Origin: Lewinella sp. 4G2
GTDB lineage: Bacteria > Bacteroidota > Bacteroidia > Chitinophagales > Saprospiraceae
Assembly: GCF_001625015.1 (NCBI RefSeq)
Contig: NZ_LVWJ02000014.1
Span: 124,001-188,000 of the forward strand
Length of the DNA: 64,000 nucleotides
Direction of reading: 5' to 3'
Shown here: positions 1 through 64,000 of the stretch, piece after piece
Layout: every line of letters begins with the position of its first letter
Position numbering within the stretch: the first letter of the stretch is position 1
Program-made: the position numbers and the translations under genes
The notes under the pieces: model-generated
What the model was told of the DNA's origin: nothing
The model's input: the letters and a program-made list of their open reading frames with translations, nothing else
Databases searched by the model: none

Positions 1-1
1 A

Positions 2-958
2 TCCGGGCGTTTTTACAGCCCCTTAGTCCGGACGATGGCCGCCAAGGAAAATATCGGCCAGGCGGAACTGGACAGCATCCCCGGAACGGGCGCCAAGGGA
101 CGGGTGAACAAGGCCGACATGATTGCCTACCTGAAACGCCGCGACAATTCCTTCGTCAACGGAACCGGCGCCCAACAATTCGCGGGCACCCTCGGGAAGA
201 CGGCTACCAAAGCGCCGGTAGCTACCCCCGCCACGAGCGTAAGTGGCGCGGACGAAGTGATCGCCATGGGCCGGATGCGCAAACTCATCGCCGACCACAT
301 GGTGATGAGCAAGGCGACCAGCCCCCACGTAACCAGTTTCATCGAGGTGGACGTGACGGACATCGTGAACTGGCGCAACCGCGTGAAAAACGGATTCCAG
401 CAAAAACACGGGCAGAAGATCACCTTTACGCCGATTTTCATTGAGGCCGTAGCGAAAGCCATTAAGGACTTCCCCCTTATCAACGTAAGCGTGGATGGGG
501 ACAACATCATCAAGAAGGCCAACATCAACATCGGGATGGCCGCCGCGCTTCCGACGGGCAACCTCATCGTACCAGTCATCAAAAATGCCGACCAACTCAA
601 CCTGCTCGGCGTGGCGAAGGCCGTTAACGATCTGGCCGGCCGCGCACGGGAGAACAAGCTCAAACCCGACGAAATCCAGGGCGGCACCTTTACGCTGACG
701 AACGTAGGCACCTTCGGCAACGTAATGGGCACCCCGATCATCAACCAGCCACAAGTCGCTATTCTTGCAGTAGGTGCCATCCGTAAGAAGCCCGCCGTAA
801 TCGAAACGGAATACGGCGATGTGATTGCCGTGCGCCAAATGATGTTCATGTCCCTCAGCTACGACCACCGCGTGGTGGATGGGTTCCTGGGTGGCAGCTT
901 CCTCCGCCGCGTTGGGGACTACCTCGAAGCTTTCGACGTGAACCGTTCGGACGTTTAG
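2..958 (+). CDS. 2-oxoacid dehydrogenase E2 (dihydrolipoamide acyltransferase), 3' part
   Basis: The reading frame is open from base 2, so the start lies outside the window; the first in-frame ATG (35) falls inside a conserved domain and is not the start. The first ~40 residues (SPLVR..., GTGAKGRVNKADM) are the peripheral E1/E3-subunit-binding domain. An Ala/Thr-rich linker follows, then the ~230-residue acyltransferase domain ending with the catalytic signature DHRVVDG about 30 residues from the C-terminus. The enzyme moves the acyl group from lipoyl-lysine to CoA in the core of a pyruvate or branched-chain 2-oxoacid dehydrogenase complex. The lipoyl domain(s) would lie upstream. Pyruvate dehydrogenase (pdhC-like) is the more likely complex, but the substrate cannot be told from this fragment. 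Confidence 0.93.
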   Translation, partial: SGRFYSPLVRTMAAKENIGQAELDSIPGTGAKGRVNKADMIAYLKRRDNSFVNGTGAQQFAGTLGKTATKAPVATPATSVSGADEVIAMGRMRKLIADHMVMSKATSPHVTSFIEVDVTDIVNWRNRVKNGFQQKHGQKITFTPIFIEAVAKAIKDFPLINVSVDGDNIIKKANINIGMAAALPTGNLIVPVIKNADQLNLLGVAKAVNDLAGRARENKLKPDEIQGGTFTLTNVGTFGNVMGTPIINQPQVAILAVGAIRKKPAVIETEYGDVIAVRQMMFMSLSYDHRVVDGFLGGSFLRRVGDYLEAFDVNRSDV

Positions 959-997
959 GGCCATTCCTTGATTAGTAAACTGATAGCCTACGGCGTT

Positions 998-1005
998 TAT
1001 CTTTG
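998..1005 (+). promoter_or_regulatory. Bacteroidota -7 promoter element TATCTTTG
   Basis: Exact match to the Bacteroidota -7 consensus TAnnTTTG, ending 5 nt before the ATG at 1011. A start site the usual ~7 nt downstream would give a leaderless or nearly leaderless mRNA. No TTTG -33 element is seen at the expected 19-nt spacing, so the call rests on the -7 box alone. Confidence 0.4.
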
Positions 1006-1010
1006 CTCCC

Positions 1011-2285
1011 ATGGCCATCAGACTCCTATTGCTCGTACTCTTCCTTCCCGCCCTCGCTCTGGGCCAGGAAAAGGGAACGATGAGTCGCGCCAGAGCTGAG
1101 TACACTTCGGGTGACTACCCAGCTACGATCCGTACGCTCCGCAACAGTAAAAGGCTGACGCGAAATGACCCCGAAGCCCGGCTCCTACTCGCCGTAAGTC
1201 TTTTCCATACTAATGACCTCCCCGCCGCCAAGGCAGAACTGGACGAACTGGTCAGCAACCGAGGGGATGCCTTTCCGGTAGCCCGCTTTTATCTGGGCCG
1301 GGTCTACCACGCCCAGAATCTCTTCCCCGAAGCCGCGGAAGCCTACAAAGAATACGCTCGCACTCTCGATCAGGAAGGGGAAGCCTGGCTGGCCGTAACG
1401 GCCCTCCTGCGGAATGTCGCGAACGGGATTCGAATGGCGAGTGGCGGAGAATCCGTTTTAGTCGACAACCTGGGACCCAAGGTCAACACACCTAATGATG
1501 AGTTCGGGGCAATTCCCAGCCAGTCCGGTTCCGGCCGGGTATACTTTACCGCCTTGCAACCCGGGATTCGGGGGACGGCGGGCCATACGGATATCCTCGT
1601 TACGGAAGCTTTCGGTACGGCCTGGGCACCCCGCGAAGCCTTCAACCCGCTGCTCAACACCCTATCAAACGAAACGGTGGTGGACATCAGCCCTTCCGGC
1701 AATCGAATCTATTACTTCCGGGGAGCCAGTGAACGGGAAGGGGAATACCTAGTTGACACTTTCCGGGCTGATGCGCCGACGGAACTCATCACCATTGCAC
1801 CCGAAGTAAACCTTTCTATTCGAACCCTTGACGTGACGCCCTTCTACGCTGCGGATGATGCCGTTTACTTCGCCAGCGACCGGCCAGACGGTTACGGTGG
1901 GCTCGATCTCTACCGCAAAGCGAGACTACCCGAGGGTGGCTACGGCCCCGCCGAAAACCTGGGCCCCACCGTAAATAGCCCGTACGATGAGATTAGCCCC
2001 TTCGTGGCCAACGATGGCCGGACGATCTACTTCAGTACTAACGACCCGGACTTTAGTATTGGGGGTTTTGACATCGTCCGCACCTTTCGCGTAAAGGGTG
2101 CGGAGGGGCAGTACACTTTACCGGTCAACGTCGGCCTCCCCATCAACTCGGCTGGCGACGATACGCACTTTCGATTGGCCCCGGATTCGTTTACTGCTTT
2201 CCTCACGAGTAACCGCAAGGACGGCTACGGAAAGCGCGATCTCTACGTCGCCTACTACCCCACCGCCAGACTGGAAATGCAATGA
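1011..2285 (+). CDS. TPR and PD40 beta-propeller envelope protein
   Basis: 424 residues with a clear Sec signal peptide (hydrophobic residues 4-18, cleavage near ALG-QE). Residues ~25-130 look like tetratricopeptide helices (repeated A..LL.VSLF / A.FYLGRVY). Residues ~150-420 hold PD40/TolB-type propeller strands: VYFASDRPDGYGGLDLYR, IYFSTNDPD...GGFDI, FLTSNRKDGYGKRDLY. This is the front half of the PorE/OmpA-type layout without a carboxypeptidase-regulatory or OmpA domain, so it probably acts in the periplasm or at the outer membrane as a scaffold. The stop codon overlaps the next start as ATGA, so the two genes are translationally coupled. The exact role is unknown. Confidence 0.8.
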   Translation: MAIRLLLLVLFLPALALGQEKGTMSRARAEYTSGDYPATIRTLRNSKRLTRNDPEARLLLAVSLFHTNDLPAAKAELDELVSNRGDAFPVARFYLGRVYHAQNLFPEAAEAYKEYARTLDQEGEAWLAVTALLRNVANGIRMASGGESVLVDNLGPKVNTPNDEFGAIPSQSGSGRVYFTALQPGIRGTAGHTDILVTEAFGTAWAPREAFNPLLNTLSNETVVDISPSGNRIYYFRGASEREGEYLVDTFRADAPTELITIAPEVNLSIRTLDVTPFYAADDAVYFASDRPDGYGGLDLYRKARLPEGGYGPAENLGPTVNSPYDEISPFVANDGRTIYFSTNDPDFSIGGFDIVRTFRVKGAEGQYTLPVNVGLPINSAGDDTHFRLAPDSFTAFLTSNRKDGYGKRDLYVAYYPTARLEMQ

Positions 2286-2797
2286 AGAAGGATTTCAACC
2301 GCCTCGTCAAAGAACTCGACGAGGATGAATTACGCGATGAGCTACGAATGCTCTACGACCGCTTTCCCATCCTGAAAGAGTACTACAAAATGGAGCTCGG
2401 CGCTTCTACCCAGCCCGTACTCGATAAGTACAAAAAGGATTTACGCCGGACCTTTTTTGCCGCGCGCCGCCGCGTCAGCCGCCGGGCCCGCAGCGAATCT
2501 AAAAAGGTCATAAAGGCCTTTGCGGCCATCTCCATTCACGATCGGGATTTGTTAGAACTCATCTTCTACCGCGCTGAGTTGATGGCCGAAGCGATCGCCC
2601 ACTACGGCATCACTAACGAATCGTTTATCGTAGCCGCCGTCAAAGCCTATGAAGAAGGGCTACAGTTCGCCGAACGGGAAGTCTTTCTGGACACCCACCG
2701 GGAACAGATCGAAGCCCTGGCCCGGTACTTTGAAGAAAACGTGCACTACGGTTCCTACTCATTGTGGCCCAGTTTCCGTAAGTACTACGAAGACTGA
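2282..2797 (+). CDS. DUF6155-like cytoplasmic protein
   Basis: 171 residues, no signal peptide, mostly helical and highly charged. The N-terminus (LVKELDEDELRDELRMLYDRFPILKEYY) followed by an Arg/Lys-rich stretch (~residues 55-75) resembles the DUF6155 family of Bacteroidota as I remember it; the match is from pattern, not from a search. The start ATG overlaps the preceding stop (ATGA), which fixes the start and implies co-expression with the TPR/PD40 gene. No catalytic motif is visible. The basic middle region could bind nucleic acid, but nothing shows that directly. The gene converges on the M16 peptidase gene 76 nt away, with no clear terminator between them. Confidence 0.7.
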   Translation: MKKDFNRLVKELDEDELRDELRMLYDRFPILKEYYKMELGASTQPVLDKYKKDLRRTFFAARRRVSRRARSESKKVIKAFAAISIHDRDLLELIFYRAELMAEAIAHYGITNESFIVAAVKAYEEGLQFAEREVFLDTHREQIEALARYFEENVHYGSYSLWPSFRKYYED

Positions 2798-2873
2798 CGC
2801 GTCAACGAATTTGAGGCTCAACTATGCGGTATCAATTGCCTACCAGGAAGAGCACCATTGCTTCATCTTTCAA

Positions 2874-5690
2874 TCAATTCAGCAACACCGGCTCTCCGTA
2901 TCCCAGCTTCCGCATCCGTGGCAACTGCGTAGCGGCGTCGCCCACTACCAGCCAGATCATTTCCCGTGGTTTGAGGTACTGATTGGCCGTCCGTTTGATG
3001 TCGTCCACTTCGGTAGCGCGGACGATGTCCTCCCGCTCCTTCACGTAATCGGATGACCAACCGTATTCGCTCATGTTGTTGAGGAGGTTGAGTTTTGCGC
3101 CGGCCGTTTCGAAGGCGCGGGCGTTACTCTTAGTCAGGAAGCTGCGGGTGGTTTCCAGGTCAGCTTCGGTGAAAGTCTCGGGGTATTCTTCGAGGATGCG
3201 CTTGATTTCCTGCAGGGATTCCAGCGTCACGTTGCTCCGTACGCCCGTTGAGATGCGGAAGGTGCCTTCCTCCGCGTCGCCGCTGAAGCCGGAGCGAATG
3301 CCGTAGGTGTAACCCTTTCCTTCGCGTAGCTCCTGCGTCAAGCGGGAAGCGAATCCCCCGCCGCCGAGGATGTAGTTCATTACGGTGGCTGGGTAGTAAT
3401 CGCGGTCCGTCACCGCTACGGATGGGTTCCCGATGGTGAGGACGGATTGCTTTGCTCCGGGGACGTCGTAGAAGTACACTTTAGCCTTGTCCACCTCCCG
3501 GGCGAGGGGCCAGTTCGGATCATCCAATTGTTTAGCGGCCCATTTCTCCTTCAGGTTGCTTAGAGAGTTGAGGACGGTTTCTTTATCCAGATCTCCCACT
3601 ACGTGGAGTTTCGCTACGGATGGAGAGATGAATTCCCGGTAGTAAGCCTTCAGGTCGTCCATCTCAATGGCGGCGACGCTTTCGGCCGTTCCGACGATTG
3701 GCAGGGCGCGGATGTTTTCCTTTCCGTAGAGTAGTTCGTCAAAGGCCTTCCGGGCGATGGCGTTGGGGGAAGCCTGGCTTTGCTCAATGCGGCTTAGTGC
3801 GGCGCGCCGGGCGATCTCTAGTTCTTCCTCATCCCAGCGGGGTTGGAGGAGGATTTCGGAAACCAGGTCCATCGTCGCGTCGTAGTTCCGGGCCAGGGTA
3901 TTCCCCGATACGCGAATGTCGTTACCCGAGCAATAGACATTGATGCGGGCGCCCAGTTGCTGGATGGCGCTCTCCAGTTCTTCGGTGGTTTTATTGGCGG
4001 TGCCCTTCGTCATCAGGGTAGCCAGGAGGTTGGCGGTGCCAGCCTTCTTCAGGGTTTCCCGAAGTTGACCGCCGGCGATGGCCATTTCAAAATTGACGAG
4101 GGGGACTTCACTATTTTCGATCCCGTATACCTTGAGACCATTCTCCAGGGTGGTTTCCCAGACTGTCGGCGGCACGGTGGTGATCTCAGCGCCGTACTCC
4201 GGTTCGGTAGCGCGGTCGAAGGAGGAAGGCGTCCGTTCGTATTCGGCGGCAATACTTGCATCAAACTCTTCCTCGGCGCCCTGCGTGATGGGTTCCTCAA
4301 CGACGTCCGCTTTGGTGCTGCCGGTCAGGACCAGGTCCGTGGCTCCCTTCGGTACAAAACTGGTGGCCACGTGGGCTTTGCCGGCGATGTACTTCTGGTA
4401 GACGCGCATTACGTCCGCCGTCGTCACGCCCAGGATGTTCTCGATGTCTTTCTCTACGAAGCCGGGGTCACCCGCAAACATATTGTACTGAGCCAGATTA
4501 AATCCCTTCCCGAGTACGCTGGAAAGCCCGTTGTAGAAACTCGTTTCCTGCCCCGCCTTGATCCGCGCCAGGTCCGCTTCGGAGATGCCCTCTTCCGCAA
4601 AGCGGGCAAAACCGGCCTCGATGGCGGCCATCACCGTATCCAGTGGGGTACCGGAGAAGGCACGGACGGATACGTAGGTCGCACCGGCTAGTTCGGAGCC
4701 GTACTGGTACATGTCCACGTCTGCCGCCAGTTCACGCTCTTCTACGATCACCTGGTTCAGGGGAGCTTTCTTTCCGTAGGCCAGGTACTCGGTAAGTACG
4801 TCGAGGGCGTAAGCGTCGGGGTGGTAATTTTCTACGCTGGGGAAAGCTAAGGTCAGTTCGGGGAGGCGGGCGAAGTTATCCTCGTGGTAAAGTTTTTTCG
4901 TTGCGGTCAGCGTAGCGGGAGCCTTGGGCATGTTTTCTACGTCTTGGCCGCGGGGGATCTCGCCGAAGTATTTTTCTACCCATTCTTTAGCCTGGGCTGG
5001 CTTGAAGTTGCCGGAGATGGTCAGGGTAACGTTGTTCGGTACGTACCAGCGGCGAAAGAATTCCTGCACGTCGGCCACCGTGGCGGCGTCCAGGTCCTCC
5101 AGTGAGCCGATCACTTGCCAATTATAGGGGTGGCCTGCGGGGAACATGGCCTTATCGATCACGTACTGGGTGTGGCCGTAGGGGCGGTTGTCCACGCTCT
5201 GTCGCTTTTCGTTTTTGACGACTTGCTTTTCCTTGGCCAGTACCGGATCGGTCACGGTGTTGATGAAGTAGCCGAGCTTATCCGCTTCGGCCCAGATCAT
5301 TTTTTCCAGCGCATCATTGGGTACGGTTTGGAAATAATTCGTCCGGTCCCGGTTCGTAGAGCCGTTTGCGCCGGAGCCGCCGATTCTGGCGCTCATGGCA
5401 TCCAGGCCACCTTTCCCGAGGTTTTCTGATTCCAGGAAGAGCAAGTGCTCAAAGAGGTGGGCGAAACCGGTACGGCCTTCCTTCTCCCGCGCGCTCCCAA
5501 CGTGTGCCGTCAGAGCTACGGCGACGACCGGGTCGGAGGTATCTACGTGCATCACCACGTCCAGTCCGTTTTCCAGCTCAAATTTTTCGAAGGGTACGGA
5601 GAAGTCGCTTTTCACCTCGCTGCCGCTATTTCCGGCATTACAGGCAAAGAGACCACAGAGCGCGGTCAAAAGAATCAGTCTGGCAATCAT
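2874..5690 (-). CDS. M16 family zinc metallopeptidase, lipoprotein, two-domain
   Basis: 938 residues. The N-terminus carries a lipobox (LFAC, Cys17), so the protein should be anchored to a membrane from the periplasmic side. The inverted zinc motif HxxEH is intact (His78, Glu81, His82), and Glu161 in VKNEKRQS sits at the normal distance for the third ligand. A second M16 domain (~residues 510-938) lacks the zinc motif, as in pitrilysin-like enzymes where it helps form the substrate chamber; the motif ARLPELTLAFP and the R..Y-type strand region near KGYTYGIRSGF fit the family. Likely role: degradation of peptides in the periplasm. It is the last gene of the minus-strand cluster that starts at ruvA. 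Confidence 0.93.
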   Translation of the reverse strand: MIARLILLTALCGLFACNAGNSGSEVKSDFSVPFEKFELENGLDVVMHVDTSDPVVAVALTAHVGSAREKEGRTGFAHLFEHLLFLESENLGKGGLDAMSARIGGSGANGSTNRDRTNYFQTVPNDALEKMIWAEADKLGYFINTVTDPVLAKEKQVVKNEKRQSVDNRPYGHTQYVIDKAMFPAGHPYNWQVIGSLEDLDAATVADVQEFFRRWYVPNNVTLTISGNFKPAQAKEWVEKYFGEIPRGQDVENMPKAPATLTATKKLYHEDNFARLPELTLAFPSVENYHPDAYALDVLTEYLAYGKKAPLNQVIVEERELAADVDMYQYGSELAGATYVSVRAFSGTPLDTVMAAIEAGFARFAEEGISEADLARIKAGQETSFYNGLSSVLGKGFNLAQYNMFAGDPGFVEKDIENILGVTTADVMRVYQKYIAGKAHVATSFVPKGATDLVLTGSTKADVVEEPITQGAEEEFDASIAAEYERTPSSFDRATEPEYGAEITTVPPTVWETTLENGLKVYGIENSEVPLVNFEMAIAGGQLRETLKKAGTANLLATLMTKGTANKTTEELESAIQQLGARINVYCSGNDIRVSGNTLARNYDATMDLVSEILLQPRWDEEELEIARRAALSRIEQSQASPNAIARKAFDELLYGKENIRALPIVGTAESVAAIEMDDLKAYYREFISPSVAKLHVVGDLDKETVLNSLSNLKEKWAAKQLDDPNWPLAREVDKAKVYFYDVPGAKQSVLTIGNPSVAVTDRDYYPATVMNYILGGGGFASRLTQELREGKGYTYGIRSGFSGDAEEGTFRISTGVRSNVTLESLQEIKRILEEYPETFTEADLETTRSFLTKSNARAFETAGAKLNLLNNMSEYGWSSDYVKEREDIVRATEVDDIKRTANQYLKPREMIWLVVGDAATQLPRMRKLGYGEPVLLN

Positions 5691-5722
5691 GGTAGGGTGA
5701 GTTAAGCGTCAATAGGTTTAGG

Positions 5723-5739
5723 GGCGCTGCCGCGGGTGC
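5723..5739 (+). repeat. Dispersed imperfect palindrome, copy 1
   Basis: GGCGCTGCCGCGGGTGC in the 135-bp gap between the FMN reductase stop and the M16 start, followed by purine-rich sequence (AGGGGAAGTGGG). Perfect match to the core shared by eight places in the window. Confidence 0.85.
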
Positions 5740-5825
5740 AGGGGAAGTGGGATAAAATTACGTGAACTTTGAAGAATGACCTCGGTGCAAGGACGGCGCC
5801 TGAAATTGAAGGGTTGCGTAATCCG

Positions 5826-6311
5826 TTAGAACGGTAATTGCTTTTCGATGACTACCATTTCGTCTTCAAGGTAGGCGTGGTAGTTGTGGAAGAAATCCAT
5901 TCCCAGGTACTCAGCCGTCCTGAAAAAAGGGTCGTAAAAGCTGGGTGGCACCTTTTTGTCCTGACCCACCGAGACCACTACGAGTTCCTTGCCCCGTAGC
6001 TGCCTTCCCAATTCTTTGTGGGTAATCAACAGGTCACTGAACCGGTCCAGGAAATTCTTGAGGAGCCCCGACATGGTGTACCAGTAGATCGGGGTGGCCA
6101 GCGTGATCTCATCCGCTCCTAAAATATAGTACCGGAAAACACCCAGGAACTGGTCATCCTCGGGGTAGTCCTGATCGTATCGAAAGGGGTAGATCTTGAA
6201 ATCGAGCAGGTCAATGGTCGTGGCCCTGCTCTTAGCGGCTAGATGTTCCACTACGCGGAAGGTATCTCCGTCCGCTCGTGCCGAAGCCTGAATGATGAGG
6301 TCTTTACCCAT
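5826..6311 (-). CDS. NADPH-dependent FMN reductase / flavodoxin-fold oxidoreductase
   Basis: 161 residues, cytoplasmic. The N-terminal strand and phosphate loop (LIIQASARADGDT) and the second FMN-contact segment (TPIYWYTMSGLLKNFLDRF) are typical of the NADPH-dependent FMN reductase and flavodoxin-like NAD(P)H:quinone reductase family. It should bind FMN and reduce flavin, quinone or another small acceptor with NAD(P)H; the substrate is not predictable. Its ATG directly follows the TAA of the upstream PD40 gene (TAAATG, no gap), so the two are translated from one message. Confidence 0.85.
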   Translation of the reverse strand: MGKDLIIQASARADGDTFRVVEHLAAKSRATTIDLLDFKIYPFRYDQDYPEDDQFLGVFRYYILGADEITLATPIYWYTMSGLLKNFLDRFSDLLITHKELGRQLRGKELVVVSVGQDKKVPPSFYDPFFRTAEYLGMDFFHNYHAYLEDEMVVIEKQLPF

Positions 6312-8537
6312 TTAGTACCGTACTTCTACCCGCTCACCTCCCTTTCCGGTTTCGTTATTTCCGAAACCGAAGATCTTGAAGTGGCGCTCCGCAATGCCGA
6401 GGTCCACCAATTCCAGTTGAAGGGTACGAGCGCGCTCTTCACTCAGTAATTGAGCGGCCCGTCGGTCCATATCAAGCGGGGTGTGGACGCGTACTTCAAC
6501 GACGCCACGCGCTTCCTGAATGATGCGGTACAATTGTTCCACCCCGCCGTAACCTTCTCCACTAATGTAGGCGGTGTTGGGTACGAAGCTGATGTCAATC
6601 AACTGCCCGGGCTCCGTAGAGCGGGGTGCGTAAGTGCGAGTCCGAACGTCGTCGGTACGAGATGAGCGCCGTGTCTGCGTAGTACTTCTATACTCAACTG
6701 GTGGTGCGTAGCCCCCTCCTCTGGCTTCCCAGGTATTACCAGCCGGTGTCTCATAGCTGCTGGGTCGGGCGGGTTCGTAGCGAGGAGTTGTGTACTGAGC
6801 GGGAGGCGGAGTATAGGCCGGTACGGACTGGTTTACGTACTGCTGGCCACGTAAACGTGCCAGTTCCTCCCTTAAGGCTTCCAGTTCCGTCTGCTCCCTT
6901 TGGTACTGTTCATCGATCCGGGTGGCCTCGGCGATGGCGGTTGGGTTTTTGGGGAGCGTCCGTTGTAGGTCGTATTCCCACCGCTGGGTGATCGTTTGGT
7001 TGTCGCCGTAAAAGGAGGGGGTAGGTGTTCCCTTTGCGGTTGAGCGGTTGAGGCTATCCCGGCGCTGCCGTTCCCGGATCTCGGCCAGTTCACTGGAGGC
7101 AGCCTGGCTGGTATTATTAACTCGAGTAGTTGGAAGCGCTTCCTGCTGCCTTGTTGTTGTGAGTGGATCCGAAGAACGGTTCCTTCCCGTTGGGTCTCCC
7201 GCCCGACTTTCCGTCGGCCGGCGGTAGCGTGACCCGCCGTCACTGATGCGCTGGCGTTCGCTTTGCTGGCGGTTGAACTTGGCCTTCATGGCTTCGATCT
7301 CCCGGAGTTGCTCATCCAGGCGTGCCTGCTCCAATGAGGAACGGGGTTGCGTATCCCGTAGGATTTGGGCCTCTAGTTGAAGGACCCGGTCGTAGTCAGC
7401 CTGGTCCAGCACTGCTTGCCGTTGGTAGCTTAATTCGTTCAGACTGGCCTCGTAAGCTTTTATTTGCTCGGTCAGTTTACGCACTTTGGTCGTTTGGGTA
7501 CGGCCAGTGATTTGGCTATCGGTGTACAATCCACCAACCGGGATGCCTACTTCGTCGATATCACTTAACTCATTTCCGTCGACGATGCGTTCATCGGTGC
7601 GCAAGAAGACAGACGTGCGATCTCCCAATTCAACGATTTGGCGGAGAGTAGCGCCACTCGTCAGATTGAGGACACCCGTCTGCGTGGAGGCGTCCACTAC
7701 CCGGCCGGGAGCGGGGTAATCTTTTGGGTTGACCATCATGCCCCGCAACTCCCCGGCATTGAGGGAGGGGTTAATGGCGACTACCGCCATGCTGTTTCTG
7801 GCATCATCCGTGAGCCCCAGGGAAAATCCCTTCACGGAGATTGGGATGGCGGTCAGCAGGGGCTCCTGCCCCCGTTCGGGTTGGCGGAACCAACCCTGCC
7901 CGGAGCGGAAGAAGTAGAGAGTGCGGCCGTCCGCAGCGAAGAAGGGTTTGGATTCATCCGTTGCGCCATTCAGCTCCGTTGCCGGTTCTGGGTTGGACCA
8001 GCTTCCATCCCTACTCAAAACACTTCGGTAGAAATCCTTTCCTGCCGTGCCTTCGCTGCGGGCGTAAATCAATTCGCCGGTCGCGAGGTTGTAGGCTACG
8101 TCTTCTTTGCTTGCCACGTCACTTGGCACCTGCGCCAGCGCCCTGCTCTTCCAACCACGGCCATCTCGCTGGAGAATAGCCAAATGAAAGGGGCCATCGC
8201 CCCGAAGCACGGCGAGGCGGTTTCCGTCGGCGCTGAAACCTAAGGGGCGGTCGGCGCGCGCCGTATTGATGGGTGCCCCAACGTTCACGGCCCGGTTCCA
8301 ACTACCATTGGCGTTGCGGGTGCGCATCCAAATATCGGCGGCTTTATCGCGGCCCTGGTTATTTTTAAAGTCCGGCCGGACGAAGTAGAGTTCGGTTGCG
8401 GCGGGGTTTAGTACAGGTTGAATTTCGACGGTCTTGCCGCTTCCAATCACCGCTGCGTCGCGTTGGGCGAACAGTGCACTAGGGCTGCAAGTGAGCAACA
8501 TCAGGAGGGAAAGAGAGACCCAGAATAGATTTTTCAC
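6312..8537 (-). CDS. PD40 propeller, coiled-coil and degenerate OmpA-like protein
   Basis: 741 residues from a GTG at 8537, chosen because it gives a standard signal peptide (VKNLFWVSLSLLMLL...ALFAQ). An upstream GTG at 8612 would add 25 residues rich in Lys/Arg/Pro with no signal character. PD40-like strands fill ~residues 30-270 (LYFVRPDFKNNQGRDKAADIW, GRTLYFFRSGQGW). A long charged, Gln/Arg-rich region with coiled coils follows (~340-440 and ~510-560), then a Pro/Thr/Tyr-rich linker. The C-terminus (~655-741) resembles an OmpA peptidoglycan-binding domain (LLSEERARTLQLELVDLGI, ERVEVRY) but lacks the usual D..N..G segment. Probably an envelope protein tied to the nearby type IX secretion gene sprA. 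Confidence 0.75.
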   Translation of the reverse strand: MKNLFWVSLSLLMLLTCSPSALFAQRDAAVIGSGKTVEIQPVLNPAATELYFVRPDFKNNQGRDKAADIWMRTRNANGSWNRAVNVGAPINTARADRPLGFSADGNRLAVLRGDGPFHLAILQRDGRGWKSRALAQVPSDVASKEDVAYNLATGELIYARSEGTAGKDFYRSVLSRDGSWSNPEPATELNGATDESKPFFAADGRTLYFFRSGQGWFRQPERGQEPLLTAIPISVKGFSLGLTDDARNSMAVVAINPSLNAGELRGMMVNPKDYPAPGRVVDASTQTGVLNLTSGATLRQIVELGDRTSVFLRTDERIVDGNELSDIDEVGIPVGGLYTDSQITGRTQTTKVRKLTEQIKAYEASLNELSYQRQAVLDQADYDRVLQLEAQILRDTQPRSSLEQARLDEQLREIEAMKAKFNRQQSERQRISDGGSRYRRPTESRAGDPTGRNRSSDPLTTTRQQEALPTTRVNNTSQAASSELAEIRERQRRDSLNRSTAKGTPTPSFYGDNQTITQRWEYDLQRTLPKNPTAIAEATRIDEQYQREQTELEALREELARLRGQQYVNQSVPAYTPPPAQYTTPRYEPARPSSYETPAGNTWEARGGGYAPPVEYRSTTQTRRSSRTDDVRTRTYAPRSTEPGQLIDISFVPNTAYISGEGYGGVEQLYRIIQEARGVVEVRVHTPLDMDRRAAQLLSEERARTLQLELVDLGIAERHFKIFGFGNNETGKGGERVEVRY

Positions 8538-8649
8538 AGTGATCGCTTTGGCCTTGAGACGCGGGCGGGCGGGTTTGGTCAACGCCGGCGCTGCCTTAAG
8601 ATAACGATTCACCGCTATATGTGGTTGCCTTTCCGTTTCCGGAGGCTAC

Positions 8650-9762
8650 TTACCCGGCGTCAAAATCCACTTCAATTTCCGGGGTGGTGGCGTGCGCCTG
8701 GCAGGTAAGGATAAAACCATTGGCTACTTCCTCATCGTCGAGGGCAAAGCAGACTTCCATCTTTGCGCCGCCCTTGACGACTTTGGCCATGCAGGTAGAA
8801 CAAGCCCCCGCCAGACAACTGTAGGGAGGCTGAGCGCCGGCCGCCAGCAAGCCGTCGAGTACCGTCTGGCCGGGTTCCAACTGAACGCTGTGGGACTTCC
8901 CGCTGATGGTAGCCGTGACCTTCGCCTGGTCCACTTCACCGGAGACGGGCTTATCGCTACGGACACTATTAGCCGAGACAAAGCGCTCGGTGTGGATGTG
9001 CTTTTTGAGGACGCCGAGGCCGAGGAGTGCCTGCTCCACGTCATCGATCATCTTGCCGGGGCCGCAAATGAAATACTGGCGGTCCTCCACCATTGCTGGG
9101 TGGCGCTGCATGAATTCCTGAACCGCCTTGATGCCGATGCGACCAGTGGCTCCCCGCCACTGGGGCTTGCTCCGGCTGAAGAAGCCCTTCAGGCCACTCG
9201 CCTTGAATTTCTTGGGCCGGGAGAGCGTGTGCTCTACCTCCAACTGGCCCTCATAGCGCTTTTGCAACTGCTTAAGCTGCTCCTCAAAGATGATGGAGTT
9301 CTCGTCGCGGTTACCGTAAAACAGGTGGACCTTAGATTGGGGCTCGGCCTCCAATACCGACTGCAGGATGGACATCAGCGGCGTGATGCCACTTCCCGCG
9401 CCGAAGAGAAAGTACTCACGGCGGCGAGCGTGGTCCGGCTTTAGCTTAAAGCGCCCTTCGGGAGGCATGACGGCTACCGTATCGCCGGCGGCTAGCCGAT
9501 CCGGAATGTGGTTGCTGATGACGCCGCCCTTCACCCGCTTGACGGTAACGGCGATCTTTTCCTCGTGGGGCGCGGAACACATACTGTAGGCCCGGCGCTC
9601 CTCCTTACCGTTGATGACGAACTTTAGGGTGAGGTACTGACCGGCCTCGTACGCAAATTCGTCCGCCAAGTCAGTGGGTACGTCGAAGGCTACCGTAACG
9701 GCCTGGTCCGTTTCCGTAGTGATGCTGGCAATGGTGAGGTCGTAAAACGTGGGCTGGCTCAT
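8650..9762 (-). CDS. Ferredoxin--NADP reductase-like flavoprotein with 2Fe-2S domain (PaaE type)
   Basis: 370 residues, cytoplasmic. Three modules in order: an FAD-binding barrel with the RxYS motif (Arg57-Ser60, RAYSMCSAP), an NAD(P)-binding domain with GAGSGITP (~121-128) and CGPGKM (~230), and a C-terminal plant-type 2Fe-2S ferredoxin domain with ligands Cys316, Cys321, Cys324 and Cys354. This is the layout of phenylacetyl-CoA epoxidase reductase PaaE and related oxygenase reductases, passing electrons from NAD(P)H through FAD to the iron-sulfur cluster. No paaABCD genes are nearby, so a more general reductase partner is likely. In Bacteroidota such a stand-alone gene is common. It lies between sprA and the PD40 gene on the same strand. 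Confidence 0.92.
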
Positions 9763-9867
9763 GCAGGAAGGCGGTTAGGCAGGCGAATGTCGGAACTATC
9801 GGGGGCATTTCCTTCCCCTACCCTCTCCGGAGTGGATTGGTTACTGTTTTTTGACAAGAAGGGTGTT

Positions 9868-9949
9868 TAGTCGGGTAGTCGGGTAGTGCACGTGTGTCAT
9901 GCACGCACTACTCGACTACCCGACTACCCGACTAAAAACTACCCTACTA
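9868..9949 (-). repeat. Stop-anchored octamer array (TAGTCGGG family)
   Basis: Read on the minus strand, the TAG stop of sprA (9949-9947) is the first TAG of a run spaced mostly 8 nt apart: TAGTAGGG, a variant unit, then TAGTCGGG twice and TAGTCGAG. The array folds back: the arm at 9868-9889 pairs with the inverted arm within 9905-9934, with the loop around TGCATGACACACG. It could act as the sprA transcription terminator. It shares the stop-codon architecture of the 7-nt arrays elsewhere in the window but has a different unit length and sequence. Confidence 0.8.
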
Positions 9950-12900
9950 ATTAAGTTGGAACCTCACCACGATACCCCCACTCGCCGCCGTCTGCGGGAA
10001 GCCGAGCGGATTGAACGGGGTCGTTTTACGGTAATCGAAGAAGGCTCGGAGACCCAGGAGATTATTGACCTGATATTCCACCGATGGCGCGAAACTCAGT
10101 ACGCGGCTACCTTCGGTGATCTCCCTGATCTGTGGGTTGAGGCGCGTAGCGTAGGTCTTCCCGTCCCGTAAGCTGAAGTTGAACTGGATGTCCATATCGC
10201 TTACGTTCAGGCGGCCACCGGAGCGGCTATTGTTGCGGTTGGCGCCGGTTTGGCCGACGTTGTCGCCGGCATCTCCGTCGCGTCGTCTACGCTTGTTCTT
10301 GCCCCCCTGGAGGAAACCGATCTCCACTCCCTGGAGGACGATACCGAAACCACCGACAACTTCCGTACCCACCTGCTCGCTGAGGAGCTTGCTGACGATG
10401 TTGATGCTCCGGTTATTCGTGCTCTGGTAAGCGAAGTTGAAGCTTAAGCCGTTCTGCATCTCCGCCTCGATTGAAATCAGCGGTGCGAAACTCTTAGATT
10501 CCGTAATGTTGGGGATTTCGATTCGCGGGAAGAAGTTCAGGCTTACCGTATCGTACCCGTTTAGCGCCGGGTTAGTGCTTTCTTCCAACGAAGCCAGGTA
10601 ATCCAAACTCGTGCCGTAGCTGCTGATGGTGAATGCCGATTGGTAGCCGTGGGTGATATTAATTCTGCGGAAGACATTACTTAGATTGCCCACCTTATCG
10701 AGCCCGTTGTAGGTGAGTCGCCAGTTCGGGCTGGCCTGCAGGTTAAACGGATTGAGGTCGGAGGTAGCCGCGTCTTCACCACGGTAGGCAGCAAGGAAGG
10801 CGGGCAGGAGGACGTCCTGTTGGTTTGGTCCGTAGCCAAAAGCATACCCTTGCTCGGCCAGTTCCGGATCCTGGTGGGGCGTATTACCCCCGAGGCGTTG
10901 GGAAACGACCAATCGGTTCTCGTCAAAAGTCTCAAACAGGGCGTCCAGCGCCATGGTATCCTGATTGAAGAGGGCGCTCGCGCCACCGTTCGAAAAGGAA
11001 AGAGCTCCATCCCGCACGGGAATGAGGTGCTCAAACTGGGCGTTAGGGTCGGTCTTAGAAGTCACCTTGAACGTCTCCGTATAGTTTTCGGAAAAGGACC
11101 GATCCATCGTCAGTTCCAGGCGGAAGTCGCGGAAGGGTTCGATGGTGGCAGCTACGTCCCAATCACGGGTATAATTCTGAACGACGTCCTGGCTCAAGAG
11201 CGGATTGGACGAGAGAACGCCGGCGGAGGCCATGTCAAAGAGGAAATCATTGTCGCCGCGGCGATCGGCCACGTCCAGTTCACGGATAGTAGGTTGGAGA
11301 CCACCGACGAATCCCCAACCGGGGGAATCAAAACCGTCCGCCAATCCGAAGAAGCTCGGCTCCGGCAGGTAACCGGGGATGACCGTACGGAAGTCCTCAG
11401 AGAAATTACCACGGACGCTACGCAGGGCCAGGAACGGACGGACAATCGCTCGCGTCGCCCCACTCGGGCCATCATTTTTCTTCTTCTTGCGCTTTTTATC
11501 GTCGTCTTCCCCATCTTTATTATCGTCGTCACGGGACGTTGTCTGCGGGCGGGTCCGGCCCTGTCGCTGGGGGCGATTGATCTTGCGGAGAAAGTCGAAC
11601 TGATCGTAGAATTTCTCGAAGTTGAGGTTAGCCGTAAGCTGGCGCGTCTGGCTGTTTTGAATGAGGTTACCCAAACCTTCGTCCTGCAAACTCAACGGTG
11701 CGGCGTTCCAGGAGAAATTGCCGAGGTAGTTGGCGCGGACGTCCAGGAAATCCAGGAAGGGGATATACCGGAGCGGCAATTGGTAGCTGGCGTTAATGCC
11801 CTGGGTGTAGAGTTTGGGTCGGCCACCATTCTGTAGTCCATCCCAGATGGCATCGCGGCGGATTTGGTCCGCATCGGGGTTCCCTAACAGTTCTGTTTCC
11901 CGGGGTTCGTCAATGGTCGTCGCCATGTTGGCGTTGTATCCCAACTTGAGGGAGCGCGTCAGGTCCCAATTCAAGTTATAGGCCCGGACCCAGGTAAATC
12001 GTTTGTTATAAAAGGTGTTGAATTGCTCATCTACCCCGGCGAAGCGGTACTTAGTAGTGGCGAAACTCCGGTCAAGCACGTTCGTAAACGAGAAAGAGTT
12101 AGGTAACGGATTGACATTGATCTCACTCAGTAATTTGAGGTACTTACTCTTCACCCCCTTGAAGGGTTCGAGGGAGCCACCCCTGCCACGCGAGTAGGTA
12201 TAATCCAGGGCACCGGTGTAGTCATTGATCTCTTCCGCTTCGATGAAGGGATCCGATCGCTGCGTTTTGGTGTACCCGTAGCTCAGGCTCAGGTTAGCCG
12301 GACTGAAGGGGCTGTTACCCGTAGCCCCGGCCGGTGCAATACGGACGTTATTTACGTTGATGGCGGTGATCTTATTGATCTCTTGCGCCTGTTCCCGAAT
12401 GGAATCTCTTGCCTCCCGGGTGTCCGCCAGATCGGTCTTTTCCTTCACGCGGATATCCAGATCGTAGGGGTCGTATTCCGGCGTACTTACGTTGCGGCTG
12501 TGTTGGAGGTAAACCGGTAACTGTAGCCCCCACTTCTGCGGGAAAAAACGGTCCACGGAAATATTCGCCGCCAAATCGTACCCGGAAGTGGCCTCCCGGT
12601 TTCTCTCGGTTACGGAATTATCGAGACCACCGAAGCCGATACTGCTATAATTGGCCGCGGCCGTAATGGAACCAAGGTCCGCAAGCTGGATGTCCGCCCG
12701 GGCAAGGCCGGCTACCCCGCCGCGTTCGTCGAGGCCTTCCAGGCGAAGTTCGTTCACCCAGACTTCCGCGCTCAGGCTATTGTTGTTCAGGTCCTCTTCG
12801 TTCTTGAGACCGATCATGAACACCTTGACGAAGCCGAGGTTCGGGTTACCCTTCACGCGAATGGTGTGGGTGATGTTTCGCAGCTTCTCCACGTCAGAGC

Positions 12901-15900
12901 TGGCCTTTGGCTGGAAGGTGGTGGAGTATTCCTGGGTGATCGGGATTCCCGTTTCGTTACGTTCCAGTTTAAGCTCGCGCAGGAGGTCCAGGGGCAGATC
13001 CACCTCGTTTTCCGCCAGCCAGACCGAATCAGCGTAGGATCGGGTGTTGGTAAAGTTGGAGTTTTCCCCCAGAGCTGCGGCGAATCCGGTGGTGTCGGAC
13101 ATTCGCAGCGGCACCTCGTATTCGTAATAGTTCTGTTCGAAGTCGGAACCCATCCGTAGGAAGAGTTTGAGTTCCCCATCCTCTGGCCGGTTGAAGCGGC
13201 TTTCACCGAGGGCTTCGGCGTGGACGAACATCTTCATTTCGTCGTACAGCCGCAGGTCCGTATCGGTGTACTTGAAGACGGCCTTGCGTTCACTGGGCTT
13301 GAGGTTCTGGACCTTCAGGACCAGCGATTGCTCGTTCTGCAGTGTGTTCACCACCCCAATGTTCTGCTCCCGGCGGATACCCGTAGGTAGCACGTAGTTA
13401 AAGGGTTGCCGTGAACTGTTCTCCTCAATGTTGACGGCGTCAATGTTAAACTCTGCGGCGGCCTCACCACCAATCACCGGTGGAGCGTCGCGGAATTCCC
13501 GGTTGTAACGGCGCCAGGAGTTACGTACCAGTTCAAATTCAGCGAAACGGAGTACCGTGGGTGCCTCGAAGCCCGTCATGTACATCCGCATGAAACGAAT
13601 GGAACGGAAATCCTGGATGCCACCTACGGCAACGCGCTGCTCGTCGTTCAGGGGGACGCGGAAACGGAACCAGACCCGGCCATTCGCCGCCTCAATCCGG
13701 TCGGTGATGTAGGGCGTTTGCTCCTGGTCAAATTCCCGTGGGCGGGTTGCACTCTGCACGAAGGGGATCTCGTACTGGAAGTAGCTTTCGGCTTCGTTCA
13801 GGGTGTTGTCCTGGTTGATGTCCTCCGCATCGGGAATGTTAGTCGTACTCTCACGGGTGTTGCCCCGGGTGTTACTGTTGGCCCGGCTGTTACCCTGGAC
13901 GCCGTTCCAACCGATGAAGCGGGTAAGGAAATCCGTCCCGTCGGGATAGCGGTCATTATTGTAGAAGAAGAAGTTGTCATTTGCGGGGTCCTCTTCAATA
14001 AGCTGGCGGGCGGCGGTGTTGGCGCTCCCCACGTCTTCAATGTATTCCGCAAACTTGGCGCGTTCCATTTCGTCGTTGGAGCCATCGAGGCCAACGTCCT
14101 GCAGTTCCCGCGTTTCGGGGTCGTTGTCGAAGCCACGGGTGATCTGTTGGGCTACGGGTACGCGAGACCAGTTGGTTTCATCAACGGGGCGGTTCGGGTT
14201 GGCGGGGCCAGGCAATCCATTTTCGAAAAACTTACGGCTGTCCTTCAGAATGTCTTCCGAGATGTTACCCAGGTTCAGGTAGAGCGTACCCTGCTTTTGG
14301 TCGGCGTCAATGGCCGGCGACTGGGGGTTCATGCCGTCCAGGAAGGGAGAAAGCATCCAGAATTCAACGAATTCGATATTGGCGGACTGGAAATCCGGCG
14401 TCGTCATTTCCCGCATGATACCCGCCCAGCGGGTTTCCGGAGCATTCAGTTTTACCGGAGCGATGGGGTCATTCTCCACCTGTACACCACGGGTCAGGCC
14501 CGGCGTACCAGCGCGGGTATCAAAGTTATAGGGCCCCCGAATGTTGGGGTAGAACACCATATCGAAAGTGGTGAACGGGTTCCGCTGTCGCTGGCTGGGC
14601 GGAATATCGACGTTGGGGAACACCTCCTGCTGGGGCACGAAACTGGCGTAAACGTTGTCCTCATCGTTCGTCAGATTACGGGCATTCGGTTCGGCCCGGA
14701 ACCAGTTCAGCATGGCTCGGTTGGCACCGGAGACAAGATCATTCGTCCGGGTAGCTTCGGGGAAGAGCGGGTTATTGTTCGCCGCATCATTCTGCGGAAT
14801 GGAGGACATGAACCACCGCTGCACGGGCACCATCAGGTCGATCGGGCTGGCCGTCCCCTCGAAGTCATCGAGGTAAACCAATCCGTCCTTATCGTCCCGG
14901 CTGATGTTGATCGCATTACTGTGGCCCGGGCGTAACCAGGCCGTCTCCGCCGTCAGGCTGACGTTGGACGGCGCCGCGGTGCTGTAAAACGGTAGCTTAT
15001 CGACCATCCGGGTGATGAAGCCGGACTCCCGCTGGTAGGTAGCGTCCAACCCGTAGATCGTGTTATTGATGGGGTCTTCGCCCAGGTTAACCTTCTGGGT
15101 AAAGGGCCGCTCAAAGAGTTTCATGTAGGTACCCCCGACGCTGAAATTGTCGTTGATCTCGTAGTCCGCCCGTAGCCCCAGCATCGTTTTGGTCTGGAGG
15201 CTAAAAATGGTATTGTCCTCAAAGGAGACATTGATCGGCACCCCGGAACTCAGGATGGCATCATTAAGGATCCTTACGCGGCCGGTGGAGTAGTCCACCG
15301 AATAATCCCGGCCTTCCTGCAGCAGGGCGCCACCCGCCGTCACGCGTACGGACCCCGGGGGAATGTTGAAGGCACCGAGACTGATCTCAGATTGCACGCT
15401 CGACTTATAGGAGCCCCGGATCGCAAAGCGGTTCTTTTCGGGGAACTCCCGCGCTTGGAAGATCGTCGAGTCGTAAAGTTCCTGGTAGACGAAACGGTCG
15501 CGGTCCTCCGGCGCAAGGCGGGCGGAAAGGTCGCTACCGAAGGGCTCCAGCGTAGGGAAGTAGATCCGGCCGGTCGTCGGGTTGATGGTGATGCCCGGTA
15601 CGAAGTCAAAGACACCATCGGGGGCGGGGTCCAGCTGGGTATTGAGACGGTCCAGGTTGAAGGCACGAATCAACGGTAAGCCCTGTACCTGCGGTCCGTT
15701 TGGCTCAGCTGATAAGGGTACGGGAAGGAAGCGCTTGAAACCCTCTCCTGGGTCTTCGTACTGGATGTCGAGACGGAAGTCTTCCTCATTCACCTGGTAG
15801 GCACCGAGGGAGTAGACGTTCTTCATCATCAGATCCCAGGTAGGCTCCCCTACCCGTTGGGTGGAGGACTTCAGCATTTTGGTGAAGAGTACCTGGGTAG

Positions 15901-17563
15901 CGAAGGTGCTCGTATCCCGCATCGGCCGGTTGGGGTTGGTCGTATTGGCCAATTGACCGGTACTGTTATCGGTATTCACGGAAAGCTCACCTACCCGGAA
16001 GATATTTCCGTTGTACTTGTAGCGGTAAGAAACGGCCACGACCTGGTCGGGCTGCACGTTGATGTTCAGGGAGATGAAGCCCAGTTCCGGGTGCACCGTG
16101 TATTCCCGGGGCTGGAGTTTACGGGCAGACACCTTCTCGAAGTCACGGATCTGCTGGAGGCCGAAGCGAGCCGATTGGAGTGTAGAAACCGCCTGGTCGA
16201 TATTCCGGACGGATTCTCCAGCGTTGACGATCCTTCCGTAGAGGTCGTTAGCACCGTTATCCGGCAGGCGGACGTCGCTGGGGCATATCTGGCTGTAGCG
16301 ATCGTCGGTGGCATTAACGTCGACGGCGCCGGGGTTGGTCAGGTTCCTTTCGTTGGGCTCGGAAAGGTCGGCAAGGGCAATAATGTCCCGGACTTCAAAG
16401 ACCTCGTTCCGGTCATTCGTAATCCAAACCTCAATGTTTTCGGCGTGAAAGAGGCTATTGATCTGGGGGAGATTCTCCAGGGCATCCTCGTAGACGTCGC
16501 GGTTGTAGTGGCTGAGGAAGAAGTGGCGGTTTTCGTCGTAGCTATCGGCGTAGACCTCGAACTCAGCGAGCTGGCTGCCACCTTCGATGGTCAGCTTCTC
16601 GCGTTGGCTCCGCTGCTGGGAAGCGATGGCCGTCAGTTTCAGGTGGCCAAACTGTAGTTCGGTTTTAAGGCCGAAGAGGGACTGCGCTCCTTCGATCAGG
16701 GTACCGCGGAGGGGAAGGCTGACGTCACCCGCTTCGATCTTGCGGAGGATGTCATCTTCCGAGAAGGCCTCGGAGTTGTAGTCCAGCTTGATCTGGTTAT
16801 CAAAGTTGAAGGTCGTTCCGGTGTTGTAATTGGTATTCAGTTTGAGCTTATCCCCGATCTGGCCCACCACGTTCATGTTGATGTCCATGTCGAAATCGAA
16901 GATCGTATTGCGGCGAAATTGCTCAACGATGAAGGGGTTATCCTGAAACTGGTAATTCACCCCGAAGCTGAGGTCCACCCCACCCTGCGGCTGGATGCTG
17001 ATCTCCGTCCCCCCGAAGAGGTTGCTGATCACGTCCGGGTCCAGCTCAATATCGGCCAACGGGTCGCCAATATTGACGGCATCATCGGGGTTACCGACGC
17101 CGGCCAGGTTCTGGAAGTACTTGTTCTTTTGCTGCTCCTGCTGGTACTGGAGGTACTCGTCAAAAGTCAGGTAGGTTGGTGGCCGGAAGTCAAACTGGCC
17201 CATCTTTTCCCGGACGATGTAGGTGCCCGTTTCGGGGTCGTATTCTACTTCCCGCGTTACGCTGGCGGGGTCCTTCAGGTCAATTACGTTGCGGTTCGGG
17301 TCGTCGATGAAGTTACCCTGGCGGTCGCGGAGGGGCGGGAGGGTATCGATTGTGGAGGTGGGTAGATCGAGTTGCGGGTTGCGCGTTGCGTGGTCGCCAC
17401 TCGCTGTACCATACTCGACGTTCGAATACTGAAAGGTGACGGCCTCGAAGAGCTCCCGCACCACATCGGGTGCCTGGCCTTCCGGGGCGTCGGTTGTGTA
17501 AGGGGCGTAAGTGAAACTAAGTGAGAGTAAAGCAGAACCTACGGCGAGTAAAATCTTATTCAT
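9947..17563 (-). CDS. sprA: Cell-surface protein SprA, type IX secretion outer-membrane translocon
   Basis: 2538 residues, the usual size for SprA (about 2400-2500). The signal peptide is MNKILLAVGSALLSLSFTYA. The body has the features of the family: an acidic N-terminal part, repeated beta-strand segments over its whole length (GDVSLPLRGTLIEGAQSLFGLKTELQFG, LYLNLGNISED, VWVNELRLEGLDE) and an aromatic last strand GGIVVRFQLN. SprA forms the very large outer-membrane barrel through which type IX substrates, including gliding adhesins, leave the cell. Position directly downstream of ruvA matches the conserved ruvA-sprA order of Bacteroidota. A short run of Asp then Lys/Arg at about residues 2005-2030 looks like an inserted flexible loop. 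Its TAG stop is embedded in an octamer hairpin array. Confidence 0.97.
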   Translation of the reverse strand: MNKILLAVGSALLSLSFTYAPYTTDAPEGQAPDVVRELFEAVTFQYSNVEYGTASGDHATRNPQLDLPTSTIDTLPPLRDRQGNFIDDPNRNVIDLKDPASVTREVEYDPETGTYIVREKMGQFDFRPPTYLTFDEYLQYQQEQQKNKYFQNLAGVGNPDDAVNIGDPLADIELDPDVISNLFGGTEISIQPQGGVDLSFGVNYQFQDNPFIVEQFRRNTIFDFDMDINMNVVGQIGDKLKLNTNYNTGTTFNFDNQIKLDYNSEAFSEDDILRKIEAGDVSLPLRGTLIEGAQSLFGLKTELQFGHLKLTAIASQQRSQREKLTIEGGSQLAEFEVYADSYDENRHFFLSHYNRDVYEDALENLPQINSLFHAENIEVWITNDRNEVFEVRDIIALADLSEPNERNLTNPGAVDVNATDDRYSQICPSDVRLPDNGANDLYGRIVNAGESVRNIDQAVSTLQSARFGLQQIRDFEKVSARKLQPREYTVHPELGFISLNINVQPDQVVAVSYRYKYNGNIFRVGELSVNTDNSTGQLANTTNPNRPMRDTSTFATQVLFTKMLKSSTQRVGEPTWDLMMKNVYSLGAYQVNEEDFRLDIQYEDPGEGFKRFLPVPLSAEPNGPQVQGLPLIRAFNLDRLNTQLDPAPDGVFDFVPGITINPTTGRIYFPTLEPFGSDLSARLAPEDRDRFVYQELYDSTIFQAREFPEKNRFAIRGSYKSSVQSEISLGAFNIPPGSVRVTAGGALLQEGRDYSVDYSTGRVRILNDAILSSGVPINVSFEDNTIFSLQTKTMLGLRADYEINDNFSVGGTYMKLFERPFTQKVNLGEDPINNTIYGLDATYQRESGFITRMVDKLPFYSTAAPSNVSLTAETAWLRPGHSNAINISRDDKDGLVYLDDFEGTASPIDLMVPVQRWFMSSIPQNDAANNNPLFPEATRTNDLVSGANRAMLNWFRAEPNARNLTNDEDNVYASFVPQQEVFPNVDIPPSQRQRNPFTTFDMVFYPNIRGPYNFDTRAGTPGLTRGVQVENDPIAPVKLNAPETRWAGIMREMTTPDFQSANIEFVEFWMLSPFLDGMNPQSPAIDADQKQGTLYLNLGNISEDILKDSRKFFENGLPGPANPNRPVDETNWSRVPVAQQITRGFDNDPETRELQDVGLDGSNDEMERAKFAEYIEDVGSANTAARQLIEEDPANDNFFFYNNDRYPDGTDFLTRFIGWNGVQGNSRANSNTRGNTRESTTNIPDAEDINQDNTLNEAESYFQYEIPFVQSATRPREFDQEQTPYITDRIEAANGRVWFRFRVPLNDEQRVAVGGIQDFRSIRFMRMYMTGFEAPTVLRFAEFELVRNSWRRYNREFRDAPPVIGGEAAAEFNIDAVNIEENSSRQPFNYVLPTGIRREQNIGVVNTLQNEQSLVLKVQNLKPSERKAVFKYTDTDLRLYDEMKMFVHAEALGESRFNRPEDGELKLFLRMGSDFEQNYYEYEVPLRMSDTTGFAAALGENSNFTNTRSYADSVWLAENEVDLPLDLLRELKLERNETGIPITQEYSTTFQPKASSDVEKLRNITHTIRVKGNPNLGFVKVFMIGLKNEEDLNNNSLSAEVWVNELRLEGLDERGGVAGLARADIQLADLGSITAAANYSSIGFGGLDNSVTERNREATSGYDLAANISVDRFFPQKWGLQLPVYLQHSRNVSTPEYDPYDLDIRVKEKTDLADTREARDSIREQAQEINKITAINVNNVRIAPAGATGNSPFSPANLSLSYGYTKTQRSDPFIEAEEINDYTGALDYTYSRGRGGSLEPFKGVKSKYLKLLSEINVNPLPNSFSFTNVLDRSFATTKYRFAGVDEQFNTFYNKRFTWVRAYNLNWDLTRSLKLGYNANMATTIDEPRETELLGNPDADQIRRDAIWDGLQNGGRPKLYTQGINASYQLPLRYIPFLDFLDVRANYLGNFSWNAAPLSLQDEGLGNLIQNSQTRQLTANLNFEKFYDQFDFLRKINRPQRQGRTRPQTTSRDDDNKDGEDDDKKRKKKKNDGPSGATRAIVRPFLALRSVRGNFSEDFRTVIPGYLPEPSFFGLADGFDSPGWGFVGGLQPTIRELDVADRRGDNDFLFDMASAGVLSSNPLLSQDVVQNYTRDWDVAATIEPFRDFRLELTMDRSFSENYTETFKVTSKTDPNAQFEHLIPVRDGALSFSNGGASALFNQDTMALDALFETFDENRLVVSQRLGGNTPHQDPELAEQGYAFGYGPNQQDVLLPAFLAAYRGEDAATSDLNPFNLQASPNWRLTYNGLDKVGNLSNVFRRINITHGYQSAFTISSYGTSLDYLASLEESTNPALNGYDTVSLNFFPRIEIPNITESKSFAPLISIEAEMQNGLSFNFAYQSTNNRSINIVSKLLSEQVGTEVVGGFGIVLQGVEIGFLQGGKNKRRRRDGDAGDNVGQTGANRNNSRSGGRLNVSDMDIQFNFSLRDGKTYATRLNPQIREITEGSRVLSFAPSVEYQVNNLLGLRAFFDYRKTTPFNPLGFPQTAASGGIVVRFQLN

Positions 17564-17706
17564 AGAAAGTCCGAATAAAGGCCCGGGATTATGTGGGCGC
17601 CCACCAGAAACGGCAGATAGTTGCGAAAACTGTACCGCTGGTTGATTTTAATAGAAAGCACGGGCTCAGGAAGGCAGCCCGATTGGGGGGATAAATCAGG
17701 TTCCGA

Positions 17707-18297
17707 CTAAGACGAAAGCTCCCGCAGTGCGAGTTTGATCATCTTCTCCGTTCCGGCGCCGGTTTCTTTCGCCAACACTTTGTTAAGCGCGCGTTGCACG
17801 GCGGGCCGGGCGAAGCCCAGGTTTACCAAGGCAGATAACGCCTCCGCCCGCTCGGTATTGCTTTGTGGGGAGAGCATTGTCGGGGCCGCGAAGGAATCTT
17901 TCATCAATTTGTCCTTCAGGTCCAAAATGATGCGCTGCGCCGTTTTCGGGCCGATGCCCTTCACCTTGCGGATACTGGCTACGTCTTCTCCCAAAATCGC
18001 CTGCCGTACCTCGTCCGGATTCATGCTCGAAAGCACGATCAGGGCCGTAGATGGGCCTACCCCGCTCACGCTGATCAGCAGGCGAAACAGGTTACGTTCC
18101 GTCTCGTCGTAAAAACCAAACAGGGTCTGCTGGTCTTCCTTCACGTGGAAGTGGGTCAGCAACTTAGCCTTGGTGGCGCTCTCGATCTTGGTGTAGGTAA
18201 ACAAACTGATATTGATGTGGTACCCTAGCCCCCCGGCTTCGATGACAACGAAGCTCGGATTCTTGTGCGCAATCGGCCCGGTAACGTAGGTGATCAT
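17707..18297 (-). CDS. ruvA: Holliday junction branch migration protein RuvA
   Basis: 196 residues, normal length. The N-terminal OB-fold (MITYVTGPIAHKNPSFVVIEAGGLGYHINIS) is followed by two helix-hairpin-helix motifs (ISVSGVGPSTALIVL, ~75-90; VKGIGPKTAQRIILDL, ~112-127) that contact DNA, and a C-terminal domain III (ALSALVNLGFARPAVQRAL) that binds RuvB. Two RuvA tetramers clamp a Holliday junction so the RuvB motor can move it. The gene heads the minus-strand run into sprA, an arrangement common in this phylum. Confidence 0.97.
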   Translation of the reverse strand: MITYVTGPIAHKNPSFVVIEAGGLGYHINISLFTYTKIESATKAKLLTHFHVKEDQQTLFGFYDETERNLFRLLISVSGVGPSTALIVLSSMNPDEVRQAILGEDVASIRKVKGIGPKTAQRIILDLKDKLMKDSFAAPTMLSPQSNTERAEALSALVNLGFARPAVQRALNKVLAKETGAGTEKMIKLALRELSS

Positions 18298-18367
18298 TTT
18301 AGTCAGTTTTACTGGCTAGCCCCCAAAATCCTTTTAAGAATGCGGGGGCCGGCTCATTTACGGGCCG

Positions 18368-18375
18368 CAAAGATA
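18368..18375 (-). promoter_or_regulatory. -7 promoter element TATCTTTG for ruvA
   Basis: Exact TAnnTTTG match on the minus strand, about 70 nt upstream of the ruvA ATG. No TTTG box at 19 nt spacing. It lies in the divergent gap shared with the dipeptide epimerase gene. Confidence 0.4.
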
Positions 18376-18460
18376 ACCTTAATGGCTGACTGTCAGGCCG
18401 GTTGAATGCTGACGGTTTTTGTCAGTTATGCGCCCCGAGGGAGCACGCTATTTACTATGT

Positions 18461-18477
18461 GGCGCTGCCGCGGGTGC
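18461..18477 (+). repeat. Dispersed imperfect palindrome, copy 2
   Basis: GGCGCTGCCGCGGGTGC in the divergent gap between ruvA and the epimerase gene, preceded by TTTACTATGT and followed by GGTGCAAATGGG. Copies 3 and 5 have near-identical flanks, so the full element is longer than the 17-bp core. Confidence 0.85.
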
Positions 18478-18592
18478 GGTGCAAATGGGTAATGCGCCGG
18501 GCCGACAGACCTCCGCCCCAAACCAAAAGAAGTAGCGGACTACGGAGGGGCCAAACCTCAAACGACGCTAAGTTTTGTGGTAAATTTCCCCC

Positions 18593-19621
18593 ATGCAGAT
18601 CATCGTCCACCCTAAAGTTCTTCCCCTGGCCAATCCCTTCCGCATTGCCCACGAGTCCCGGACGGAGCAACCCACCCTCATCGTGGAATTGGTGGACGCC
18701 ACCGGCCGGTCCGGATTCGGGGAAGCCGCCATGACGCGGTATTATAGTCTTGACTCGGCGGAATGCGCTAGCGCCCTACAAAACCTCGCACCTGCGTTAG
18801 CGCTCAGAAAATCGTTGAGCCCCGCAGCACTGCATGACTTCCTGGACCGCGAAGCCCCTACCCTCCACCCCTTCCTCCGCTGCGCATTAGACGTCGCCGC
18901 ACACGACCTGGAAGGCAAGCACCAAAACAAGAGAATCGGAGAACTCTGGGACCAACCCGCCCGCCGGACCCCTACCTGCTACACGATCGGGATGGGCAGC
19001 ATCCCCGAAATGGTGGCTAAAGTCAAAGCCTTCCCCTGGCCGCTCTACAAAATTAAACTCGGTGGTGATGGGGATGACCTGGACATTATTCGCGCCCTCC
19101 GCAACGTGACGGACGCCCCCTTCTACGTGGATGCCAATACCGGCTGGACCGCGCAGCAAACCATCGACTACGCACCCGAACTGCAAGCAATGGGCGTCCT
19201 CCTCATCGAACAGCCCCTCCTGGTAGCGGACGAAGCGGGGCAGGCACGCGTAAAGGCCGCCAGCCCCCTCCCCATCATCGCCGACGAAAGCTGCCAAACG
19301 GAGGCCGATGTGGCGAAGTGCGCCGAACTTTTCGACGGCATCAACATCAAGATCGTAAAGTGCGGTGGCCTCCTGCCCGCTCGCCGGATGATCCAAATGG
19401 CCCGAGAACGGAAACTGCAAGTAATGGCGGGGTGTATGACCGAATCCAGCTTCGGTATCAGCGCCATCGCCCAACTCCTGCCGGAACTGGACTATGCGGA
19501 TATGGACGGGGCCATGTTGCTGGCCAAGGACCCAGGCGAAGGCGTGACCTTCGACCCCCGGACCGGGCTGGCTATTTACCCCGATCGCCCAGGAACGGGG
19601 GCCCGGTGGCGGAATGAATAA
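18593..19621 (+). CDS. Dipeptide (L-Ala-D/L-Glu) epimerase, enolase superfamily
   Basis: 342 residues, cytoplasmic. Catalytic lysines of the KxK motif are present (Lys153 and Lys155 in YKIKLGG), as are the three metal ligands Asp180 (VDANTGW), Glu206 (IEQPL) and Asp231 (ADES), and the opposite lysine Lys256 in NIKIVKCGG. The IKCGG signature and short N-terminal capping domain fit dipeptide epimerases rather than mandelate racemases or o-succinylbenzoate synthases. The enzyme would epimerise L-Ala-D-Glu from murein turnover to L-Ala-L-Glu for reuse, though other dipeptides are possible. Transcribed divergently from ruvA; a hairpin terminator lies about 105 nt downstream. Confidence 0.9.
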   Translation: MQIIVHPKVLPLANPFRIAHESRTEQPTLIVELVDATGRSGFGEAAMTRYYSLDSAECASALQNLAPALALRKSLSPAALHDFLDREAPTLHPFLRCALDVAAHDLEGKHQNKRIGELWDQPARRTPTCYTIGMGSIPEMVAKVKAFPWPLYKIKLGGDGDDLDIIRALRNVTDAPFYVDANTGWTAQQTIDYAPELQAMGVLLIEQPLLVADEAGQARVKAASPLPIIADESCQTEADVAKCAELFDGINIKIVKCGGLLPARRMIQMARERKLQVMAGCMTESSFGISAIAQLLPELDYADMDGAMLLAKDPGEGVTFDPRTGLAIYPDRPGTGARWRNE

Positions 19622-19726
19622 AGTTGATGGATGGGGACCGAAAAAAAGAACCCCCGTACCCGTCATAGAGGGTCGGAGGCTCGTTTTACACTCACTAGTA
19701 TATGAAACTTAATCAACTGCATCTTT

Positions 19727-19750
19727 AACCCGAAGAAATCGGGTTTTGTT
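19727..19750 (+). terminator. Rho-independent terminator after the epimerase gene
   Basis: 7-bp stem AACCCGA/TCGGGTT with loop AGAAA, followed by TTGTTA. Lies between convergent genes and may serve both directions, though only the plus side has a T-rich tail. Confidence 0.6.
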
Positions 19751-19796
19751 ATTTGTGGCGACAAATTAATTTCATAATGTTTTGTCAACCACGAAG

Positions 19797-21077
19797 TTAC
19801 TTGCCGGAGGGGGTAGCTCCGGTGGGCGCCGCGACGGTCGTTTTGCCGCGAAAAAGCTTCCACCAGAACATCGGTTTGACGAGATTTCCCCGCAGTTCCA
19901 GGTCCGTGTACATTCTAGAGAGTAGCTCCATGACGCGAGGGTTGGCTACCACGATGGAAGTAATTGCGTTTGCCAGCCATTTCTTGCCGACGATCTGCTG
20001 AAAGCGGTAACTGAGGCGCAACTCGGAACGCAAAACGCGCGCAATGCGGACGTCGTAATCCGCCAGAAAAGCCGCGTCGAAACGCTGCTCCTCGAGACAA
20101 CGGGCGGCCAGTTCCGCGGCAATGAAGCCGGAATAGATGCCGTTGCCGATCCCCTCCCCGGTAAGGGGGTCGATCAGGTGGCCAGCGTCACCGATGAGTA
20201 GGTAATTATCTCCGGAGAGCGTCCGTTCCTTCGAGCCCAGCGGCAAACCGTAGCCAGCCGTAGGCGTGATCTGCTCGGCCCCAGCGAAACGCTCGGCGAA
20301 TTGGGGAGAAGCGATGATCTTGTCGAAAGTCTTGCGCAGGTTCATTTTCCGCTTCTTCACGATGTCCGACCGCAGGCCGAGCCCGACGTTAGCCTCGCCG
20401 TTGGGCAGGGGGAAGATCCAGAAATAACCCGGCGTCAACTCCTCCAGAAAGTGAAGCTCAATGAAGTTATCCTCGTGAAAGCCGGTGACGCCCTTAAAGT
20501 AAGCGCGGACCGCGGCGGCGTGGTGTTTATGCTCCACCTCCTGCCCCGCTTCCTTACGGCTAAAGCGGGAGTGAGACCCGGTACCATCGATGAGCAGATT
20601 GCAGGACCAGGTCTGGCTACCATCCTTTGTAGTGACTTCGTAGCCAGCGGCGGTTTTCGCCCATTTCGTCACCTCCGTGTTGAGGTGGAGGTCGATGTTG
20701 TCGCGCCGTTTCACCTCGTCGATGAGGAAGCCGTCAAAATCCATCCGTTTGCTGACGTAGCCCGGCGCCTGGTCGGGTACTCGTTCGTAGCCAATGTTGA
20801 AGGGCAGCTCGATCAGTTTGTTGGAGGGACTGTAGAAGCGGATACCCCAAACGTCCACCGGGTCGAAGCGCTTGCGCAGTCGGTTCATGATGGCCGGGTC
20901 CAGGCGGTTGAGCAGCGTGGGCACCTTCCCGCTGAGCGCATCCCCACACACCTTGTCGCGTGGGAAATCCGATTTGTCAATCAGTACGCTGGGCACCCCG
21001 AGGTAGGATAGCTTGAGGGCAGTAGCAGCTCCGGCGGGTCCCGCTCCGAGGATGACGATGGGGGTTTGGGTGGTCAT
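19797..21077 (-). CDS. Geranylgeranyl-reductase-family FAD-dependent oxidoreductase
   Basis: 426 residues. The N-terminal dinucleotide fold (IVILGAGPAGAATALKLSYLGVPSVLIDKSDFPRDKVCGDALSG) with the Pro-Arg-Asp-Lys-x-Cys-Gly-Asp segment is the hallmark of the geranylgeranyl reductase family. The second FAD motif is LLIGDAGHLIDPLTGEGIGNGI (~residues 285-306). Members reduce isoprenoid chains or, in other branches, act as flavin monooxygenases; in Bacteroidota they are often linked to membrane lipids or pigments. No isoprenoid genes are adjacent, so the substrate is open. Same strand as, and 111 nt downstream of, the TIGR02757 gene, with a heptamer hairpin between them. Confidence 0.88.
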   Translation of the reverse strand: MTTQTPIVILGAGPAGAATALKLSYLGVPSVLIDKSDFPRDKVCGDALSGKVPTLLNRLDPAIMNRLRKRFDPVDVWGIRFYSPSNKLIELPFNIGYERVPDQAPGYVSKRMDFDGFLIDEVKRRDNIDLHLNTEVTKWAKTAAGYEVTTKDGSQTWSCNLLIDGTGSHSRFSRKEAGQEVEHKHHAAAVRAYFKGVTGFHEDNFIELHFLEELTPGYFWIFPLPNGEANVGLGLRSDIVKKRKMNLRKTFDKIIASPQFAERFAGAEQITPTAGYGLPLGSKERTLSGDNYLLIGDAGHLIDPLTGEGIGNGIYSGFIAAELAARCLEEQRFDAAFLADYDVRIARVLRSELRLSYRFQQIVGKKWLANAITSIVVANPRVMELLSRMYTDLELRGNLVKPMFWWKLFRGKTTVAAPTGATPSGK

Positions 21078-21088
21078 GGGGCGAAGGT

Positions 21089-21192
21089 AGTAAGTAGGGA
21101 GTTGCGAGTTGCAAGTGTCGAGTTGCGAGTAACAAGTATCGAGTTGCGACTTGCTACTTGATACTCTTTACTCGCAACTTGCTACTCGCTAC
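21089..21192 (-). repeat. Stop-anchored heptamer array (GAGTAGC/AAGTTGC family), inverted
   Basis: Read on the minus strand from the last sense codon of the TIGR02757 gene: GAGTAGC (containing the TAG stop at 21191-21189), GAGTAGC, AAGTTGC, GAGTAAA, GAGTATC, AAGTAGC, AAGTCGC, then the inverted half AACTCGA, TACTTGT, TACTCGC, AACTCGA, CACTTGC, AACTCGC. Units stay in 7-nt phase across the centre. It fills nearly the whole gap up to the next gene and can fold as a long imperfect hairpin. Confidence 0.85.
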
Positions 21193-21947
21193 TCATTAAC
21201 CCCCGCCCCAAACAACGCAAAATCAAACCTGCACGGGTCTTCCGCATCGTACCGCTTCAGGTTACCCGTGAGTTCGAGGACGGCGGCCCAATCGGTTTGC
21301 TTCCGTTTCAGGAGGCCCCACTCGCGGGCGACGCGCTCTACGTGGACATCTACCGGAAGGCAGAGTTGGCTGGGTTTGATGTTGGTCCAGTATCCGAAAT
21401 CTACGCCCCGGTCATCGTCGCGGACCATCCAGCGGAGGAACATGCACAGGCGTTTGCAGCGAGACTTGCGGGCCGGGGTGGCCACGTGTTTCCGGGTACG
21501 CTGCGGCGCGTCGAGGAGGCTAAAGAACAAGTCGTGGAACCCAATTAAGGCCGGCTCGATGGTGTCATCTTCGGGTTTGAGGTAGCGGGCGAAGGCGTCT
21601 TCCAGGCTGTCGTGTTGCCGGTAGTACCACTGTAGCCAGCGCAGGAAGTAGCGGGTGTCCTCGAAGTTAAAGGTGCGGTGCTTCCAATCCGCAAATCGGG
21701 CGTAGTCCTCTTCGGTGTGGTTGAGGATGAATTGGTAGGGGCGGCCGTCCATCAATTCTACGAGTTGCGTCCCCTTATCAATGATGGTTTGGCGGCGGCC
21801 CCACGCCAAAATGGAGATCCAGAAGCCAATGATCTCCCGGTCCTGTTTGGTCTCGAAGGCGTGGACGAGGCCGATGGGGTCGTCCGGCACGAAGTCCGGC
21901 TGGTTGTACTGGTCGTGGTAGTGGTTTAGTTTTTCCTTTAGCGTCAT
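21189..21947 (-). CDS. TIGR02757 family protein
   Basis: 252 residues from the ATG at 21947. A GTG at 22022 would add 25 residues encoded largely by the dispersed palindrome, so the shorter start is chosen; the family motif begins right after it (LKEKLNHYHDQYNQPDFVPDDPIGLVHAFETKQDREIIGFWISILAWGRRQTIIDKG). The ending FDFALFGAGVNE is also typical. The family is conserved in Bacteroidota and has a helical fold with the motif HVERVAREWGLLKRKQTDW, which resembles DNA-glycosylase-like helix arrangements, but no activity is established. Cytoplasmic. Its TAG stop forms part of a heptamer array. Confidence 0.88.
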   Translation of the reverse strand: MTLKEKLNHYHDQYNQPDFVPDDPIGLVHAFETKQDREIIGFWISILAWGRRQTIIDKGTQLVELMDGRPYQFILNHTEEDYARFADWKHRTFNFEDTRYFLRWLQWYYRQHDSLEDAFARYLKPEDDTIEPALIGFHDLFFSLLDAPQRTRKHVATPARKSRCKRLCMFLRWMVRDDDRGVDFGYWTNIKPSQLCLPVDVHVERVAREWGLLKRKQTDWAAVLELTGNLKRYDAEDPCRFDFALFGAGVNE

Positions 21948-22003
21948 GGGCGGGATGAAAACGGGGATGGCCGACCTTTGGTTGCTCCTCGCCCAAATCC
22001 ACC

Positions 22004-22020
22004 GCACCCGCGGCAGCGCC
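22004..22020 (-). repeat. Dispersed imperfect palindrome, copy 3
   Basis: GGCGCTGCCGCGGGTGC on the minus strand, 57 nt upstream of the TIGR02757 start, preceded by TTACTGCGT and followed by GGTGGATTTGGG. Flanks match copies 2 and 5. Confidence 0.85.
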
Positions 22021-22091
22021 ACGCAGTAAGTCCCGTACTCAGTCGGGGCGCAAGGCAGTAAGTCCCATCCTCAATCGCGGCGATCTACCTA

Positions 22092-22138
22092 AATTGAAAA
22101 AGCCAGACCACGGCGATCGCGATCTGGCTTTTCCAATT
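22092..22138 (-). terminator. Rho-independent terminator after the MFS gene
   Basis: Inverted repeat with 16-nt arms (AATTGAAAAAGCCAGA at 22092-22107 and its near-perfect complement at 22123-22138, one mismatch) and a T-rich end on the minus strand, 14 nt downstream of the MFS stop codon. Confidence 0.85.
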
Positions 22139-22152
22139 GGGTTGCCGCAGGC

Positions 22153-23436
22153 TTACATCGCCGAACCCGGCACGCTGAGGACCTCTGCTTCCGTCGCTTT
22201 CCGCCGCCGCTTCATGAAGAAGTAGAGGATGGCAAAAGCGCCGATCAGGACGAGGGGGAAGAGGGCAATGTTACCCAGCGCCGCCTGGCCCGTAGCCAAT
22301 TCCGCCGCCTCACCGCTGAGACCCGCTGCGAGGGCCTCCTGGCGGCCGCTATCGATCCAGCCACCGATGATGGGGTTCCAGATGCCCGCGCCAAGCATGC
22401 CCGCGCCGCCGATGAGGGACATCCCGAGAGCACCCGTTGAACTCAGGTTCTCCGCCGTAAAGGCCAGCATATTGGGCCAGAAGTAACAAATACCCAGGGC
22501 GAATACGGCCGTACCGACGTAGACCATGCCACCCGTCACGCTCGAGAGAATGAACAGACCAGCACAAGCCAGAATGGCACTGCCAAGGAGTACTCCCGTC
22601 GTATCGAGGCTATTGATGAGCGGACCGGCGAAGTAGCGCCCCGCCGCCATAATACCAGCCGTCATGGCCAGGAGTATCATCGGATTGGCACCCGCGCTAC
22701 CGAGGATACGCTCGACCCACTGCGTGGCGCCAAACTCCGTCGTAGCCGTCATGGTCATCAACAGGGCAATGACGAGGAAAAGTGGGGTGAAGACTCCCTT
22801 CACGTTCTCGCCCGTGTCGGCACTGATGTTGACCGAGCGGGGGAAGGCCTGGCCCAGCATCAAGAAACCGTAGATAGCCGTAGGAATCAGGATGATACCG
22901 ATCAGTACCTGCCAGGAGACGGCGTCGCCCAGCGCGAAGGCCAGCACGGAACCAATAACGATACCGCCGGGGAACCATACGTGAAATTTGTTGAGCATCT
23001 CCCCCTGCTTATCGGGGTACATATCCGCGATGAGTGGATTACAGGCCGCTTCCACGGAACCATTGGCGAAACCAACGAGGAAGGTTGAGATCAGCAGACC
23101 GTAAAAACCTCCAGCCGTGATCGTAAGGATCAAACCCAAGAGGTGGGAAGCGAAGGCTAACCAGAGTAGGTTCTTGGGGCCGACCTTATTGTAGATCGCG
23201 CCACCCACCATCATCGCGACGGGGAAGCCAAAGAAGTTCATCGAATTCACCCAACCGAGTTGAGCGTCGCTCAGGCCAAAGTCCGCGGCGAGGTCGCCAA
23301 GAATGCCCGCCCGGAGCGCAAAGGTCATCGAGGTAACGATGAGGGCCACACAGCTGGCCAGGAAAAGGCGGTCCCGATTTTCGGGGACACCGCCGGGGAC
23401 TGCCCCAAGATTAGTACTGTCAATGATTGTTGCCAT
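22153..23436 (-). CDS. MFS transporter
   Basis: 427 residues with about 12 hydrophobic membrane segments. The loop after helix 2 (GGAIYNKVGPKNLLWLAF) is the MFS motif-A region, and residues ~105-125 (GLLISTFLVGFANGSVEAACNPLIADMYPDKQGEMLN) resemble sugar and nucleoside/FHS-like carriers of Bacteroidota. It sits in the inner membrane and moves a small solute, probably a sugar derivative, given that the adjacent upstream gene (69 nt away, same strand) encodes a DUF1080 sugar-hydrolase-like lipoprotein. The true substrate cannot be read from sequence. A strong terminator follows. Confidence 0.9.
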   Translation of the reverse strand: MATIIDSTNLGAVPGGVPENRDRLFLASCVALIVTSMTFALRAGILGDLAADFGLSDAQLGWVNSMNFFGFPVAMMVGGAIYNKVGPKNLLWLAFASHLLGLILTITAGGFYGLLISTFLVGFANGSVEAACNPLIADMYPDKQGEMLNKFHVWFPGGIVIGSVLAFALGDAVSWQVLIGIILIPTAIYGFLMLGQAFPRSVNISADTGENVKGVFTPLFLVIALLMTMTATTEFGATQWVERILGSAGANPMILLAMTAGIMAAGRYFAGPLINSLDTTGVLLGSAILACAGLFILSSVTGGMVYVGTAVFALGICYFWPNMLAFTAENLSSTGALGMSLIGGAGMLGAGIWNPIIGGWIDSGRQEALAAGLSGEAAELATGQAALGNIALFPLVLIGAFAILYFFMKRRRKATEAEVLSVPGSAM

Positions 23437-23504
23437 GATCTAAATTAAATTTCAAAAATCCGGGGGCGCGTAAGTCGCGGCGGCCGGTAAGATGGTGTAG
23501 TGTA

Positions 23505-24263
23505 TTATTTACTGATTTCGCGGATCCGGATGTTGCGGAACCAAACCGGGTCCCCGTGGTCCTGCAGGCTGATCTTGCCCTCGGTGAACATCCCCCAGTT
23601 GGGCATGTCCTTAAACTTGGAGGCCGCGATCATTTCTTTCCAATCCTCACCGGTGTTGCTGTAGACGACTTGCTGCTCGCCGTTGAGCCAGTGCTCTACC
23701 TTACCGTCGGAGACGATGAGTTTAGCCACGTTCCATTCCCCGGCGGGCTTCACGTTTTCGTTGCGGACGGACACCATGTCGTAAAGATCACCGGCCCGGT
23801 GGGTCTCGATCTCAGCGTCGGGGTGGCAGGTGTTGTCCAAGACCTGCATTTCGGGGCCGGTCTTCCAGGGGTACTCGTATTCGTCGGTCTCCTGGACGTT
23901 GTAGATGATGCCGCTGTTGCCGCATTCACCGATCTTCCATTCCAATTCCAGTTCGTAGTTGCCGTAGGCTTCGTCGGTGATGATGTCGCCGCCGTCGCTT
24001 GCCTGCCAGCCTTCTTTATCCCCAACTTTGAGGTGAATGGCACCTTCGTCGATCACCCAGGCCGCACCGGGTTCGCCGCCGCCGTACTTGTGCCAGCCGG
24101 AGAGGTCCTGGCCGTTGAAGAGGGGCTTCCAGTCGTCATTGGTGGTCATCTCCTCGGCCTTCGCGTTAGCACTCGTGGTGTCCGCATCCGCTGGCGGTGC
24201 AGTCTCCCCGCAGGCTACGAGGATGGCAAATGGAAGGACAAACAACAAGCACTTTTTGAACAT
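23505..24263 (-). CDS. DUF1080 (3-keto-disaccharide hydrolase-like) lipoprotein
   Basis: 252 residues with a lipoprotein signal (FAILVACGE, lipid Cys18) and an acidic linker to ~residue 42. The rest is one DUF1080/LamG-like jelly-roll domain with the usual landmarks: WKPLFNGQDLSGWHKYGG near its start, YELELEWKIGECGNSGIIYNVQ, EMQVLDN, and the closing strands ISLQDHGDPVWFRNIRIREI. Family members (PF06439) cleave 3-keto-glycosides or bind glucans. Here it would act in the periplasm or at the outer membrane, feeding the MFS transporter encoded just downstream. Confidence 0.92.
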   Translation of the reverse strand: MFKKCLLFVLPFAILVACGETAPPADADTTSANAKAEEMTTNDDWKPLFNGQDLSGWHKYGGGEPGAAWVIDEGAIHLKVGDKEGWQASDGGDIITDEAYGNYELELEWKIGECGNSGIIYNVQETDEYEYPWKTGPEMQVLDNTCHPDAEIETHRAGDLYDMVSVRNENVKPAGEWNVAKLIVSDGKVEHWLNGEQQVVYSNTGEDWKEMIAASKFKDMPNWGMFTEGKISLQDHGDPVWFRNIRIREISK

Positions 24264-24379
24264 ACTGATCGACTTTGGGAGGCGTAATATAATAGATTAG
24301 TCCCCGATCACGGCACGTCCGCCCCAATATCCCCACCATTTTTGGCGAAGCCGGCGGTTGTTTCAATCAAGCTGAAATC

Positions 24380-25492
24380 CTACCGATAAAGCGTGTGGCC
24401 GGGCCCCTTCACGAGTACGGTATAAGCATCCAAAAGGCGGCCCGTAGTTTTCTCGGCGTTCAGGTAATCGCGGGCGAACTGCCCGGCGGCATCTCCCAAT
24501 CGGTTGCGGAGGGCGGGGCTTTCGGCCAGGGACTGAAGGGCATCCCGCAGGGCATCCTCATCCTTTGGCGGGACGATCAGGATCAGGTCTTCATTTAACT
24601 GCTGCATTGGGCCTCCGACGTGGAGGACCGGTAAGCCCGCGAATAGCGCTGCATAAAGGGGTTGAAGCGATGCCCGGGCGTTCAGATGGGGAAAGACGAC
24701 GGCATCCACTGCTGACAGCAATGCCACCTCATTGTCCACTTCTTCCACAAACGTGTACTGGTGGGCGTAGTAACTATCCGTCAGAAACGATTCGAATTCG
24801 GGAGTCTGCAAGCCTTTCCCCAAAATGAGGAAGTGCAAGCCCAGATCAGCCGGGAGGCGGCGGATGGCTTCGCCGAGGTAATCCAGGCCCTCGCTTCCAC
24901 TCGCGCGAATGAGTACGGTGATTCGATCGTCCGGAATCCCGTAGGTGCCTTCCAGGTTACTCGCCGTAACGTTTTCGTACCAACTCGGGTCGTGGCCGAA
25001 TGCTACCACCGAAGTCTGGCTTCGGGAGCTAAAGGGCGCGGCGGATATCAGCCGTATCTGTTCGTGGCGGTGGGAGAATATTGCATCCACCCGGGGGTGG
25101 AGGTGTTCAAAGTAGGCGCGGCCAGTCCACCAGCGGGTGGCTGGCTCCCCATTGAAGTGGGTAATGACCTTTCCCGGCCACCCCTTGGCCGCCTTAATTC
25201 CAGCAGCAAAGACACCGCGGCCAATCAGGTGGAGGAGATCGTAGTCTCCACCCTTCAGTTCCGCACTGATGGCGCCTACTAGTTGCTTTTGGTCATGCTT
25301 TTTGGTGGAATTTCCCACTCGCCGCAGGCCTTCAATTTCGGGCCAATCCTCGTCATTCCCCAGTTCCGTCAATACCGTTACCTGCTGCCCGTAGTTCTGC
25401 ACCAGGCTCAGGCACATCCGGCCGAGCGGGCTGGTGGTCCGCAGGGAATTTGCTTGGTCACTGACCAGGAGGATGGAGAATTGTTGGTGCAC
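24380..25492 (-). CDS. Family-4-like glycosyltransferase
   Basis: 370 residues from the GTG at 25492 (HQQFSILLVSDQANSLRTTSPLGRM...). A GTG at 25597 would add 35 low-complexity residues and overlap the end of the upstream lipoprotein gene, so it is rejected. Two Rossmann halves fit a GT-B fold: the acceptor half ends near GPPDDRITVLIRASGSEGLDYL-type sequence and the C-terminal donor half has AVDAVVFPHLNARASLQPLYAALFAGLPVLHVGG, where the E of the usual EPFG..ALEA motif is replaced by S-LQ. This weakens assignment to a particular donor. Likely role: transfer of a sugar to a surface glycan or glycolipid. Cytoplasmic. No other glycan cluster genes are adjacent. Confidence 0.78.
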   Translation of the reverse strand: MHQQFSILLVSDQANSLRTTSPLGRMCLSLVQNYGQQVTVLTELGNDEDWPEIEGLRRVGNSTKKHDQKQLVGAISAELKGGDYDLLHLIGRGVFAAGIKAAKGWPGKVITHFNGEPATRWWTGRAYFEHLHPRVDAIFSHRHEQIRLISAAPFSSRSQTSVVAFGHDPSWYENVTASNLEGTYGIPDDRITVLIRASGSEGLDYLGEAIRRLPADLGLHFLILGKGLQTPEFESFLTDSYYAHQYTFVEEVDNEVALLSAVDAVVFPHLNARASLQPLYAALFAGLPVLHVGGPMQQLNEDLILIVPPKDEDALRDALQSLAESPALRNRLGDAAGQFARDYLNAEKTTGRLLDAYTVLVKGPGHTLYR

Positions 25493-25544
25493 GCGGCGAA
25501 GATAGTTGCCCGGTCCGGCATGCCTAATCCATCCGTAGTTTTCG

Positions 25545-25979
25545 CTACTTCCCCAGCCACCTCCGGCGGAGCATCCTACAGCTTTTTTCGCTGCCACCGG
25601 CCTCCACGGCTTCGTCCATGCGGTCGATGGCCAGTACCATTAGCTCGTTCGTCCACCCGGCACCCGCGCAAGCGCAGGAAAAGGAAGAATCGCGCAGCGC
25701 GGAGTAATAGGTAGCACGGTTACACGCAGTGGATTCGGGAGCGCTGGCACAAGTTTTTGGGCGCTGCCGCAGGTGCGGTGCGGGGAAGGTCTGGCAAGGA
25801 TAGTGCAGATGATAAGTGGGCAATTGCTCGTGGCTGATGCTGCCACCCCCGTCGCCGTAGACGCGCAGGCGCCAACCCGTGGGGCTTTCGATCTCGGTGT
25901 AATCGAGGGCATCAACCGGGAGGGATTGGCCCGGGCCATTACAGGAAAAGAGGACGAGAAGAAACAGGGCGCGGATCAT
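25545..25979 (-). CDS. Small lipoprotein carrying a dispersed palindrome in frame
   Basis: 144 residues. ATG start, lipobox-like signal (LLVLFSCNG, Cys at ~13), then a short domain with DYTEIESPTGWRLRVYGDGGGSISHEQLPTYHLHYP. Residues ~68-78 (PAPHLRQRPK) are encoded by palindrome copy 4. The second half holds AYY-like and Cys motifs (FSCACAGAGW, SCRMLRRRW) that look like a real folded domain. I do not recognise a family with a known function. Coding status is supported by the lipoprotein signal and by the fact that it stays open through the repeat; a pseudogene is possible. Confidence 0.5.
   Translation of the reverse strand: MIRALFLLVLFSCNGPGQSLPVDALDYTEIESPTGWRLRVYGDGGGSISHEQLPTYHLHYPCQTFPAPHLRQRPKTCASAPESTACNRATYYSALRDSSFSCACAGAGWTNELMVLAIDRMDEAVEAGGSEKSCRMLRRRWLGK
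25760..25776 (+). repeat. Dispersed imperfect palindrome, copy 4 (inside a CDS)
   Basis: GGCGCTGCCGCAGGTGC within the small lipoprotein gene, opposite to its coding strand, read there as part of PAPHLRQRPK. The A variant of the core, followed by GGTGCGGGGAAGG. Confidence 0.85.
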
Positions 25980-26209
25980 GAGCGGGGAGTAGCGGCAGGA
26001 CCTTGTATCAACTACGATGCAGATCCCGCAATTTTTGGTGGGCGGGCGACACGGGCGCTCACCTGATTGGCGCTACGAACGGGAGGATTTCTGCCTACAA
26101 CCTCTCACCGTTGGCGACATCCTATTACCTCAAACTATCCCCAGGCGAACGGGTTATTGAGACGGAGCCGGACGGTACTTCCCGCCGCTCACGAAAAACC
26201 ACCCCGCGC

Positions 26210-27457
26210 TTGATCGACTACGAGCATTACGTATTACCCAATGGCCTCACCGTTGTCCTGCACCACGACCCGAAACGGACGGTGGCCGTCGTCAACGTTC
26301 TCTATAAAGTAGGCAGCCGCAACGACCCGCCGGGGCGGACGGGTTTCGCCCACCTCTTCGAGCACCTGATGTTCGAGGGCAGCACCAACGTGGACAATTT
26401 CGACGACGTACTCCAGATGGCCGGTGGCGAAAACAACGCCATGACCGGCGCGGATACGACGGTGTACTACGACATCCTCCCCGCCGCCAACATCGAAACC
26501 GCCCTCTATTTGGAGAGCGACCGGATGCGGGGGCTGAGCTTCAGCGAAAAATCCCTCGCCACCCAGAAAAAGGTGGTCGTGGAAGAGTTCAAGGAAACCT
26601 GCCTCGAAGAACCCTACGGTGATCTTTTCCACCATCTCAGCGATTTGGTGTACGAAACCCACCCCTACCGCTGGCCGGTGATCGGCCTCAACTTTGAGGA
26701 CATCGAGCAGGCGACGCTGGAGGACGTCAAATCCTTCTTCTACCGCCACTACCGGCCGGACAACGCCATCCTGGTGGTCGCCGGTGGCTTTGACGCGGCA
26801 ACTATCCGCGAACGGATCGAGCACTACTTCGGAGACATCCCCCCTGCGGCCGACGGCACCGCACGCTCAACTCCTGAAGTGGAAGCTGAACAAACCGCCC
26901 CCCGCAGCAGGGTGGTGACTGCGGACGTCCCCAGCCCCGTCATCTACCAGTATTACCGGACGCCCGGCAGGCTGTACGACATTTACGTGGCGCTGGATGT
27001 GGCTGCATTCCTACTGGGTGGTGGCCGCTCCTCCTACCTCTACCGCAAATTGATCCGAGATACGGACCTCTTCGCCGAGGTATCCGCCGGCATGAGTGAT
27101 ACCTACGACTACGCTGGCTTGTTGGTAGAAGCCCGCCCTGCGGAAGACGTGGATTACGCAACTGCCCGCGCCGCGCTTGATGCCGCCATCGAGGAGTTCG
27201 TCAAGGAGGGCGTCAGCCAAAGCCAACTGGAGAAGACCGTTAACCGGATGGAAACGACCAATCACTTCAAGTCGCTTTCCGTAGCCAGCCGCGCTAACGA
27301 CCTTGCCTTTTACGCTTCCATCGACCGGATGGATCTCGTCAATACCGAAGCCGCCATGTACCGCGCCCTGACGGTGGAGGACGTCAATGAGGTGATTCGG
27401 GAGTACCTGCAGCCGCGTTGGCGGAGTGAAGTGGAGTATTTGGTGGAGGAGGAGTGA
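26210..27457 (+). CDS. M16 family zinc metallopeptidase, single-domain
   Basis: 415 residues from a TTG at 26210, which gives the family-typical beginning (IDYEHYVLPNGLTVVLHHDPKRTVAVVNVLYKVGSRNDPPGRTGFAHLFEHLMFEG). The frame stays open upstream to a TTG at 26003, but no in-frame ATG or GTG exists and those 69 residues look non-coding. The zinc motif HLFEH is intact and the third ligand lies in VVVEEFKE. No signal peptide with this start, so it may be cytoplasmic, or the true N-terminus may differ. M16 enzymes cut short peptides inside a closed chamber; the subunit pairs with a non-catalytic partner or itself. Terminator shared with nqrF lies 77 nt downstream. Confidence 0.85.
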   Translation: MIDYEHYVLPNGLTVVLHHDPKRTVAVVNVLYKVGSRNDPPGRTGFAHLFEHLMFEGSTNVDNFDDVLQMAGGENNAMTGADTTVYYDILPAANIETALYLESDRMRGLSFSEKSLATQKKVVVEEFKETCLEEPYGDLFHHLSDLVYETHPYRWPVIGLNFEDIEQATLEDVKSFFYRHYRPDNAILVVAGGFDAATIRERIEHYFGDIPPAADGTARSTPEVEAEQTAPRSRVVTADVPSPVIYQYYRTPGRLYDIYVALDVAAFLLGGGRSSYLYRKLIRDTDLFAEVSAGMSDTYDYAGLLVEARPAEDVDYATARAALDAAIEEFVKEGVSQSQLEKTVNRMETTNHFKSLSVASRANDLAFYASIDRMDLVNTEAAMYRALTVEDVNEVIREYLQPRWRSEVEYLVEEE

Positions 27458-27533
27458 GGGCCAGACTAGTCCAATCTCTGATAAAGTGATTTACAGTCTG
27501 AAATTGTGGAGTACTTCATTCCGAATAAAACCA

Positions 27534-27570
27534 AAAAATCCCCGGTCACTGGTAGTGACTGGGGATTTTT
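27534..27570. terminator. Bidirectional terminator between M16 and nqrF
   Basis: 17-nt arms (27534-27550 and 27554-27570) with one G-T pair and a 3-nt loop, bounded by an A-run on the left and a T-run on the right, so it works in both directions between the convergent genes. Confidence 0.92.
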
Positions 27571-27592
27571 CTGATTGATAATCAAGCAGGAA

Positions 27593-28897
27593 TTACCCAC
27601 CAAAATCATCAAAAGCAATGTTCTCTTGAGGAACGCCGAGGGAATCAAGCCCGTCGATAACGGTTTTGTTCATCATCGGGGGGCCACAGAAGTAGTACTC
27701 GATCTCTTCGGGCTCGGGGTGCTTGTTGAGGTACTGCTCCATCACGACGGGCATGATGTACCCTTTGAAGCCGTCGCCGGGAGCGTCGATGTCTTCCTTG
27801 ACCTTCCAGTTGTCCTCTTCCAGTGGGTTATCGAGGGCCACGTAGAATTTGAAGTTGGGGAACTCCTTCTCGATCTCACGGAACTGCTCGATGTAGAACA
27901 GCTCCCGCTTCGTACGCCCACCGTACCAGTAGGATACTTTGCGGTCCTTGGTCTTCAGGGTGTGGAAGAGGTGGAACAAGTGGCTACGGAGAGGGGCCAT
28001 ACCGGCGCCACCACCAATGTAAACCATTTCCTTCTGAGTCGGCTTGATGAAGAACTCACCGTAAGGGCCGCTGATGACGACTTTGTCACCGGGCTTCTGG
28101 TCGAAGACGTAGCTGGAACAGACACCGGGGTTGACGTCCATCCATCCGCCCTTCTTGCGGTCGAACGGTGGCGTAGCGATCCGGATGTTGAGCATGATGA
28201 TGTCACCTTCCGCCGGGTGGTTAGCCATGGAGTAGGCGCGGAACTGCTCTTCGCTGTTGACCATCTTGAGGTCCCACAGCTTGAAATTGTCCCATTCGCT
28301 CTGGAACTTGTTCGGGTCGTCACCGTGGTGCTCGGGGTGAGCGGTGATGTCGATGTTCTTGTAGTCAACGGTTACCTTGGGTACGTCGATCTGGATGTAG
28401 CCGCCGGATTCAAAATCCATCGTTTCACCTTGCGGCAGTTGCACTACGAACTCCTTGATAAAGGAGGCTACATTGTAGTTAGACTTGACGGTACAGTCAA
28501 ATTTCTTGATACCAAAGATCTCTTCCGGGATCTGTACCTCCATGTCACCACGGACCTTCACCTGACAAGCCAGACGCTTGTGCTCGGCGACTTCCCGGCG
28601 GGTAAGGTGGTTAAGCTCGGTAGGAAGTACGTCACCACCACCGGCAGTAATGTGACATTCACACATGGCGCAAGTACCACCTCCACCACAGGCGGATGGG
28701 AGGAAGACGTTCTTGTCGGACAGCACGGTAAGCAGGGAGCTACCGGGCTGCACCATGAGTGGGTTTTCGCTGTCGCCGTTGACGACAATCTTAACCTCAC
28801 CCTGGGGTACGAGTTGTTTGCGTGCGTAGAGCAGGATGGCGGTCAGCGCCAGTACTACTGCTGAGAAAATGATAACCGCCCAAAGAATCGTAAGCAT
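27593..28897 (-). CDS. nqrF: Na+-translocating NADH:quinone reductase subunit F
   Basis: 434 residues. One N-terminal membrane helix ([20 protein letters not shown]), then a 2Fe-2S domain with ligand pattern [10 protein letters not shown]...C (~residues 70-112), an FAD-binding domain ([10 protein letters not shown], RxYS motif) and an NADH-binding domain ([21 protein letters not shown] near the C-terminus). NqrF is where NADH enters the Na+-NQR pump, passing electrons by FAD and 2Fe-2S to the membrane subunits. Last gene of the nqrABCDEF operon. Confidence 0.98.
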
Positions 28898-29048
28898 CTT
28901 ATTCGGTTTTAAAGTTTCGAAGCCACCAAAAGGGAAGCTCCGTTATTGTTGTCACCCCATTACAAGCAGGATTTCATACCTACTGTTTAGGGATCAATGT
29001 CATTTGTTGGTAGTAGCGGATACTTAGTCCGCTGTGTACCGGATTGGT

Positions 29049-29657
29049 TTACTCTCCGGGTGTCCAACCACCAAACACGGCGGGGTCCAGACCGGAAAGG
29101 CTGAGGAAAGCCAGACCCATCAAACCCGTCAGGAGGAAGGCCATACCCAAACCGCGCAGGGCCGGTGGCACTTTGCTGTAACGGATCCGTTCCCGGATGG
29201 CCGCAATGGCAATGATGGCCAGGAACCAACCAAAACCACCACCAAGGCCGAAGGCAACGGACTCGGACAGGTTGTAGTCCCGGCTAACCATAAAGAGGCT
29301 ACCACCGAGGATGGCACAGTTTACCGTGATGAGGGGGAGGAAGATACCGAGCGCCGCGTAGAGCCCCGGGCTGAATTTTTCCACCACCATTTCCACCAAC
29401 TGAACCATCGAGGCGATGACCGCGATGAAGATGATGAAGCGAAGAAACTCCAGTTCAAAGTTGAGCAGCAGGTACTCATTGATCAACCAGTTGATTGGCA
29501 TCGTGATGCCCAGTACGAAGATCACCGCAAGACCAAGGCCGAAAGCCGTGGAGAGTGATTTGGAAACGGCCAGGAAAGAACACATACCCAGGAAATACGC
29601 CAGGATCATGTTCTCAATGAAAGCCGATTTGATAAAGATGTTAACTAAGTCGCCCAT
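29049..29657 (-). CDS. nqrE: Na+-translocating NADH:quinone reductase subunit E
   Basis: 202 residues, six membrane helices. Characteristic segments are NIFIKSAFIENMILAYFLGMCSFLAVSK at the start and VNCAILGGSLFMVSRDYNL in the middle; the conserved Cys residues in GMCSFLA and VNCAILG are the ones that, with NqrD, hold the intramembrane iron centre. NqrE packs against its homologue NqrD with inverted topology. A one-sided heptamer array lies just upstream of its start. Confidence 0.98.
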   Translation of the reverse strand: MGDLVNIFIKSAFIENMILAYFLGMCSFLAVSKSLSTAFGLGLAVIFVLGITMPINWLINEYLLLNFELEFLRFIIFIAVIASMVQLVEMVVEKFSPGLYAALGIFLPLITVNCAILGGSLFMVSRDYNLSESVAFGLGGGFGWFLAIIAIAAIRERIRYSKVPPALRGLGMAFLLTGLMGLAFLSLSGLDPAVFGGWTPGE

Positions 29658-29662
29658 GGTGA

Positions 29663-29690
29663 GTCTATAGTCTTTAGTTGTTAGTCAGTG
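29663..29690. repeat. Short one-armed heptamer array (TAGTCTR family) upstream of nqrE
   Basis: On the minus strand: GACTAAC, AACTAAA, GACTATA, GACTC, ending about 5 nt before the nqrE ATG. Same unit as the arrays after tolC, the DUF4412 gene and the SRPBCC gene, but only one arm and not next to a stop codon (nqrD stops at 29728). Confidence 0.6.
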
Positions 29691-29727
29691 GTGGTAGCTT
29701 GCTGTAACGCTAGGATAAGTTATTGCC

Positions 29728-30465
29728 TTAGCTTACATCAACAAGTTTCGGGTTCTGGGCGCGTTGGATCCAGATCAGTACCGCGATGATGAACATGGCC
29801 GCAACGGACATCACCATGAGGCCGTTGTTGGCGTACCAACCGAAGAAGGTATTTCCCCACTGGCCGGGAGTAGTGGTGTCGATGGCGTAAGTGGAACCGG
29901 CGCCAATGATCTTCATCTCCAGTCCGCTACCAGCGAAGAGCGATCCCTTACCAAAGAGCTCACGAATGAAACCAACGACGATCAGGATCAAACCATAACC
30001 GAGGCCGTTACCGATTCCATCGACGAAGGAACGCCAGGGGCGGTTCGCCATGGCGAAGGCTTCGAGGCGGCCCATCACGATACAGTTGGTGATGATCAGC
30101 CCAATGTATACGGAGAGTTGCTTGTAGACCGGGTAGTTCAGCGCCTTGAGCGATTCGTTTACCAGGGTCACCAGCGTAGCGATGATGACCAGCTGGACGA
30201 TCAGACGCACCGCTTTGGGGATTGAGTTCCGGAGGAGTGAGGTGGTCAGGTTAGCCATCCCACAAACAAAGACCACCGCAACGGCCATCACGATCGATGG
30301 ATAAACGAGGGAAGTAACGGCAAGTGCGGAACATACACCCAGCACCTGAATGGTGATGGGGTTATTGTCCAGCAAGGGGTCCACCATCAGTTCCCGTTCC
30401 TTGGAACCAAACCAGGGTTCTTTCTCGGCAACTTCGGTTTTCTGCGTATCGGTAGCAGTAGCCAT
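29728..30465 (-). CDS. nqrD: Na+-translocating NADH:quinone reductase subunit D
   Basis: 245 residues, six membrane helices. DPLLDNNPITIQVLGVCSALAVTS is the family start and contains one of the iron-binding cysteines; the second lies in ITNCIVMGRLEAFA. About 27 residues precede the usual start (ATATDTQKTEVAEKEPWFGSKERELM), a hydrophilic cytoplasmic tail not present in the short Vibrio protein. Forms the NqrD/NqrE pseudosymmetric pair of the pump. 36-nt gap to nqrC. Confidence 0.97.
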   Translation of the reverse strand: MATATDTQKTEVAEKEPWFGSKERELMVDPLLDNNPITIQVLGVCSALAVTSLVYPSIVMAVAVVFVCGMANLTTSLLRNSIPKAVRLIVQLVIIATLVTLVNESLKALNYPVYKQLSVYIGLIITNCIVMGRLEAFAMANRPWRSFVDGIGNGLGYGLILIVVGFIRELFGKGSLFAGSGLEMKIIGAGSTYAIDTTTPGQWGNTFFGWYANNGLMVMSVAAMFIIAVLIWIQRAQNPKLVDVS

Positions 30466-30501
30466 GTAATTGATGTTTAGTCCGCGATTGCGGGGTAGTT
30501 T

Positions 30502-31245
30502 TTACTTGAGGTTCATGCTGGTGGAAGCATTTGCCTCCTCCATGTAGGGTTCGTAAGCCTTCAGCCCGCTGTAGAGCATGTCTGTTACACCATCAGCCGT
30601 GATGGTTGCGCCACTGAGGCCGTCCACTTCGTGCTCCTGGTCGAGGGCACCACCCTTACGGACGTAAATGGATACGTACTTGTCGCCATCGTAGATCTTC
30701 TTACCCACGAATTGAGCGCGCCAAGTGGCGTTATCCTTGATCTCGGCACCTAGACCGGGCGTCTCACCGGCGTGGTCAAAACTTACCCCGGCGATGGTAT
30801 TGAGGTCCGACTCGAGGGCGACGTTGCCCCAGATAGCATCCCACAGCCCACTGCCGCGTACGCTGAAGATGTAGTAGGCGTCGCTGTCCAAGTTAACTTT
30901 ATAAACGGGGTACATCCGTTCTTCGGGTTCTTTCTTAAGCTCCTTGGCCATGTCGATATTAACGGCCTTCATACCAGGCATATCCATGGGGTCGCCGTCG
31001 GCATCCACGATGGTTTGATCGACCTGCTCTTCGAAGATGGCCAATACTTCCTCATCGGAGAGGCTAGCCAGTGGCTTACCCGCAGCTTCGAGTGGGTTCG
31101 CAATAGCCAACAGGATCTGACGCTTGTTGAAGATGTCCTCATTCTTGGCGGCAATGTCTTGCGTAGCCGTTTTGAAACCTGCGAGCAGGAGAGCGACCAG
31201 GACGGTCATACCGAGGACGAAGAAGATTACTTTATTAGTACTCAT
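30502..31245 (-). CDS. nqrC: Na+-translocating NADH:quinone reductase subunit C
   Basis: 247 residues. An N-terminal membrane helix (FVLGMTVLVALLLAGF) anchors a periplasmic FMN-binding domain. The flavinylation motif is SGATIT near residue 220, where FMN is attached by a phosphoester to the threonine by the ApbE transferase (not in this window). Residues ~90-215 carry the family strands (YPVYKVNLDSDAYYIFSVRGSGLWDAIWG, AGVSFDHAGETPGLGAEI). NqrC relays electrons between NqrDE iron centre and NqrB. Confidence 0.97.
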   Translation of the reverse strand: MSTNKVIFFVLGMTVLVALLLAGFKTATQDIAAKNEDIFNKRQILLAIANPLEAAGKPLASLSDEEVLAIFEEQVDQTIVDADGDPMDMPGMKAVNIDMAKELKKEPEERMYPVYKVNLDSDAYYIFSVRGSGLWDAIWGNVALESDLNTIAGVSFDHAGETPGLGAEIKDNATWRAQFVGKKIYDGDKYVSIYVRKGGALDQEHEVDGLSGATITADGVTDMLYSGLKAYEPYMEEANASTSMNLK

Positions 31246-31275
31246 GCTTATTGAGATTCGGGGGTCTGGCCGGGC

Positions 31276-31301
31276 AATTCACCCAACCGGATGGTTGAAT
31301 T
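31276..31301 (-). other. Intercistronic hairpin between nqrB and nqrC
   Basis: 10-nt arms AATTCACCCA / TGGTTGAATT with one mismatch and a 6-nt loop, overlapping the first two bases (plus-strand coordinates) of the nqrB stop codon. No T-run follows, so it is more likely an RNA-stability or processing structure than a terminator. Confidence 0.4.
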
Positions 31302-32706
31302 ACTGGCCACTCGTGTTACCGACGGCGGTGTACTCGGATTCTTCGTCGAAGATTTCCATTTCGCCGCGGCGGGTAATCAATTCATTACGCTGCTCGGCCA
31401 TCTTGTGCGTCCGCTTAGCGCGGCGCTTCATGTTGGCTTCGTAGACGTAGTGGTCGATGAGTGGCGCAAAGGTGTTCATCAATAGGATGGAAAGCATCCA
31501 GCCTTCGGGGTAAGCCGGGTTCATAACGCGGATGATCAAACCAATAAAGGCGATGAGGAAGCCGTAAATCCACTTACCGGCGGGGGTATCGGCACTGGAT
31601 ACGGGGTCCGTCGCCATAAAGGTGATGGCAAAGAGGAAGCTACCCATCGCCATCTGGCGTAGTGGGTGGATGGCCATGAACTTAAAAATACCGTCCACAT
31701 CAGCCGTCAGCTGATCTGGGCTGGGAGCAATGGCGTTCATCATCAATGCGGCTACCATGAAGCCAATCAGGCCACCGAAGATGACGCGGTAGCTGGCGAT
31801 GCGGGTTACGATCAGGAAGATCATACCGATGACGATGAGTGGAACGCTGGATTCACCAATGGATCCGGGGATCGTACCCCAAAAGATCTGACTTTCCGTG
31901 TAGACGGCTTCGACGCCGGCCCAACCTTCCTTAGCGGCAATACCGAGAGGAGTAGCACCCGTCCAACCATCGACGACGGCCATACCGCCCTCACCGAATT
32001 GGGAGTATCCAACTAGATTAAAGAGCCAGTCAAAAGCGCCGTGGGCCCAGTTGTACTCAGCCGCTACGTAGGTAGGAACGCCATCAATGGCCACCTTCTC
32101 AATGCCGGACACCCATACCTCATCACCGGAGATGGTCGTCGGGTAAGCAAAGAAGATAAAGACCCTAGCCAGCAGCGCGACGTTCCAGATGTTCATCCCC
32201 GTTCCGCCAAAGGCTTCCTTACCAAGTACAACGGCAAAAGCAATCGCAACGGCGAGCCACAGCAGGGGGATATCCGGTGGCATAATGAGGGGGATCAACG
32301 CGCCCGAAACCAGAAACCCTTCCTCAACGGAGTGGCCATTCTTGGCGGCGTAGAAGAACTCGATACCGAGGCCCACCACGTGGGTTACGATGAAGATCGG
32401 CAGGATCTGGATCAAACCGTAGACCACCTTCAGCAAAAAGCCTTCGAGCAGACCGGTGTGCTGGCCAAGCGCTACGAAGTGCTGGTGGCCAATGTTCCAC
32501 GTACCGAATACGTACAGCAGTTGCAGCACGAGCACGACCTGCACCATGAGGCGCTTAAGGTCCATGCCGTCCTTGATGTGTGCACCGTCAACGGTCACGG
32601 CATCCGGCTGGAAGAGGAAAGTATAGAAAGCGTCGTAGGTCGTGTGCGCGAACTTATTCTCCTTCGCGGGCTCGAACTTCTTGACGAAACTGTGTAATGC
32701 TTTCAT
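31300..32706 (-). CDS. nqrB: Na+-translocating NADH:quinone reductase subunit B
   Basis: 468 residues, longer than the ~415 of Vibrio because of inserted loops. About ten membrane helices. FMN attachment motif TGATPLG (~residue 250) with the covalently flavinylated threonine, and the G-rich helix segment (FGGTGMNIWNVALLARVFIFFAYP) typical of RnfD/NqrB. C-terminal helices end with NTFAPLIDHYVYEANMKRRAKRTHKM. NqrB binds riboflavin and FMN and forms the Na+ channel of the pump. Confidence 0.97.
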   Translation of the reverse strand: MKALHSFVKKFEPAKENKFAHTTYDAFYTFLFQPDAVTVDGAHIKDGMDLKRLMVQVVLVLQLLYVFGTWNIGHQHFVALGQHTGLLEGFLLKVVYGLIQILPIFIVTHVVGLGIEFFYAAKNGHSVEEGFLVSGALIPLIMPPDIPLLWLAVAIAFAVVLGKEAFGGTGMNIWNVALLARVFIFFAYPTTISGDEVWVSGIEKVAIDGVPTYVAAEYNWAHGAFDWLFNLVGYSQFGEGGMAVVDGWTGATPLGIAAKEGWAGVEAVYTESQIFWGTIPGSIGESSVPLIVIGMIFLIVTRIASYRVIFGGLIGFMVAALMMNAIAPSPDQLTADVDGIFKFMAIHPLRQMAMGSFLFAITFMATDPVSSADTPAGKWIYGFLIAFIGLIIRVMNPAYPEGWMLSILLMNTFAPLIDHYVYEANMKRRAKRTHKMAEQRNELITRRGEMEIFDEESEYTAVGNTSGQ

Positions 32707-32769
32707 ATGGCTATTGTAGCTGAGAGCAGACCCGCCAAAGAATGAGGGGAACGCTCGAATTTTCTTGAA

Positions 32770-34386
32770 TTATCCCTGGGCCTGCATCAAGTTGAGACCG
32801 TCACGGAGAATATACTGAAGCGGTTGCTTGGAAACACAGGCAAACTCAGCGAGCGCCACGTCCTCCTCTACCAATTCGTAGATACCGAGGCCTTCCATCT
32901 GCTCGAAGTCCGAAATCATGATGGACTTCATCAGTTGCTGCAGGTACAGATCCATGGGGAGCACCCGTTCGTAGTCGTTGTTCACCACGAAGGCCCGGCG
33001 CTCACCGTGGCTATTCGTTGTAGCCTCAAAGGTTCCGAAAGTGGGGATCGTTGGAGAAATGGAAGCCCGCGGTTTGATGGGTAGCAACCAACCGAAGATC
33101 TCCGGCTCATCCCCTTCCTCAATTACGGTAACCTGGTCGTCGAAGAAGCCTAGGAAACCTTCAGTACCGACGTTATCCCCCGTCAGCACGTCGCCGCTAA
33201 TGGTGCGGACGTTGACGAAGTTCTCTCCGGACAGCAACTCACCGAGGCTGGCACCAGCGTGAGTGCGAACGTGAGTTGGGGCCTGCAGTGGGGCGCCGGT
33301 AAGGGCGACCACCCGGCTCGTATCGTACGTGCCGTTCAGGAAGAGATTACCGAGCAGGAGTACGCCGTTGACGTCCAGCGTCCAACAAGTGTCATCACCG
33401 TTCCCGATGGGGTGGATGTGGTGGGCCTGGATACCAACGTTGCCCGCCGGGTGCGCTCCGTCAAAGTAATGCAGCTTAGCGTTCTGGACGCGGTCGTAGG
33501 CGGTGGGTGCAGCCTCGCGGCCGTCCAAACCGAGGTAGACGAATCCGTCCGTAAGGCGGTTCAGTACGTCGATACCCTTTTGAAATTGGTCCTCCCGGCC
33601 AGCAATGGCAAGTTTACTATCCGCAGCGAGTGGCGCCGTGGAGAAAGTGGACACGAAAATGTCGCGGGGCGTGCGGTCCGGATCGGCCACCACGTTGTAG
33701 GGTCGTTCCTGAATGACGGGCCAAACACCGCTTTCCAGTAGGAAGTCCACCAGTACGGAACGGTCCGCGTGCTCGGAGGGCAAATCGTAGCTGCGGCTCA
33801 CCTGGTCCTTATCGGCCAGGATGATGATGCTGGCAATGGCGCGCTTGAGGCCGCGCTTCACTTCCAGGATCTCACCACTTACGGGGGCGGCGAACTTGAT
33901 ACGCTCCTTTTTCTTGTCGTAAAAGACAACGTCACCAGCCTTTACGCTGTCACCAACCTCAACGGTTACTTTGGGGATGGGCATCAGGCCGTTGAAATCC
34001 GGCGGCATGATCGCAAAGCGGCTAGCCTTGATGGATTCGTCGATGGTTCCCGCGGGTTTTCCTTCCAGGGGAATGTCGTAACCCTTCGTCAGTTTGTGGT
34101 AGTTCTTACCCTCCAGGTGCTCGGGGCGGCGCTTTCCGAAGAGCTCGCTCACCCGTGGGTAGAGACCCATATTGACCTTGTCGTTATCGATGTTTTTATC
34201 CTGCAGATCCAGCACCATGAAGTTGTCAGCAACACTGATGATGATGAAGAAAAGAAGGAGGAGAGCACCCGCGGCGAGGCCGTAGATCAGTAGATTATTG
34301 CCACTGGCAGAAGCTTGAGACTGAAGACTGGTAAAAGCCAACAGCAACAGCGGGAGTAACTGTAGTGATTTCCTGGTTAATTTCAT
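32770..34386 (-). CDS. nqrA: Na+-translocating NADH:quinone reductase subunit A with N-terminal membrane anchor
   Basis: 538 residues from the ATG at 34386 (chosen because a signal peptide, KLTRKSLQLLPLLLLAFTSLQSQASA, follows at once). The canonical NqrA core begins only around residue 95 (KLTKGYDIPLEGKPAG). The preceding segment has a second hydrophobic helix (NNLLIYGLAAGALLLLFFIIISVADNF) and a ~45-residue charged linker. Vibrio NqrA is a ~447-residue soluble cytoplasmic subunit with no such extension. The core is otherwise complete (GLKRAIASIIILADKD; HPAGNVGIQAHHIHPI; quinone-site region near THAGASLGELLSGE). First gene of nqrABCDEF. Confidence 0.95.
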   Translation of the reverse strand: MKLTRKSLQLLPLLLLAFTSLQSQASASGNNLLIYGLAAGALLLLFFIIISVADNFMVLDLQDKNIDNDKVNMGLYPRVSELFGKRRPEHLEGKNYHKLTKGYDIPLEGKPAGTIDESIKASRFAIMPPDFNGLMPIPKVTVEVGDSVKAGDVVFYDKKKERIKFAAPVSGEILEVKRGLKRAIASIIILADKDQVSRSYDLPSEHADRSVLVDFLLESGVWPVIQERPYNVVADPDRTPRDIFVSTFSTAPLAADSKLAIAGREDQFQKGIDVLNRLTDGFVYLGLDGREAAPTAYDRVQNAKLHYFDGAHPAGNVGIQAHHIHPIGNGDDTCWTLDVNGVLLLGNLFLNGTYDTSRVVALTGAPLQAPTHVRTHAGASLGELLSGENFVNVRTISGDVLTGDNVGTEGFLGFFDDQVTVIEEGDEPEIFGWLLPIKPRASISPTIPTFGTFEATTNSHGERRAFVVNNDYERVLPMDLYLQQLMKSIMISDFEQMEGLGIYELVEEDVALAEFACVSKQPLQYILRDGLNLMQAQG

Positions 34387-34483
34387 GCGCCTGGGTGCGT
34401 TTGAAAAGCGGTTTGAAGCGGCGAGCGAAATGCAGCTCACCCAAATTGCCCGCCGAAGCTTCGGAAGGCCTGGAAAAGTTGCG

Positions 34484-34491
34484 CAAAGTTA
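34484..34491 (-). promoter_or_regulatory. -7 promoter element TAACTTTG for the nqr operon
   Basis: Exact TAnnTTTG match, about 98 nt upstream of the nqrA ATG. No TTTG at 19 nt upstream. It is the best candidate seen for the operon promoter. Confidence 0.4.
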
Positions 34492-34570
34492 CAACATAGT
34501 CAAGTACTAATCCAGGAAGGGATTAGCATGTTCCGGACGCCATATTATTTAGACCTGGTCTAAGCAATAG

Positions 34571-35242
34571 CTAGTTTGCGGGCAAACTTCGCTTCACCAA
34601 TTCACGCGTAGCCAGGCTCAGGAGCAACTGTTCTTCCTTTTCGTTCAAGTCCTGCGGGATGAATTCAAAGGCGCGCTGCCCGAGGGGGTCGGCAGCGTCG
34701 TTTTTACCGGCGGTGATGGCGCCAACCTCGCGGTTTCCAACGCTGATGGGCAGGTAGTTTTCTTTCTGCTCTCCCGCAATCCGCGCGATCGGTTGTCCGC
34801 TGCGGGCGCCGAGCAGGGTATTACCATCCAGGCTACCTACGGTCTGCCCGTCGATCTGTAGAGAGGTCTTGCCATCCTCCGTCCAGTACACGTAATCGTG
34901 TTCCGCCGTGCGGGCGTAGAGGAGTTCATTCACTTTTTTACCGAGGTAGCGGCGGTAGGAGTAGCTCACCACGGGCTCGTGGAAGATCGTCGTAAAGGTG
35001 CCTTTCGCCGTCATGCCGGCGCCGGTCTTCACCACCTGTTTGTCCTGCGCCAGGCTGAAAAGATCCAGTTCTTCCTTATTTAAGGGTACCAGGTCGGCCG
35101 TCCAGCCATCCATTTCAGATTTTAGCTCGGCGACGGCTTGGTCGCGCTTACTCTTACCGGGCATCCGGTTGCCGGACCACATCCGAAAAAGGAGCAGCAA
35201 ACCAACAATTAAAAGGACGCTAACAATAGTAAGTGGGATCAT
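34571..35242 (-). CDS. Single-pass membrane protein of unknown function
   Basis: 223 residues from the ATG at 35242 (a TTG six codons upstream is less likely). One N-terminal membrane helix (IPLTIVSVLLIVGLLLLFRMW), a positively charged stop-transfer (GNRMPGKSKRD), then a soluble domain with many beta-like strands (AKGTFTTIFHEPVVSYSYRRYLGKKVNELLYARTAEHDYVYW, SLQIDGQTVGSLDG). I do not recognise the family. By the positive-inside rule the domain is probably cytoplasmic. It lies upstream of nqrA on the same strand, separated by about 185 nt that hold the putative nqr promoter, so it is probably a separate unit. Confidence 0.7.
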   Translation of the reverse strand: MIPLTIVSVLLIVGLLLLFRMWSGNRMPGKSKRDQAVAELKSEMDGWTADLVPLNKEELDLFSLAQDKQVVKTGAGMTAKGTFTTIFHEPVVSYSYRRYLGKKVNELLYARTAEHDYVYWTEDGKTSLQIDGQTVGSLDGNTLLGARSGQPIARIAGEQKENYLPISVGNREVGAITAGKNDAADPLGQRAFEFIPQDLNEKEEQLLLSLATRELVKRSLPAN

Positions 35243-35567
35243 GGCGGGAACGGTCTTCAATAAAGGTAGCTTATTTACACTTTTCTCCCATTACCGGTTC
35301 GGTTTTCGCTGCTTTCCGGCCTCCAACGATGGGCCGCTCCAACTGAGTACGAGTTTTACTGCGTGGCGCTGCCGCGGGTGCGATGAAATAGGGATGGGCC
35401 AAGCCGAAAAAAGAGTGGTTCCCGGAAGGCGTAAATGGAGTCCTATAGTAAAGGACTATCCGGGATCAAGTTATTCGGACGGTTTTCCTCCAGCTTCCAA
35501 GGTCAAATATAAACTTCCGGACCTACCAAAGAAGTTGGATGGGCTACCCCCGCCGTAACTTGCGGAA
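35243..35567. other. 325-bp divergent gap holding palindrome copy 5
   Basis: No ORF of note. Holds palindrome copy 5, a small hairpin (AGTCCTATAGTAAAGGACT at about 35442-35460) and, next to the xerD start, TAACTTGC, a weak -7-like box. Confidence 0.5.
35365..35381 (+). repeat. Dispersed imperfect palindrome, copy 5
   Basis: GGCGCTGCCGCGGGTGC, preceded by TTTTACTGCGT and followed by GATGAAATAGGG, matching the extended element of copies 2 and 3. Confidence 0.85.
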
Positions 35568-36482
35568 GTGAATACTACCGACTGGGACCAGGCACTCCGA
35601 AGCTTCTCCGGCTACCTCAAATTAAACCGGGGCTACAGCGACCATACGCTGACGGCTTATCAATCGGACGTGAGTAAGTTCCCCGCCTACCTGGAGCTGC
35701 GGGGCTGGGCGCTCTCTCCTACCCACATTGAGGCCTTTCACCTGGATGGATTCATCGTTTACCTGGCCGAGCTCGGTTTAGGTGCCCGTTCGCAAGCCCG
35801 GTTGATCTCCGCCCTCAAGACCTTCTTCGCCTATTTGCTGGACGAGAACCTGATTCTGGCGGACCCCACCGAACTTCTCAAGGCACCGAAATTGGGGCGG
35901 AAAATTCCCGAAGTACTGACCTACCACGAGATCCGGGAGCTACTCGGTGCCATTGACCTGAGTACGGACCACGGCATCCGGGACCGCGCCATCCTGGAAA
36001 CCCTATACGCCTGTGGTCTTCGGGTGAGCGAAGCGACCAGTCTTAAACTGACCAATCTCTACCTTAATCAGGGCTACCTCCGCATCACGGGCAAAGGAAA
36101 TAAAGAAAGGATTGTGCCCATCGGCGGCGAAGCCATCAAACAATTGGAGTTCTACCTCCACTACGTACGGGTGCACCTACCTACCATCAAACCGGAGGTG
36201 GAGAATGTGGTATTCCTGAACCGAAGGGGCGGACAACTAAGTCGGGTATCCGTGTTTACGGCGGTGAAGAAGTACGCGGCGGCGGCTGGCATTCAAAAGC
36301 GGGTCAGCCCCCACACATTTCGCCATTCCTTTGCCACCCATTTGATTGAAGGGGGCGCCGATCTACGAGCCGTACAGGAAATGTTAGGTCACGAGTCCAT
36401 CCTCACTACCGAAATCTATACCCATTTGGATACGGACTTTTTGCGGGAAACGATCCTGTCGTTTCACCCGGCTAATCAGTAG
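35568..36482 (+). CDS. xerD: Site-specific tyrosine recombinase XerD
   Basis: 304 residues, GTG start. N-terminal SAM-like core-binding domain (LRSFSGYLKLNRGYSDHTLTAYQSDV), then the catalytic domain with the full set: Arg152 (ACGLRVSE), Lys176 (GKGNKER), His249 and Arg252 (SPHTFRHSFATHL), His275 (LGHESI) and nucleophile Tyr284 (EIYTHL). Normal length for XerC/XerD. With its partner it resolves chromosome dimers at dif near the terminus. No dif site or integrated element is seen next to it, so a housekeeping role is favoured over a phage integrase; the assignment to XerD rather than XerC is by overall similarity only. Confidence 0.93.
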   Translation: MNTTDWDQALRSFSGYLKLNRGYSDHTLTAYQSDVSKFPAYLELRGWALSPTHIEAFHLDGFIVYLAELGLGARSQARLISALKTFFAYLLDENLILADPTELLKAPKLGRKIPEVLTYHEIRELLGAIDLSTDHGIRDRAILETLYACGLRVSEATSLKLTNLYLNQGYLRITGKGNKERIVPIGGEAIKQLEFYLHYVRVHLPTIKPEVENVVFLNRRGGQLSRVSVFTAVKKYAAAAGIQKRVSPHTFRHSFATHLIEGGADLRAVQEMLGHESILTTEIYTHLDTDFLRETILSFHPANQ

Positions 36483-36524
36483 AGGTAAGGCTTAAACTCA
36501 AGTTTAGATAGAAAGGTGCTGGGA

Positions 36525-36626
36525 TTAGACCAGCGCCGCGATCGTCGGTAGGTTGAAGAGAACGACGATGATCAGTAACAGGGTTAACAGGAAGGCAGTA
36601 CGGCCAATGTTTTGACGGAACTCCAT
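36525..36626 (-). CDS. 33-residue single-helix membrane peptide
   Basis: A complete small frame, ATG at 36626 and TAA at 36527-36525, opposite and convergent to xerD, whose stop lies 43 nt away. The peptide starts MEFRQNIGRT and continues as a strongly hydrophobic stretch of about 22 residues (Leu/Ile/Val, then NLPTIAALV). A charged N-terminus plus one helix is typical of small inner-membrane peptides. No homologue is known to me. Support is the ordered, fully open, hydrophobic frame in a region otherwise without genes; it could still be chance. Confidence 0.45.
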   Translation of the reverse strand: MEFRQNIGRTAFLLTLLLIIVVLFNLPTIAALV

Positions 36627-36833
36627 GGTACGTGAATTGATAGGTTAACTGGTTTGGGGTAAATGGCAATTGCTTAGTTGCCGGTCCAACTATAACCCCA
36701 TATTTTTTACTCGTGTTCGGTCTTCCGATAGTTAAGGTGTAACGGATTGCCACGAGGGTGCATAGAGGGTCAAACCTACTCGCTGTCCCATTCAGCTTAG
36801 TAGAACTTCCTACTCACACTTCAACAGCACATC

Positions 36834-37877
36834 ATGCTTCTTCGCATCTCTTCTCTGTTACTTGCCCTCTTCCTCTGCACCTGCGTCAGCGCCCAAAATC
36901 TGCCGGACAAGGCCAAAAACCGCGCCGCCGACCGGGCCGAACGCAAAGCCAATAACAAGGTCGACCAAAAGGTAGACCAGGCCGTGGACGAGACCTTTAA
37001 GGCCATCGAAGGGCTATTCAAAAAGAAGAAAAAGAAAAATAAAAACGGCGAGCCAGCCGCCAATCAAACGGCAACCCAACGGACGGGCACGGCACCCCAA
37101 AAAGGAGATGCTGACTACGAACAAACCGTCGACGATGGCGGTCTCGTACCCAACGACGGCAACGAATACGCGGACGACGAAGAAGTGGGCAATGCCCTCT
37201 CCAATTTATTTGGGGGCGGCGGCGATTTTGAACCCTACACGAACGACGTAGCCTTCAGTATGGACATGCACGTCAAAAGCATCAAACGCAACGGAAAGAC
37301 CGAGGAATCCACCATCTCGATGGCCGTAGGCCGCACTCAGGTTGCGCAGAAAGTCAACTTTGAAGACAAGGGCGAAAAGGGCAATAGTTGGTCCATCTTC
37401 GATACCCAAACCGGCAAGGTCACGCTAATCACAACTAGCAAGGGCGAAACTACCGGCATGCGGATGAAGAGCCCCAACCTGAGGAACCTCATCAAACCCG
37501 ACGCCGCCCAGGACTACCTCGACGGCATCACCTACGAAAACACCGGCGAAACCCGCATCATTGAGGGCTACAACACCACCAAGTACGTCATGACGGACAC
37601 CCGCGAAGGCACCGTAACCGAATCCTGGATCACCACCGACATTGAAATTGACCCCACCGCAATGGCCTCCGCCATGAGCGCCTTCATCGGCGGCCAAACC
37701 CTAACGCCCGGTGAAAATGCGCCCGTGGAAGGCTTCCCCATCTTCACCACCTCCACCGATAAAAAAGGCAACCGCTACGAGATGACCTACAAAAACGTGA
37801 AGGTGGGCGAAGGGAATATCAATACCCAACTGTTCGATACGGGGAATATTCAGATTCAGGATATTCCAGGGTTCTAA
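36834..37877 (+). CDS. DUF4412 domain-containing exported protein
   Basis: 347 residues. Sec signal peptide (LLRISSLLLALFLCTCVSAQN). Residues ~22-65 are a highly charged helix ending in a Lys-rich run (LFKKKKKKNKNGE), then an acidic linker. The DUF4412 domain covers ~135-345 (FSMDMHVKSIKRNGKTEESTISMAVG, ... YNTTKYVMTDTREGTVTESWITTDIEID). Such proteins are periplasmic or surface proteins of Bacteroidota with no known activity; the fold resembles lipoprotein-carrier-like beta structures. The codons of the signal peptide resemble a diverged copy of the dispersed palindrome. A heptamer hairpin starts two bases after its TAA stop. Confidence 0.85.
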   Translation: MLLRISSLLLALFLCTCVSAQNLPDKAKNRAADRAERKANNKVDQKVDQAVDETFKAIEGLFKKKKKKNKNGEPAANQTATQRTGTAPQKGDADYEQTVDDGGLVPNDGNEYADDEEVGNALSNLFGGGGDFEPYTNDVAFSMDMHVKSIKRNGKTEESTISMAVGRTQVAQKVNFEDKGEKGNSWSIFDTQTGKVTLITTSKGETTGMRMKSPNLRNLIKPDAAQDYLDGITYENTGETRIIEGYNTTKYVMTDTREGTVTESWITTDIEIDPTAMASAMSAFIGGQTLTPGENAPVEGFPIFTTSTDKKGNRYEMTYKNVKVGEGNINTQLFDTGNIQIQDIPGF

Positions 37878-37879
37878 AA

Positions 37880-37965
37880 AGTCTGTAGTCTATAGTCTGG
37901 AGTCTATAGTAGTCCCTGCCTAGCAGGGTGGCTACAGACTAAAGACTATAGACTACAGACTAAAA
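37880..37965 (+). repeat. Stop-anchored heptamer array (TAGTCTR family), inverted, with inner hairpin
   Basis: Starts 2 nt after the TAA stop of the DUF4412 gene. Left arm of TAGTCTA/TAGTCTG units (~37880-37913), an inner hairpin CCCTGC/GCAGGG (37914-37928), right arm of ACAGACTA/ATAGACTA units (37929-37965). The right end directly abuts the tRNA gene, whose discriminator base is at 37968. Suited to terminate the DUF4412 transcript and, on the other strand, the tRNA transcript. Confidence 0.85.
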
Positions 37966-37967
37966 GG

Positions 37968-38040
37968 TGGGCCCACCAGGATTTGAACCTGGGACCGACG
38001 GATTATGAGTCCGGCGCTCTAACCGCTGAGCTATAGGCCC
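37968..38040 (-). tRNA. tRNA-Ile2 (anticodon CAT, read by lysidine modification)
   Basis: 73-nt cloverleaf on the minus strand. Acceptor GGGCCTA pairs with TGGGCCC (two G-T/A-T ends allowed), D arm GCTC...GAGC, anticodon loop CTCATAA (anticodon CAT), T arm CCAGG...CCTGG with TTCAAAT loop. The DCTCATAATC context and GGGCC.. acceptor match bacterial tRNA-Ile2 rather than elongator or initiator tRNA-Met, so C34 should be converted to lysidine by TilS to read ATA. The 3' CCA is not encoded in full (ACCT). One C-U mismatch closes the anticodon stem. Sits between two heptamer hairpins of different families. Confidence 0.93.
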
Positions 38041-38047
38041 TGTTTTA

Positions 38048-38103
38048 AGTTGCGAGTAGCAAGTTGCAAGCCTACTAGTACTTGCAACTTGCTACTCGTA
38101 ACT
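38048..38103. repeat. Heptamer hairpin (AAGTTGC family) upstream of the tRNA
   Basis: 23-nt arms (38048-38070 and 38081-38103) with one mismatch and a 10-nt loop (CCTACTAGTA). Built of AGTTGCG, AGTAGCA, AGTTGCA-type heptamers, the same family as the arrays after the TIGR02757 and ArsR genes. Lies immediately 5' of the tRNA on its strand. Confidence 0.85.
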
Positions 38104-38216
38104 CTCAGTTCCACAAAGGTAGCCAACCCGCCAAAAGTTACCGTACCGGGGTGGAATTTTACGGGGGAAAACTTTTCTAGATTGTAATGCGGCGAGCAAA
38201 TAAGTGCGCCAACCGC

Positions 38217-38224
38217 TACCTTTG
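38217..38224 (+). promoter_or_regulatory. -7 promoter element TACCTTTG for pyk
   Basis: Exact TAnnTTTG match 35 nt before the pyk ATG. No -33 TTTG at 19-nt spacing. Confidence 0.45.
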
Positions 38225-38259
38225 GGGTATTATTGTAGTTTTTACACTAACTCCCCCCA

Positions 38260-39699
38260 ATGAGTATGCAGATTACGGATCACCAAAACACAAAAATCGT
38301 GGCCACCGTCGGCCCAGCCTGTAGTTCGGAGGACGGTTTGAAGAGCCTCATCCTGGCCGGGGTAGATGTTTTTCGCCTAAATTTTAGCCACGGCTCCCAC
38401 GACGTGCACGGCGGGACGATCCAGAAAATCCTCAAGCTCAATAAGGAACTCAATACCCACGTCAGTATCCTGGCGGACCTCCAAGGCCCGAAACTCCGGG
38501 TCGGCAAAATGGAAGGTGAAGGGCTACCCGTTGAGGAAGGCCAGATCGTCACCTTCACCAATACGGAATGCGTCGGCAACGCCGAACGCGTCTACATGAG
38601 TTACCCGCAGTTCGCCCAGGACGTAACCGTCGGCGAGCGCGTCCTCGTGGATGACGGCACCCTAGTTTTTGAAGTGGTGGAGACTAACGGGACGGATACC
38701 GTAAAACTGAAGACCCTCTTCGGTGGCGTGTTGAAGTCCAACAAGGGGGTCAACCTCCCCAACACGAAGATCAGCCTCCCTTCCCTGACGGAAAAGGACC
38801 TGACCGACCTCGAATACATCCTCACCCAGCCGGTGAACTGGATTGCGCTGAGCTTCGTCCGCTACGCCAAGGATTTGAAGGATTTGCGCAAGCGCATTGA
38901 AGCTAAAGGCCACCCCGCCAAGATCATTTCCAAGATCGAGAAGCCCGAGGCCATCGAAAACCTGGACAAGATCATCAAGCACTCCAACGCCATCATGGTG
39001 GCGCGGGGAGATCTCGGTATCGAAGTCCCCATGGAGCGGCTGCCGATCATCCAGAAGGAGATCATCCGCAAGTGTATCCAACGGGCCCGCCCCGTCATCG
39101 TGGCCACCCAGATGATGGATTCCATGATCAACAACCCCGGCCCCACCCGGGCGGAGGTGACGGACGTAGCCAATGCCGTCCTCGACGGTACGGACGCCGT
39201 GATGCTTTCCGGTGAGACTTCCGTGGGCCGCCACCCGGCGCTCGTCGTCAAAGCCATGAACGCCATCATTCACGAGGCGGAAAAGATCTACGAGATCGGT
39301 ATGAAGCGCCCCAAAGCCAACGACAAATCCGGTACGTTCATCAGCGACGTGGTTTGTTCCGCCGCCGCCTGGGCCGCCCAGAATGTTGGCGCCCGCGGTA
39401 TCGTCGGGATGACGCGGTCCGGTTACACGGCCTTCAAGTTGTCGAGCTTCCGTCCGAACGCCAAGATCTACGTCTTTAGTGATTTGCACCACATGCTCAA
39501 CACCCTCAACCTGTGTTGGGGCGTGCGTTGCTTCCACTACGACAATAATACGAGTACGGACCAGACGGTAACGGATGTCACCAAAATCCTTAAGGATGGT
39601 GGTTACGTGGCTTCCGGCGACCTGCTTGTCAATACCGGCTCCATGCCCCTCGAGAAGCAGCTGCGGACGAACATGATGAAGATCACGCTGGTGGATTAG
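38260..39699 (+). CDS. pyk: Pyruvate kinase
   Basis: 479 residues. KIVATVGPACSS and VFRLNFSHG open the A domain; the B domain follows (~75-170). The catalytic signature ISKIEKPEAIENLDKI with the active Lys, ARGDLGIEVP, and MMDSMINNPGPTRAEVTDVANAVLDGTDAVMLSGE are all present; the C domain ends with a short allosteric region. Transfers phosphate from phosphoenolpyruvate to ADP at the last step of glycolysis, in the cytoplasm. A typical type of Bacteroidota enzyme. Followed by a clear terminator. Confidence 0.98.
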   Translation: MSMQITDHQNTKIVATVGPACSSEDGLKSLILAGVDVFRLNFSHGSHDVHGGTIQKILKLNKELNTHVSILADLQGPKLRVGKMEGEGLPVEEGQIVTFTNTECVGNAERVYMSYPQFAQDVTVGERVLVDDGTLVFEVVETNGTDTVKLKTLFGGVLKSNKGVNLPNTKISLPSLTEKDLTDLEYILTQPVNWIALSFVRYAKDLKDLRKRIEAKGHPAKIISKIEKPEAIENLDKIIKHSNAIMVARGDLGIEVPMERLPIIQKEIIRKCIQRARPVIVATQMMDSMINNPGPTRAEVTDVANAVLDGTDAVMLSGETSVGRHPALVVKAMNAIIHEAEKIYEIGMKRPKANDKSGTFISDVVCSAAAWAAQNVGARGIVGMTRSGYTAFKLSSFRPNAKIYVFSDLHHMLNTLNLCWGVRCFHYDNNTSTDQTVTDVTKILKDGGYVASGDLLVNTGSMPLEKQLRTNMMKITLVD

Positions 39700-39726
39700 G
39701 GCTTCCCGCCCTCCCCCGCCTCCACA

Positions 39727-39759
39727 AAACCCGGCCCCGTACGCAACGTGGCCGGGTTT
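39727..39759 (+). terminator. Rho-independent terminator after pyk
   Basis: 10-bp perfect stem AAACCCGGCC/GGCCGGGTTT with a 13-nt loop, 28 nt after the pyk stop; T-rich tail is weak (TTTCGTACGTTT). Confidence 0.75.
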
Positions 39760-39821
39760 CGTACGTTTACATACTTCCGGCCCGCTTTTACAGCTCGCTG
39801 GCGACCAGAACTATCCCCGAC

Positions 39822-41399
39822 ATGCGTTTCCTGTTACCCGTTTTATTCCTCTTGTCTTCCGCCTTCGTTTACGCGCAGGGGGAGCTCACCGTCGCCGAGA
39901 TCGGCCGGCAGAGTAAGTTCATTGAAGCTAAACGGGACGCTTTGCTTGGCAAGACGGACGCGGCCATCGCCCAGTTTGAGGCCCTCGCCGCGGAAGATCC
40001 GGCAAACGATGCGACCTACTTTGAACTCGCCCGCCTCTTCAAGGCCAAGGAGCTGTTCGACCCCGCCATCGACCAAATGCAAAAGGCTTACGCCGCCCGC
40101 CCCAACCCAATCTACGCCGCATATCTGGCGGATCTTTTTCGGGAAACCGGCCGCCACAAGGAGGGTGCGGCGCTGTACACCTCCCTGCGCAAACAAGACC
40201 CAAGCGACGAAGATTACTACCTGGAAGAAGCTGCCGCCCTGGTGCGAGCCCAGGATATCAAGGGAGCGATCGGTGTGTACAACCAGTTGGAGAGCCGAAT
40301 CGGCGTCAACGCCGAGCTGGCACGCCTCAAACACGCGCTCTACCTCGGCACGGGTGATGCCAAACGCGCCGAAAAGGAACTCACGGCCCTTGTCGACGCC
40401 CAACCCCGCAATCTGGAAAACCGCCACTTACTGGCTGGATTTTACGTGGCGCAGGGGAATGCCAAAGCGGCCAATCAGGTTTACAAGGCCATCCTCAAGT
40501 TAGAGCCGGCGGACGTACGCGCACAGTTGGCCCTCCAAAATGCCGGCGCCCCCGCCAAACCGGGTGATACGGGCAGCGATGATCAACTACTAGCACTACT
40601 TGGCCGATCCGACGTGGACCTGGACCTCAAGATCGGCAAGTTGCTGCCGCTCGTACAGGGTCTGGCGCGGTCGCAGGATGCCAGGTCGGGGACCGGAATG
40701 GACCGGGCCGAGATCACCCGGGCCGTGCACTTAGCCAAGGAATTGCGCCGCGTACATCCGGACGAAGCCAAGGCCGCTGCGTTGCTGGGCGACATCTACT
40801 TCCAGTCCGGCCAACTGAATGAAGCAGCGGACGCCTACATCGCTACCCTCGAACTGGACGATAACGTTTATCCTGTCTGGGAGCAATTGCTCGGCACCCT
40901 TTACCTGTCGAACCGGACCGTCGAGTTGCGGAAGTACGCCGAGGAAGCGCTGGACCTCTACCCCAACCGACCTTCCGTCTACGTGCATTACGCCATTGGA
41001 GAAGCCCTGCGTTCCAACTTCGGCGAAGCGGAAAGTCTGCTCTCCGAAGCCCGGCTCATGGTAAGCACCCAGGCCGAAGCTACTCGCGCGCTCGACGAGT
41101 TGGCGACGGCTTTCTCAGTCCTGAACTCGGCATCCAGCGGCAGCGCCGTCAAAGCGGAAATGCTACCCGGCGGTCCGAATGGTCCCCTGGCCTTTTTACT
41201 GACTAACGCTACGGAGTTGGACGCCCTCAAAGGTTACGACGTACCGGGCAATACCAATGCCCTCTACCTGGAATTACTCGGAGACGCAGCGGCGGAAGCG
41301 GGTGATAAAGCTACCGCTACGGCAGCCTACGCACGGGCTAAAGCAGCGGGCAGTAAGTCTAAAGAACTACCTCGCAAAATGAGTAAGCTGGGTAGTTAA
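39822..41399 (+). CDS. Exported tetratricopeptide repeat protein
   Basis: 525 residues with a signal peptide (RFLLPVLFLLSSAFVYAQ). About 10 TPR-like helix pairs span residues ~25-430 (FEALAAEDPANDATYFELARLFKAKELFDPAIDQMQKAYAARP; GDIYFQSGQLNEAADAYIATLELD; LYLSNRTVELRKYAEEALDLYPNRP). It is likely a periplasmic or outer-membrane scaffold. In Bacteroidota this kind of gene commonly precedes a DUF4292 lipoprotein gene, as here (119 nt downstream, same strand), which suggests a shared envelope role, perhaps lipoprotein or LPS export. No enzymatic motif. Confidence 0.82.
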   Translation: MRFLLPVLFLLSSAFVYAQGELTVAEIGRQSKFIEAKRDALLGKTDAAIAQFEALAAEDPANDATYFELARLFKAKELFDPAIDQMQKAYAARPNPIYAAYLADLFRETGRHKEGAALYTSLRKQDPSDEDYYLEEAAALVRAQDIKGAIGVYNQLESRIGVNAELARLKHALYLGTGDAKRAEKELTALVDAQPRNLENRHLLAGFYVAQGNAKAANQVYKAILKLEPADVRAQLALQNAGAPAKPGDTGSDDQLLALLGRSDVDLDLKIGKLLPLVQGLARSQDARSGTGMDRAEITRAVHLAKELRRVHPDEAKAAALLGDIYFQSGQLNEAADAYIATLELDDNVYPVWEQLLGTLYLSNRTVELRKYAEEALDLYPNRPSVYVHYAIGEALRSNFGEAESLLSEARLMVSTQAEATRALDELATAFSVLNSASSGSAVKAEMLPGGPNGPLAFLLTNATELDALKGYDVPGNTNALYLELLGDAAAEAGDKATATAAYARAKAAGSKSKELPRKMSKLGS

Positions 41400-41518
41400 A
41401 CCCTCCCGGCAACTCACCTAGGTCGTTCGCCGAACAATCCGGCAATTGCCTAGCTTCCTAGAACCGAACCTCCTTCCTGGGCAACTCTACCAACATTTTC
41501 GGCACTCAATCTCTACCT

Positions 41519-42271
41519 ATGCGCGCGCTTCTATTTCTCCTTTGTACGGTCACGATTCTTGCGACTGGATGCGGCAGCAAAGTGGGCGGGAAGCCTGGCA
41601 AAGACGGGCTTACGCGGACGACCAAAGCCTCCAAAGTAGTGAAGGGAATGGAAGCCAATGCGTTCGAAACCGATTACCTGGAAGGTAGCGCCCGCATCGA
41701 TCTCGAAAGTGAAAAACTAAATATCGGTGGGACGGGCACGATCCGGCTCGAGCGCGATAAGGCCATCTGGATGAGCGTCAAGAAATTCGGCTTCGAGGGC
41801 GCCCGCGTACTGATTCGCCCCGATTCTTTCTTCGTCCTTAACCGGCTAAACGGTGACTATACCGCCGAGCCACTGAGCTACGTGGAGCGGAAATACCAGA
41901 TCCCCGCGGATTTCAACCTGCTGCAGAAAATCATCCTCGGTAACGCCGTCTTCTTTACCCGCGATCTGGAACTCACACAGAACGGCGATGTCTACGAGCT
42001 TTCCGGTGAGGACAGTCGCTACGCTACGTCTTACCTGGTGGACGGCGCCAGTTTCAAACTACAGCAAATGGACCTGCGAGAGTCGGGCTCCGACCGGAAG
42101 ATCACTATCCTGAACAAGGACTTCCGCACCGTCGAAGCAGCGAAACAAGAATTTGCTTACGGCCGCACTGTCCGCGTCAATTCGACGGAATCCGGCCGAG
42201 CAATGATCGAGATGAACTTCAGGAAGGTGGAGTTGGACGGGCCACTACAAATGCCGTTTCCCTTTCGCTAA
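41519..42271 (+). CDS. DUF4292 domain-containing lipoprotein
   Basis: 250 residues with a lipobox (ILATGC, Cys18). The mature part follows the DUF4292 pattern: SARIDLESEKLNIGGTGTIRLERDKAIWMSVKKFGFEGARVLIRPDSFFVLNRLNGDYTAEPLSYVERKY. This family is related in fold to LolB/LolA-like half-barrels and probably binds a lipid or lipoprotein acyl chain at the outer membrane. The function is not proven. Same strand as the TPR protein gene. Converges on the efflux adaptor gene. Confidence 0.88.
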   Translation: MRALLFLLCTVTILATGCGSKVGGKPGKDGLTRTTKASKVVKGMEANAFETDYLEGSARIDLESEKLNIGGTGTIRLERDKAIWMSVKKFGFEGARVLIRPDSFFVLNRLNGDYTAEPLSYVERKYQIPADFNLLQKIILGNAVFFTRDLELTQNGDVYELSGEDSRYATSYLVDGASFKLQQMDLRESGSDRKITILNKDFRTVEAAKQEFAYGRTVRVNSTESGRAMIEMNFRKVELDGPLQMPFPFR

Positions 42272-42280
42272 GGTGCTCGT

Positions 42281-42325
42281 CAGGTTACAATGAGGCGTAG
42301 CGCCTGATGCTCGCTTTCTGACCTG
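42281..42325. terminator. Possible terminator between DUF4292 and hlyD genes
   Basis: Nested hairpin: outer CAGGT/ACCTG, inner AGGCG-TAG-CGCCT. Placed between convergent stops, but no T-run. Confidence 0.35.
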
Positions 42326-42334
42326 GGGATAGCG

Positions 42335-43681
42335 TTACTTAGCGTCCTCCTTGTAGAAATCTTCCTTGTCTACAACGTTGACTTTCTTGCCTTCCTTCAG
42401 GTTCCGCAACTCGCTGTAGGGGCCGGAGACAACCTGGTCACCGTTGTTCAATCCACCCGTTACTTCAATGACGGAACTGTTCTGTAGGCCAGTAGTAACG
42501 ATGGCTTTGCGTAGGGTATCGCCGGTCACTACAAACACGACTTCGTCCAGATCATCTAGGGCAACTACGTCTTCGTCCTCCGTTTCCTTTTGGCGGGTAG
42601 TGACGGCTTCGACGGGGATGGACACTACGCCCTTTGCGGCCTTAGTCAGGATATCCACGCCAGCGGACATGCCCGGGCGGAAGGGGTAAGTGTTGCCTTC
42701 GCGAACGAGGTCCGCGTAGCTTTCCGGTTCGATGCTGATACGAACTTCGAAGTTGGTCACCTGATCTGAATTCAGGACGTTGTCGGCGATGCCTGCCGTC
42801 GTGCTGGAGTTGGCGATCTGGGTGACGACGCCGCTGAACTTCCGGTTGATGTAGGCGTCCACTTCCACTTCGGCCTTGTTGCCGATCTTGACGGAGGGGA
42901 CGTCGTTTTCGGACACCTCCACCCGTACTTCCATGGCGTTCAGGTTGGCGATGCGCATGAGTTCGGTACCCGTCATTTGGATGGTACCGACCACCCGTTC
43001 GCCCTGTTCTACGTTGAGGAGAGAGACGACGCCGCCCATGGGAGCGTAGATCGTCGTCCGGCGCAGGGAAGTACGCAGTTCACTGAGGGTGGCCTGAGCG
43101 GATTCGACGCCGTACTGAGCGGCGCGGGCGGATTCTTTAGCGGCGTTGATATTACTGTCCGCTGCCCGTAGGTTAGCTTCGAGGCCCCGCAGGTTGGCGG
43201 CGCTCGCTTCCAATTCGGCCTGGCTGACTACACCATCCGCCGCTAGGCTCTTGTTCCGGTTATAAATTTCCTGAGCGTTGGTCAGTTGCGCTTCGATCTG
43301 CGCTTTCTGGGCCTGTAAGCTGCTGATTTGCGCTTTCGCATTGGAGGCCTGCGCCTTGCTACTGTTAACGCCGGCGACTCCACGGGCCACCTGGCTTTGG
43401 TAAGCATCGGCGTCGATCTTGGCTAGTAGTTGACCTGCCTTAACGCTGTCTCCTTCTTCCACGTAAAGTTCGACGACCTCACCCGATACGTCGGAAGAGA
43501 TCTTCACCTCCGTCTGGGGAAAGATCTTGCCACTGGCGCTGACGATCTCCTGGATATCCCTTGCCTTAGCTTCCGAAGTATAAACGCGGATGCCCTTCGG
43601 CCCCTGGTCCCCAAAGATGAGGGCACCGACGATGCCGAGTACGATGAGTAGGAATACGCCGATTACAATTTTGCGTGCCAT
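42335..43681 (-). CDS. HlyD/MacA-type periplasmic efflux adaptor
   Basis: 448 residues. One N-terminal inner-membrane helix (KIVIGVFLLIVLGIVGALIF). Residues ~45-80 form the first half of a lipoyl/barrel-sandwich (SGEVVELYVEEGDSVKAGQLLAKID), ~85-200 a long coiled-coil hairpin of Ala/Gln-rich helices (NSSKAQASNAKAQISSLQAQKAQIEAQL), then the second lipoyl half and beta-barrel (IYAPMGGVVSLLNVEQGERV). It bridges an inner-membrane pump and TolC. The pump gene itself is not adjacent in this window. Starts immediately after the heptamer array that fills the gap from tolC. Confidence 0.9.
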   Translation of the reverse strand: MARKIVIGVFLLIVLGIVGALIFGDQGPKGIRVYTSEAKARDIQEIVSASGKIFPQTEVKISSDVSGEVVELYVEEGDSVKAGQLLAKIDADAYQSQVARGVAGVNSSKAQASNAKAQISSLQAQKAQIEAQLTNAQEIYNRNKSLAADGVVSQAELEASAANLRGLEANLRAADSNINAAKESARAAQYGVESAQATLSELRTSLRRTTIYAPMGGVVSLLNVEQGERVVGTIQMTGTELMRIANLNAMEVRVEVSENDVPSVKIGNKAEVEVDAYINRKFSGVVTQIANSSTTAGIADNVLNSDQVTNFEVRISIEPESYADLVREGNTYPFRPGMSAGVDILTKAAKGVVSIPVEAVTTRQKETEDEDVVALDDLDEVVFVVTGDTLRKAIVTTGLQNSSVIEVTGGLNNGDQVVSGPYSELRNLKEGKKVNVVDKEDFYKEDAK

Positions 43682-43755
43682 TATTTAGTCTTTAGTCTGT
43701 AGTCTATAGTCTGCAGTCCGTAGTCTATTTACTATAGACTACAGACTATAGACTA
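43682..43755 (-). repeat. Stop-anchored heptamer array (TAGTCTR family) filling the tolC-hlyD spacer
   Basis: On the minus strand the tolC stop TAG (43755-43753) is followed in strict 7-nt phase by TCTATAG, TCTGTAG, TCTATAG, TAAATAG, ACTACGG, ACTGCAG, ACTATAG, ACTACAG, ACTAAAG, ACTAAAT, then A and the hlyD ATG. The outer halves pair as an inverted repeat. Nothing else lies between the two genes. Confidence 0.9.
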
Positions 43756-45201
43756 CTCTAGAGTTAGTCCTTGCCCTAGGTAGAATTCAATTACCTGGCG
43801 GTTAAAAATGAGTTGAAATTTAGATCTGGTGAGTTCCGTCCGGGCCTGATCGAGACGATTGGTGGCCGTCACTACGTCAAGGCTGTTGGCAACGCCGGCC
43901 CGGAAGAGACGGTCCGTATTATTGAAGGCGTCCTCCGAAGCCTCGAAGCTGACCTGAGCGGCGCGGTAGGATTGCCGGGCGGCCCGTAGATCGGCCAGCG
44001 CCAACTGTACGTCGTTGCGCAATTGGTTCCGGGCCTGTTCAATGTCCAGGCCGGCATTGAGCCGCTGGACCTCCGCCACCTGTACGTTGAGTTTGTTCCG
44101 CCCCTGGCTGTAGATCGGTACCTGCAGCGCGGCACCTACCGACTGGCCGAAGTTGCGGTCCAGTTGGTCGAAGTAGCCCAGGTTCGGGAAGACCAATCCA
44201 GTTGTGTTGAAGTTAGAGATCGTTCCCGGCATTCCGTTGATAATGACGGGTACGTCCGGTCCCTGCACCACTTCGACGTTGGACACGTCCGGATTGTTGA
44301 AGTCCTTGGAAACACTGGAGTAGTTCGTACTCAGGCTACCGAAGAGGCTGACGGTAGGGCGTAAACCACTCTTTGCCAAGTCCGTTCCGACCGCCGCCGC
44401 TTCCTGGCGGAGTTGCGCTGCCCGGATGGTAGGTTGAGTAGATTGCGCAGCTTGTAACACGGTGGCCAAGTCGTAATCCTGGAAGAGTTGCTCTTCGGTA
44501 GGGTTCAACTCCGGGGTAGCGATGTCGAAAGCTTCGTCGGGGTCGAGTTCCAACAGCAGTTGGAGGGTCAATTTGCTGATGGCCACCTGATTTTCCAACT
44601 CCACGATGGACCGCTCGGCGTTGGCCACCTGGGCTACAAGGTCGAAGCGCTGGGCGCGGGGTACGGAGCCCGCCTGGATCAAACGATCCGTATTGGACAG
44701 CTGGTTCTCGACGAGGGCCAGTTGCGCTTGTGCGTTGTTCAGCTGTTCGTTGAGCAGCACAATCGTCAGGTAAGAGTTAGCTACCTGGAGTCCTATGGTG
44801 TTACGGGTCACGATGGCATCCGTTTCCGCGGCCGCAAGGTTGAGGTCGGCTTGCCGCAGGCCATTTTTGATCTGCCCGCCAGCGTAAAGCAGCACGTTAC
44901 CCTGGATCTGGTAGCCTTGAAAACCAATCGTCTGCTGGTCGAACGTATTGGTAGTGGGGTCGATCGTCCGGCCGAGCTGTAGGCCAATATTGGTAGAGCC
45001 GTTCACCGTCGGAAGCCGCGCGTTCTTGGCCTGCTGCTGTTGGATACGGCTGATCTCCGAAATATTCCCGAGCCGCCGGACCTGCAAGTTGTTCTCAAAG
45101 GCGTATTCCACGGCCTTTTCGAGCGTCCACGCTCCACCGTTCTGAGCGGAAAGTCCCTGGGTAAAACAGAGGGCAAGTACGAAGAGAGTAAATGTGCGCA
45201 T
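43753..45201 (-). CDS. TolC family outer-membrane efflux protein
   Basis: 482 residues with a signal peptide (RTFTLFVLALCFTQGLSAQ). Two homologous halves of long helices and short strands, typical of OEP/TolC: NAGLDIEQARNQLRNDVQLALADLRAARQSYRAAQVSFEASEDAFNNTDRLFRAGVANSLDVVTATNRLDQARTELTRSKFQLIFNRQVIEFYLGQGL closes the second half. Trimers form the outer-membrane channel and periplasmic tunnel for a tripartite pump with the HlyD-like adaptor encoded next. Ends with TAG that begins the heptamer array. Confidence 0.93.
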   Translation of the reverse strand: MRTFTLFVLALCFTQGLSAQNGGAWTLEKAVEYAFENNLQVRRLGNISEISRIQQQQAKNARLPTVNGSTNIGLQLGRTIDPTTNTFDQQTIGFQGYQIQGNVLLYAGGQIKNGLRQADLNLAAAETDAIVTRNTIGLQVANSYLTIVLLNEQLNNAQAQLALVENQLSNTDRLIQAGSVPRAQRFDLVAQVANAERSIVELENQVAISKLTLQLLLELDPDEAFDIATPELNPTEEQLFQDYDLATVLQAAQSTQPTIRAAQLRQEAAAVGTDLAKSGLRPTVSLFGSLSTNYSSVSKDFNNPDVSNVEVVQGPDVPVIINGMPGTISNFNTTGLVFPNLGYFDQLDRNFGQSVGAALQVPIYSQGRNKLNVQVAEVQRLNAGLDIEQARNQLRNDVQLALADLRAARQSYRAAQVSFEASEDAFNNTDRLFRAGVANSLDVVTATNRLDQARTELTRSKFQLIFNRQVIEFYLGQGLTLE

Positions 45202-45321
45202 GGGTAAGATATGTGGTGGGCAAAGCTAGCCACTCCGGGCCGCGGTAGGTTAACTTATCTATGAACGTGCGATATTAATGGAAGAACGGGTTGAAATCTT
45301 CGTCCCGATTCTTACCTCTGC

Positions 45322-46428
45322 CTAAGCATCCCCCCCATTTAGCCAACCCCGGCGCCAGAACCAACCGAACATCAGCACGACGATGGTAAACATCACACCG
45401 AGCAGAATAAAGTAGCCGTTCGGATTTTTTAATTCGGGGATATACTCAAAATTCATTCCGTAGATCCCAGCCAGAAAGCTCAGCGGCATGAATATGGTGG
45501 ACACGATCGTGAGCGTCTGCACCACCGAATTGGTCCGAAAAGTGATTTCACTCACGTAGAGGTCATAGAGCCCGTTCGTTACGTCCCGGTAAGTCTCTAC
45601 GAGGTCGGTGACCTGGATGACGTGGTCCTTCAAATCCCGCACGAACAACTGGGTATCCTCGGAGATGAGGTGATGTTCCGAATCCCCAAAGGTGCTCACC
45701 ATCTCTCGTAGGGGGCTGATACTTTTGCGCATCGTCAGTAAGCTCAGTTTAAGGTCGTGGATCTCGCTTTTGGTCTTCACTTCCGGCCGCTTCAGAATCT
45801 GGTTTTCCAGTTCATCCAGCGCGGCTTCTACCTTATCCAGGACGGTAAAATAGCGGTCCACAATATTGTCCACCAGTGCGTAGGCGAGGTAATCCGCCGG
45901 GCGGGTACGGATGCGGCCGGACTTCGTCTCCAGCCGTTTGCGCACGGAGGCCAGCAAATCGCCAGCGTCCTCCTGGAAGCTCAGTACGGTACGATCGTGC
46001 AGGTAGATGGAAACCTGTTCCACGCTCAGTTGGCGGGTGGTTTCGTCGAAGGCAAAAGCCTTTAGCTGCAGTAAGATCCCTTCGGGATACGCCTCCATTT
46101 TGGGGCGCGTCATCACGTCCACGATGTCTTCCAGCGCGAGGGGGTGGACGGCGTAGCGCTGGCCCAATTCTTCAATGAGGTTCACGTTATGGAGGCCGCG
46201 CACGTCGTACCAAGTCACGCCATCGGTGGGGCGGACGACGGGGAGTTGATCCACCGTCATTTCGTGGGAGTAATCCTCTTGCTGGGCCCCAAATTGGGTA
46301 AGGTGGACGTGCACTTCCTCCATCTCCTTGCGGCCGGTGTAGACCATCGTCCCCGGAGGCGCGCCGGTAGTTCGTTTCAGGAACGGGATTTTTTCCGTTT
46401 GGTCCCGCAGCAATTTAGTTACGCGCAT
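45322..46428 (-). CDS. corA: Magnesium/cobalt transporter CorA
   Basis: 368 residues. A long cytoplasmic alpha/beta domain and stalk helix (~1-300) and two C-terminal membrane helices. The selectivity motif GMN is in LAGIYGMNFEYIPELKNPNGY (~325), followed by the loop and the second helix YFILLGVMFTIVVLMFGWFW and a short basic tail. A pentamer imports Mg2+ (also Co2+ and Ni2+). Stand-alone gene, transcribed away from the sugar-dehydrogenase gene. Confidence 0.95.
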   Translation of the reverse strand: MRVTKLLRDQTEKIPFLKRTTGAPPGTMVYTGRKEMEEVHVHLTQFGAQQEDYSHEMTVDQLPVVRPTDGVTWYDVRGLHNVNLIEELGQRYAVHPLALEDIVDVMTRPKMEAYPEGILLQLKAFAFDETTRQLSVEQVSIYLHDRTVLSFQEDAGDLLASVRKRLETKSGRIRTRPADYLAYALVDNIVDRYFTVLDKVEAALDELENQILKRPEVKTKSEIHDLKLSLLTMRKSISPLREMVSTFGDSEHHLISEDTQLFVRDLKDHVIQVTDLVETYRDVTNGLYDLYVSEITFRTNSVVQTLTIVSTIFMPLSFLAGIYGMNFEYIPELKNPNGYFILLGVMFTIVVLMFGWFWRRGWLNGGDA

Positions 46429-46457
46429 GGTGAGTGGTTGATAAGTAGCGAAAGTAG

Positions 46458-46474
46458 GGCGCTGCCGCAGGTGC
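46458..46474 (+). repeat. Dispersed imperfect palindrome, copy 6
   Basis: GGCGCTGCCGCAGGTGC in the 254-bp divergent gap between corA and the sugar-dehydrogenase gene, followed by CGGGTAATGGGTGAGG. Confidence 0.85.
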
Positions 46475-46682
46475 CGGGTAATGGGTGAGGCACCCTCCGT
46501 CAGGAACTTGTATAAATATAGGAATATACCGGACCAACAATCGATTGGTTCAGGATGGCCTGCACCAACATCCTGTGGACGGTGTTATCTTGGTTATCAA
46601 TAGTGCTTCCTGAAATGGAGGTGGGATATATTGGTTAGCACAGGCAAGCCGTTCCGCCCCCATTCATTTGATACCTACGATC

Positions 46683-49600
46683 ATGTTACTATCCCCGAAA
46701 ACAATCAACTCACGGCTCTTACTCTTTTTGCTGCTGCCCCTACTGTGGGCCTGTGGCGACGACAAGGCCACTACTTACGTTAACCTCCCCGCGGACGGCC
46801 CGGTGCTCATCGTCGGGGAAACGGATGGCGGCATACTCGATAAGCTCAAGCAAGGGCTCGGGAAACCTTCCGCCGTAGCCGGTTACCGAATGCTGGAGGA
46901 AGATTCACTGTTTAATTACCGCTACCTCGTACTGCTCTCCCCCCTCCACGATAGCCTGACGGCGCACCGGAGGACTTCCGTCGAGCGCTTCGTGGCTGCC
47001 GGTGGCCGTTTGGCCATCGACGATCCACGGCCGGCCGAACCTTACCGCTGGGCCTGGTACGAACAGCAACGTACGGGCAAATCCTCCAGCCCCCGGTCCG
47101 TCGGCAAAGGGATGACGGCTTTAGCTGACGGTGGCGCCATCAGCGCAGGGTTTTTTACCTCCGCCCCCAACTCCGCACCCGCGGCAGCGCATGAGCTCCC
47201 ACTGACTGCACCAAAAGAAGACCGTTTTCAGGTACAGGTACTGGATGATGCCATTTACGAACCCATGGAAATGGAGGTGCTGCCCGACGGTAGCGTGCTC
47301 TTCCTGGAGCGGCGCGGTAAAATGAAGATCAACCGCGGTGGCGTGACTAGCCTGGTGCACGATTTCGACGTCTGTATTGAAGGCAACTACGAAGATGGCC
47401 TCCACGGTGTTGCCCTGGCCCCTGGTTACGGTAAGACGAACCACCACATTTACGTCTACTACAGCCCCGCGCCCTGCGACTCTACGGACCAGTTCCTCAG
47501 CCGCTTCGAATTCAAAAACGGGGTATTGGATACGACCAGCGAGATTGTCGTCCTACGGGTGCCCGTGCAGCGCAAGAGTTGCTGCCACAGCGGCGGCTCG
47601 GTGGAATTCGACCGGCTGGGCAACCTCTACCTCTCTACGGGGGATAACACGAGCTCTAAGGAAAGTAATGGCTACAGCCCGCTGGATGAACGCCCTGGCC
47701 GCGGACCCTACGACAGTCAGAAATCCAGTGGCAACACTAACGACCTACGGGGCAAGATCCTGCGGATTACGCCTACGGCGGAAGGTGGGTACACGATCCC
47801 CGAAGGCAATCTCTTCCCGAACGGAGAGGGCGGCAAGCCGGAGATCTACGTGATGGGCGCCCGCAACCCCTTTCGGATTGCGCTCGACCCGTGGACGCAC
47901 TACCTCTACTGGGGCGACGTCGGCCCGGACGTGGGCGAAGCCGGCAAGTTTGGCCCCGAAAGCTTTGATGAGTGGAACCAGGCCGCAACGGCCGGCAACT
48001 ATGGCTGGCCCTACTTTGTAGGAAATAACTTTGCCTACCCGGACCGGGACTTTACGGATGATTCCGTTGGAGAGCTATTCAATCCCGAACGCCCCATCAA
48101 CGATAGCCCCAACAACACCGGTGCCCGGGAATTGCCGCCCGCCCGCCCCGCCCTGATCTGGTACCCCTACGGGCCGAGCGAGGAATTTCCCATCCTCGGA
48201 ACGGGTAGCCGGTCGGCGATGGCCGGCCCCTTCTACGACGCGGAATCCCTGGTACCCATTACTAACTCCGCCCTGCCGGAGTACTACCACGGCAAGTGGT
48301 TCATCTACGAATGGGGCCGCAGCTGGATCAAGGCCGTGACCTTGGATAGCGCCCGCCAGCAGATCGTTCAGATTGAGGACTTCCTACCGAATCTGCCCAT
48401 CTCCAAGCCGATCGACTTCAAGATTGGCCGCGACGGCTCGATGTACCTGCTGGAATACGGCAACGACTATTTCGCGAATAACCCCGACGCCCGCCTGATC
48501 CGCGTGAGCTACTCCGCCCGCAACCGGCCTCCGGTAGCGGATCTTTACGCCAGTGAGGTAGCGGGAGGTTTACCCTTCCGCCCTACCCTTTCCGCCGCTG
48601 ACTCACGCGACCCCGACCCGGAGGATTCCCTCACCTACCGCTGGTACATCGACGGGATATTGGAGAGCACGGAAATGGACTTTAAACCGTCCATCACGGC
48701 GGCGGGGGAACACATCATTCGCCTGGAGGTGGAGGATGCCGCCGGCGCTACCGCCGAGCAATCCCTGACCGTGGCGGCGGGTAACGCCCGACCCGTCCTT
48801 GCATTGGAGATGGAAAACAACCGCAGTTTCCTCCTTCCCGGGCAATCCGAGCTGGCCTACCGCGCCACGGTTGATGATGCCGAAGACAGGGTCAACGGCC
48901 GGTTAGATCCGAAAAAGGTACTCGTCAACGCTACCTGGGTAGCGGACGAGAAATTGGCCAACGGGCTCCGCCGCGGAACGGACCAGCTTCCCAGTGGAGA
49001 TCTCGCCTTCGCCGCCGGGGCCGGGCTGATCGAGGGCTCCGATTGCTACACCTGCCACGCCGAGCGCCGCGAAAACGTGGGACCATCCTACCTCGCCGTA
49101 GCCGAGCGTTACGAGGACACACCGGCTAATATCAAGATGCTCGCCACCAAAGTGATCAAAGGCGGTAACGGGAATTGGGGGGAACGGCTGATGTCCGGCC
49201 ACCCCGCCCTCAAAACGGAAGACGCGGAAACAATGGTGGGGTACATCCTCAGCCTCAATAACGGTGGCCTCCCACTGGAAGGCAAAGCCAAACCAGGAAC
49301 GGGCAGCGGGAGCTACGTGATCGCCGCCAGCTACCGGGACAATGGGGGTAAACAGACACCACCACTCGTTGGCCAGCAAGCGATCGTACTACGGTCACCC
49401 CGCGTGGAAGTGGAGACGGGCAACGACGGGCTATACCGCGCGGCCGTCCCCGGTAGCGGACAGAACTTCGCCTTCCGCGTAGTGGCCTTCCGCCCCGGAG
49501 GATGGCTGAAGATGGATAACATCGACCTGAAGGGCCTGGCCGGCTTCCGCCTGGGCCTCCACGGTGACGCGAACGGGGAACTAGAACTTCGCTACGGCGG

Positions 49601-49835
49601 CCCAGACGGGCAATTACTGGCTCAAACGACCGTCAGCCCCACTCAACCCTGGGACGGGGTGGACGAGCTTACCCTGGAGCTACCTGCATCAGCGGCCGAC
49701 CTGGAGATGGGCGATCTCTACTTTGTGTGGAAGGGCGAAGGTGGCGTCGTAGCCGACGATATGGGCCACCACCGCCCCGGCGACGTAGGTTGGATCGACT
49801 GGATTGAAGCCGTAGGGAATGGGTTAGCGCGATAG
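46683..49835 (+). CDS. Lipoprotein with sugar dehydrogenase propeller, PKD, cytochrome c and CBM domains
   Basis: 1050 residues from the ATG at 46683 (the TTG 15 nt upstream is less likely). A lipobox lies at LLPLLWACGDD. Order: residues ~30-125 a short alpha/beta piece like a degenerate ThuA domain (VLIVGETDGG...FVAAGGRLAIDD); linker with palindrome copy 7; ~165-570 a PQQ-dependent glucose/sorbosone dehydrogenase propeller (GLHGVALAPGYGKTNHHIYVYYSPAP, RKSCCHSGGSVEFDRLGNLYLSTGDN, NTNDLRGKILRI, GARNPFRIALDP); ~600-690 a PKD domain; ~770-870 a c-type cytochrome with CYTCH and MSGHP axial Met; ~880-1050 a CBM6-like module. Likely oxidises a sugar or polyol outside the inner membrane and passes electrons to the cytochrome. 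Confidence 0.88.
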   Translation: MLLSPKTINSRLLLFLLLPLLWACGDDKATTYVNLPADGPVLIVGETDGGILDKLKQGLGKPSAVAGYRMLEEDSLFNYRYLVLLSPLHDSLTAHRRTSVERFVAAGGRLAIDDPRPAEPYRWAWYEQQRTGKSSSPRSVGKGMTALADGGAISAGFFTSAPNSAPAAAHELPLTAPKEDRFQVQVLDDAIYEPMEMEVLPDGSVLFLERRGKMKINRGGVTSLVHDFDVCIEGNYEDGLHGVALAPGYGKTNHHIYVYYSPAPCDSTDQFLSRFEFKNGVLDTTSEIVVLRVPVQRKSCCHSGGSVEFDRLGNLYLSTGDNTSSKESNGYSPLDERPGRGPYDSQKSSGNTNDLRGKILRITPTAEGGYTIPEGNLFPNGEGGKPEIYVMGARNPFRIALDPWTHYLYWGDVGPDVGEAGKFGPESFDEWNQAATAGNYGWPYFVGNNFAYPDRDFTDDSVGELFNPERPINDSPNNTGARELPPARPALIWYPYGPSEEFPILGTGSRSAMAGPFYDAESLVPITNSALPEYYHGKWFIYEWGRSWIKAVTLDSARQQIVQIEDFLPNLPISKPIDFKIGRDGSMYLLEYGNDYFANNPDARLIRVSYSARNRPPVADLYASEVAGGLPFRPTLSAADSRDPDPEDSLTYRWYIDGILESTEMDFKPSITAAGEHIIRLEVEDAAGATAEQSLTVAAGNARPVLALEMENNRSFLLPGQSELAYRATVDDAEDRVNGRLDPKKVLVNATWVADEKLANGLRRGTDQLPSGDLAFAAGAGLIEGSDCYTCHAERRENVGPSYLAVAERYEDTPANIKMLATKVIKGGNGNWGERLMSGHPALKTEDAETMVGYILSLNNGGLPLEGKAKPGTGSGSYVIAASYRDNGGKQTPPLVGQQAIVLRSPRVEVETGNDGLYRAAVPGSGQNFAFRVVAFRPGGWLKMDNIDLKGLAGFRLGLHGDANGELELRYGGPDGQLLAQTTVSPTQPWDGVDELTLELPASAADLEMGDLYFVWKGEGGVVADDMGHHRPGDVGWIDWIEAVGNGLAR
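47175..47190 (-). repeat. Dispersed imperfect palindrome, copy 7 (inside a CDS)
   Basis: 16 of 17 core bases (outermost G missing), on the minus strand in the linker between the N-terminal domain and the propeller of the sugar dehydrogenase. Read there as NSAPAAAHE, a low-complexity stretch unlike the domains on either side. Confidence 0.75.
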
Positions 49836-49860
49836 GCTGATCCTACTAGTAATGCTTACG

Positions 49861-49911
49861 AAGGGCTTTCGGTCACGTACTTCTATTAGGAGTGCCAGAC
49901 CGGAAGCCCTT
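49861..49911 (+). terminator. Terminator after the sugar-dehydrogenase gene
   Basis: 14-nt arms (49861-49874 and 49898-49911) pairing with one G-T, an inner hairpin ACTTCT/AGGAGT, and a T-rich tail, 25 nt after the stop. Confidence 0.85.
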
Positions 49912-49973
49912 TCTAATTTCGGTTGGAGGTCCCAGCCTTTTGCCTATATTTCGATCCACAAACCACCCACCTC

Positions 49974-50969
49974 ATGCAAAGAAGAAAATTCCTCCATACT
50001 ACCGGTAAATCCGCTCTTGGACTATCCCTCCTCGGCTTGGCGGCAGCCTGTGCCAATGAACCCGGCACCGGCGACAGCGCCACAGAAGTTGCTAGTACCG
50101 AAGATATGCTGTCGGGAGAAGTAGCCAAATGGTTTGACATCAGCTTGGCGCAGTGGTCTCTACATAAGATGCTCCGAGGTGGCGAAATGGACAATCTGGA
50201 CTTCGCCGGGATGGCCCGCAACACCTTTGGCGTGGGGGGGATTGAGTACGTCAATCAATTCTTCAAGGACAAGGCGACCGATTCGGACTACCTGAAGGAG
50301 ATGCAAAAGCGGGCGATGGACGCTGACGTGAAATCCCTGCTCATTATGATCGATCGGGAAGGCGACCTTGGGGATACAGACAAGAAGGCACGAATGCAGG
50401 CCGTAGAAAACCACTACAAGTGGATCGACGCCGCAAAATACCTGGGCTGCCACAGTATCCGCGTCAACGCGGCGGGAGAGGGCAGCCGGGAAGAGGTCGC
50501 TAAGGCCGCAACCGAAGGCCTGGCGACCCTGAGTGAATACGGTAAGGAACGGGACATCAACGTTATCGTAGAAAACCACGGCGGGTACAGTTCTGATGGG
50601 CAATGGCTAGCGGGCGTCATCAAAGGAACGGGGATGGACAACTGCGGCACGTTGCCCGATTTTGGCAACTTCTGTGTAGAACGGAACAACCCCGAAAAGT
50701 GGGAGGATGGCTGCAAAACGGAGTACGATCGCTACAGGGGGGTTGAGGAACTCATGCCCTTCGCCAAAGCCGTATCCGCCAAGGCTTACGACTTTGACGC
50801 AGCGGGCCTCGTCACGGAAACCAATTATGCGAAGATGATGAAGATCGTCCAGGACGCCGGGTACAAAGGCTGGATCGGGATTGAGTACGAAGGCAACGGA
50901 CTGACCGAGAAGGAAGGCATCAAAAAAACCATTGAGGTCCTCCAGCAATTTGGCGGTCGTTTGGGATAA
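49974..50969 (+). CDS. Sugar phosphate isomerase/epimerase-like lipoprotein, Tat-type signal
   Basis: 331 residues from the ATG at 49974. The N-terminus QRRKFLHTTGKSALGLSLLGLAAAC joins a twin-arginine-like motif (RRKFL) to a lipobox, so it is likely folded before export and then lipid-anchored. The body is a xylose-isomerase-type TIM barrel (AP endonuclease family 2): FDISLAQWSL, DADVKSLLIMIDREGDLG, CHSIRVNAAGEG, INVIVENHGGYSSDG, GTLPDFGNFC, YKGWIGIEYEG. The Glu and Asp/His metal ligands (VENHGG, DFGN, IEYEG) are visible. The substrate is unknown; family members act on sugars or inositols. Same strand as the sugar dehydrogenase. Confidence 0.88.
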   Translation: MQRRKFLHTTGKSALGLSLLGLAAACANEPGTGDSATEVASTEDMLSGEVAKWFDISLAQWSLHKMLRGGEMDNLDFAGMARNTFGVGGIEYVNQFFKDKATDSDYLKEMQKRAMDADVKSLLIMIDREGDLGDTDKKARMQAVENHYKWIDAAKYLGCHSIRVNAAGEGSREEVAKAATEGLATLSEYGKERDINVIVENHGGYSSDGQWLAGVIKGTGMDNCGTLPDFGNFCVERNNPEKWEDGCKTEYDRYRGVEELMPFAKAVSAKAYDFDAAGLVTETNYAKMMKIVQDAGYKGWIGIEYEGNGLTEKEGIKKTIEVLQQFGGRLG

Positions 50970-51021
50970 GGGTTAACGAGGCGCGTAGTAACCAACTCGC
51001 CCTTATTCATCTGGCACCTAC

Positions 51022-51061
51022 TGAAAAGCCACCGAAGACTTCCATCTTCGGTGGCTTTTCA
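51022..51061. terminator. Bidirectional terminator between isomerase-like gene and accC
   Basis: Perfect 17-bp stem (51022-51038 and 51045-51061) with a 6-nt loop, with A- and T-runs at either end. Lies between the two convergent genes. Confidence 0.93.
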
Positions 51062-51087
51062 CGTGTAGGATACTGGTAGCGTGCTGG

Positions 51088-52437
51088 CTACTCCGGCAGT
51101 TCCTGCTTACCTAACCAGCCGGTATCGAAATTACCCTGGCGGAAGTCTTCCTGCTTCATGAGCCACTGGTGGAAAGGCACGGTGGTCTTGACGCCTTCGA
51201 TGATGAATTCGTCGAGGGCGCGTTCCATTTTGGTGATGGCTTCCTTACGCGTCGGGGCACGCACGATCAGTTTGGCGATCATGGAGTCGTAGTAAGGGGG
51301 GATCGTGTAGCCGGCGTAAACGTGGGTATCTACCCGCACGCCCTGGCCTTTAGAACTGTGGAAGCTGGAGATCTTACCGGGGCTGGGGCGGAAGTTATTC
51401 CAGGGGTCCTCGGCGTTGATGCGGCATTCGATGGCGTGGGCTTTGGGATAGTAGTTTTCCCCGGAAAGCTTCTCACCGTAAGCGACGCGGATCTGTTCCT
51501 TGATGAGGTCGTGGTCGATCACTTCTTCCGTTACCGGGTGCTCGACCTGGATGCGGGTGTTCATTTCCATGAAGTAGAAGTTACGGTCCGAATCCACCAG
51601 GAATTCTACGGTACCGACGCCTTCGTAGTTGATAGCCTTGGCCGCTTCGATGGCTGCCTGACCCATGTCTTCGCGGAGCTTATCCGTCATGAAGGGGCTG
51701 GGGCATTCCTCAACCAATTTCTGGTGGCGGCGCTGAATGGAGCAGTCCCGCTCGGAAAGGTGGATCACGTTACCGTACTGGTCACCAATCACCTGGATCT
51801 CGATGTGCCGCGGCTTGGTGATGTACTTCTCCATGTACATGCCGTCATTGCCGAAGGCAGCCTTGGCTTCCGTGCGGGCGCTTTCCCAGGCTTTCTGGAA
51901 CTCCTCCTCGGCGTTGACGATACGCATCCCCTTGCCACCACCACCGGCGGTCGCTTTGAGCATGACGGGGTAGCCCATTTTCTTGGCTTGGGCGCGGCCA
52001 TCGTCGGCGGATTTAAGCAGCTCGCCATCACCGGGAACGACGGGCACCTTGGCCTTGATCATCGTATCCTTTGCGGTAATCTTATCCCCCATGCGGCGGA
52101 TCTGCTTGGGGTCGGGGCCGATGAATTTGATACCGTAGTCGGCGCATACCTCGGCGAAATCCGCATTCTCGGAAAGGAAACCGTAGCCCGGGTGGATGGC
52201 ATCCGCGTTGGTGATTTCCACTGCGGCCATGATCTTGGGGATGCTGAGGTAGCTTTCCGAGGATGCGGCGGGGCCAATACAAACGGCCTCATCGGCGAAC
52301 CGTACGTGGAGACTGTCGCGGTCGGCGGTAGAATAAATAGCTACCGTTTTGATGCCCATTTCGCGGCAAGTACGGATCACGCGCAGCGCAATCTCACCGC
52401 GGTTGGCGATGAGGATCTTCTTGAATTTTTCAGCCAT
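51088..52437 (-). CDS. accC: Acetyl-CoA carboxylase, biotin carboxylase subunit
   Basis: 449 residues, normal length. N-terminal pre-ATP-grasp fold ([50 protein letters not shown]), glycine-rich ATP loop ([14 protein letters not shown]), and the catalytic residues in [17 protein letters not shown] (Glu, Asn, Arg). Carboxylates the biotin on AccB with ATP and bicarbonate, the first step toward malonyl-CoA. Follows accB on the same strand (83-nt gap). Confidence 0.97.
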
Positions 52438-52520
52438 AATTGTGGTCTGGTAATCGTTCAGTTTCCGTCCCGGTCGGGATGCACCTGGCTAACCCGAAAG
52501 GACGAAAGCAGGACGTACTT

Positions 52521-53048
52521 TTAGGAAGGGTCGACGAGGAAGAGGGGCATATCGTATTCGATCGGCGAGGCGTCCTCAACGAGCACCTTGACGATCGTAC
52601 CGCTCACTTCACTCTCAATTTCGTTGAAAAGCTTCATCGCTTCTACGATGCAGACGGTATCGCCTTTGGCGACGGTGTCTCCCACCTTAACGTAGGCGTC
52701 CTTATCCGGAGAAGAGGACCGGTAGAAGGTACCGATCATGGGTGACTTGATCTGCACGTAGTGGCTTTCATCCACCTTACTTCCACCAGCTTCTTCCTTT
52801 TGGGGAGCGGCGGCGGCTGGCGCAGCGGCGGGAGCCGGAGCCGGAGCAGCTGTGGGTGCAGCAGCGTAGGCGGGGGCGGCCGGTACGTTGATGATGGAAG
52901 GGCCACCGGCAGCGGGCGTATTCACGTTACCGCTGAGGTAGGATTTTCCGCGGATGTGCAGTTTTACATCACCGTTGGAGTATTTGAACTCGGAGATTTC
53001 CCGCTTAGAAATGATGCGGATGAGTTCCTGGATTTCTTCAATGCTCAT
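52521..53048 (-). CDS. accB: Acetyl-CoA carboxylase biotin carboxyl carrier protein
   Basis: 175 residues from the ATG at 53048 (SIEEIQELIRIISKREISEF is the family start; a longer frame to 53120 overlaps efp and is rejected). An Ala/Pro-rich flexible linker (~60-100) leads to the biotinyl domain with the target lysine in CIVEAMKLFNEI (usual EAMKM has Leu here). Carries carboxybiotin between AccC and the carboxyltransferase AccAD. 13 nt after efp, so co-transcribed. Confidence 0.97.
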   Translation of the reverse strand: MSIEEIQELIRIISKREISEFKYSNGDVKLHIRGKSYLSGNVNTPAAGGPSIINVPAAPAYAAAPTAAPAPAPAAAPAAAAPQKEEAGGSKVDESHYVQIKSPMIGTFYRSSSPDKDAYVKVGDTVAKGDTVCIVEAMKLFNEIESEVSGTIVKVLVEDASPIEYDMPLFLVDPS

Positions 53049-53061
53049 AGTTAGGTAGTGC

Positions 53062-53628
53062 TTAGCTTTTGGCGCGTTCGACGTAAGAGTTGCTACGGGT
53101 ATCAATCTTGATCCGGTCACCGATATTGATGAAAAGTGGTACGCGTACTTCGGCCCCCGTCTCTACCGTAGCTGGCTTAAGGGTATTTGTTGCCGTATCT
53201 CCCTTTACGCCGGGCTCGGTGTAGGTGATCTCCATTTCGATGTACTGGGGGAGATCTACGGTAAGGGGCGTATCGTCTTCGGTGTTGTACAGGACTTCGA
53301 CGGTATCGCCTTCCCGCAGCATGCCGGGGTTTTCGATCATGGCGTCGGCGATCATGGCTTGTTCGTAGGTCTCGTTGTTCATGAAGTGGTACCCCATGTC
53401 GTCCTTGTAGAGGAACTGCATTTTGTGGCGCTCGACGCGTACCTCCTGAACCTTGTGGCCGGAGGGGAAGGTCTCACTCAGTACACGACCGGTGGAGAGG
53501 CTCTTGAACTTCGTCCGTACGAAAGCGGGGCCTTTGCCGGGCTTGACGTGCTGGAATTCCGTGATGGAAACGATGTCATTATTGTGCTTGAACGTAAAGC
53601 CGTTCTTGATATCCGAGGTGGTAGCCAT
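53062..53628 (-). CDS. efp: Elongation factor P
   Basis: 188 residues from the ATG at 53628 (ATTSDIKNGFTFKHNNDIVSITEFQHVKPGKGPAFVRTK), the usual EF-P length. Lys32 in KPGKGPAF is the site at the tip of domain I that contacts the ribosomal P-site. Three beta-barrel domains end with GDRIKIDTRSNSYVERAK. EF-P relieves ribosome stalling at polyproline. First of the efp-accB-accC unit, a frequent order in Bacteroidota. Confidence 0.97.
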   Translation of the reverse strand: MATTSDIKNGFTFKHNNDIVSITEFQHVKPGKGPAFVRTKFKSLSTGRVLSETFPSGHKVQEVRVERHKMQFLYKDDMGYHFMNNETYEQAMIADAMIENPGMLREGDTVEVLYNTEDDTPLTVDLPQYIEMEITYTEPGVKGDTATNTLKPATVETGAEVRVPLFINIGDRIKIDTRSNSYVERAKS

Positions 53629-53784
53629 TTGGTTAGTTTTGGTTAGAAAGTCCCGTTTGCTATCGGCCACTGCTGTAAGCCGTAAAGAAAGGCTGATGTT
53701 TAACGGGGGGCCAAGATAACACCAATCCGGGCCAATTCACCAACTCCCACAACAACAGTAAGCACACGCAGGAAGGGTCTATGT

Positions 53785-54501
53785 TTATTTTACCGCTGGC
53801 GTTGCTGGCGCTTGCTCTGGGTTGATCTCTTTGTTGGCCGCAAAGCTGTAATGGCGGCGGCCGGCGATGATGACGTGGTCCAGCACCACCAGGTCCAAAT
53901 GCCGGGCGGCGGCGGCCAGTTTATGCGTCAGGGCCCGGTCGGCCTGGCTGGGGAAGGCCTGGCCACTGGGGTGGTTATGGGCCAGAATGAGCGACGTGAC
54001 GCTGGGGTGTTGCAGCGTCAACCGGAAGATGCGTTTAGCATCAGCTACCGTGCCGGTTACGCCGCCTTCACTTACGCGGTGGTGGCCCAGCAACCGGTTG
54101 GCACGGTTAAGGCAGAGGATGTGGAATTCTTCGTGGTCCAGGTCGCCGAGGTGGGTCCGGAGGTAGCGGGCGCAGTCCGCCCCGTTATCAAAATTGGGTT
54201 TGACCAAAGCGAGGGCGGCTTCCCGGCGGCGCCCCAACTCGAGGCTGGCCATGAGGCGGAGGGCCTTCACCTCCCCTACCCCGGCGTAGGCGCAGAAGGT
54301 GGCGACGTCGCCCCGCGCCAGCTCGTGCAGGTTATGGTTAGCACCACGGAGGATTTGTCGGCTGAGGGCGAGGGCGGAGACGCCCCGCTTACCGTTGCCA
54401 AGGATTACGGCGAGCAATTCGGCGTCGGAGAGGGAACGGGCACCGTGGCGGCGCATCCGTTCGCGGGGGCGTTCGTCGAGGCCCATATCCTGCATCCGCA
54501 T
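53785..54501 (-). CDS. radC: RadC family JAB-domain protein
   Basis: Start set at the ATG 54501 (54495 is as good). The frame is open a further 46 codons to 54639 without family similarity. N-terminal helix-hairpin-helix part (DERPRERMRRHGARSLSDAELLAVILGNG...CAYAGVGEVKALRLMASLELGRR) and C-terminal JAMM domain with Glu (HEEFHIL), HNHPSG and the Asp of the zinc motif (FPSQAD). About 238 residues. Role unclear despite the DNA-repair name; JAMM chemistry would fit a metallo-deamidase or protease. Cytoplasmic. Confidence 0.92.
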   Translation of the reverse strand: MRMQDMGLDERPRERMRRHGARSLSDAELLAVILGNGKRGVSALALSRQILRGANHNLHELARGDVATFCAYAGVGEVKALRLMASLELGRRREAALALVKPNFDNGADCARYLRTHLGDLDHEEFHILCLNRANRLLGHHRVSEGGVTGTVADAKRIFRLTLQHPSVTSLILAHNHPSGQAFPSQADRALTHKLAAAARHLDLVVLDHVIIAGRRHYSFAANKEINPEQAPATPAVK

Positions 54502-54853
54502 CTCCAGATCGGGCGTGATGTACTTATTCAATGGTGTCGGTTTAGTAGCCGACTCTACCCTTTTGCCACCGGACAATTCTTCCGGGGCTAGGCCAGCGTT
54601 TCCGCTAGGCCATTTGACTACAATTTTTCCTTGCCTCAAAGTTAGAGCAAACAGATTGTTGAACCTAAGAATTGGACAGAGTTATTTTGTTTGCTTTTTC
54701 CCTTTTAGGGTAGTATTCAGTCTATAGTCTGTAGTCTGCAGTCTGCAGGGATAAGGCTCTCTAGGTGGCCACCTATCCGAGCGCAGCGACAATAGGTGGT
54801 TCCTGGAGCGGCCGGGTTTTTGAGTCTACAGTCTGTAGTCTATAGTCTTTAGC
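54502..54853. other. Gap between radC and the PorE-like gene holding composite repeats
   Basis: No gene of its own seen. It contains the heptamer arrays and hairpin element annotated separately and an AT-rich stretch (about 54640-54715) that could carry the radC promoter. Confidence 0.5.
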
Positions 54854-54856
54854 CTA
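54718..54856 (-). repeat. Composite heptamer array (TAGTCTR family) after the PorE-like gene
   Basis: On the minus strand the TAG stop (54856-54854) begins the phase: GCTAAAG, ACTATAG, ACTACAG, ACTGTAG, ACTC. A ~73-nt insert with a hairpin (CCACCTAT/ATAGGTGG) follows, then a second set (CTGCAGACTGCAGACTACAG and on to 54718). Both sets have the same orientation, unlike the inverted arrays. Confidence 0.75.
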
Positions 54857-56824
54857 CCAATCAATCACCTTAGCTTCGATACGGGTATTGGTGCGGAACT
54901 CTTCCTCGGTGCATTCTCCACAAAAGACCAGGGGTTGGGTATTGCCGTAGGCGACGGTACGGACGCGGGCCGGATCGATGCCCTCCCGCTCCAGGTACGC
55001 GCGGAGGCGAATGGCCCGCTCTTCGGTAAGGCGCTGTAGTTGGGCCTGGAGTTCAGGGCCATCCGCATGGACGATCAGGATGACTTTGAGGGTCGGGTAC
55101 TCGCGCAGGAAGTTGCGGAGAACGAGGAGATCGGGTGACCGATTCGGTAAAGGGTTAGCGGAGAGATAAGGGTACTCAATCTCGGGCAGCGGTAGAATAG
55201 CGTCGGCGAACTTTTCCGTAAAGCCAGTCTTGGGGAGCTTTTGCGCGAGGGTCAGCTCGTGGCGCGGAAGTGGCGCAGTTCCCGTAGGTAGGGTGCTAAG
55301 CGTACGGTCGGTATCAGTAAGCGCGCCGGCCGCCACCCTGGCCACGAACTCCTCACCGGGAGGAAGGCAAACTTCGTAGTAACCGCCTGGACCGGTCTTG
55401 GCCTCGGCGATTCGAGACCCCGCTCCAGGCCCCGCATAATAGGTTATGGAAGTGCCGGACACCCCCTGGCCCAACTGATCGACCAAGCGGCCCGCAACGT
55501 TGATGCAGTTTTGGGGTTTTAGCCCCTGATCCCGCGTGGTGAGCGGTGTTGCCGCGCCATTGCTGTACGCGAAGCGGCTGGCCCCGTAGCCAGGTTTAGC
55601 CAGGGTCACAAAGTATTTTCTATCCGGGTGGAAGGCGTAGTTGAAATTTCCATTGCGGTCCGTTTCGCCCGCGGGGGCTTCCGCGAAGAGACCGATCGGC
55701 CGACCGCGCTGGACGATCGTTTTGCTATCGCGCGTCTCCTCCAAGGCGAAGGATCCATTTCCGGCGGGAAGGCGCCCGGCGGGGGTCAGTTCTTCCACCC
55801 AGACGCTGGCGCCCGCGATGCGCTTGCTGGATTGTTCGTCGTAGACGCTGAAGGTCGTCGAAACCGCACCGGCCCCTTCTAAACTGATGAGACCTTGCCG
55901 CAGGGTAAGCCGGTAAATATCATCCTCGCCCGATCCGCCGGGGCGATTACTGCTGAGGTAGCCGGTGGTACCAGACACGCCGAGGCTTAAACTGATGTCG
56001 TCATCGGGAGAATTAATGGGTTCCGGCAAGTTCACGAGCCGCCCCCAAACCCGATTGCTGAGGTCAATCATGAACAGATCCTGCCCCCCCATTCCGGGGT
56101 GCCCGTTAGAAGAAAAGAACAGCCGACCACTTGGGTGGATAAAGGGAAAGGCTTCGTTGCCCCCCGTATTGATTTCCGGCCCCAGGTTGATGGCTTTACC
56201 CCAGGCGCCGTCGCGGTAATCCGCAAAGTACAGATCGTAGCCACCGAAGCCGCCGGGGCGATTGCTGGCGAAGAAGATCCGCCGCCCGTCAGCGGTCACA
56301 CTGGGGTGCTGGTTCGTGAAGTTGGGGTCATTGTGCGGCAGGGGGCGAATGGCCGTCCAATCGTACCCATCGTGGTAGGCGGAGAAGAGGCCAAGGTTGG
56401 CTTCCCCTTCTTCACTCTCTACGGTGCCACCGGCCCGTTGCAGGGTGCGGGTGAAGTAGATCACCTGCTCATCCTGGGTGAAACTGACGGGCCCCTCATT
56501 AAAGTTGTCAGACAAAGCCGTAGAGAAACGGCGGCCGCGGCCGGGAAGGTTCCGACTGTCCAGGCGCGCTACGTGCAGTCGGAAATAGGTCTCTTTGGTG
56601 CGTGCATCCAGGCTTCCGCGGCGCGGCCGGGTTAAGTAGACCAGAGATTGCTGGTAGCGTACGGGGCCAAAATCCACGTCGGGGGAGTTGATCGCCCGGC
56701 AGTTTTCGAGGGAAATTTCACTGGTGCCGACTACGCCAAGTGGCGTTCCCTGCGCGGCCATGAAACCGTTTAGGGTAGCGATGAGGACAAAGGCAGGGAG
56801 TACAGATTGAAGCAAGTGGCGCAC
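54854..56824 (-). CDS. PorE-like PD40 / carboxypeptidase-regulatory / OmpA-family protein
   Basis: 656 residues, GTG start at 56824 giving a signal peptide (RHLLQSVLPAFVLIATLNGFMAAQ). PD40 propeller strands ~95-300 (RIFFASNRPGGFGGYDLYFADYRDGAWGKAINLGPEINT; FFSSNGHPGMGGQDLFM; GYLSSNRPGGSGEDDIY). A carboxypeptidase-regulatory-like fold near 455-510 (NCINVAGRLVDQLGQGVSGTSITYYAG). OmpA C-terminal domain ~545-656 (LTEERAIRLRAYLEREGIDPARVRTVAYGNTQP, NTRIEAKV) with the peptidoglycan-contact Asp and Arg. This is the PorE order minus its TPR; PorE links the type IX secretion rings to peptidoglycan. Probable envelope scaffold. Confidence 0.82.
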   Translation of the reverse strand: MRHLLQSVLPAFVLIATLNGFMAAQGTPLGVVGTSEISLENCRAINSPDVDFGPVRYQQSLVYLTRPRRGSLDARTKETYFRLHVARLDSRNLPGRGRRFSTALSDNFNEGPVSFTQDEQVIYFTRTLQRAGGTVESEEGEANLGLFSAYHDGYDWTAIRPLPHNDPNFTNQHPSVTADGRRIFFASNRPGGFGGYDLYFADYRDGAWGKAINLGPEINTGGNEAFPFIHPSGRLFFSSNGHPGMGGQDLFMIDLSNRVWGRLVNLPEPINSPDDDISLSLGVSGTTGYLSSNRPGGSGEDDIYRLTLRQGLISLEGAGAVSTTFSVYDEQSSKRIAGASVWVEELTPAGRLPAGNGSFALEETRDSKTIVQRGRPIGLFAEAPAGETDRNGNFNYAFHPDRKYFVTLAKPGYGASRFAYSNGAATPLTTRDQGLKPQNCINVAGRLVDQLGQGVSGTSITYYAGPGAGSRIAEAKTGPGGYYEVCLPPGEEFVARVAAGALTDTDRTLSTLPTGTAPLPRHELTLAQKLPKTGFTEKFADAILPLPEIEYPYLSANPLPNRSPDLLVLRNFLREYPTLKVILIVHADGPELQAQLQRLTEERAIRLRAYLEREGIDPARVRTVAYGNTQPLVFCGECTEEEFRTNTRIEAKVIDW

Positions 56825-56829
56825 TCTGG

Positions 56830-56837
56830 CAAAGATA
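56830..56837 (-). promoter_or_regulatory. -7 element TATCTTTG at the end of a heptamer array
   Basis: Exact TAnnTTTG match 6 nt upstream of the GTG start of the PorE-like gene, formed partly from the last heptamer (ACTATC) of the upstream array. Would give a nearly leaderless mRNA. No -33 box. Confidence 0.4.
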
Positions 56838-56912
56838 GTCTGTAGTCTATAGTCTGTAGTCCGAGAGTCGCGGGCTACAGACTGCAGACTATAGACTACA
56901 GACTATAAACTA
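56833..56912 (-). repeat. Stop-anchored heptamer array (TAGTCTR family), inverted
   Basis: On the minus strand the SRPBCC gene's TAG stop (56912-56910) starts the phase: TTTATAG, TCTGTAG, TCTATAG, TCTGCAG, TCTGTAG, two off-consensus units forming the loop, then ACTACAG, ACTATAG, ACTACAG, ACTATC. Phase is kept over the centre. It fills the spacer to the next gene. Confidence 0.88.
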
Positions 56913-57377
56913 CTTCGGAAATAACCGCTTAATCGCCTCCTCCCGAGCTTCAAAAATCCCCTGCACCTGGCGGTGGACGAACAGTTTGTCCGCGATCGTC
57001 CCCAGAATACCGAGGGGGGCTTGATAGTGGAGGATGTCCGTCATTTCAGTGCCTTCGCCTTTGGGCAACTCCCGAAAGTGGTGTTGGTGGTGCCAGAGAG
57101 CAAATGGGCCAACCCGCTGGTCATCAATGAAGTGTTCGTGGTGCTTGATCTGGGTAATTTCCGTTACCCAATCCGTACTGAAACCAGGGAAGGGGCTGAC
57201 ACGGTATTGGATCACCATGCCTTCGTACATTTCCACACCTTTGACCGGGCTTTTGATGTCAAAACTCACGTCATCGGGCGTCAGCTTTTCCAGGTTTTCG
57301 GGCCGGCTGAAGAAGTTCCAGGTTTCTTCCAGGGAGCGGGGGACGGTTGATTTGAATTCCAGGCGGCGGGGCGTCAT
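56910..57377 (-). CDS. SRPBCC (START-like) family protein
   Basis: 155 residues from the ATG at 57377 (an earlier frame start to 57404 is not favoured). Residue pattern of a Bet v1/START-like fold: RLEFKSTVPRSLEETWNFFSRPENLEKLTPDDVSFDI, GMVIQYRVSPFPGFSTDWVTEITQI, FIDDQRVGPFALWHHQHHF, TEMTDILHYQAPLGILGTIADKLFVHRQVQGIF. These make a hydrophobic pocket for a small ligand. Cytoplasmic; ligand unknown. Related proteins in bacteria are called ligand-binding SRPBCC or cell-division inhibitor-like. Precedes the PorE-like gene on the same strand, separated only by the heptamer hairpin. Confidence 0.88.
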   Translation of the reverse strand: MTPRRLEFKSTVPRSLEETWNFFSRPENLEKLTPDDVSFDIKSPVKGVEMYEGMVIQYRVSPFPGFSTDWVTEITQIKHHEHFIDDQRVGPFALWHHQHHFRELPKGEGTEMTDILHYQAPLGILGTIADKLFVHRQVQGIFEAREEAIKRLFPK

Positions 57378-57719
57378 CAGTTCGGTTTTGCAGTAGAAGC
57401 GCAAATGCCACTAAAGGTTTGTAGTTGATGATAAACGGTGATTTTCTCCTTACGAATGGATGCTTGCCAAGAAAATTCGCCTCTTTCGAATTAATTACGG
57501 GCTAAGCAGTTCGCCAAAATTTCTTCGGCGAAGGCGGACTAGTAGCCAAGCAACTTCTCATTAATTCTGGCACTGGCCAATTTTTGCACCGGATATTCCT
57601 CTTATCATACTCTCCGCTTCTTTTTCATACGCCGACCAATCTTTTGGCAGGACGAAAATTGTTTGGTTGATTGTACGCCTATATTATCTTCGCCTTCCGA
57701 AATATTAACCCTCCTGCCT
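57378..57719. other. 342-bp AT-rich gap before the dksA-like gene
   Basis: No ORF. Divergent between the SRPBCC gene and the dksA-like gene; the only clear element is the promoter listed separately. Confidence 0.5.
57662..57692 (+). promoter_or_regulatory. Bacteroidota promoter TTTG-N19-TATCTTCG for dksA-like gene
   Basis: TTTG at 57662-57665 and TATCTTCG at 57685-57692, separated by exactly 19 nt, against the consensus TTTG-N19-TAnnTTTG with one mismatch. The best two-part promoter in the window. Start of transcription would fall near 57699, about 20 nt before the ATG. Confidence 0.55.
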
Positions 57720-58088
57720 ATGAATGCCGCTGAACAGTCTCGCTACAGCGACGCCGACTTAGCTGAGTTCAAGCTCATCATCGATGAGAAACTCACTGAG
57801 GCCCGCAAGCAACTGGCCTTTTACCTCAATCAACTGTCGGAACAAACCAACAGCGAGGATGGCAAGAAGCGTGGCATTGACAACGGCAACCACGCTTCAA
57901 TGGCGGACGACCTACAAAACCAGGCCAACCGCCAGCGCAAGCTCGTCCAACACCTGGAGTACGCCGGCATGCGCATTGAAAACAAGGTCTACGGCATTTG
58001 CCGCGTCACCGGAAAATTGATTAGCAAGGAGCGGCTGCGGCTCGTCCCCCACACTACTTTAAGCATTGCCGCCAAACAGGCGCGTTAA
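57720..58088 (+). CDS. DksA/TraR family transcriptional regulator with incomplete zinc finger
   Basis: 122 residues from the ATG at 57720 (a TTG at 57663 overlaps the promoter). Coiled-coil N-terminal half (LAEFKLIIDEKLTEARKQLAFYLNQLSEQ...ASMADDLQNQANRQRKLVQHLEYAGMRIENK), then YGICRVTGKLISKERLRLVPHTTLSIAAK, the DksA zinc-finger region, in which only one of the four cysteines is left. Many Bacteroidota homologues look the same. It likely binds RNA polymerase in the secondary channel. Just upstream of lspA, an arrangement often seen in the phylum; 92-nt gap. Confidence 0.88.
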   Translation: MNAAEQSRYSDADLAEFKLIIDEKLTEARKQLAFYLNQLSEQTNSEDGKKRGIDNGNHASMADDLQNQANRQRKLVQHLEYAGMRIENKVYGICRVTGKLISKERLRLVPHTTLSIAAKQAR

Positions 58089-58180
58089 CAAGATCTACGT
58101 CGATTATGTAATTTGCGGCCCTTCCACTTCTGTGGTGGGGCCGTTGTCTTTTTACGCCTCCTACTCGCCAGCACCAACCT

Positions 58181-58903
58181 ATGCGCCGCCGCCGCCTCGT
58201 CTACCTAACCCTCTTCCTGGTGCTGCTGGCCGATCAGGCGCTGAAGATCTGGGTCAAAACCCACATGGCCTACGGTGAAGAGATCCAGTTACTGGGTATG
58301 GACCGCGCCCTCATCCACTTCGTGGAAAATAATGGGATGGCCTTCGGCCTCTCGCTGGGGGGTAGTTACGGTAAGTTGCTCCTTACCCTATTCCGCGTTA
58401 CGGCCGTTACCTTTCTGTTCTTTTACCTCGGCCGGCTGTTGAAAACGCTGGCACCGCGGCGCCTACTGGTTGGTTTTGCCCTCATCCAGGCGGGCGCACT
58501 GGGGAACATCATCGACAGCGTCTTTTACGGGGTCATTTTTTCGGAAAGTTCCTTTCACGGCGGTGTGGCTACGCTGTTTCCCGAAGGCGGCGGATACGCC
58601 CCGCTGCTGTACGGCCGGGTGGTAGACATGCTGTATTTCCCCCTGCTTTACGGTAACTACCCGGCTTGGTTCCCATTCGTGGGTGGGCAGGCCTTTCTCT
58701 TTTTCCGCCCCGTCTTCAACATCGCTGACGTAGCCATTGCCGTTGGGGTTTTTCTGCTACTCAGCTACTACTTTTCCAGTTCGCGGATCGAGGCGGCCAA
58801 TAAAGTGGCCAACCAGGAAGCGCAATCCGTTTCCGCCAGTTCCGCTGGCCACTCCTCAACAGGGCATACGGGCGCTGCCGCAGGTGCCAGGGAAGAGGAA
58901 TAG
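58181..58903 (+). CDS. lspA: Lipoprotein signal peptidase (signal peptidase II)
   Basis: 240 residues, four membrane helices. Landmarks: DQALKIWVKTHM, HFVENNGMAFGL, GALGNIIDSVFYGVIF, and the catalytic aspartates Asp149 (GRVVDMLYFP) and Asp183 (FNIADVAIAVG). The insert between the third and fourth helices is of the Bacteroidota type. It cleaves prolipoproteins after lipid attachment at the inner membrane. The last ~35 residues form a hydrophilic tail of Ser/Ala/Gly, part of which (TGAAAGAREEE) is encoded by palindrome copy 8, so the tail may be a repeat-derived extension. Convergent with an ArsR gene 23 nt away. Confidence 0.96.
   Translation: MRRRRLVYLTLFLVLLADQALKIWVKTHMAYGEEIQLLGMDRALIHFVENNGMAFGLSLGGSYGKLLLTLFRVTAVTFLFFYLGRLLKTLAPRRLLVGFALIQAGALGNIIDSVFYGVIFSESSFHGGVATLFPEGGGYAPLLYGRVVDMLYFPLLYGNYPAWFPFVGGQAFLFFRPVFNIADVAIAVGVFLLLSYYFSSSRIEAANKVANQEAQSVSASSAGHSSTGHTGAAAGAREEE
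58871..58887 (+). repeat. Dispersed imperfect palindrome, copy 8 (inside a CDS)
   Basis: GGCGCTGCCGCAGGTGC forming codons 231-236 of lspA (GAAAGA), at the very 3' end of the gene, followed by CAGGGAAGAGGAAT. Confidence 0.85.
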
Positions 58904-58926
58904 GACCAAGCTATCATCCGGATGAT

Positions 58927-59238
58927 CTACCGAAAGCCCTTAAGGGCCTTCGCAATGGTGGACAACCGGTCCGGGTGGTTGTAGTAATAGATGAAGCCAT
59001 CCTTCCGCTCGCGAGTGACGACTTTAGCCTCCCGGAGATAACGGAGATGGAGGGATACCGTGCTCTGATCCAGCCGTAGCGCACCGGCCAGGTAGCTAAC
59101 ACTCGCGCCATGCTCCCGATCCAGGATATCCAGGATGGCTAGCCGGACGGGGTGGGTGATGGCGCGCAGCAGGTCCGTTACGAGGTCCAGCTGTTCCTGA
59201 TTGATGTGGGTGACTTTGTTTTCTGACAGGTAGATCAT
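58927..59238 (-). CDS. ArsR-family winged-helix regulator (a)
   Basis: 103 residues from the ATG at 59238 (a GTG at 59268 is also in frame). Winged-helix DNA-binding domain: LRAITHPVRLAILDIL, the recognition helix region LDQSTVSLHLRYLREAKVVTRERKDGFIYYYN with a typical wing. The metal-binding cysteines of ArsR/SmtB are absent (no ELCVCD motif), so it senses something else or only another protein. About 200 nt downstream of the second ArsR gene, same strand, after a heptamer array. Confidence 0.85.
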   Translation of the reverse strand: MIYLSENKVTHINQEQLDLVTDLLRAITHPVRLAILDILDREHGASVSYLAGALRLDQSTVSLHLRYLREAKVVTRERKDGFIYYYNHPDRLSTIAKALKGFR

Positions 59239-59357
59239 GGCTAAAGCGTTACTCCCGCAAAGTTCCACTTAGCTCCCGACGGAAAATCAGCGTATTTCGC
59301 AACGGCGGTCCGTTACGGCACGAAATTGGCCTTACATAGCAGCAAAGTGCTATATAT

Positions 59358-59439
59358 CACTTGCAACTCGATACTTGCAACTCGATACTCCCAACTCGCT
59401 ACTTGCAACTCGCCACTTGCAACTCGCTACTCCCAACTA
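59358..59439 (-). repeat. Stop-anchored heptamer array (GAGTWGC family), single orientation
   Basis: On the minus strand the ArsR (b) stop TAG (59439-59437) begins: TAGTTGG, GAGTAGC, GAGTTGC, AAGTGGC, GAGTTGC, AAGTAGC, GAGTTGG, GAGTATC, GAGTTGC, AAGTATC, GAGTTGC, AAGTGAT. Twelve units in phase and no inverted arm, so it cannot form the long hairpin of the other arrays. Confidence 0.88.
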
Positions 59440-59775
59440 ATTACTCAGCGTCTCAATCACCCCGGCTAGGTAAGCCATGCGTTCCGTTTGGATGGAGTAA
59501 TAGATGAACTTCCCATCCCGTCGAGTCTTGACGACGCCCGCCTTACGCAGGATGCCCAAGTGCTGGGAGGCGATGGATTGCTCAACGCGCAGGGCAACGT
59601 AGATATCGGTCACCGTCATCTCGGGTGTGTTTTCGAGCAGTCCGATGATCTGTTTGCGCAGGTCGTGATTGATGGCCCGAAATACAAGGACGGCCGCACG
59701 CAACTCGTCGAAGTTGATGCGAACTTCTTCACCCTCATTGCGGAGGATGATCTCGTCTTTTTTGTTTTCGGACAT
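59437..59775 (-). CDS. ArsR-family winged-helix regulator (b)
   Basis: 112 residues from the ATG at 59775; ATG 59796 and TTG 59844 are also in frame. Domain: LVFRAINHDLRKQIIGLLENTPEMTVTDIYVALRVEQSIASQHLGILRKAGVVKTRRDGKFIYYSIQTERM, with helix-turn-helix at ~55-78. No ArsR metal-site cysteines. Its acidic N-terminus (ENKKDEIILRNEGEEVRINFDEL) is common in Bacteroidota members. Upstream lies an 8-bp inverted repeat that may be its own operator. Ends with TAG that begins the heptamer array. Confidence 0.85.
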   Translation of the reverse strand: MSENKKDEIILRNEGEEVRINFDELRAAVLVFRAINHDLRKQIIGLLENTPEMTVTDIYVALRVEQSIASQHLGILRKAGVVKTRRDGKFIYYSIQTERMAYLAGVIETLSN

Positions 59776-59832
59776 AGGTTTGGTGTGGCGGGTCATGTGT
59801 CGTTCTAAATATGGGCTTAGCTCAAAAAACGT

Positions 59833-59864
59833 TACGGTTAACAAAAGAAAATTGGGTAACCGTA
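59833..59864. promoter_or_regulatory. Inverted repeat, possible ArsR operator
   Basis: TACGGTTA (59833-59840) and TAACCGTA (59857-59864), perfect 8-bp arms with a 16-nt spacer, 58 nt upstream of the ArsR (b) start. Autoregulation by the adjacent winged-helix protein is a plausible use. Confidence 0.35.
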
Positions 59865-60065
59865 GCTTAAGGGGGACAGTGTAACTCTATAAAGTTAGTA
59901 CATTTTATCGGATTACCTGCGTCCGTTGTTTAAACAATAGTCAGCTTACAAGTATAAAAGCAAGCATTCCACTCACGTGATCCCTTCACAATTTGTGATC
60001 TTGCCGCTGCCGTTGGGAATCCAGCGCAGCAGCACCGACCTTTGTCGGCCCCTCTAGTTTCCGGT

Positions 60066-61049
60066 ATGACTAACGCAACTTTTCTCAGCTACTTGCGCGA
60101 CCCCTCCTCTTTGATCGGAGTAGATATTGACTCAATCGGCCAACTTACCGCTCGCTATCCCTACTCCGCTAACGCACAACTTTTGCTTGCCCTGGCCGCG
60201 GAACTGAACGGGCACCCGGAAAGCCAGACTTACCTACAGCGTGCCGCTACCCAGACCTTTGATCGGGAGCAATTATTCGATACGCTGTACGCGCTGCTGA
60301 ACGGAGAAGCCAGTGCGGCGGAGGAGTTTACGGAAGAAGAACCCACCTTTTCCCTCGAAGACCTAATGGCCCCCGAAGCGTTGCTGCTGGACGAAGAGGA
60401 GGACTACGGAGCTCCCACAGTTCTCAACGCTGGCACCCAACTCAGTGCGGAAGCCCCTCTCCCGATAGAGCCAAGTCCTACCAACGTACCTGGCTTTGAC
60501 GACGATATGGAGACTGGTACTTCGAACTCTTCCTACCCCACCAGTGGTGCATCCATCGAGGAAGAAATGCCCCCTCCTCCACCGGAGCGATCTCCCCTGC
60601 CCGCCGCCGATCATGCGGTCCGCACGGTGGAAACCATGGCAGTTACTCCACCCGCCACCATTACTTCCAGTGACCTGAGCGAACGGGAAGCGGAGCCCAC
60701 CCCCAGTGATTTTTCACCTACAGCCATTCCGCAAGACCCGGCTGACTTCAGCGTGCGCGCGCCCATCAGCACGAAGGAAGAGTTACGCAAACGGCTGCAA
60801 AGCATCCGTGACCGCCAGGTTGCTCGGGCTAAGGAACAGAAAAAATCCATCAAAAAAATTGCCCGTCGTAGCCTGATTGCCTCCGAGGGCATTATTAGCC
60901 CTACTCTAGCGGAGGTATTTATTCAGCAGGGGCAATATCACCACGCCATTCGGATCTACGAGCAGCTCGCTTTGGCGAACCCGGAAAAAAGCCCGATATT
61001 TGCGGCCCTCATTCAGGACCTGAAGCAGCGCAACGGCCCGGATGAATAG
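60066..61049 (+). CDS. TPR-containing protein of unknown function upstream of secG
   Basis: 327 residues from the ATG at 60066 (an earlier TTG at 60042 gives no better start). No signal peptide. N-terminal helical part (TNATFLSYLRDPSSLIGVDIDSIGQLTARYPYSANAQLLLALAAELNGHPESQTYLQRAATQTFDREQLFDTLYALL), a long acidic and Pro/Ser/Thr-rich disordered centre (~85-225), a basic helix (ISTKEELRKRLQSIRDRQVARAKEQKKSIKKIARRSL) and a C-terminal TPR (AEVFIQQGQYHHAIRIYEQLALANPEKSPIFAALIQDLKQ). Similar proteins precede secG in Bacteroidota and their role is not known. 70-nt gap to secG, likely co-transcribed. Confidence 0.75.
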   Translation: MTNATFLSYLRDPSSLIGVDIDSIGQLTARYPYSANAQLLLALAAELNGHPESQTYLQRAATQTFDREQLFDTLYALLNGEASAAEEFTEEEPTFSLEDLMAPEALLLDEEEDYGAPTVLNAGTQLSAEAPLPIEPSPTNVPGFDDDMETGTSNSSYPTSGASIEEEMPPPPPERSPLPAADHAVRTVETMAVTPPATITSSDLSEREAEPTPSDFSPTAIPQDPADFSVRAPISTKEELRKRLQSIRDRQVARAKEQKKSIKKIARRSLIASEGIISPTLAEVFIQQGQYHHAIRIYEQLALANPEKSPIFAALIQDLKQRNGPDE

Positions 61050-61119
61050 TCTTACCCTTACCACTGCCGGCGCCGGCGCCATTCGCTCCGCGCCCCGTTA
61101 CGATAAATTATAATCCCCC

Positions 61120-61377
61120 ATGGTCAATCTTCTTACTATCCTGACCGGTGTTATCTGCCTTCTCCTCATGCTCGTAGTGCTGATCCAAAACCCCAAGGGT
61201 GGTGGTATCGACTCCACTTTCGGTGGCACGCAGGCCAACCAGGTAATTGGTGCCAGCCGCTCTACGGACGTGATTGAAAAGATCACCTGGGGCCTCGCCG
61301 CCGCCCTCTTCATCCTCTGCATCGTAACGGCATTGGCCGTTGGCGCTCAGGGAGCTGGTGCTGCCGGTGGCCTCTAG
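61120..61377 (+). CDS. secG: Preprotein translocase subunit SecG
   Basis: 85 residues, two membrane helices: VNLLTILTGVICLLLMLVVLIQNPKGGGIDSTFGG and ITWGLAAALFILCIVTALAVG. The loop QNPKGGGIDSTFGG with GASRSTDVIEKITW is the SecG signature. SecG assists SecYEG protein export at the inner membrane. The C-terminal tail is short and Gly/Ala-rich. Confidence 0.96.
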   Translation: MVNLLTILTGVICLLLMLVVLIQNPKGGGIDSTFGGTQANQVIGASRSTDVIEKITWGLAAALFILCIVTALAVGAQGAGAAGGL

Positions 61378-61523
61378 GGAGTCAACCCTAAGACTTAGGT
61401 GAGCGTGAGTTTCGGATTCGTCTAATTCGGAAAGTCTCTACCTCTGCCCTCCACCTTAAAACATAATAGACCCAACCACAAGGTTGGCAACCCACTGGCG
61501 CTTCCTCCTATGGAAGAACCATT

Positions 61524-61557
61524 AAGACTGTAATTGGCGAAAGCCGGTTACAGTCTT
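61524..61557 (-). terminator. Terminator overlapping the stop of the barrel-protein gene
   Basis: 10-bp perfect arms (AAGACTGTAA / TTACAGTCTT) with an inner GGC-GAAA-GCC hairpin. On the minus strand the TAA stop codon of the upstream gene is the end of the left arm. Possibly bidirectional with secG. Confidence 0.75.
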
Positions 61558-62813
61558 GTATTTATGACGTTGTTGTAAAGGCTGCCAAAGGTGTAACTCA
61601 GCCCAAAGCTCAGTTCCGCCTCGAAGTTGGTGGCCAGTTGGGATTGGCCCAGCAGGACGTCCTCCACCGAGGCTTCCCCCCGCCGCAGGCTGATCTGGTC
61701 GTTGATGATCTGGTAGCTCCCCCCGGCCGTAAACGATAGGCCTTTAATGAGACGGACGTTGGCCCGGCCATTCAGGCTGAGGCGGTTTTTGGAGAGGTCG
61801 TTCAGAAAATTACCACCGGAGATACCGGCAAACACCTGGCCCCACCGCTGGCGAATCCGCAGATCAATATCCAGTACCTGACGGATCATACTCTCTTCCA
61901 GCTTGAAGAAGATGGTCTCTTCCGTATAGTAGTTCCGGTTCCAACCCAGGCGGTAGGCAATGGTAAACTCCTTGAAAGGGACCTCGTCGTAATCGAAGAT
62001 GTTGTACTCGATCGCCGGAGCTACCCACAATCCGTAGTCGATATTTCTAAAGGTAGAGGAGGTCTGAGAGTTAAAGAGCCCTACCGACCAGTGGTCGCTA
62101 ATACTCCTTACGACGGAGGCGTTGAACCACAGATCCTGGCGGATTGAGTTCAGTACCGTGCCGTCGGACTGGGTAACGGATTGGGTCCGGTAAAAGATAT
62201 TGGGGCTAATGCGGACCCGCAGTTCCGGCGTCGTCCGGTCAATATCGATTCCGGCGCGCAGGGTGCTCGTTCCTCGCTGGCTTTCCTTGCTGGTGGAGAA
62301 ACGGGCCTGGATTTCGAAGAGCCAGTTGTTCCAGTTGTCCTGGGTAGCCGCTCCGTCGTCGCTAGCCGCGAGGGAGTCTACGGTAGCTTCCGGGATGGCA
62401 TCGACGTTCAGCTCGGCGAGGTCGCCGTAGGCCGTTCCGGCCAGGAAGCCGGCCAGCCCCAGTTTAATGCGCTGCCCCAGTAGTTCATCCCGCTCTACGC
62501 TAGTCATCACCGCCGTGGTGGAGACTTTAAAACTGAGTTGGTTCCCCGCCAATTCCTCCTGCCCTTTAAAGTCCAGATTGTATACCCGCCCACCATTGCT
62601 GAGGTAGTTGGTCACGATGAAGAGGTTGACTTCAGCACTAACTGGATCCACGGTGTGGTTAACGTAGCTCAACTCCTGTTTGAGGAAGTTACGGTTACAC
62701 TCGCAGTCGATGAAGAGGTTGAGCCGGCGTTGGCCGCTGAGGTGGCTGCAACAAATGAGTAGCAGCATCAGGCTGGCGAGCCGGTAGAAGTTGGGGGGTG
62801 TAAAGCTGGGCAT
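61548..62813 (-). CDS. Outer-membrane beta-barrel protein of unknown function
   Basis: 421 residues with a signal peptide (LASLMLLLICCSHLSGQ). The N-terminal ~110 residues look like a small alpha/beta domain with paired cysteines (LNLFIDCECNRNFLKQELSYVNHTVDPVSAEVNLFIVTNYLSNGGRVYNLDFKGQEELAGN). Residues ~165-421 form alternating amphipathic strands (WLFEIQARFSTSKESQRGTSTLRAGIDIDRTTPELRVRISPNIFYRTQSV; TIAYRLGWNRNYYTEETIFF; RQRWGQVFAGISGGNFL; ELSFGLSYTFGSLYNNV) as in DUF481-like barrels. I recall similar proteins from Saprospiria, but no function. A stop-overlapping hairpin terminates it. Confidence 0.75.
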   Translation of the reverse strand: MPSFTPPNFYRLASLMLLLICCSHLSGQRRLNLFIDCECNRNFLKQELSYVNHTVDPVSAEVNLFIVTNYLSNGGRVYNLDFKGQEELAGNQLSFKVSTTAVMTSVERDELLGQRIKLGLAGFLAGTAYGDLAELNVDAIPEATVDSLAASDDGAATQDNWNNWLFEIQARFSTSKESQRGTSTLRAGIDIDRTTPELRVRISPNIFYRTQSVTQSDGTVLNSIRQDLWFNASVVRSISDHWSVGLFNSQTSSTFRNIDYGLWVAPAIEYNIFDYDEVPFKEFTIAYRLGWNRNYYTEETIFFKLEESMIRQVLDIDLRIRQRWGQVFAGISGGNFLNDLSKNRLSLNGRANVRLIKGLSFTAGGSYQIINDQISLRRGEASVEDVLLGQSQLATNFEAELSFGLSYTFGSLYNNVINTRL

Positions 62814-62982
62814 ACAATATTCGGCTGGGGAGAGGCCGCAAAGCTAGGTCCAGCCCGAAGCCATTCGCCACCCCATCATTTGGGGGACTGCGGCCACAAC
62901 CGGAGCCCAATCGCGTTAACGGAATCCTAACAATAAGAAGACGGGCGCTTATCGGAACACTCATCTGCCCACTGATGTGCGA

Positions 62983-64000
62983 TCAACTTCTCGCTTTTGC
63001 CAGGGCGCTTTTGTACACTTCCAGGGCTCGCTCCCGCCCGAACTTGTGTTCCACCATGGGTTCGGCGGGGTACTCCGGCGTGCCGTATTCGGGCACCCAC
63101 TGCTTTACGTACTCATATTTCGGGTCGAATTTCTTCTGCTGGCTGTCGTAGTTGAAGATGCGGAAGTAGGGCTGGGCGTCCGTCCCGCAGCCGGCGGCCC
63201 ACTGCCAACCACCGTTGTTACTCGCCAGTTCGTAATCCAGTAATTTATCGGCAAAGTAGCCTTCGCCCCAGCGCCAGTCGATGAGCAGGTGCTTGGTCAG
63301 GTAGCTGGCCACGATCATCCGAACGCGGTTGTGCATCCAGCCGGATTCGTTTAGTTGGCGCATTCCTGCATCCACAATTGGTACGCCGGTCGTGCCATCG
63401 CACCAGCGTTTGAATTCCGATTCGTCATTACGCCAGGGGATGTCCGCGTATTCGGCGCGGAAGGGGGCGTCCACCACGCGGGGGAATTCCTGCAGGATAT
63501 TGGAGTAGAAATCGCGCCAGACCAGTTCCTTTAAAAACGTTTCGTTCAGGCTCATGGCCCGCAGCGCTTTCTGGCGGATCGAGACCGTCCCGTGGCGGAA
63601 GTGTACGCTAAGCCGGGAGGTGCCTTCGATGCCGGGGATGTTTCGCGTCTGGTCGTAGGTCTTAATAATTTGGGCGCTGACGCGGGTGCCGGGTATGGGG
63701 ACATCCGCGGGAGCGAAACCCATTTCGGAAAGGGTCGGGACGGCTTGGTGGGTATCCGTCTGCCAGAGGTTGGCGGCGTACTTCTCGTTGGGGTAGGGTT
63801 TGAGGTAGTAAGAGATCTCCTTACCCTCGTAATTACTCAACCGGTCATTGAGGTTGTTACGCCACATCCGGTAGTAGGGCGTGAAAACGGTGTAGGGGCC
63901 GCCGGCCTTCTTCTGTACCTCGTCGCTTTCAAAGATGACGTGGTCCTTGAAGTGGTGAAATGGGATTCCGCGTTCGTTGAGCAGGTCCTCCACGGCCTTA
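62983..64000 (-). CDS. Cryptochrome/DNA photolyase family protein, 5' end outside window
   Basis: 339 codons seen; the frame is open to the window edge, so the start is missing. The window holds the second half of the photolyase/cryptochrome family: antenna-domain end (FTPYYRMWRNNLNDRL), and the FAD-binding helical domain (RLSVHFRHGTVSIRQ; WRDFYSNILQEFPRV; VPIVDAGMRQLNESGWMHNRVRMIVASYLTKHLLIDWRWGEGYFADKLLDYELASNNGGWQWAAGCGTDAQPYFRIFNYDSQQKKFDP). The WMHNRVRM and DADLASNNGGWQW-type motifs are class I CPD photolyase marks, but family assignment needs the full protein. It repairs UV-induced pyrimidine dimers using light. Confidence 0.93.
   Translation of the reverse strand, partial: KAVEDLLNERGIPFHHFKDHVIFESDEVQKKAGGPYTVFTPYYRMWRNNLNDRLSNYEGKEISYYLKPYPNEKYAANLWQTDTHQAVPTLSEMGFAPADVPIPGTRVSAQIIKTYDQTRNIPGIEGTSRLSVHFRHGTVSIRQKALRAMSLNETFLKELVWRDFYSNILQEFPRVVDAPFRAEYADIPWRNDESEFKRWCDGTTGVPIVDAGMRQLNESGWMHNRVRMIVASYLTKHLLIDWRWGEGYFADKLLDYELASNNGGWQWAAGCGTDAQPYFRIFNYDSQQKKFDPKYEYVKQWVPEYGTPEYPAEPMVEHKFGRERALEVYKSALAKARS

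Follow-up and report, generated by a model that had tools for sequence, protein, structure and literature searches.

The 71-nt spacer between a tolC-like and an HlyD-like gene of the DNA analysed here is occupied end to end by a hairpin of tandem TAGTCTR heptamers, which raises the question of why an array of short repeats should stand flush with a stop codon. The window, that is, the whole stretch of 64,000 nt that was analysed, corresponds to positions 124001–188000 of its contig in a genome of 5.2 Mb and 21 contigs. The predicted fold of the tolC element is one stem of −37.9 kcal/mol (z = −8.9). A sequence-only reading of the window had placed arrays of this kind at seven gene ends, and all seven were confirmed by sequence (Table 1); they were the only ones among the 46 genes called in the window with an array beginning within 30 nt of the stop. 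A search of the whole window with Rfam at gathering thresholds returned a tRNA only and no match for the arrays.

Table 1. Arrays and neighbouring features in the window (positions are those of the window).
Feature	Position	Strand	Evidence
TAGTCTR array hairpin of the tolC–hlyD spacer (the given element)	43682..43755	-	sequence, TRF, fold, Pfam of both flanking genes
tolC-like gene (OEP family), stop TAG	43753-43755	-	Pfam
HlyD-like gene, ATG abutting the TAGTCTR hairpin	42335-43681	-	Pfam
sprA 3′ end, octamer hairpin of TAGTCGGG	9868..9949	-	TRF, sequence; SprA_N (Pfam)
DUF2400 gene (TIGR02757 in the earlier reading) 3′ end, RAGTWGC heptamer hairpin	21092..21191	-	TRF, sequence, Pfam
'DUF4412' gene 3′ end, TAA stop then TAGTCTR hairpin	37875..37964	+	TRF, sequence
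tRNA gene just beyond the 'DUF4412' TAGTCTR hairpin	37968-38040	-	Rfam
PorE-like (PD40/OmpA) 3′ end, two TAGTCTR arms	54718..54856	-	TRF, sequence, Pfam
SRPBCC-like (Polyketide_cyc) 3′ end, TAGTCTR hairpin	56835..56912	-	TRF, sequence, Pfam
ArsR(b) 3′ end, RAGTWGC array in one direction (11.4 units, TRF)	59359..59439	-	TRF, sequence, Pfam
Further RAGTWGC hairpin beside the tRNA, away from any stop	38047..38110	.	ends read by eye
Further short TAGTCTR run at a start codon, away from stops	29658..29690	.	ends read by eye

Six of the seven stops had been described as lying in the phase of their array, and five could be counted. The stop TAG was exactly in phase with the array TAGs at the ends of the DUF2400, tolC-like, PorE-like and SRPBCC-like genes; at the first of these it lies within the array, which takes most of a 111-nt spacer, and at the last it is the first unit. 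At ArsR(b) the stop TAG stands in the RAG place of the first unit, the array TAGs being at phase 3. The description did not hold for sprA, where the first two units are in phase and the main 8-nt array, starting 15 nt downstream from the T of the stop TAG, is out of step by one base (TAG at 15, 23, 31 and 39), nor for the 'DUF4412' gene, which ends in TAA and has array TAGs out of phase (phase 4), with one extra TAG at phase 0. The protein encoded by the latter gene gave no Pfam match, and its label comes only from the earlier reading. An inverted second half had also been ascribed to most arrays; the PorE-like end differs, its arms (54823–54856 and 54718–54748) being direct repeats that flank a GC-rich hairpin of another repeat.

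This GC-rich hairpin repeat (GGCCGCTCCAGGAACC...GGCCGCCTGGAGAGCC), found at 54749–54822 of the window and in several spacers, lies within or beside TAGTCTR arrays, and the next arm is direct and not inverted. At 37878–38110 the tRNA gene stands between two unlike arrays, with the TAGTCTR hairpin by its 3′ end and the RAGTWGC hairpin on the opposite side. The TAGTCTR run at the start codon lies in the spacer between two minus-strand genes (29049–29657 and 29728–30465).

The genome was sampled as 1.248 Mb of the same contig (about 24% of the genome), in which a simple codon-usage finder called 787 genes; small genes are missed by this finder, some gaps are overlong and starts are approximate. 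Arrays were called at 15 or more matches in 21, with a first-order Markov sequence as control. Period-7 arrays numbered 150 against 7 in the control, with 143 intergenic, and period-8 arrays 48 against 5, with 44 intergenic. Periods 4, 5, 10, 11 and 13 were found no more often than in the control, periods 6, 9, 12 and 15 were elevated chiefly in coding DNA (28 of 102 period-9 arrays were intergenic), and period 14 echoes period 7. Intergenic arrays of periods 7 and 8 exceed chance by far, and the sample contained 157 intergenic elements and 134 occupied spacers.

The arrays had been divided into three sequence families, which proved too few: at least seven unit families were present in the sample (TAGTCTR, TAGTCGGG, RAGTWGC, TTTGGTGC, GATTCTC, TTTTAGA and TAGTTKC). 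As read from the sequences, GGG occurs among these seven in TAGTCGGG only. No stop triplet is contained in the consensus units GATTCTC and TTTGGTGC of this genome or GATATGC of the related genome G030, although TTTGGTGC has TAG-bearing variants. The elements follow one plan, an outer 7- or 8-nt tandem arm, a variable loop and an inverted arm, and lone arms are common too. Among 138 clusters, 46 were inverted pairs of the +− order and one of the −+ order, 77 were single arms and 14 were of other types, so that in 46 pairs against one reversed the unit runs inward from each gene edge. Single arms that could be sided (74 of 77) pointed away from the nearest gene in 54 cases and toward it in 20.

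Stems were detected in 66 of the 125 elements examined, these counts and the folding being made on 125 of the 134 occupied gaps, with long elements omitted. In 16 hairpins of the TAGTCT family the similarity of the loops was 0.118 against 0.111 for shuffled sequences, and that of the arms was 0.74. Whole-element copying of the MITE type was rejected for this family, the internal loops being unrelated. The two arms of one element resembled each other slightly more than arms of different elements in three comparisons (0.913 vs 0.875, p = 0.01; 0.84 vs 0.81, p = 0.02; 0.907 vs 0.833, p = 0.009) and did not in the TAGTCGGG family (0.906 vs 0.909, p = 0.56). Since arms are barely more alike within than between elements, strong selection for pairing was not shown.

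Other repeats were seen in the same material. The TTTGGTGC hairpins have, by eye, a common inner GCTGCCGC stem, and a short motif resembling GCACCYGCGNCNGCGCC is repeated in many spacers of both this species and G030. A repeat of about 150 bp at approximately 509100–511300 of the contig is present in two copies close together and at several more sites of the sample; beside it lies a sequence with 390 nt present four times in the sample at 99–100% identity. When duplicated loci with and without an array were sought within the sample, only other repeats were found among the matches listed.

Enrichment of arrays at stop codons, which had been named as the check on the sequence-only reading, was borne out. 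With random placement of elements within their spacers as the expectation, 80 of the 134 3′ ends facing an element lay within 10 nt of it or were overlapped (36.9 ± 3.2 expected), and the corresponding 5′ ends showed no excess (25 of 134; 22.9 ± 3.0 expected). Coding ends were overlapped by arrays 43 times at the 3′ side and four times at the 5′ side. After exclusion of the spacers with arrays entering coding DNA (44 of 134), 32 of 75 3′ ends were still within 10 nt (13.1 ± 2.4 expected), the 5′ value being 18 of 105 (14.3 ± 2.6 expected); stop proximity is therefore not solely a result of arrays bringing stops into frame. When a zone of 60 nt before starts was reserved, the excess was smaller and still there (56 of 92 observed, 43.8 ± 2.2 expected). 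In convergent spacers 18 of 21 elements touched a stop, with 10.0 expected, and, there being no promoter to avoid in such spacers, this indicates some real preference for stops beyond the edge effect proposed below. A stop was no more than 20 nt away from 57 of the 84 clusters of TAG-bearing families and from 7 of the 18 clusters of the two families counted as lacking TAG (p = 0.03). Occupancy of gaps of at least 60 nt was 21 of 91 for convergent and 92 of 420 for co-directional spacers; divergent spacers, which contain no stop, were occupied in 21 of 123 cases against 113 of 511 for the others (p = 0.27).

Where an array starts 30 nt or less from the stop, the gene is here called anchored; TAG was the stop of 55 of 84 anchored genes and of 263 of 703 others (p = 1e-6), and the proportion was 27 of 51 where the array began after the stop (p = 0.04 against the same 263 of 703). 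The stop had been said to set the phase of the array. An in-phase TAG was found in 23 of the 28 arrays that contain the TAG stop, in 6 of 27 that begin after a TAG stop (3.7 expected, p = 0.16) and in 5 of 15 that begin after a TGA stop (2.1 expected, p = 0.05). Phase coupling mainly belongs to stops that are themselves array units, where it follows almost of necessity, and the stop codon as phase-setter was rejected because the in-phase TAG is significant only for arrays containing the stop. In the window the PorE-like and ArsR(b) arrays, called from +1 and nonetheless in phase, are exceptions. Arrays started upstream of the stop in 26 of 84 cases, by no more than 19 nt; in a wider set with period 14 included, the deepest lay 30 nt upstream and four lay beyond about 18 nt.

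As neither 7 nor 8 is a multiple of 3, a reading frame that enters a TAG-bearing array meets a TAG within three units. Of the 84 anchored arrays, 38 contain a stop in each of the three frames inside 24 nt, as do 15 of 703 control ends. A stop codon that seems to belong to the motif can thus be a result of arithmetic instead of function. A general translation safeguard was rejected, given the stop-free consensus units, the three-frame stops in only 38 of 84 arrays and the arrays of the related genomes G005, G002 and G014, in which TAG is not enriched. The G030 orthologues of 16 anchored TAG genes end in TAA seven times, TAG seven times and TGA twice, near the base rate of G030.

TAG is usually the rarest of the bacterial stop codons. 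In many species of this genus it is the commonest or nearly so (318 of 787 genes here, 27 of 46 in G009 and 22 of 44 in G013), and high TAG usage occurs also in species of the genus where no arrays were seen.

The reading that we prefer, at a probability of about 0.5, is that the arrays are lineage-specific, REPIN-like spacer repeats with 7- or 8-nt tandem arms, which fill unprotected DNA up to the stop and often supply it. Arm units would be copied between sites, expanded by slippage or template switching, and would accumulate in those parts of spacers that are not under selection. Promoter and leader DNA would keep the repeats from starts, and with nothing of the kind after a stop the arrays could reach or cross it. 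Entry of a TAG-bearing array into a gene end would be a harmless replacement of the stop, which would explain both the in-phase TAG and a large part of the excess of TAG. On this view, held at even odds, the stop codon marks where the protected DNA ends and does not organise the array; the stop excess in convergent spacers, the TAG excess where the array begins after the stop, the possible sharing of ends with G030 and the failure to find a copying enzyme speak against such an edge.

A functional 3′ hairpin, which would block re-initiation as a ribosome termination structure, end transcription or protect the mRNA, its structure being selected while its sequence drifts, appears unlikely, although several observations are in line with it. 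Besides the strong tolC stem, the predicted fold directly after the stop had a median z of −3.19 in the 84 array genes against −0.23 in the 703 others, stop-flush arrays are present in many species, and stops in all three frames follow 38 of the 84 anchored ends; post-stop structures have been reported in 128 bacterial genomes, according to the accessible part of PMC7518266. The tests at the RNA level gave no support to the termination or RNA-level function that had been suggested. Intrinsic terminators were rejected, co-directional stems being without T-runs (at least five T in the next 8 nt; 0 of 45). A consensus terminator scan of 43000–60000 gave 16 sites, against 18.2 in shuffled sequences, one of them at 54802–54816 (+ strand) within the PorE-like element, and in one convergent spacer a separate terminator-like hairpin was read next to the array, which argues against termination by the array itself. 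Selection on the RNA through G-U pairs was rejected as well, since stem mismatches in co-directional spacers showed no strand bias (38 G-U and 46 A-C on the transcribed strand, p = 0.45). When elements of co-directional spacers were folded with their flanks, the sense strand was less stable than the antisense strand (62 higher, 24 lower), a difference that is read as flank composition. Convergent spacers, moreover, are not favoured over co-directional ones, and divergent ones are not significantly depleted, as the occupancies given above show.

Comparison with the nearest relative, G030 (76% median protein identity; 157 reciprocal best hits between the regions that were compared), bears on the same alternative, as the layout had been thought to be kept at particular genes. 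Of the 157 orthologous pairs, 4 had an array no further than 60 nt from the stop in both species, 23 had one only here, 12 only in G030 and 118 in neither (p = 0.48); with the limit at 200 nt the counts, in the same order, were 7, 23, 15 and 112 (p = 0.14). With 4 of 27 and 7 of 30 ends shared at the two distances, retention at particular genes is largely not seen, a minority being possible. Arrays were detected in both species in 3 of 96 orthologous spacers. Looser detection in G030 gave arrays within 60 nt at 5 of 22 ends anchored here and at 7 of 135 others (p = 0.014), the best of 12 settings over which p ranged from 0.014 to 0.49, while the control periods 10 and 11 gave 0 of 22 throughout. 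A minority of gene ends may be shared with G030 and carry different units, as a functional hairpin would have it, and for this reason the edge model was weighed slightly lower and the functional alternative slightly higher. The G030 orthologues of the ends anchored here were not more structured (median fold z 0.47 for 22 ends and −0.26 for 135 others), which, together with five of 15 relatives without arrays in 60 kb samples, tells against a selected structure.

Truncation of genes by arrays was rejected, protein ends being mostly the same as those of the orthologue. The end lay within three residues of the orthologue's in 17 of 21 array-anchored proteins and in 107 of 126 without arrays, and the four anchored proteins deviating by more than three residues were all shorter here. 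Among 20 TolC rows, ten reached the TolC end and all had the same last residue, with TAA as the stop in nine and TAG in one (G030); the other ten were uninformative, another frame being followed or the end missed. Where an array was present here and none in G030, the spacer was longer by a median of 11 nt (n = 13, quartiles −29 and +41), the value for array-free pairs being −6.5. This difference, although widely spread, lies below a whole added element and would fit replacement of the spacer DNA. No clean empty site was found in the 13 orthologous spacers.

Fifteen relatives were sampled, G030 over 324 kb and the 14 others over 60 kb each, except G015 (20 kb). Occupied spacers were found in ten of them including G030, and none in the 60 kb samples of five. 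G030 contained 29 intergenic period-7 arrays in its 324 kb, with other units (CCGCCTA, GGTCTGT and GATATGC). In the pooled relatives (60 occupied spacers, 27 of them from G030) intergenic arrays numbered 49 for period 7 and 40 for period 8, each other period from 4 to 13 giving at most 14. The 3′ ends lay within 10 nt in 27 of 70 cases (14.3 ± 2.3 expected) and the 5′ ends in 11 of 50 (9.1 expected), and TAG was the stop at 19 of 29 anchored ends against 312 of 838 (p = 0.003). The layout thus recurs among the sampled relatives while the units mostly differ, in agreement with the earlier view that the same layout is found with different sequences, now seen across unit families and across species.

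TAGTCTR pairs occur at 222 sites here and at 0–2 in each of 18 same-genus genomes, and TAGTCKGG pairs at 58 sites here and once each in two of a further 60 genomes, 59 of which belong to other genera of the family. Exact TAGTCTR triples are also scattered over unrelated genomes, where at least 117 stretches contain one, so that the unit can arise elsewhere. Among the matches listed, such triples were on many contigs of one Bacteroidaceae MAG (JABUTZ01; L097, L098, L100, L123, L136, L137 and others), and 26 exact triples were at one place in Pseudoalteromonas aurantia (L124). In two orthologous spacers (224/217 nt and 168/251 nt) the arrays consist of GATTCTC units here and of GATATGC units in G030 and have a common core (GCTACCGC with flanks). 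The GATTCTC/GATATGC family may therefore be homologous, its heptamers having been replaced in concert.

A site-directed mobile element, in which a RAYT, an IS200/IS605-like or another enzyme inserts 3′ of TAG with stops as its target, is also improbable. It would agree with the stop preference in convergent spacers, the TAG excess when the array starts after the stop, the fixed polarity of the inverted pairs and the six Y1_Tnp genes of this genome, and GTAG REPs are described in the available text of PMC3733652 as often giving neighbouring genes their TAG stops. None of the six Y1_Tnp loci, however, was flanked by the array families within 1.5 kb on each side, and Y1_Tnp is present in 20 of the 21 genus genomes, including all five without sampled arrays. 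A RAYT as the driver was rejected on these two grounds. At locus L216 an RAGTWGC pair lies about 1.2 kb from Y1_Tnp, and near the gene at L214 there is a weak period-8 run of 44 nt with a different sequence. The loops, not common to copies in the TAGTCT family, and the lack of a clean empty site in 13 spacers also weigh against insertion of an element. The RAYT-like genes at L213, L214 and L215 are flanked by other GC-rich hairpins (e.g., CCCGGGGTC...GACCCCGGG), which occur in spacers too and are possibly REPs of their own.

More doubtful still is a genus-wide, still active process that would write 7- and 8-nt units peculiar to each species into spacers, always pointing outward and with a real preference for the DNA 3′ of stops, each array-bearing lineage having its own "alphabet" of units within one constant layout; if it were true, the system, REPIN-like or based on templated addition, would have no known enzyme. 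Templated end addition, in which an RNA or DNA template would direct the writing of units onto the two free 3′ ends of a break or stalled fork before these are joined, is very improbable: it would produce arms of outward polarity, a different loop in each element and varying numbers of units, as the polarity (46:1 in pairs, 54:20 in single arms), unrelated loops and homogeneous arms might suggest, but a palindromic parent with decayed arms would give equal polarity, and Ku had no match in any of the 21 genus genomes. Classical end joining therefore looks absent, and Ku-dependent end joining was rejected.

No published account of such arrays in Saprospiria was found by a search that covers subscription journals poorly. 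The nearest kin are the heptamer repeats of Xanthomonas and Nostoc (GGGAATC and GGGGAYT), which in the accessible part of Rehm et al. (2015, PMC4692102) are mostly intergenic and present at many sites. There, Xcc has 186 repeat patterns with 70 inverted pairs, most downstream repeats are on the coding strand no more than 50 bp from the stop, which some of them overlap, and the repeats generally have no tie to mobile elements or to a gene class. They are G-rich with four units preferred, form quadruplexes and are under-represented between divergent ORFs, and 83% of positions are common to two close species (PMC4692102, same part). The arrays described here resemble them in having intergenic 7-nt units (143 of 150), placement near or over stops and inverted pairs. 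In contrast to what that part of the account describes, there are several units per genome, mostly without G-runs, 8-nt units occur also, units are replaced between congeners, and most positions are not common with the nearest relative, G030 being more distant than the pair compared there. Between divergent genes the occupancy here was 21 of 123 against 113 of 511 for the other spacers (p = 0.27). Stop-flush, often inverted heptamers are thus now found also in a Bacteroidota genus, and as species of the genus differ in their units but keep period and placement, the layout is tied neither to the quadruplex explanation nor to a particular sequence.

REPINs are inverted pairs of REPs with a less conserved spacer (2011, PMC3116915), and the termini of GTAG REPs often supply the TAG stop of a neighbour (Di Nocera et al. 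2013, PMC3733652). As far as the accessible parts of these papers go, the likeness lies in high-copy extragenic inverted pairs with a variable spacer, lineage-specific families and TAG-supplying termini, inverted pairs being here a minority of clusters (46 of 138). The arrays differ in their tandem 7/8-nt arms of varying length, in having no fixed body with an unpaired GTAG/CGTC tag, and in that no RAYT gene is flanked by the array families (0 of 6 Y1_Tnp loci). TAACTGA heptamers are known from Beggiatoaceae, Cyanobacteria and some Bacteroidetes (MacGregor 2015, PMC4679880); in a Beggiatoaceae genome this single unit stands mostly just before starts, in 169 direct sets and one indirect, according to the available text. 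These too are intergenic 7-nt direct repeats found in Bacteroidetes, but on the start side and with one unit, whereas the arrays here are on the stop side and have several units. The ribosome termination structure, as the accessible part of Chemla et al. (2020, PMC7518266) describes it, is a stable predicted structure just after stops, and in this the arrays agree (z −3.19 vs −0.23). That structure is defined by folding, enriched where the neighbour is on the opposite strand and depleted co-directionally, which array occupancy is not (21 of 91 vs 92 of 420).

With 21 same-genus genomes and arrays in 10 of 15 sampled relatives, the genus offers a comparative system for the origin and spread of spacer repeats. 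The arrays combine traits known from these systems and differ from them in several unrelated tandem 7/8-nt units and in rapid turnover between species; they look more like fast-changing spacer repeats than like a device kept for stopping genes.
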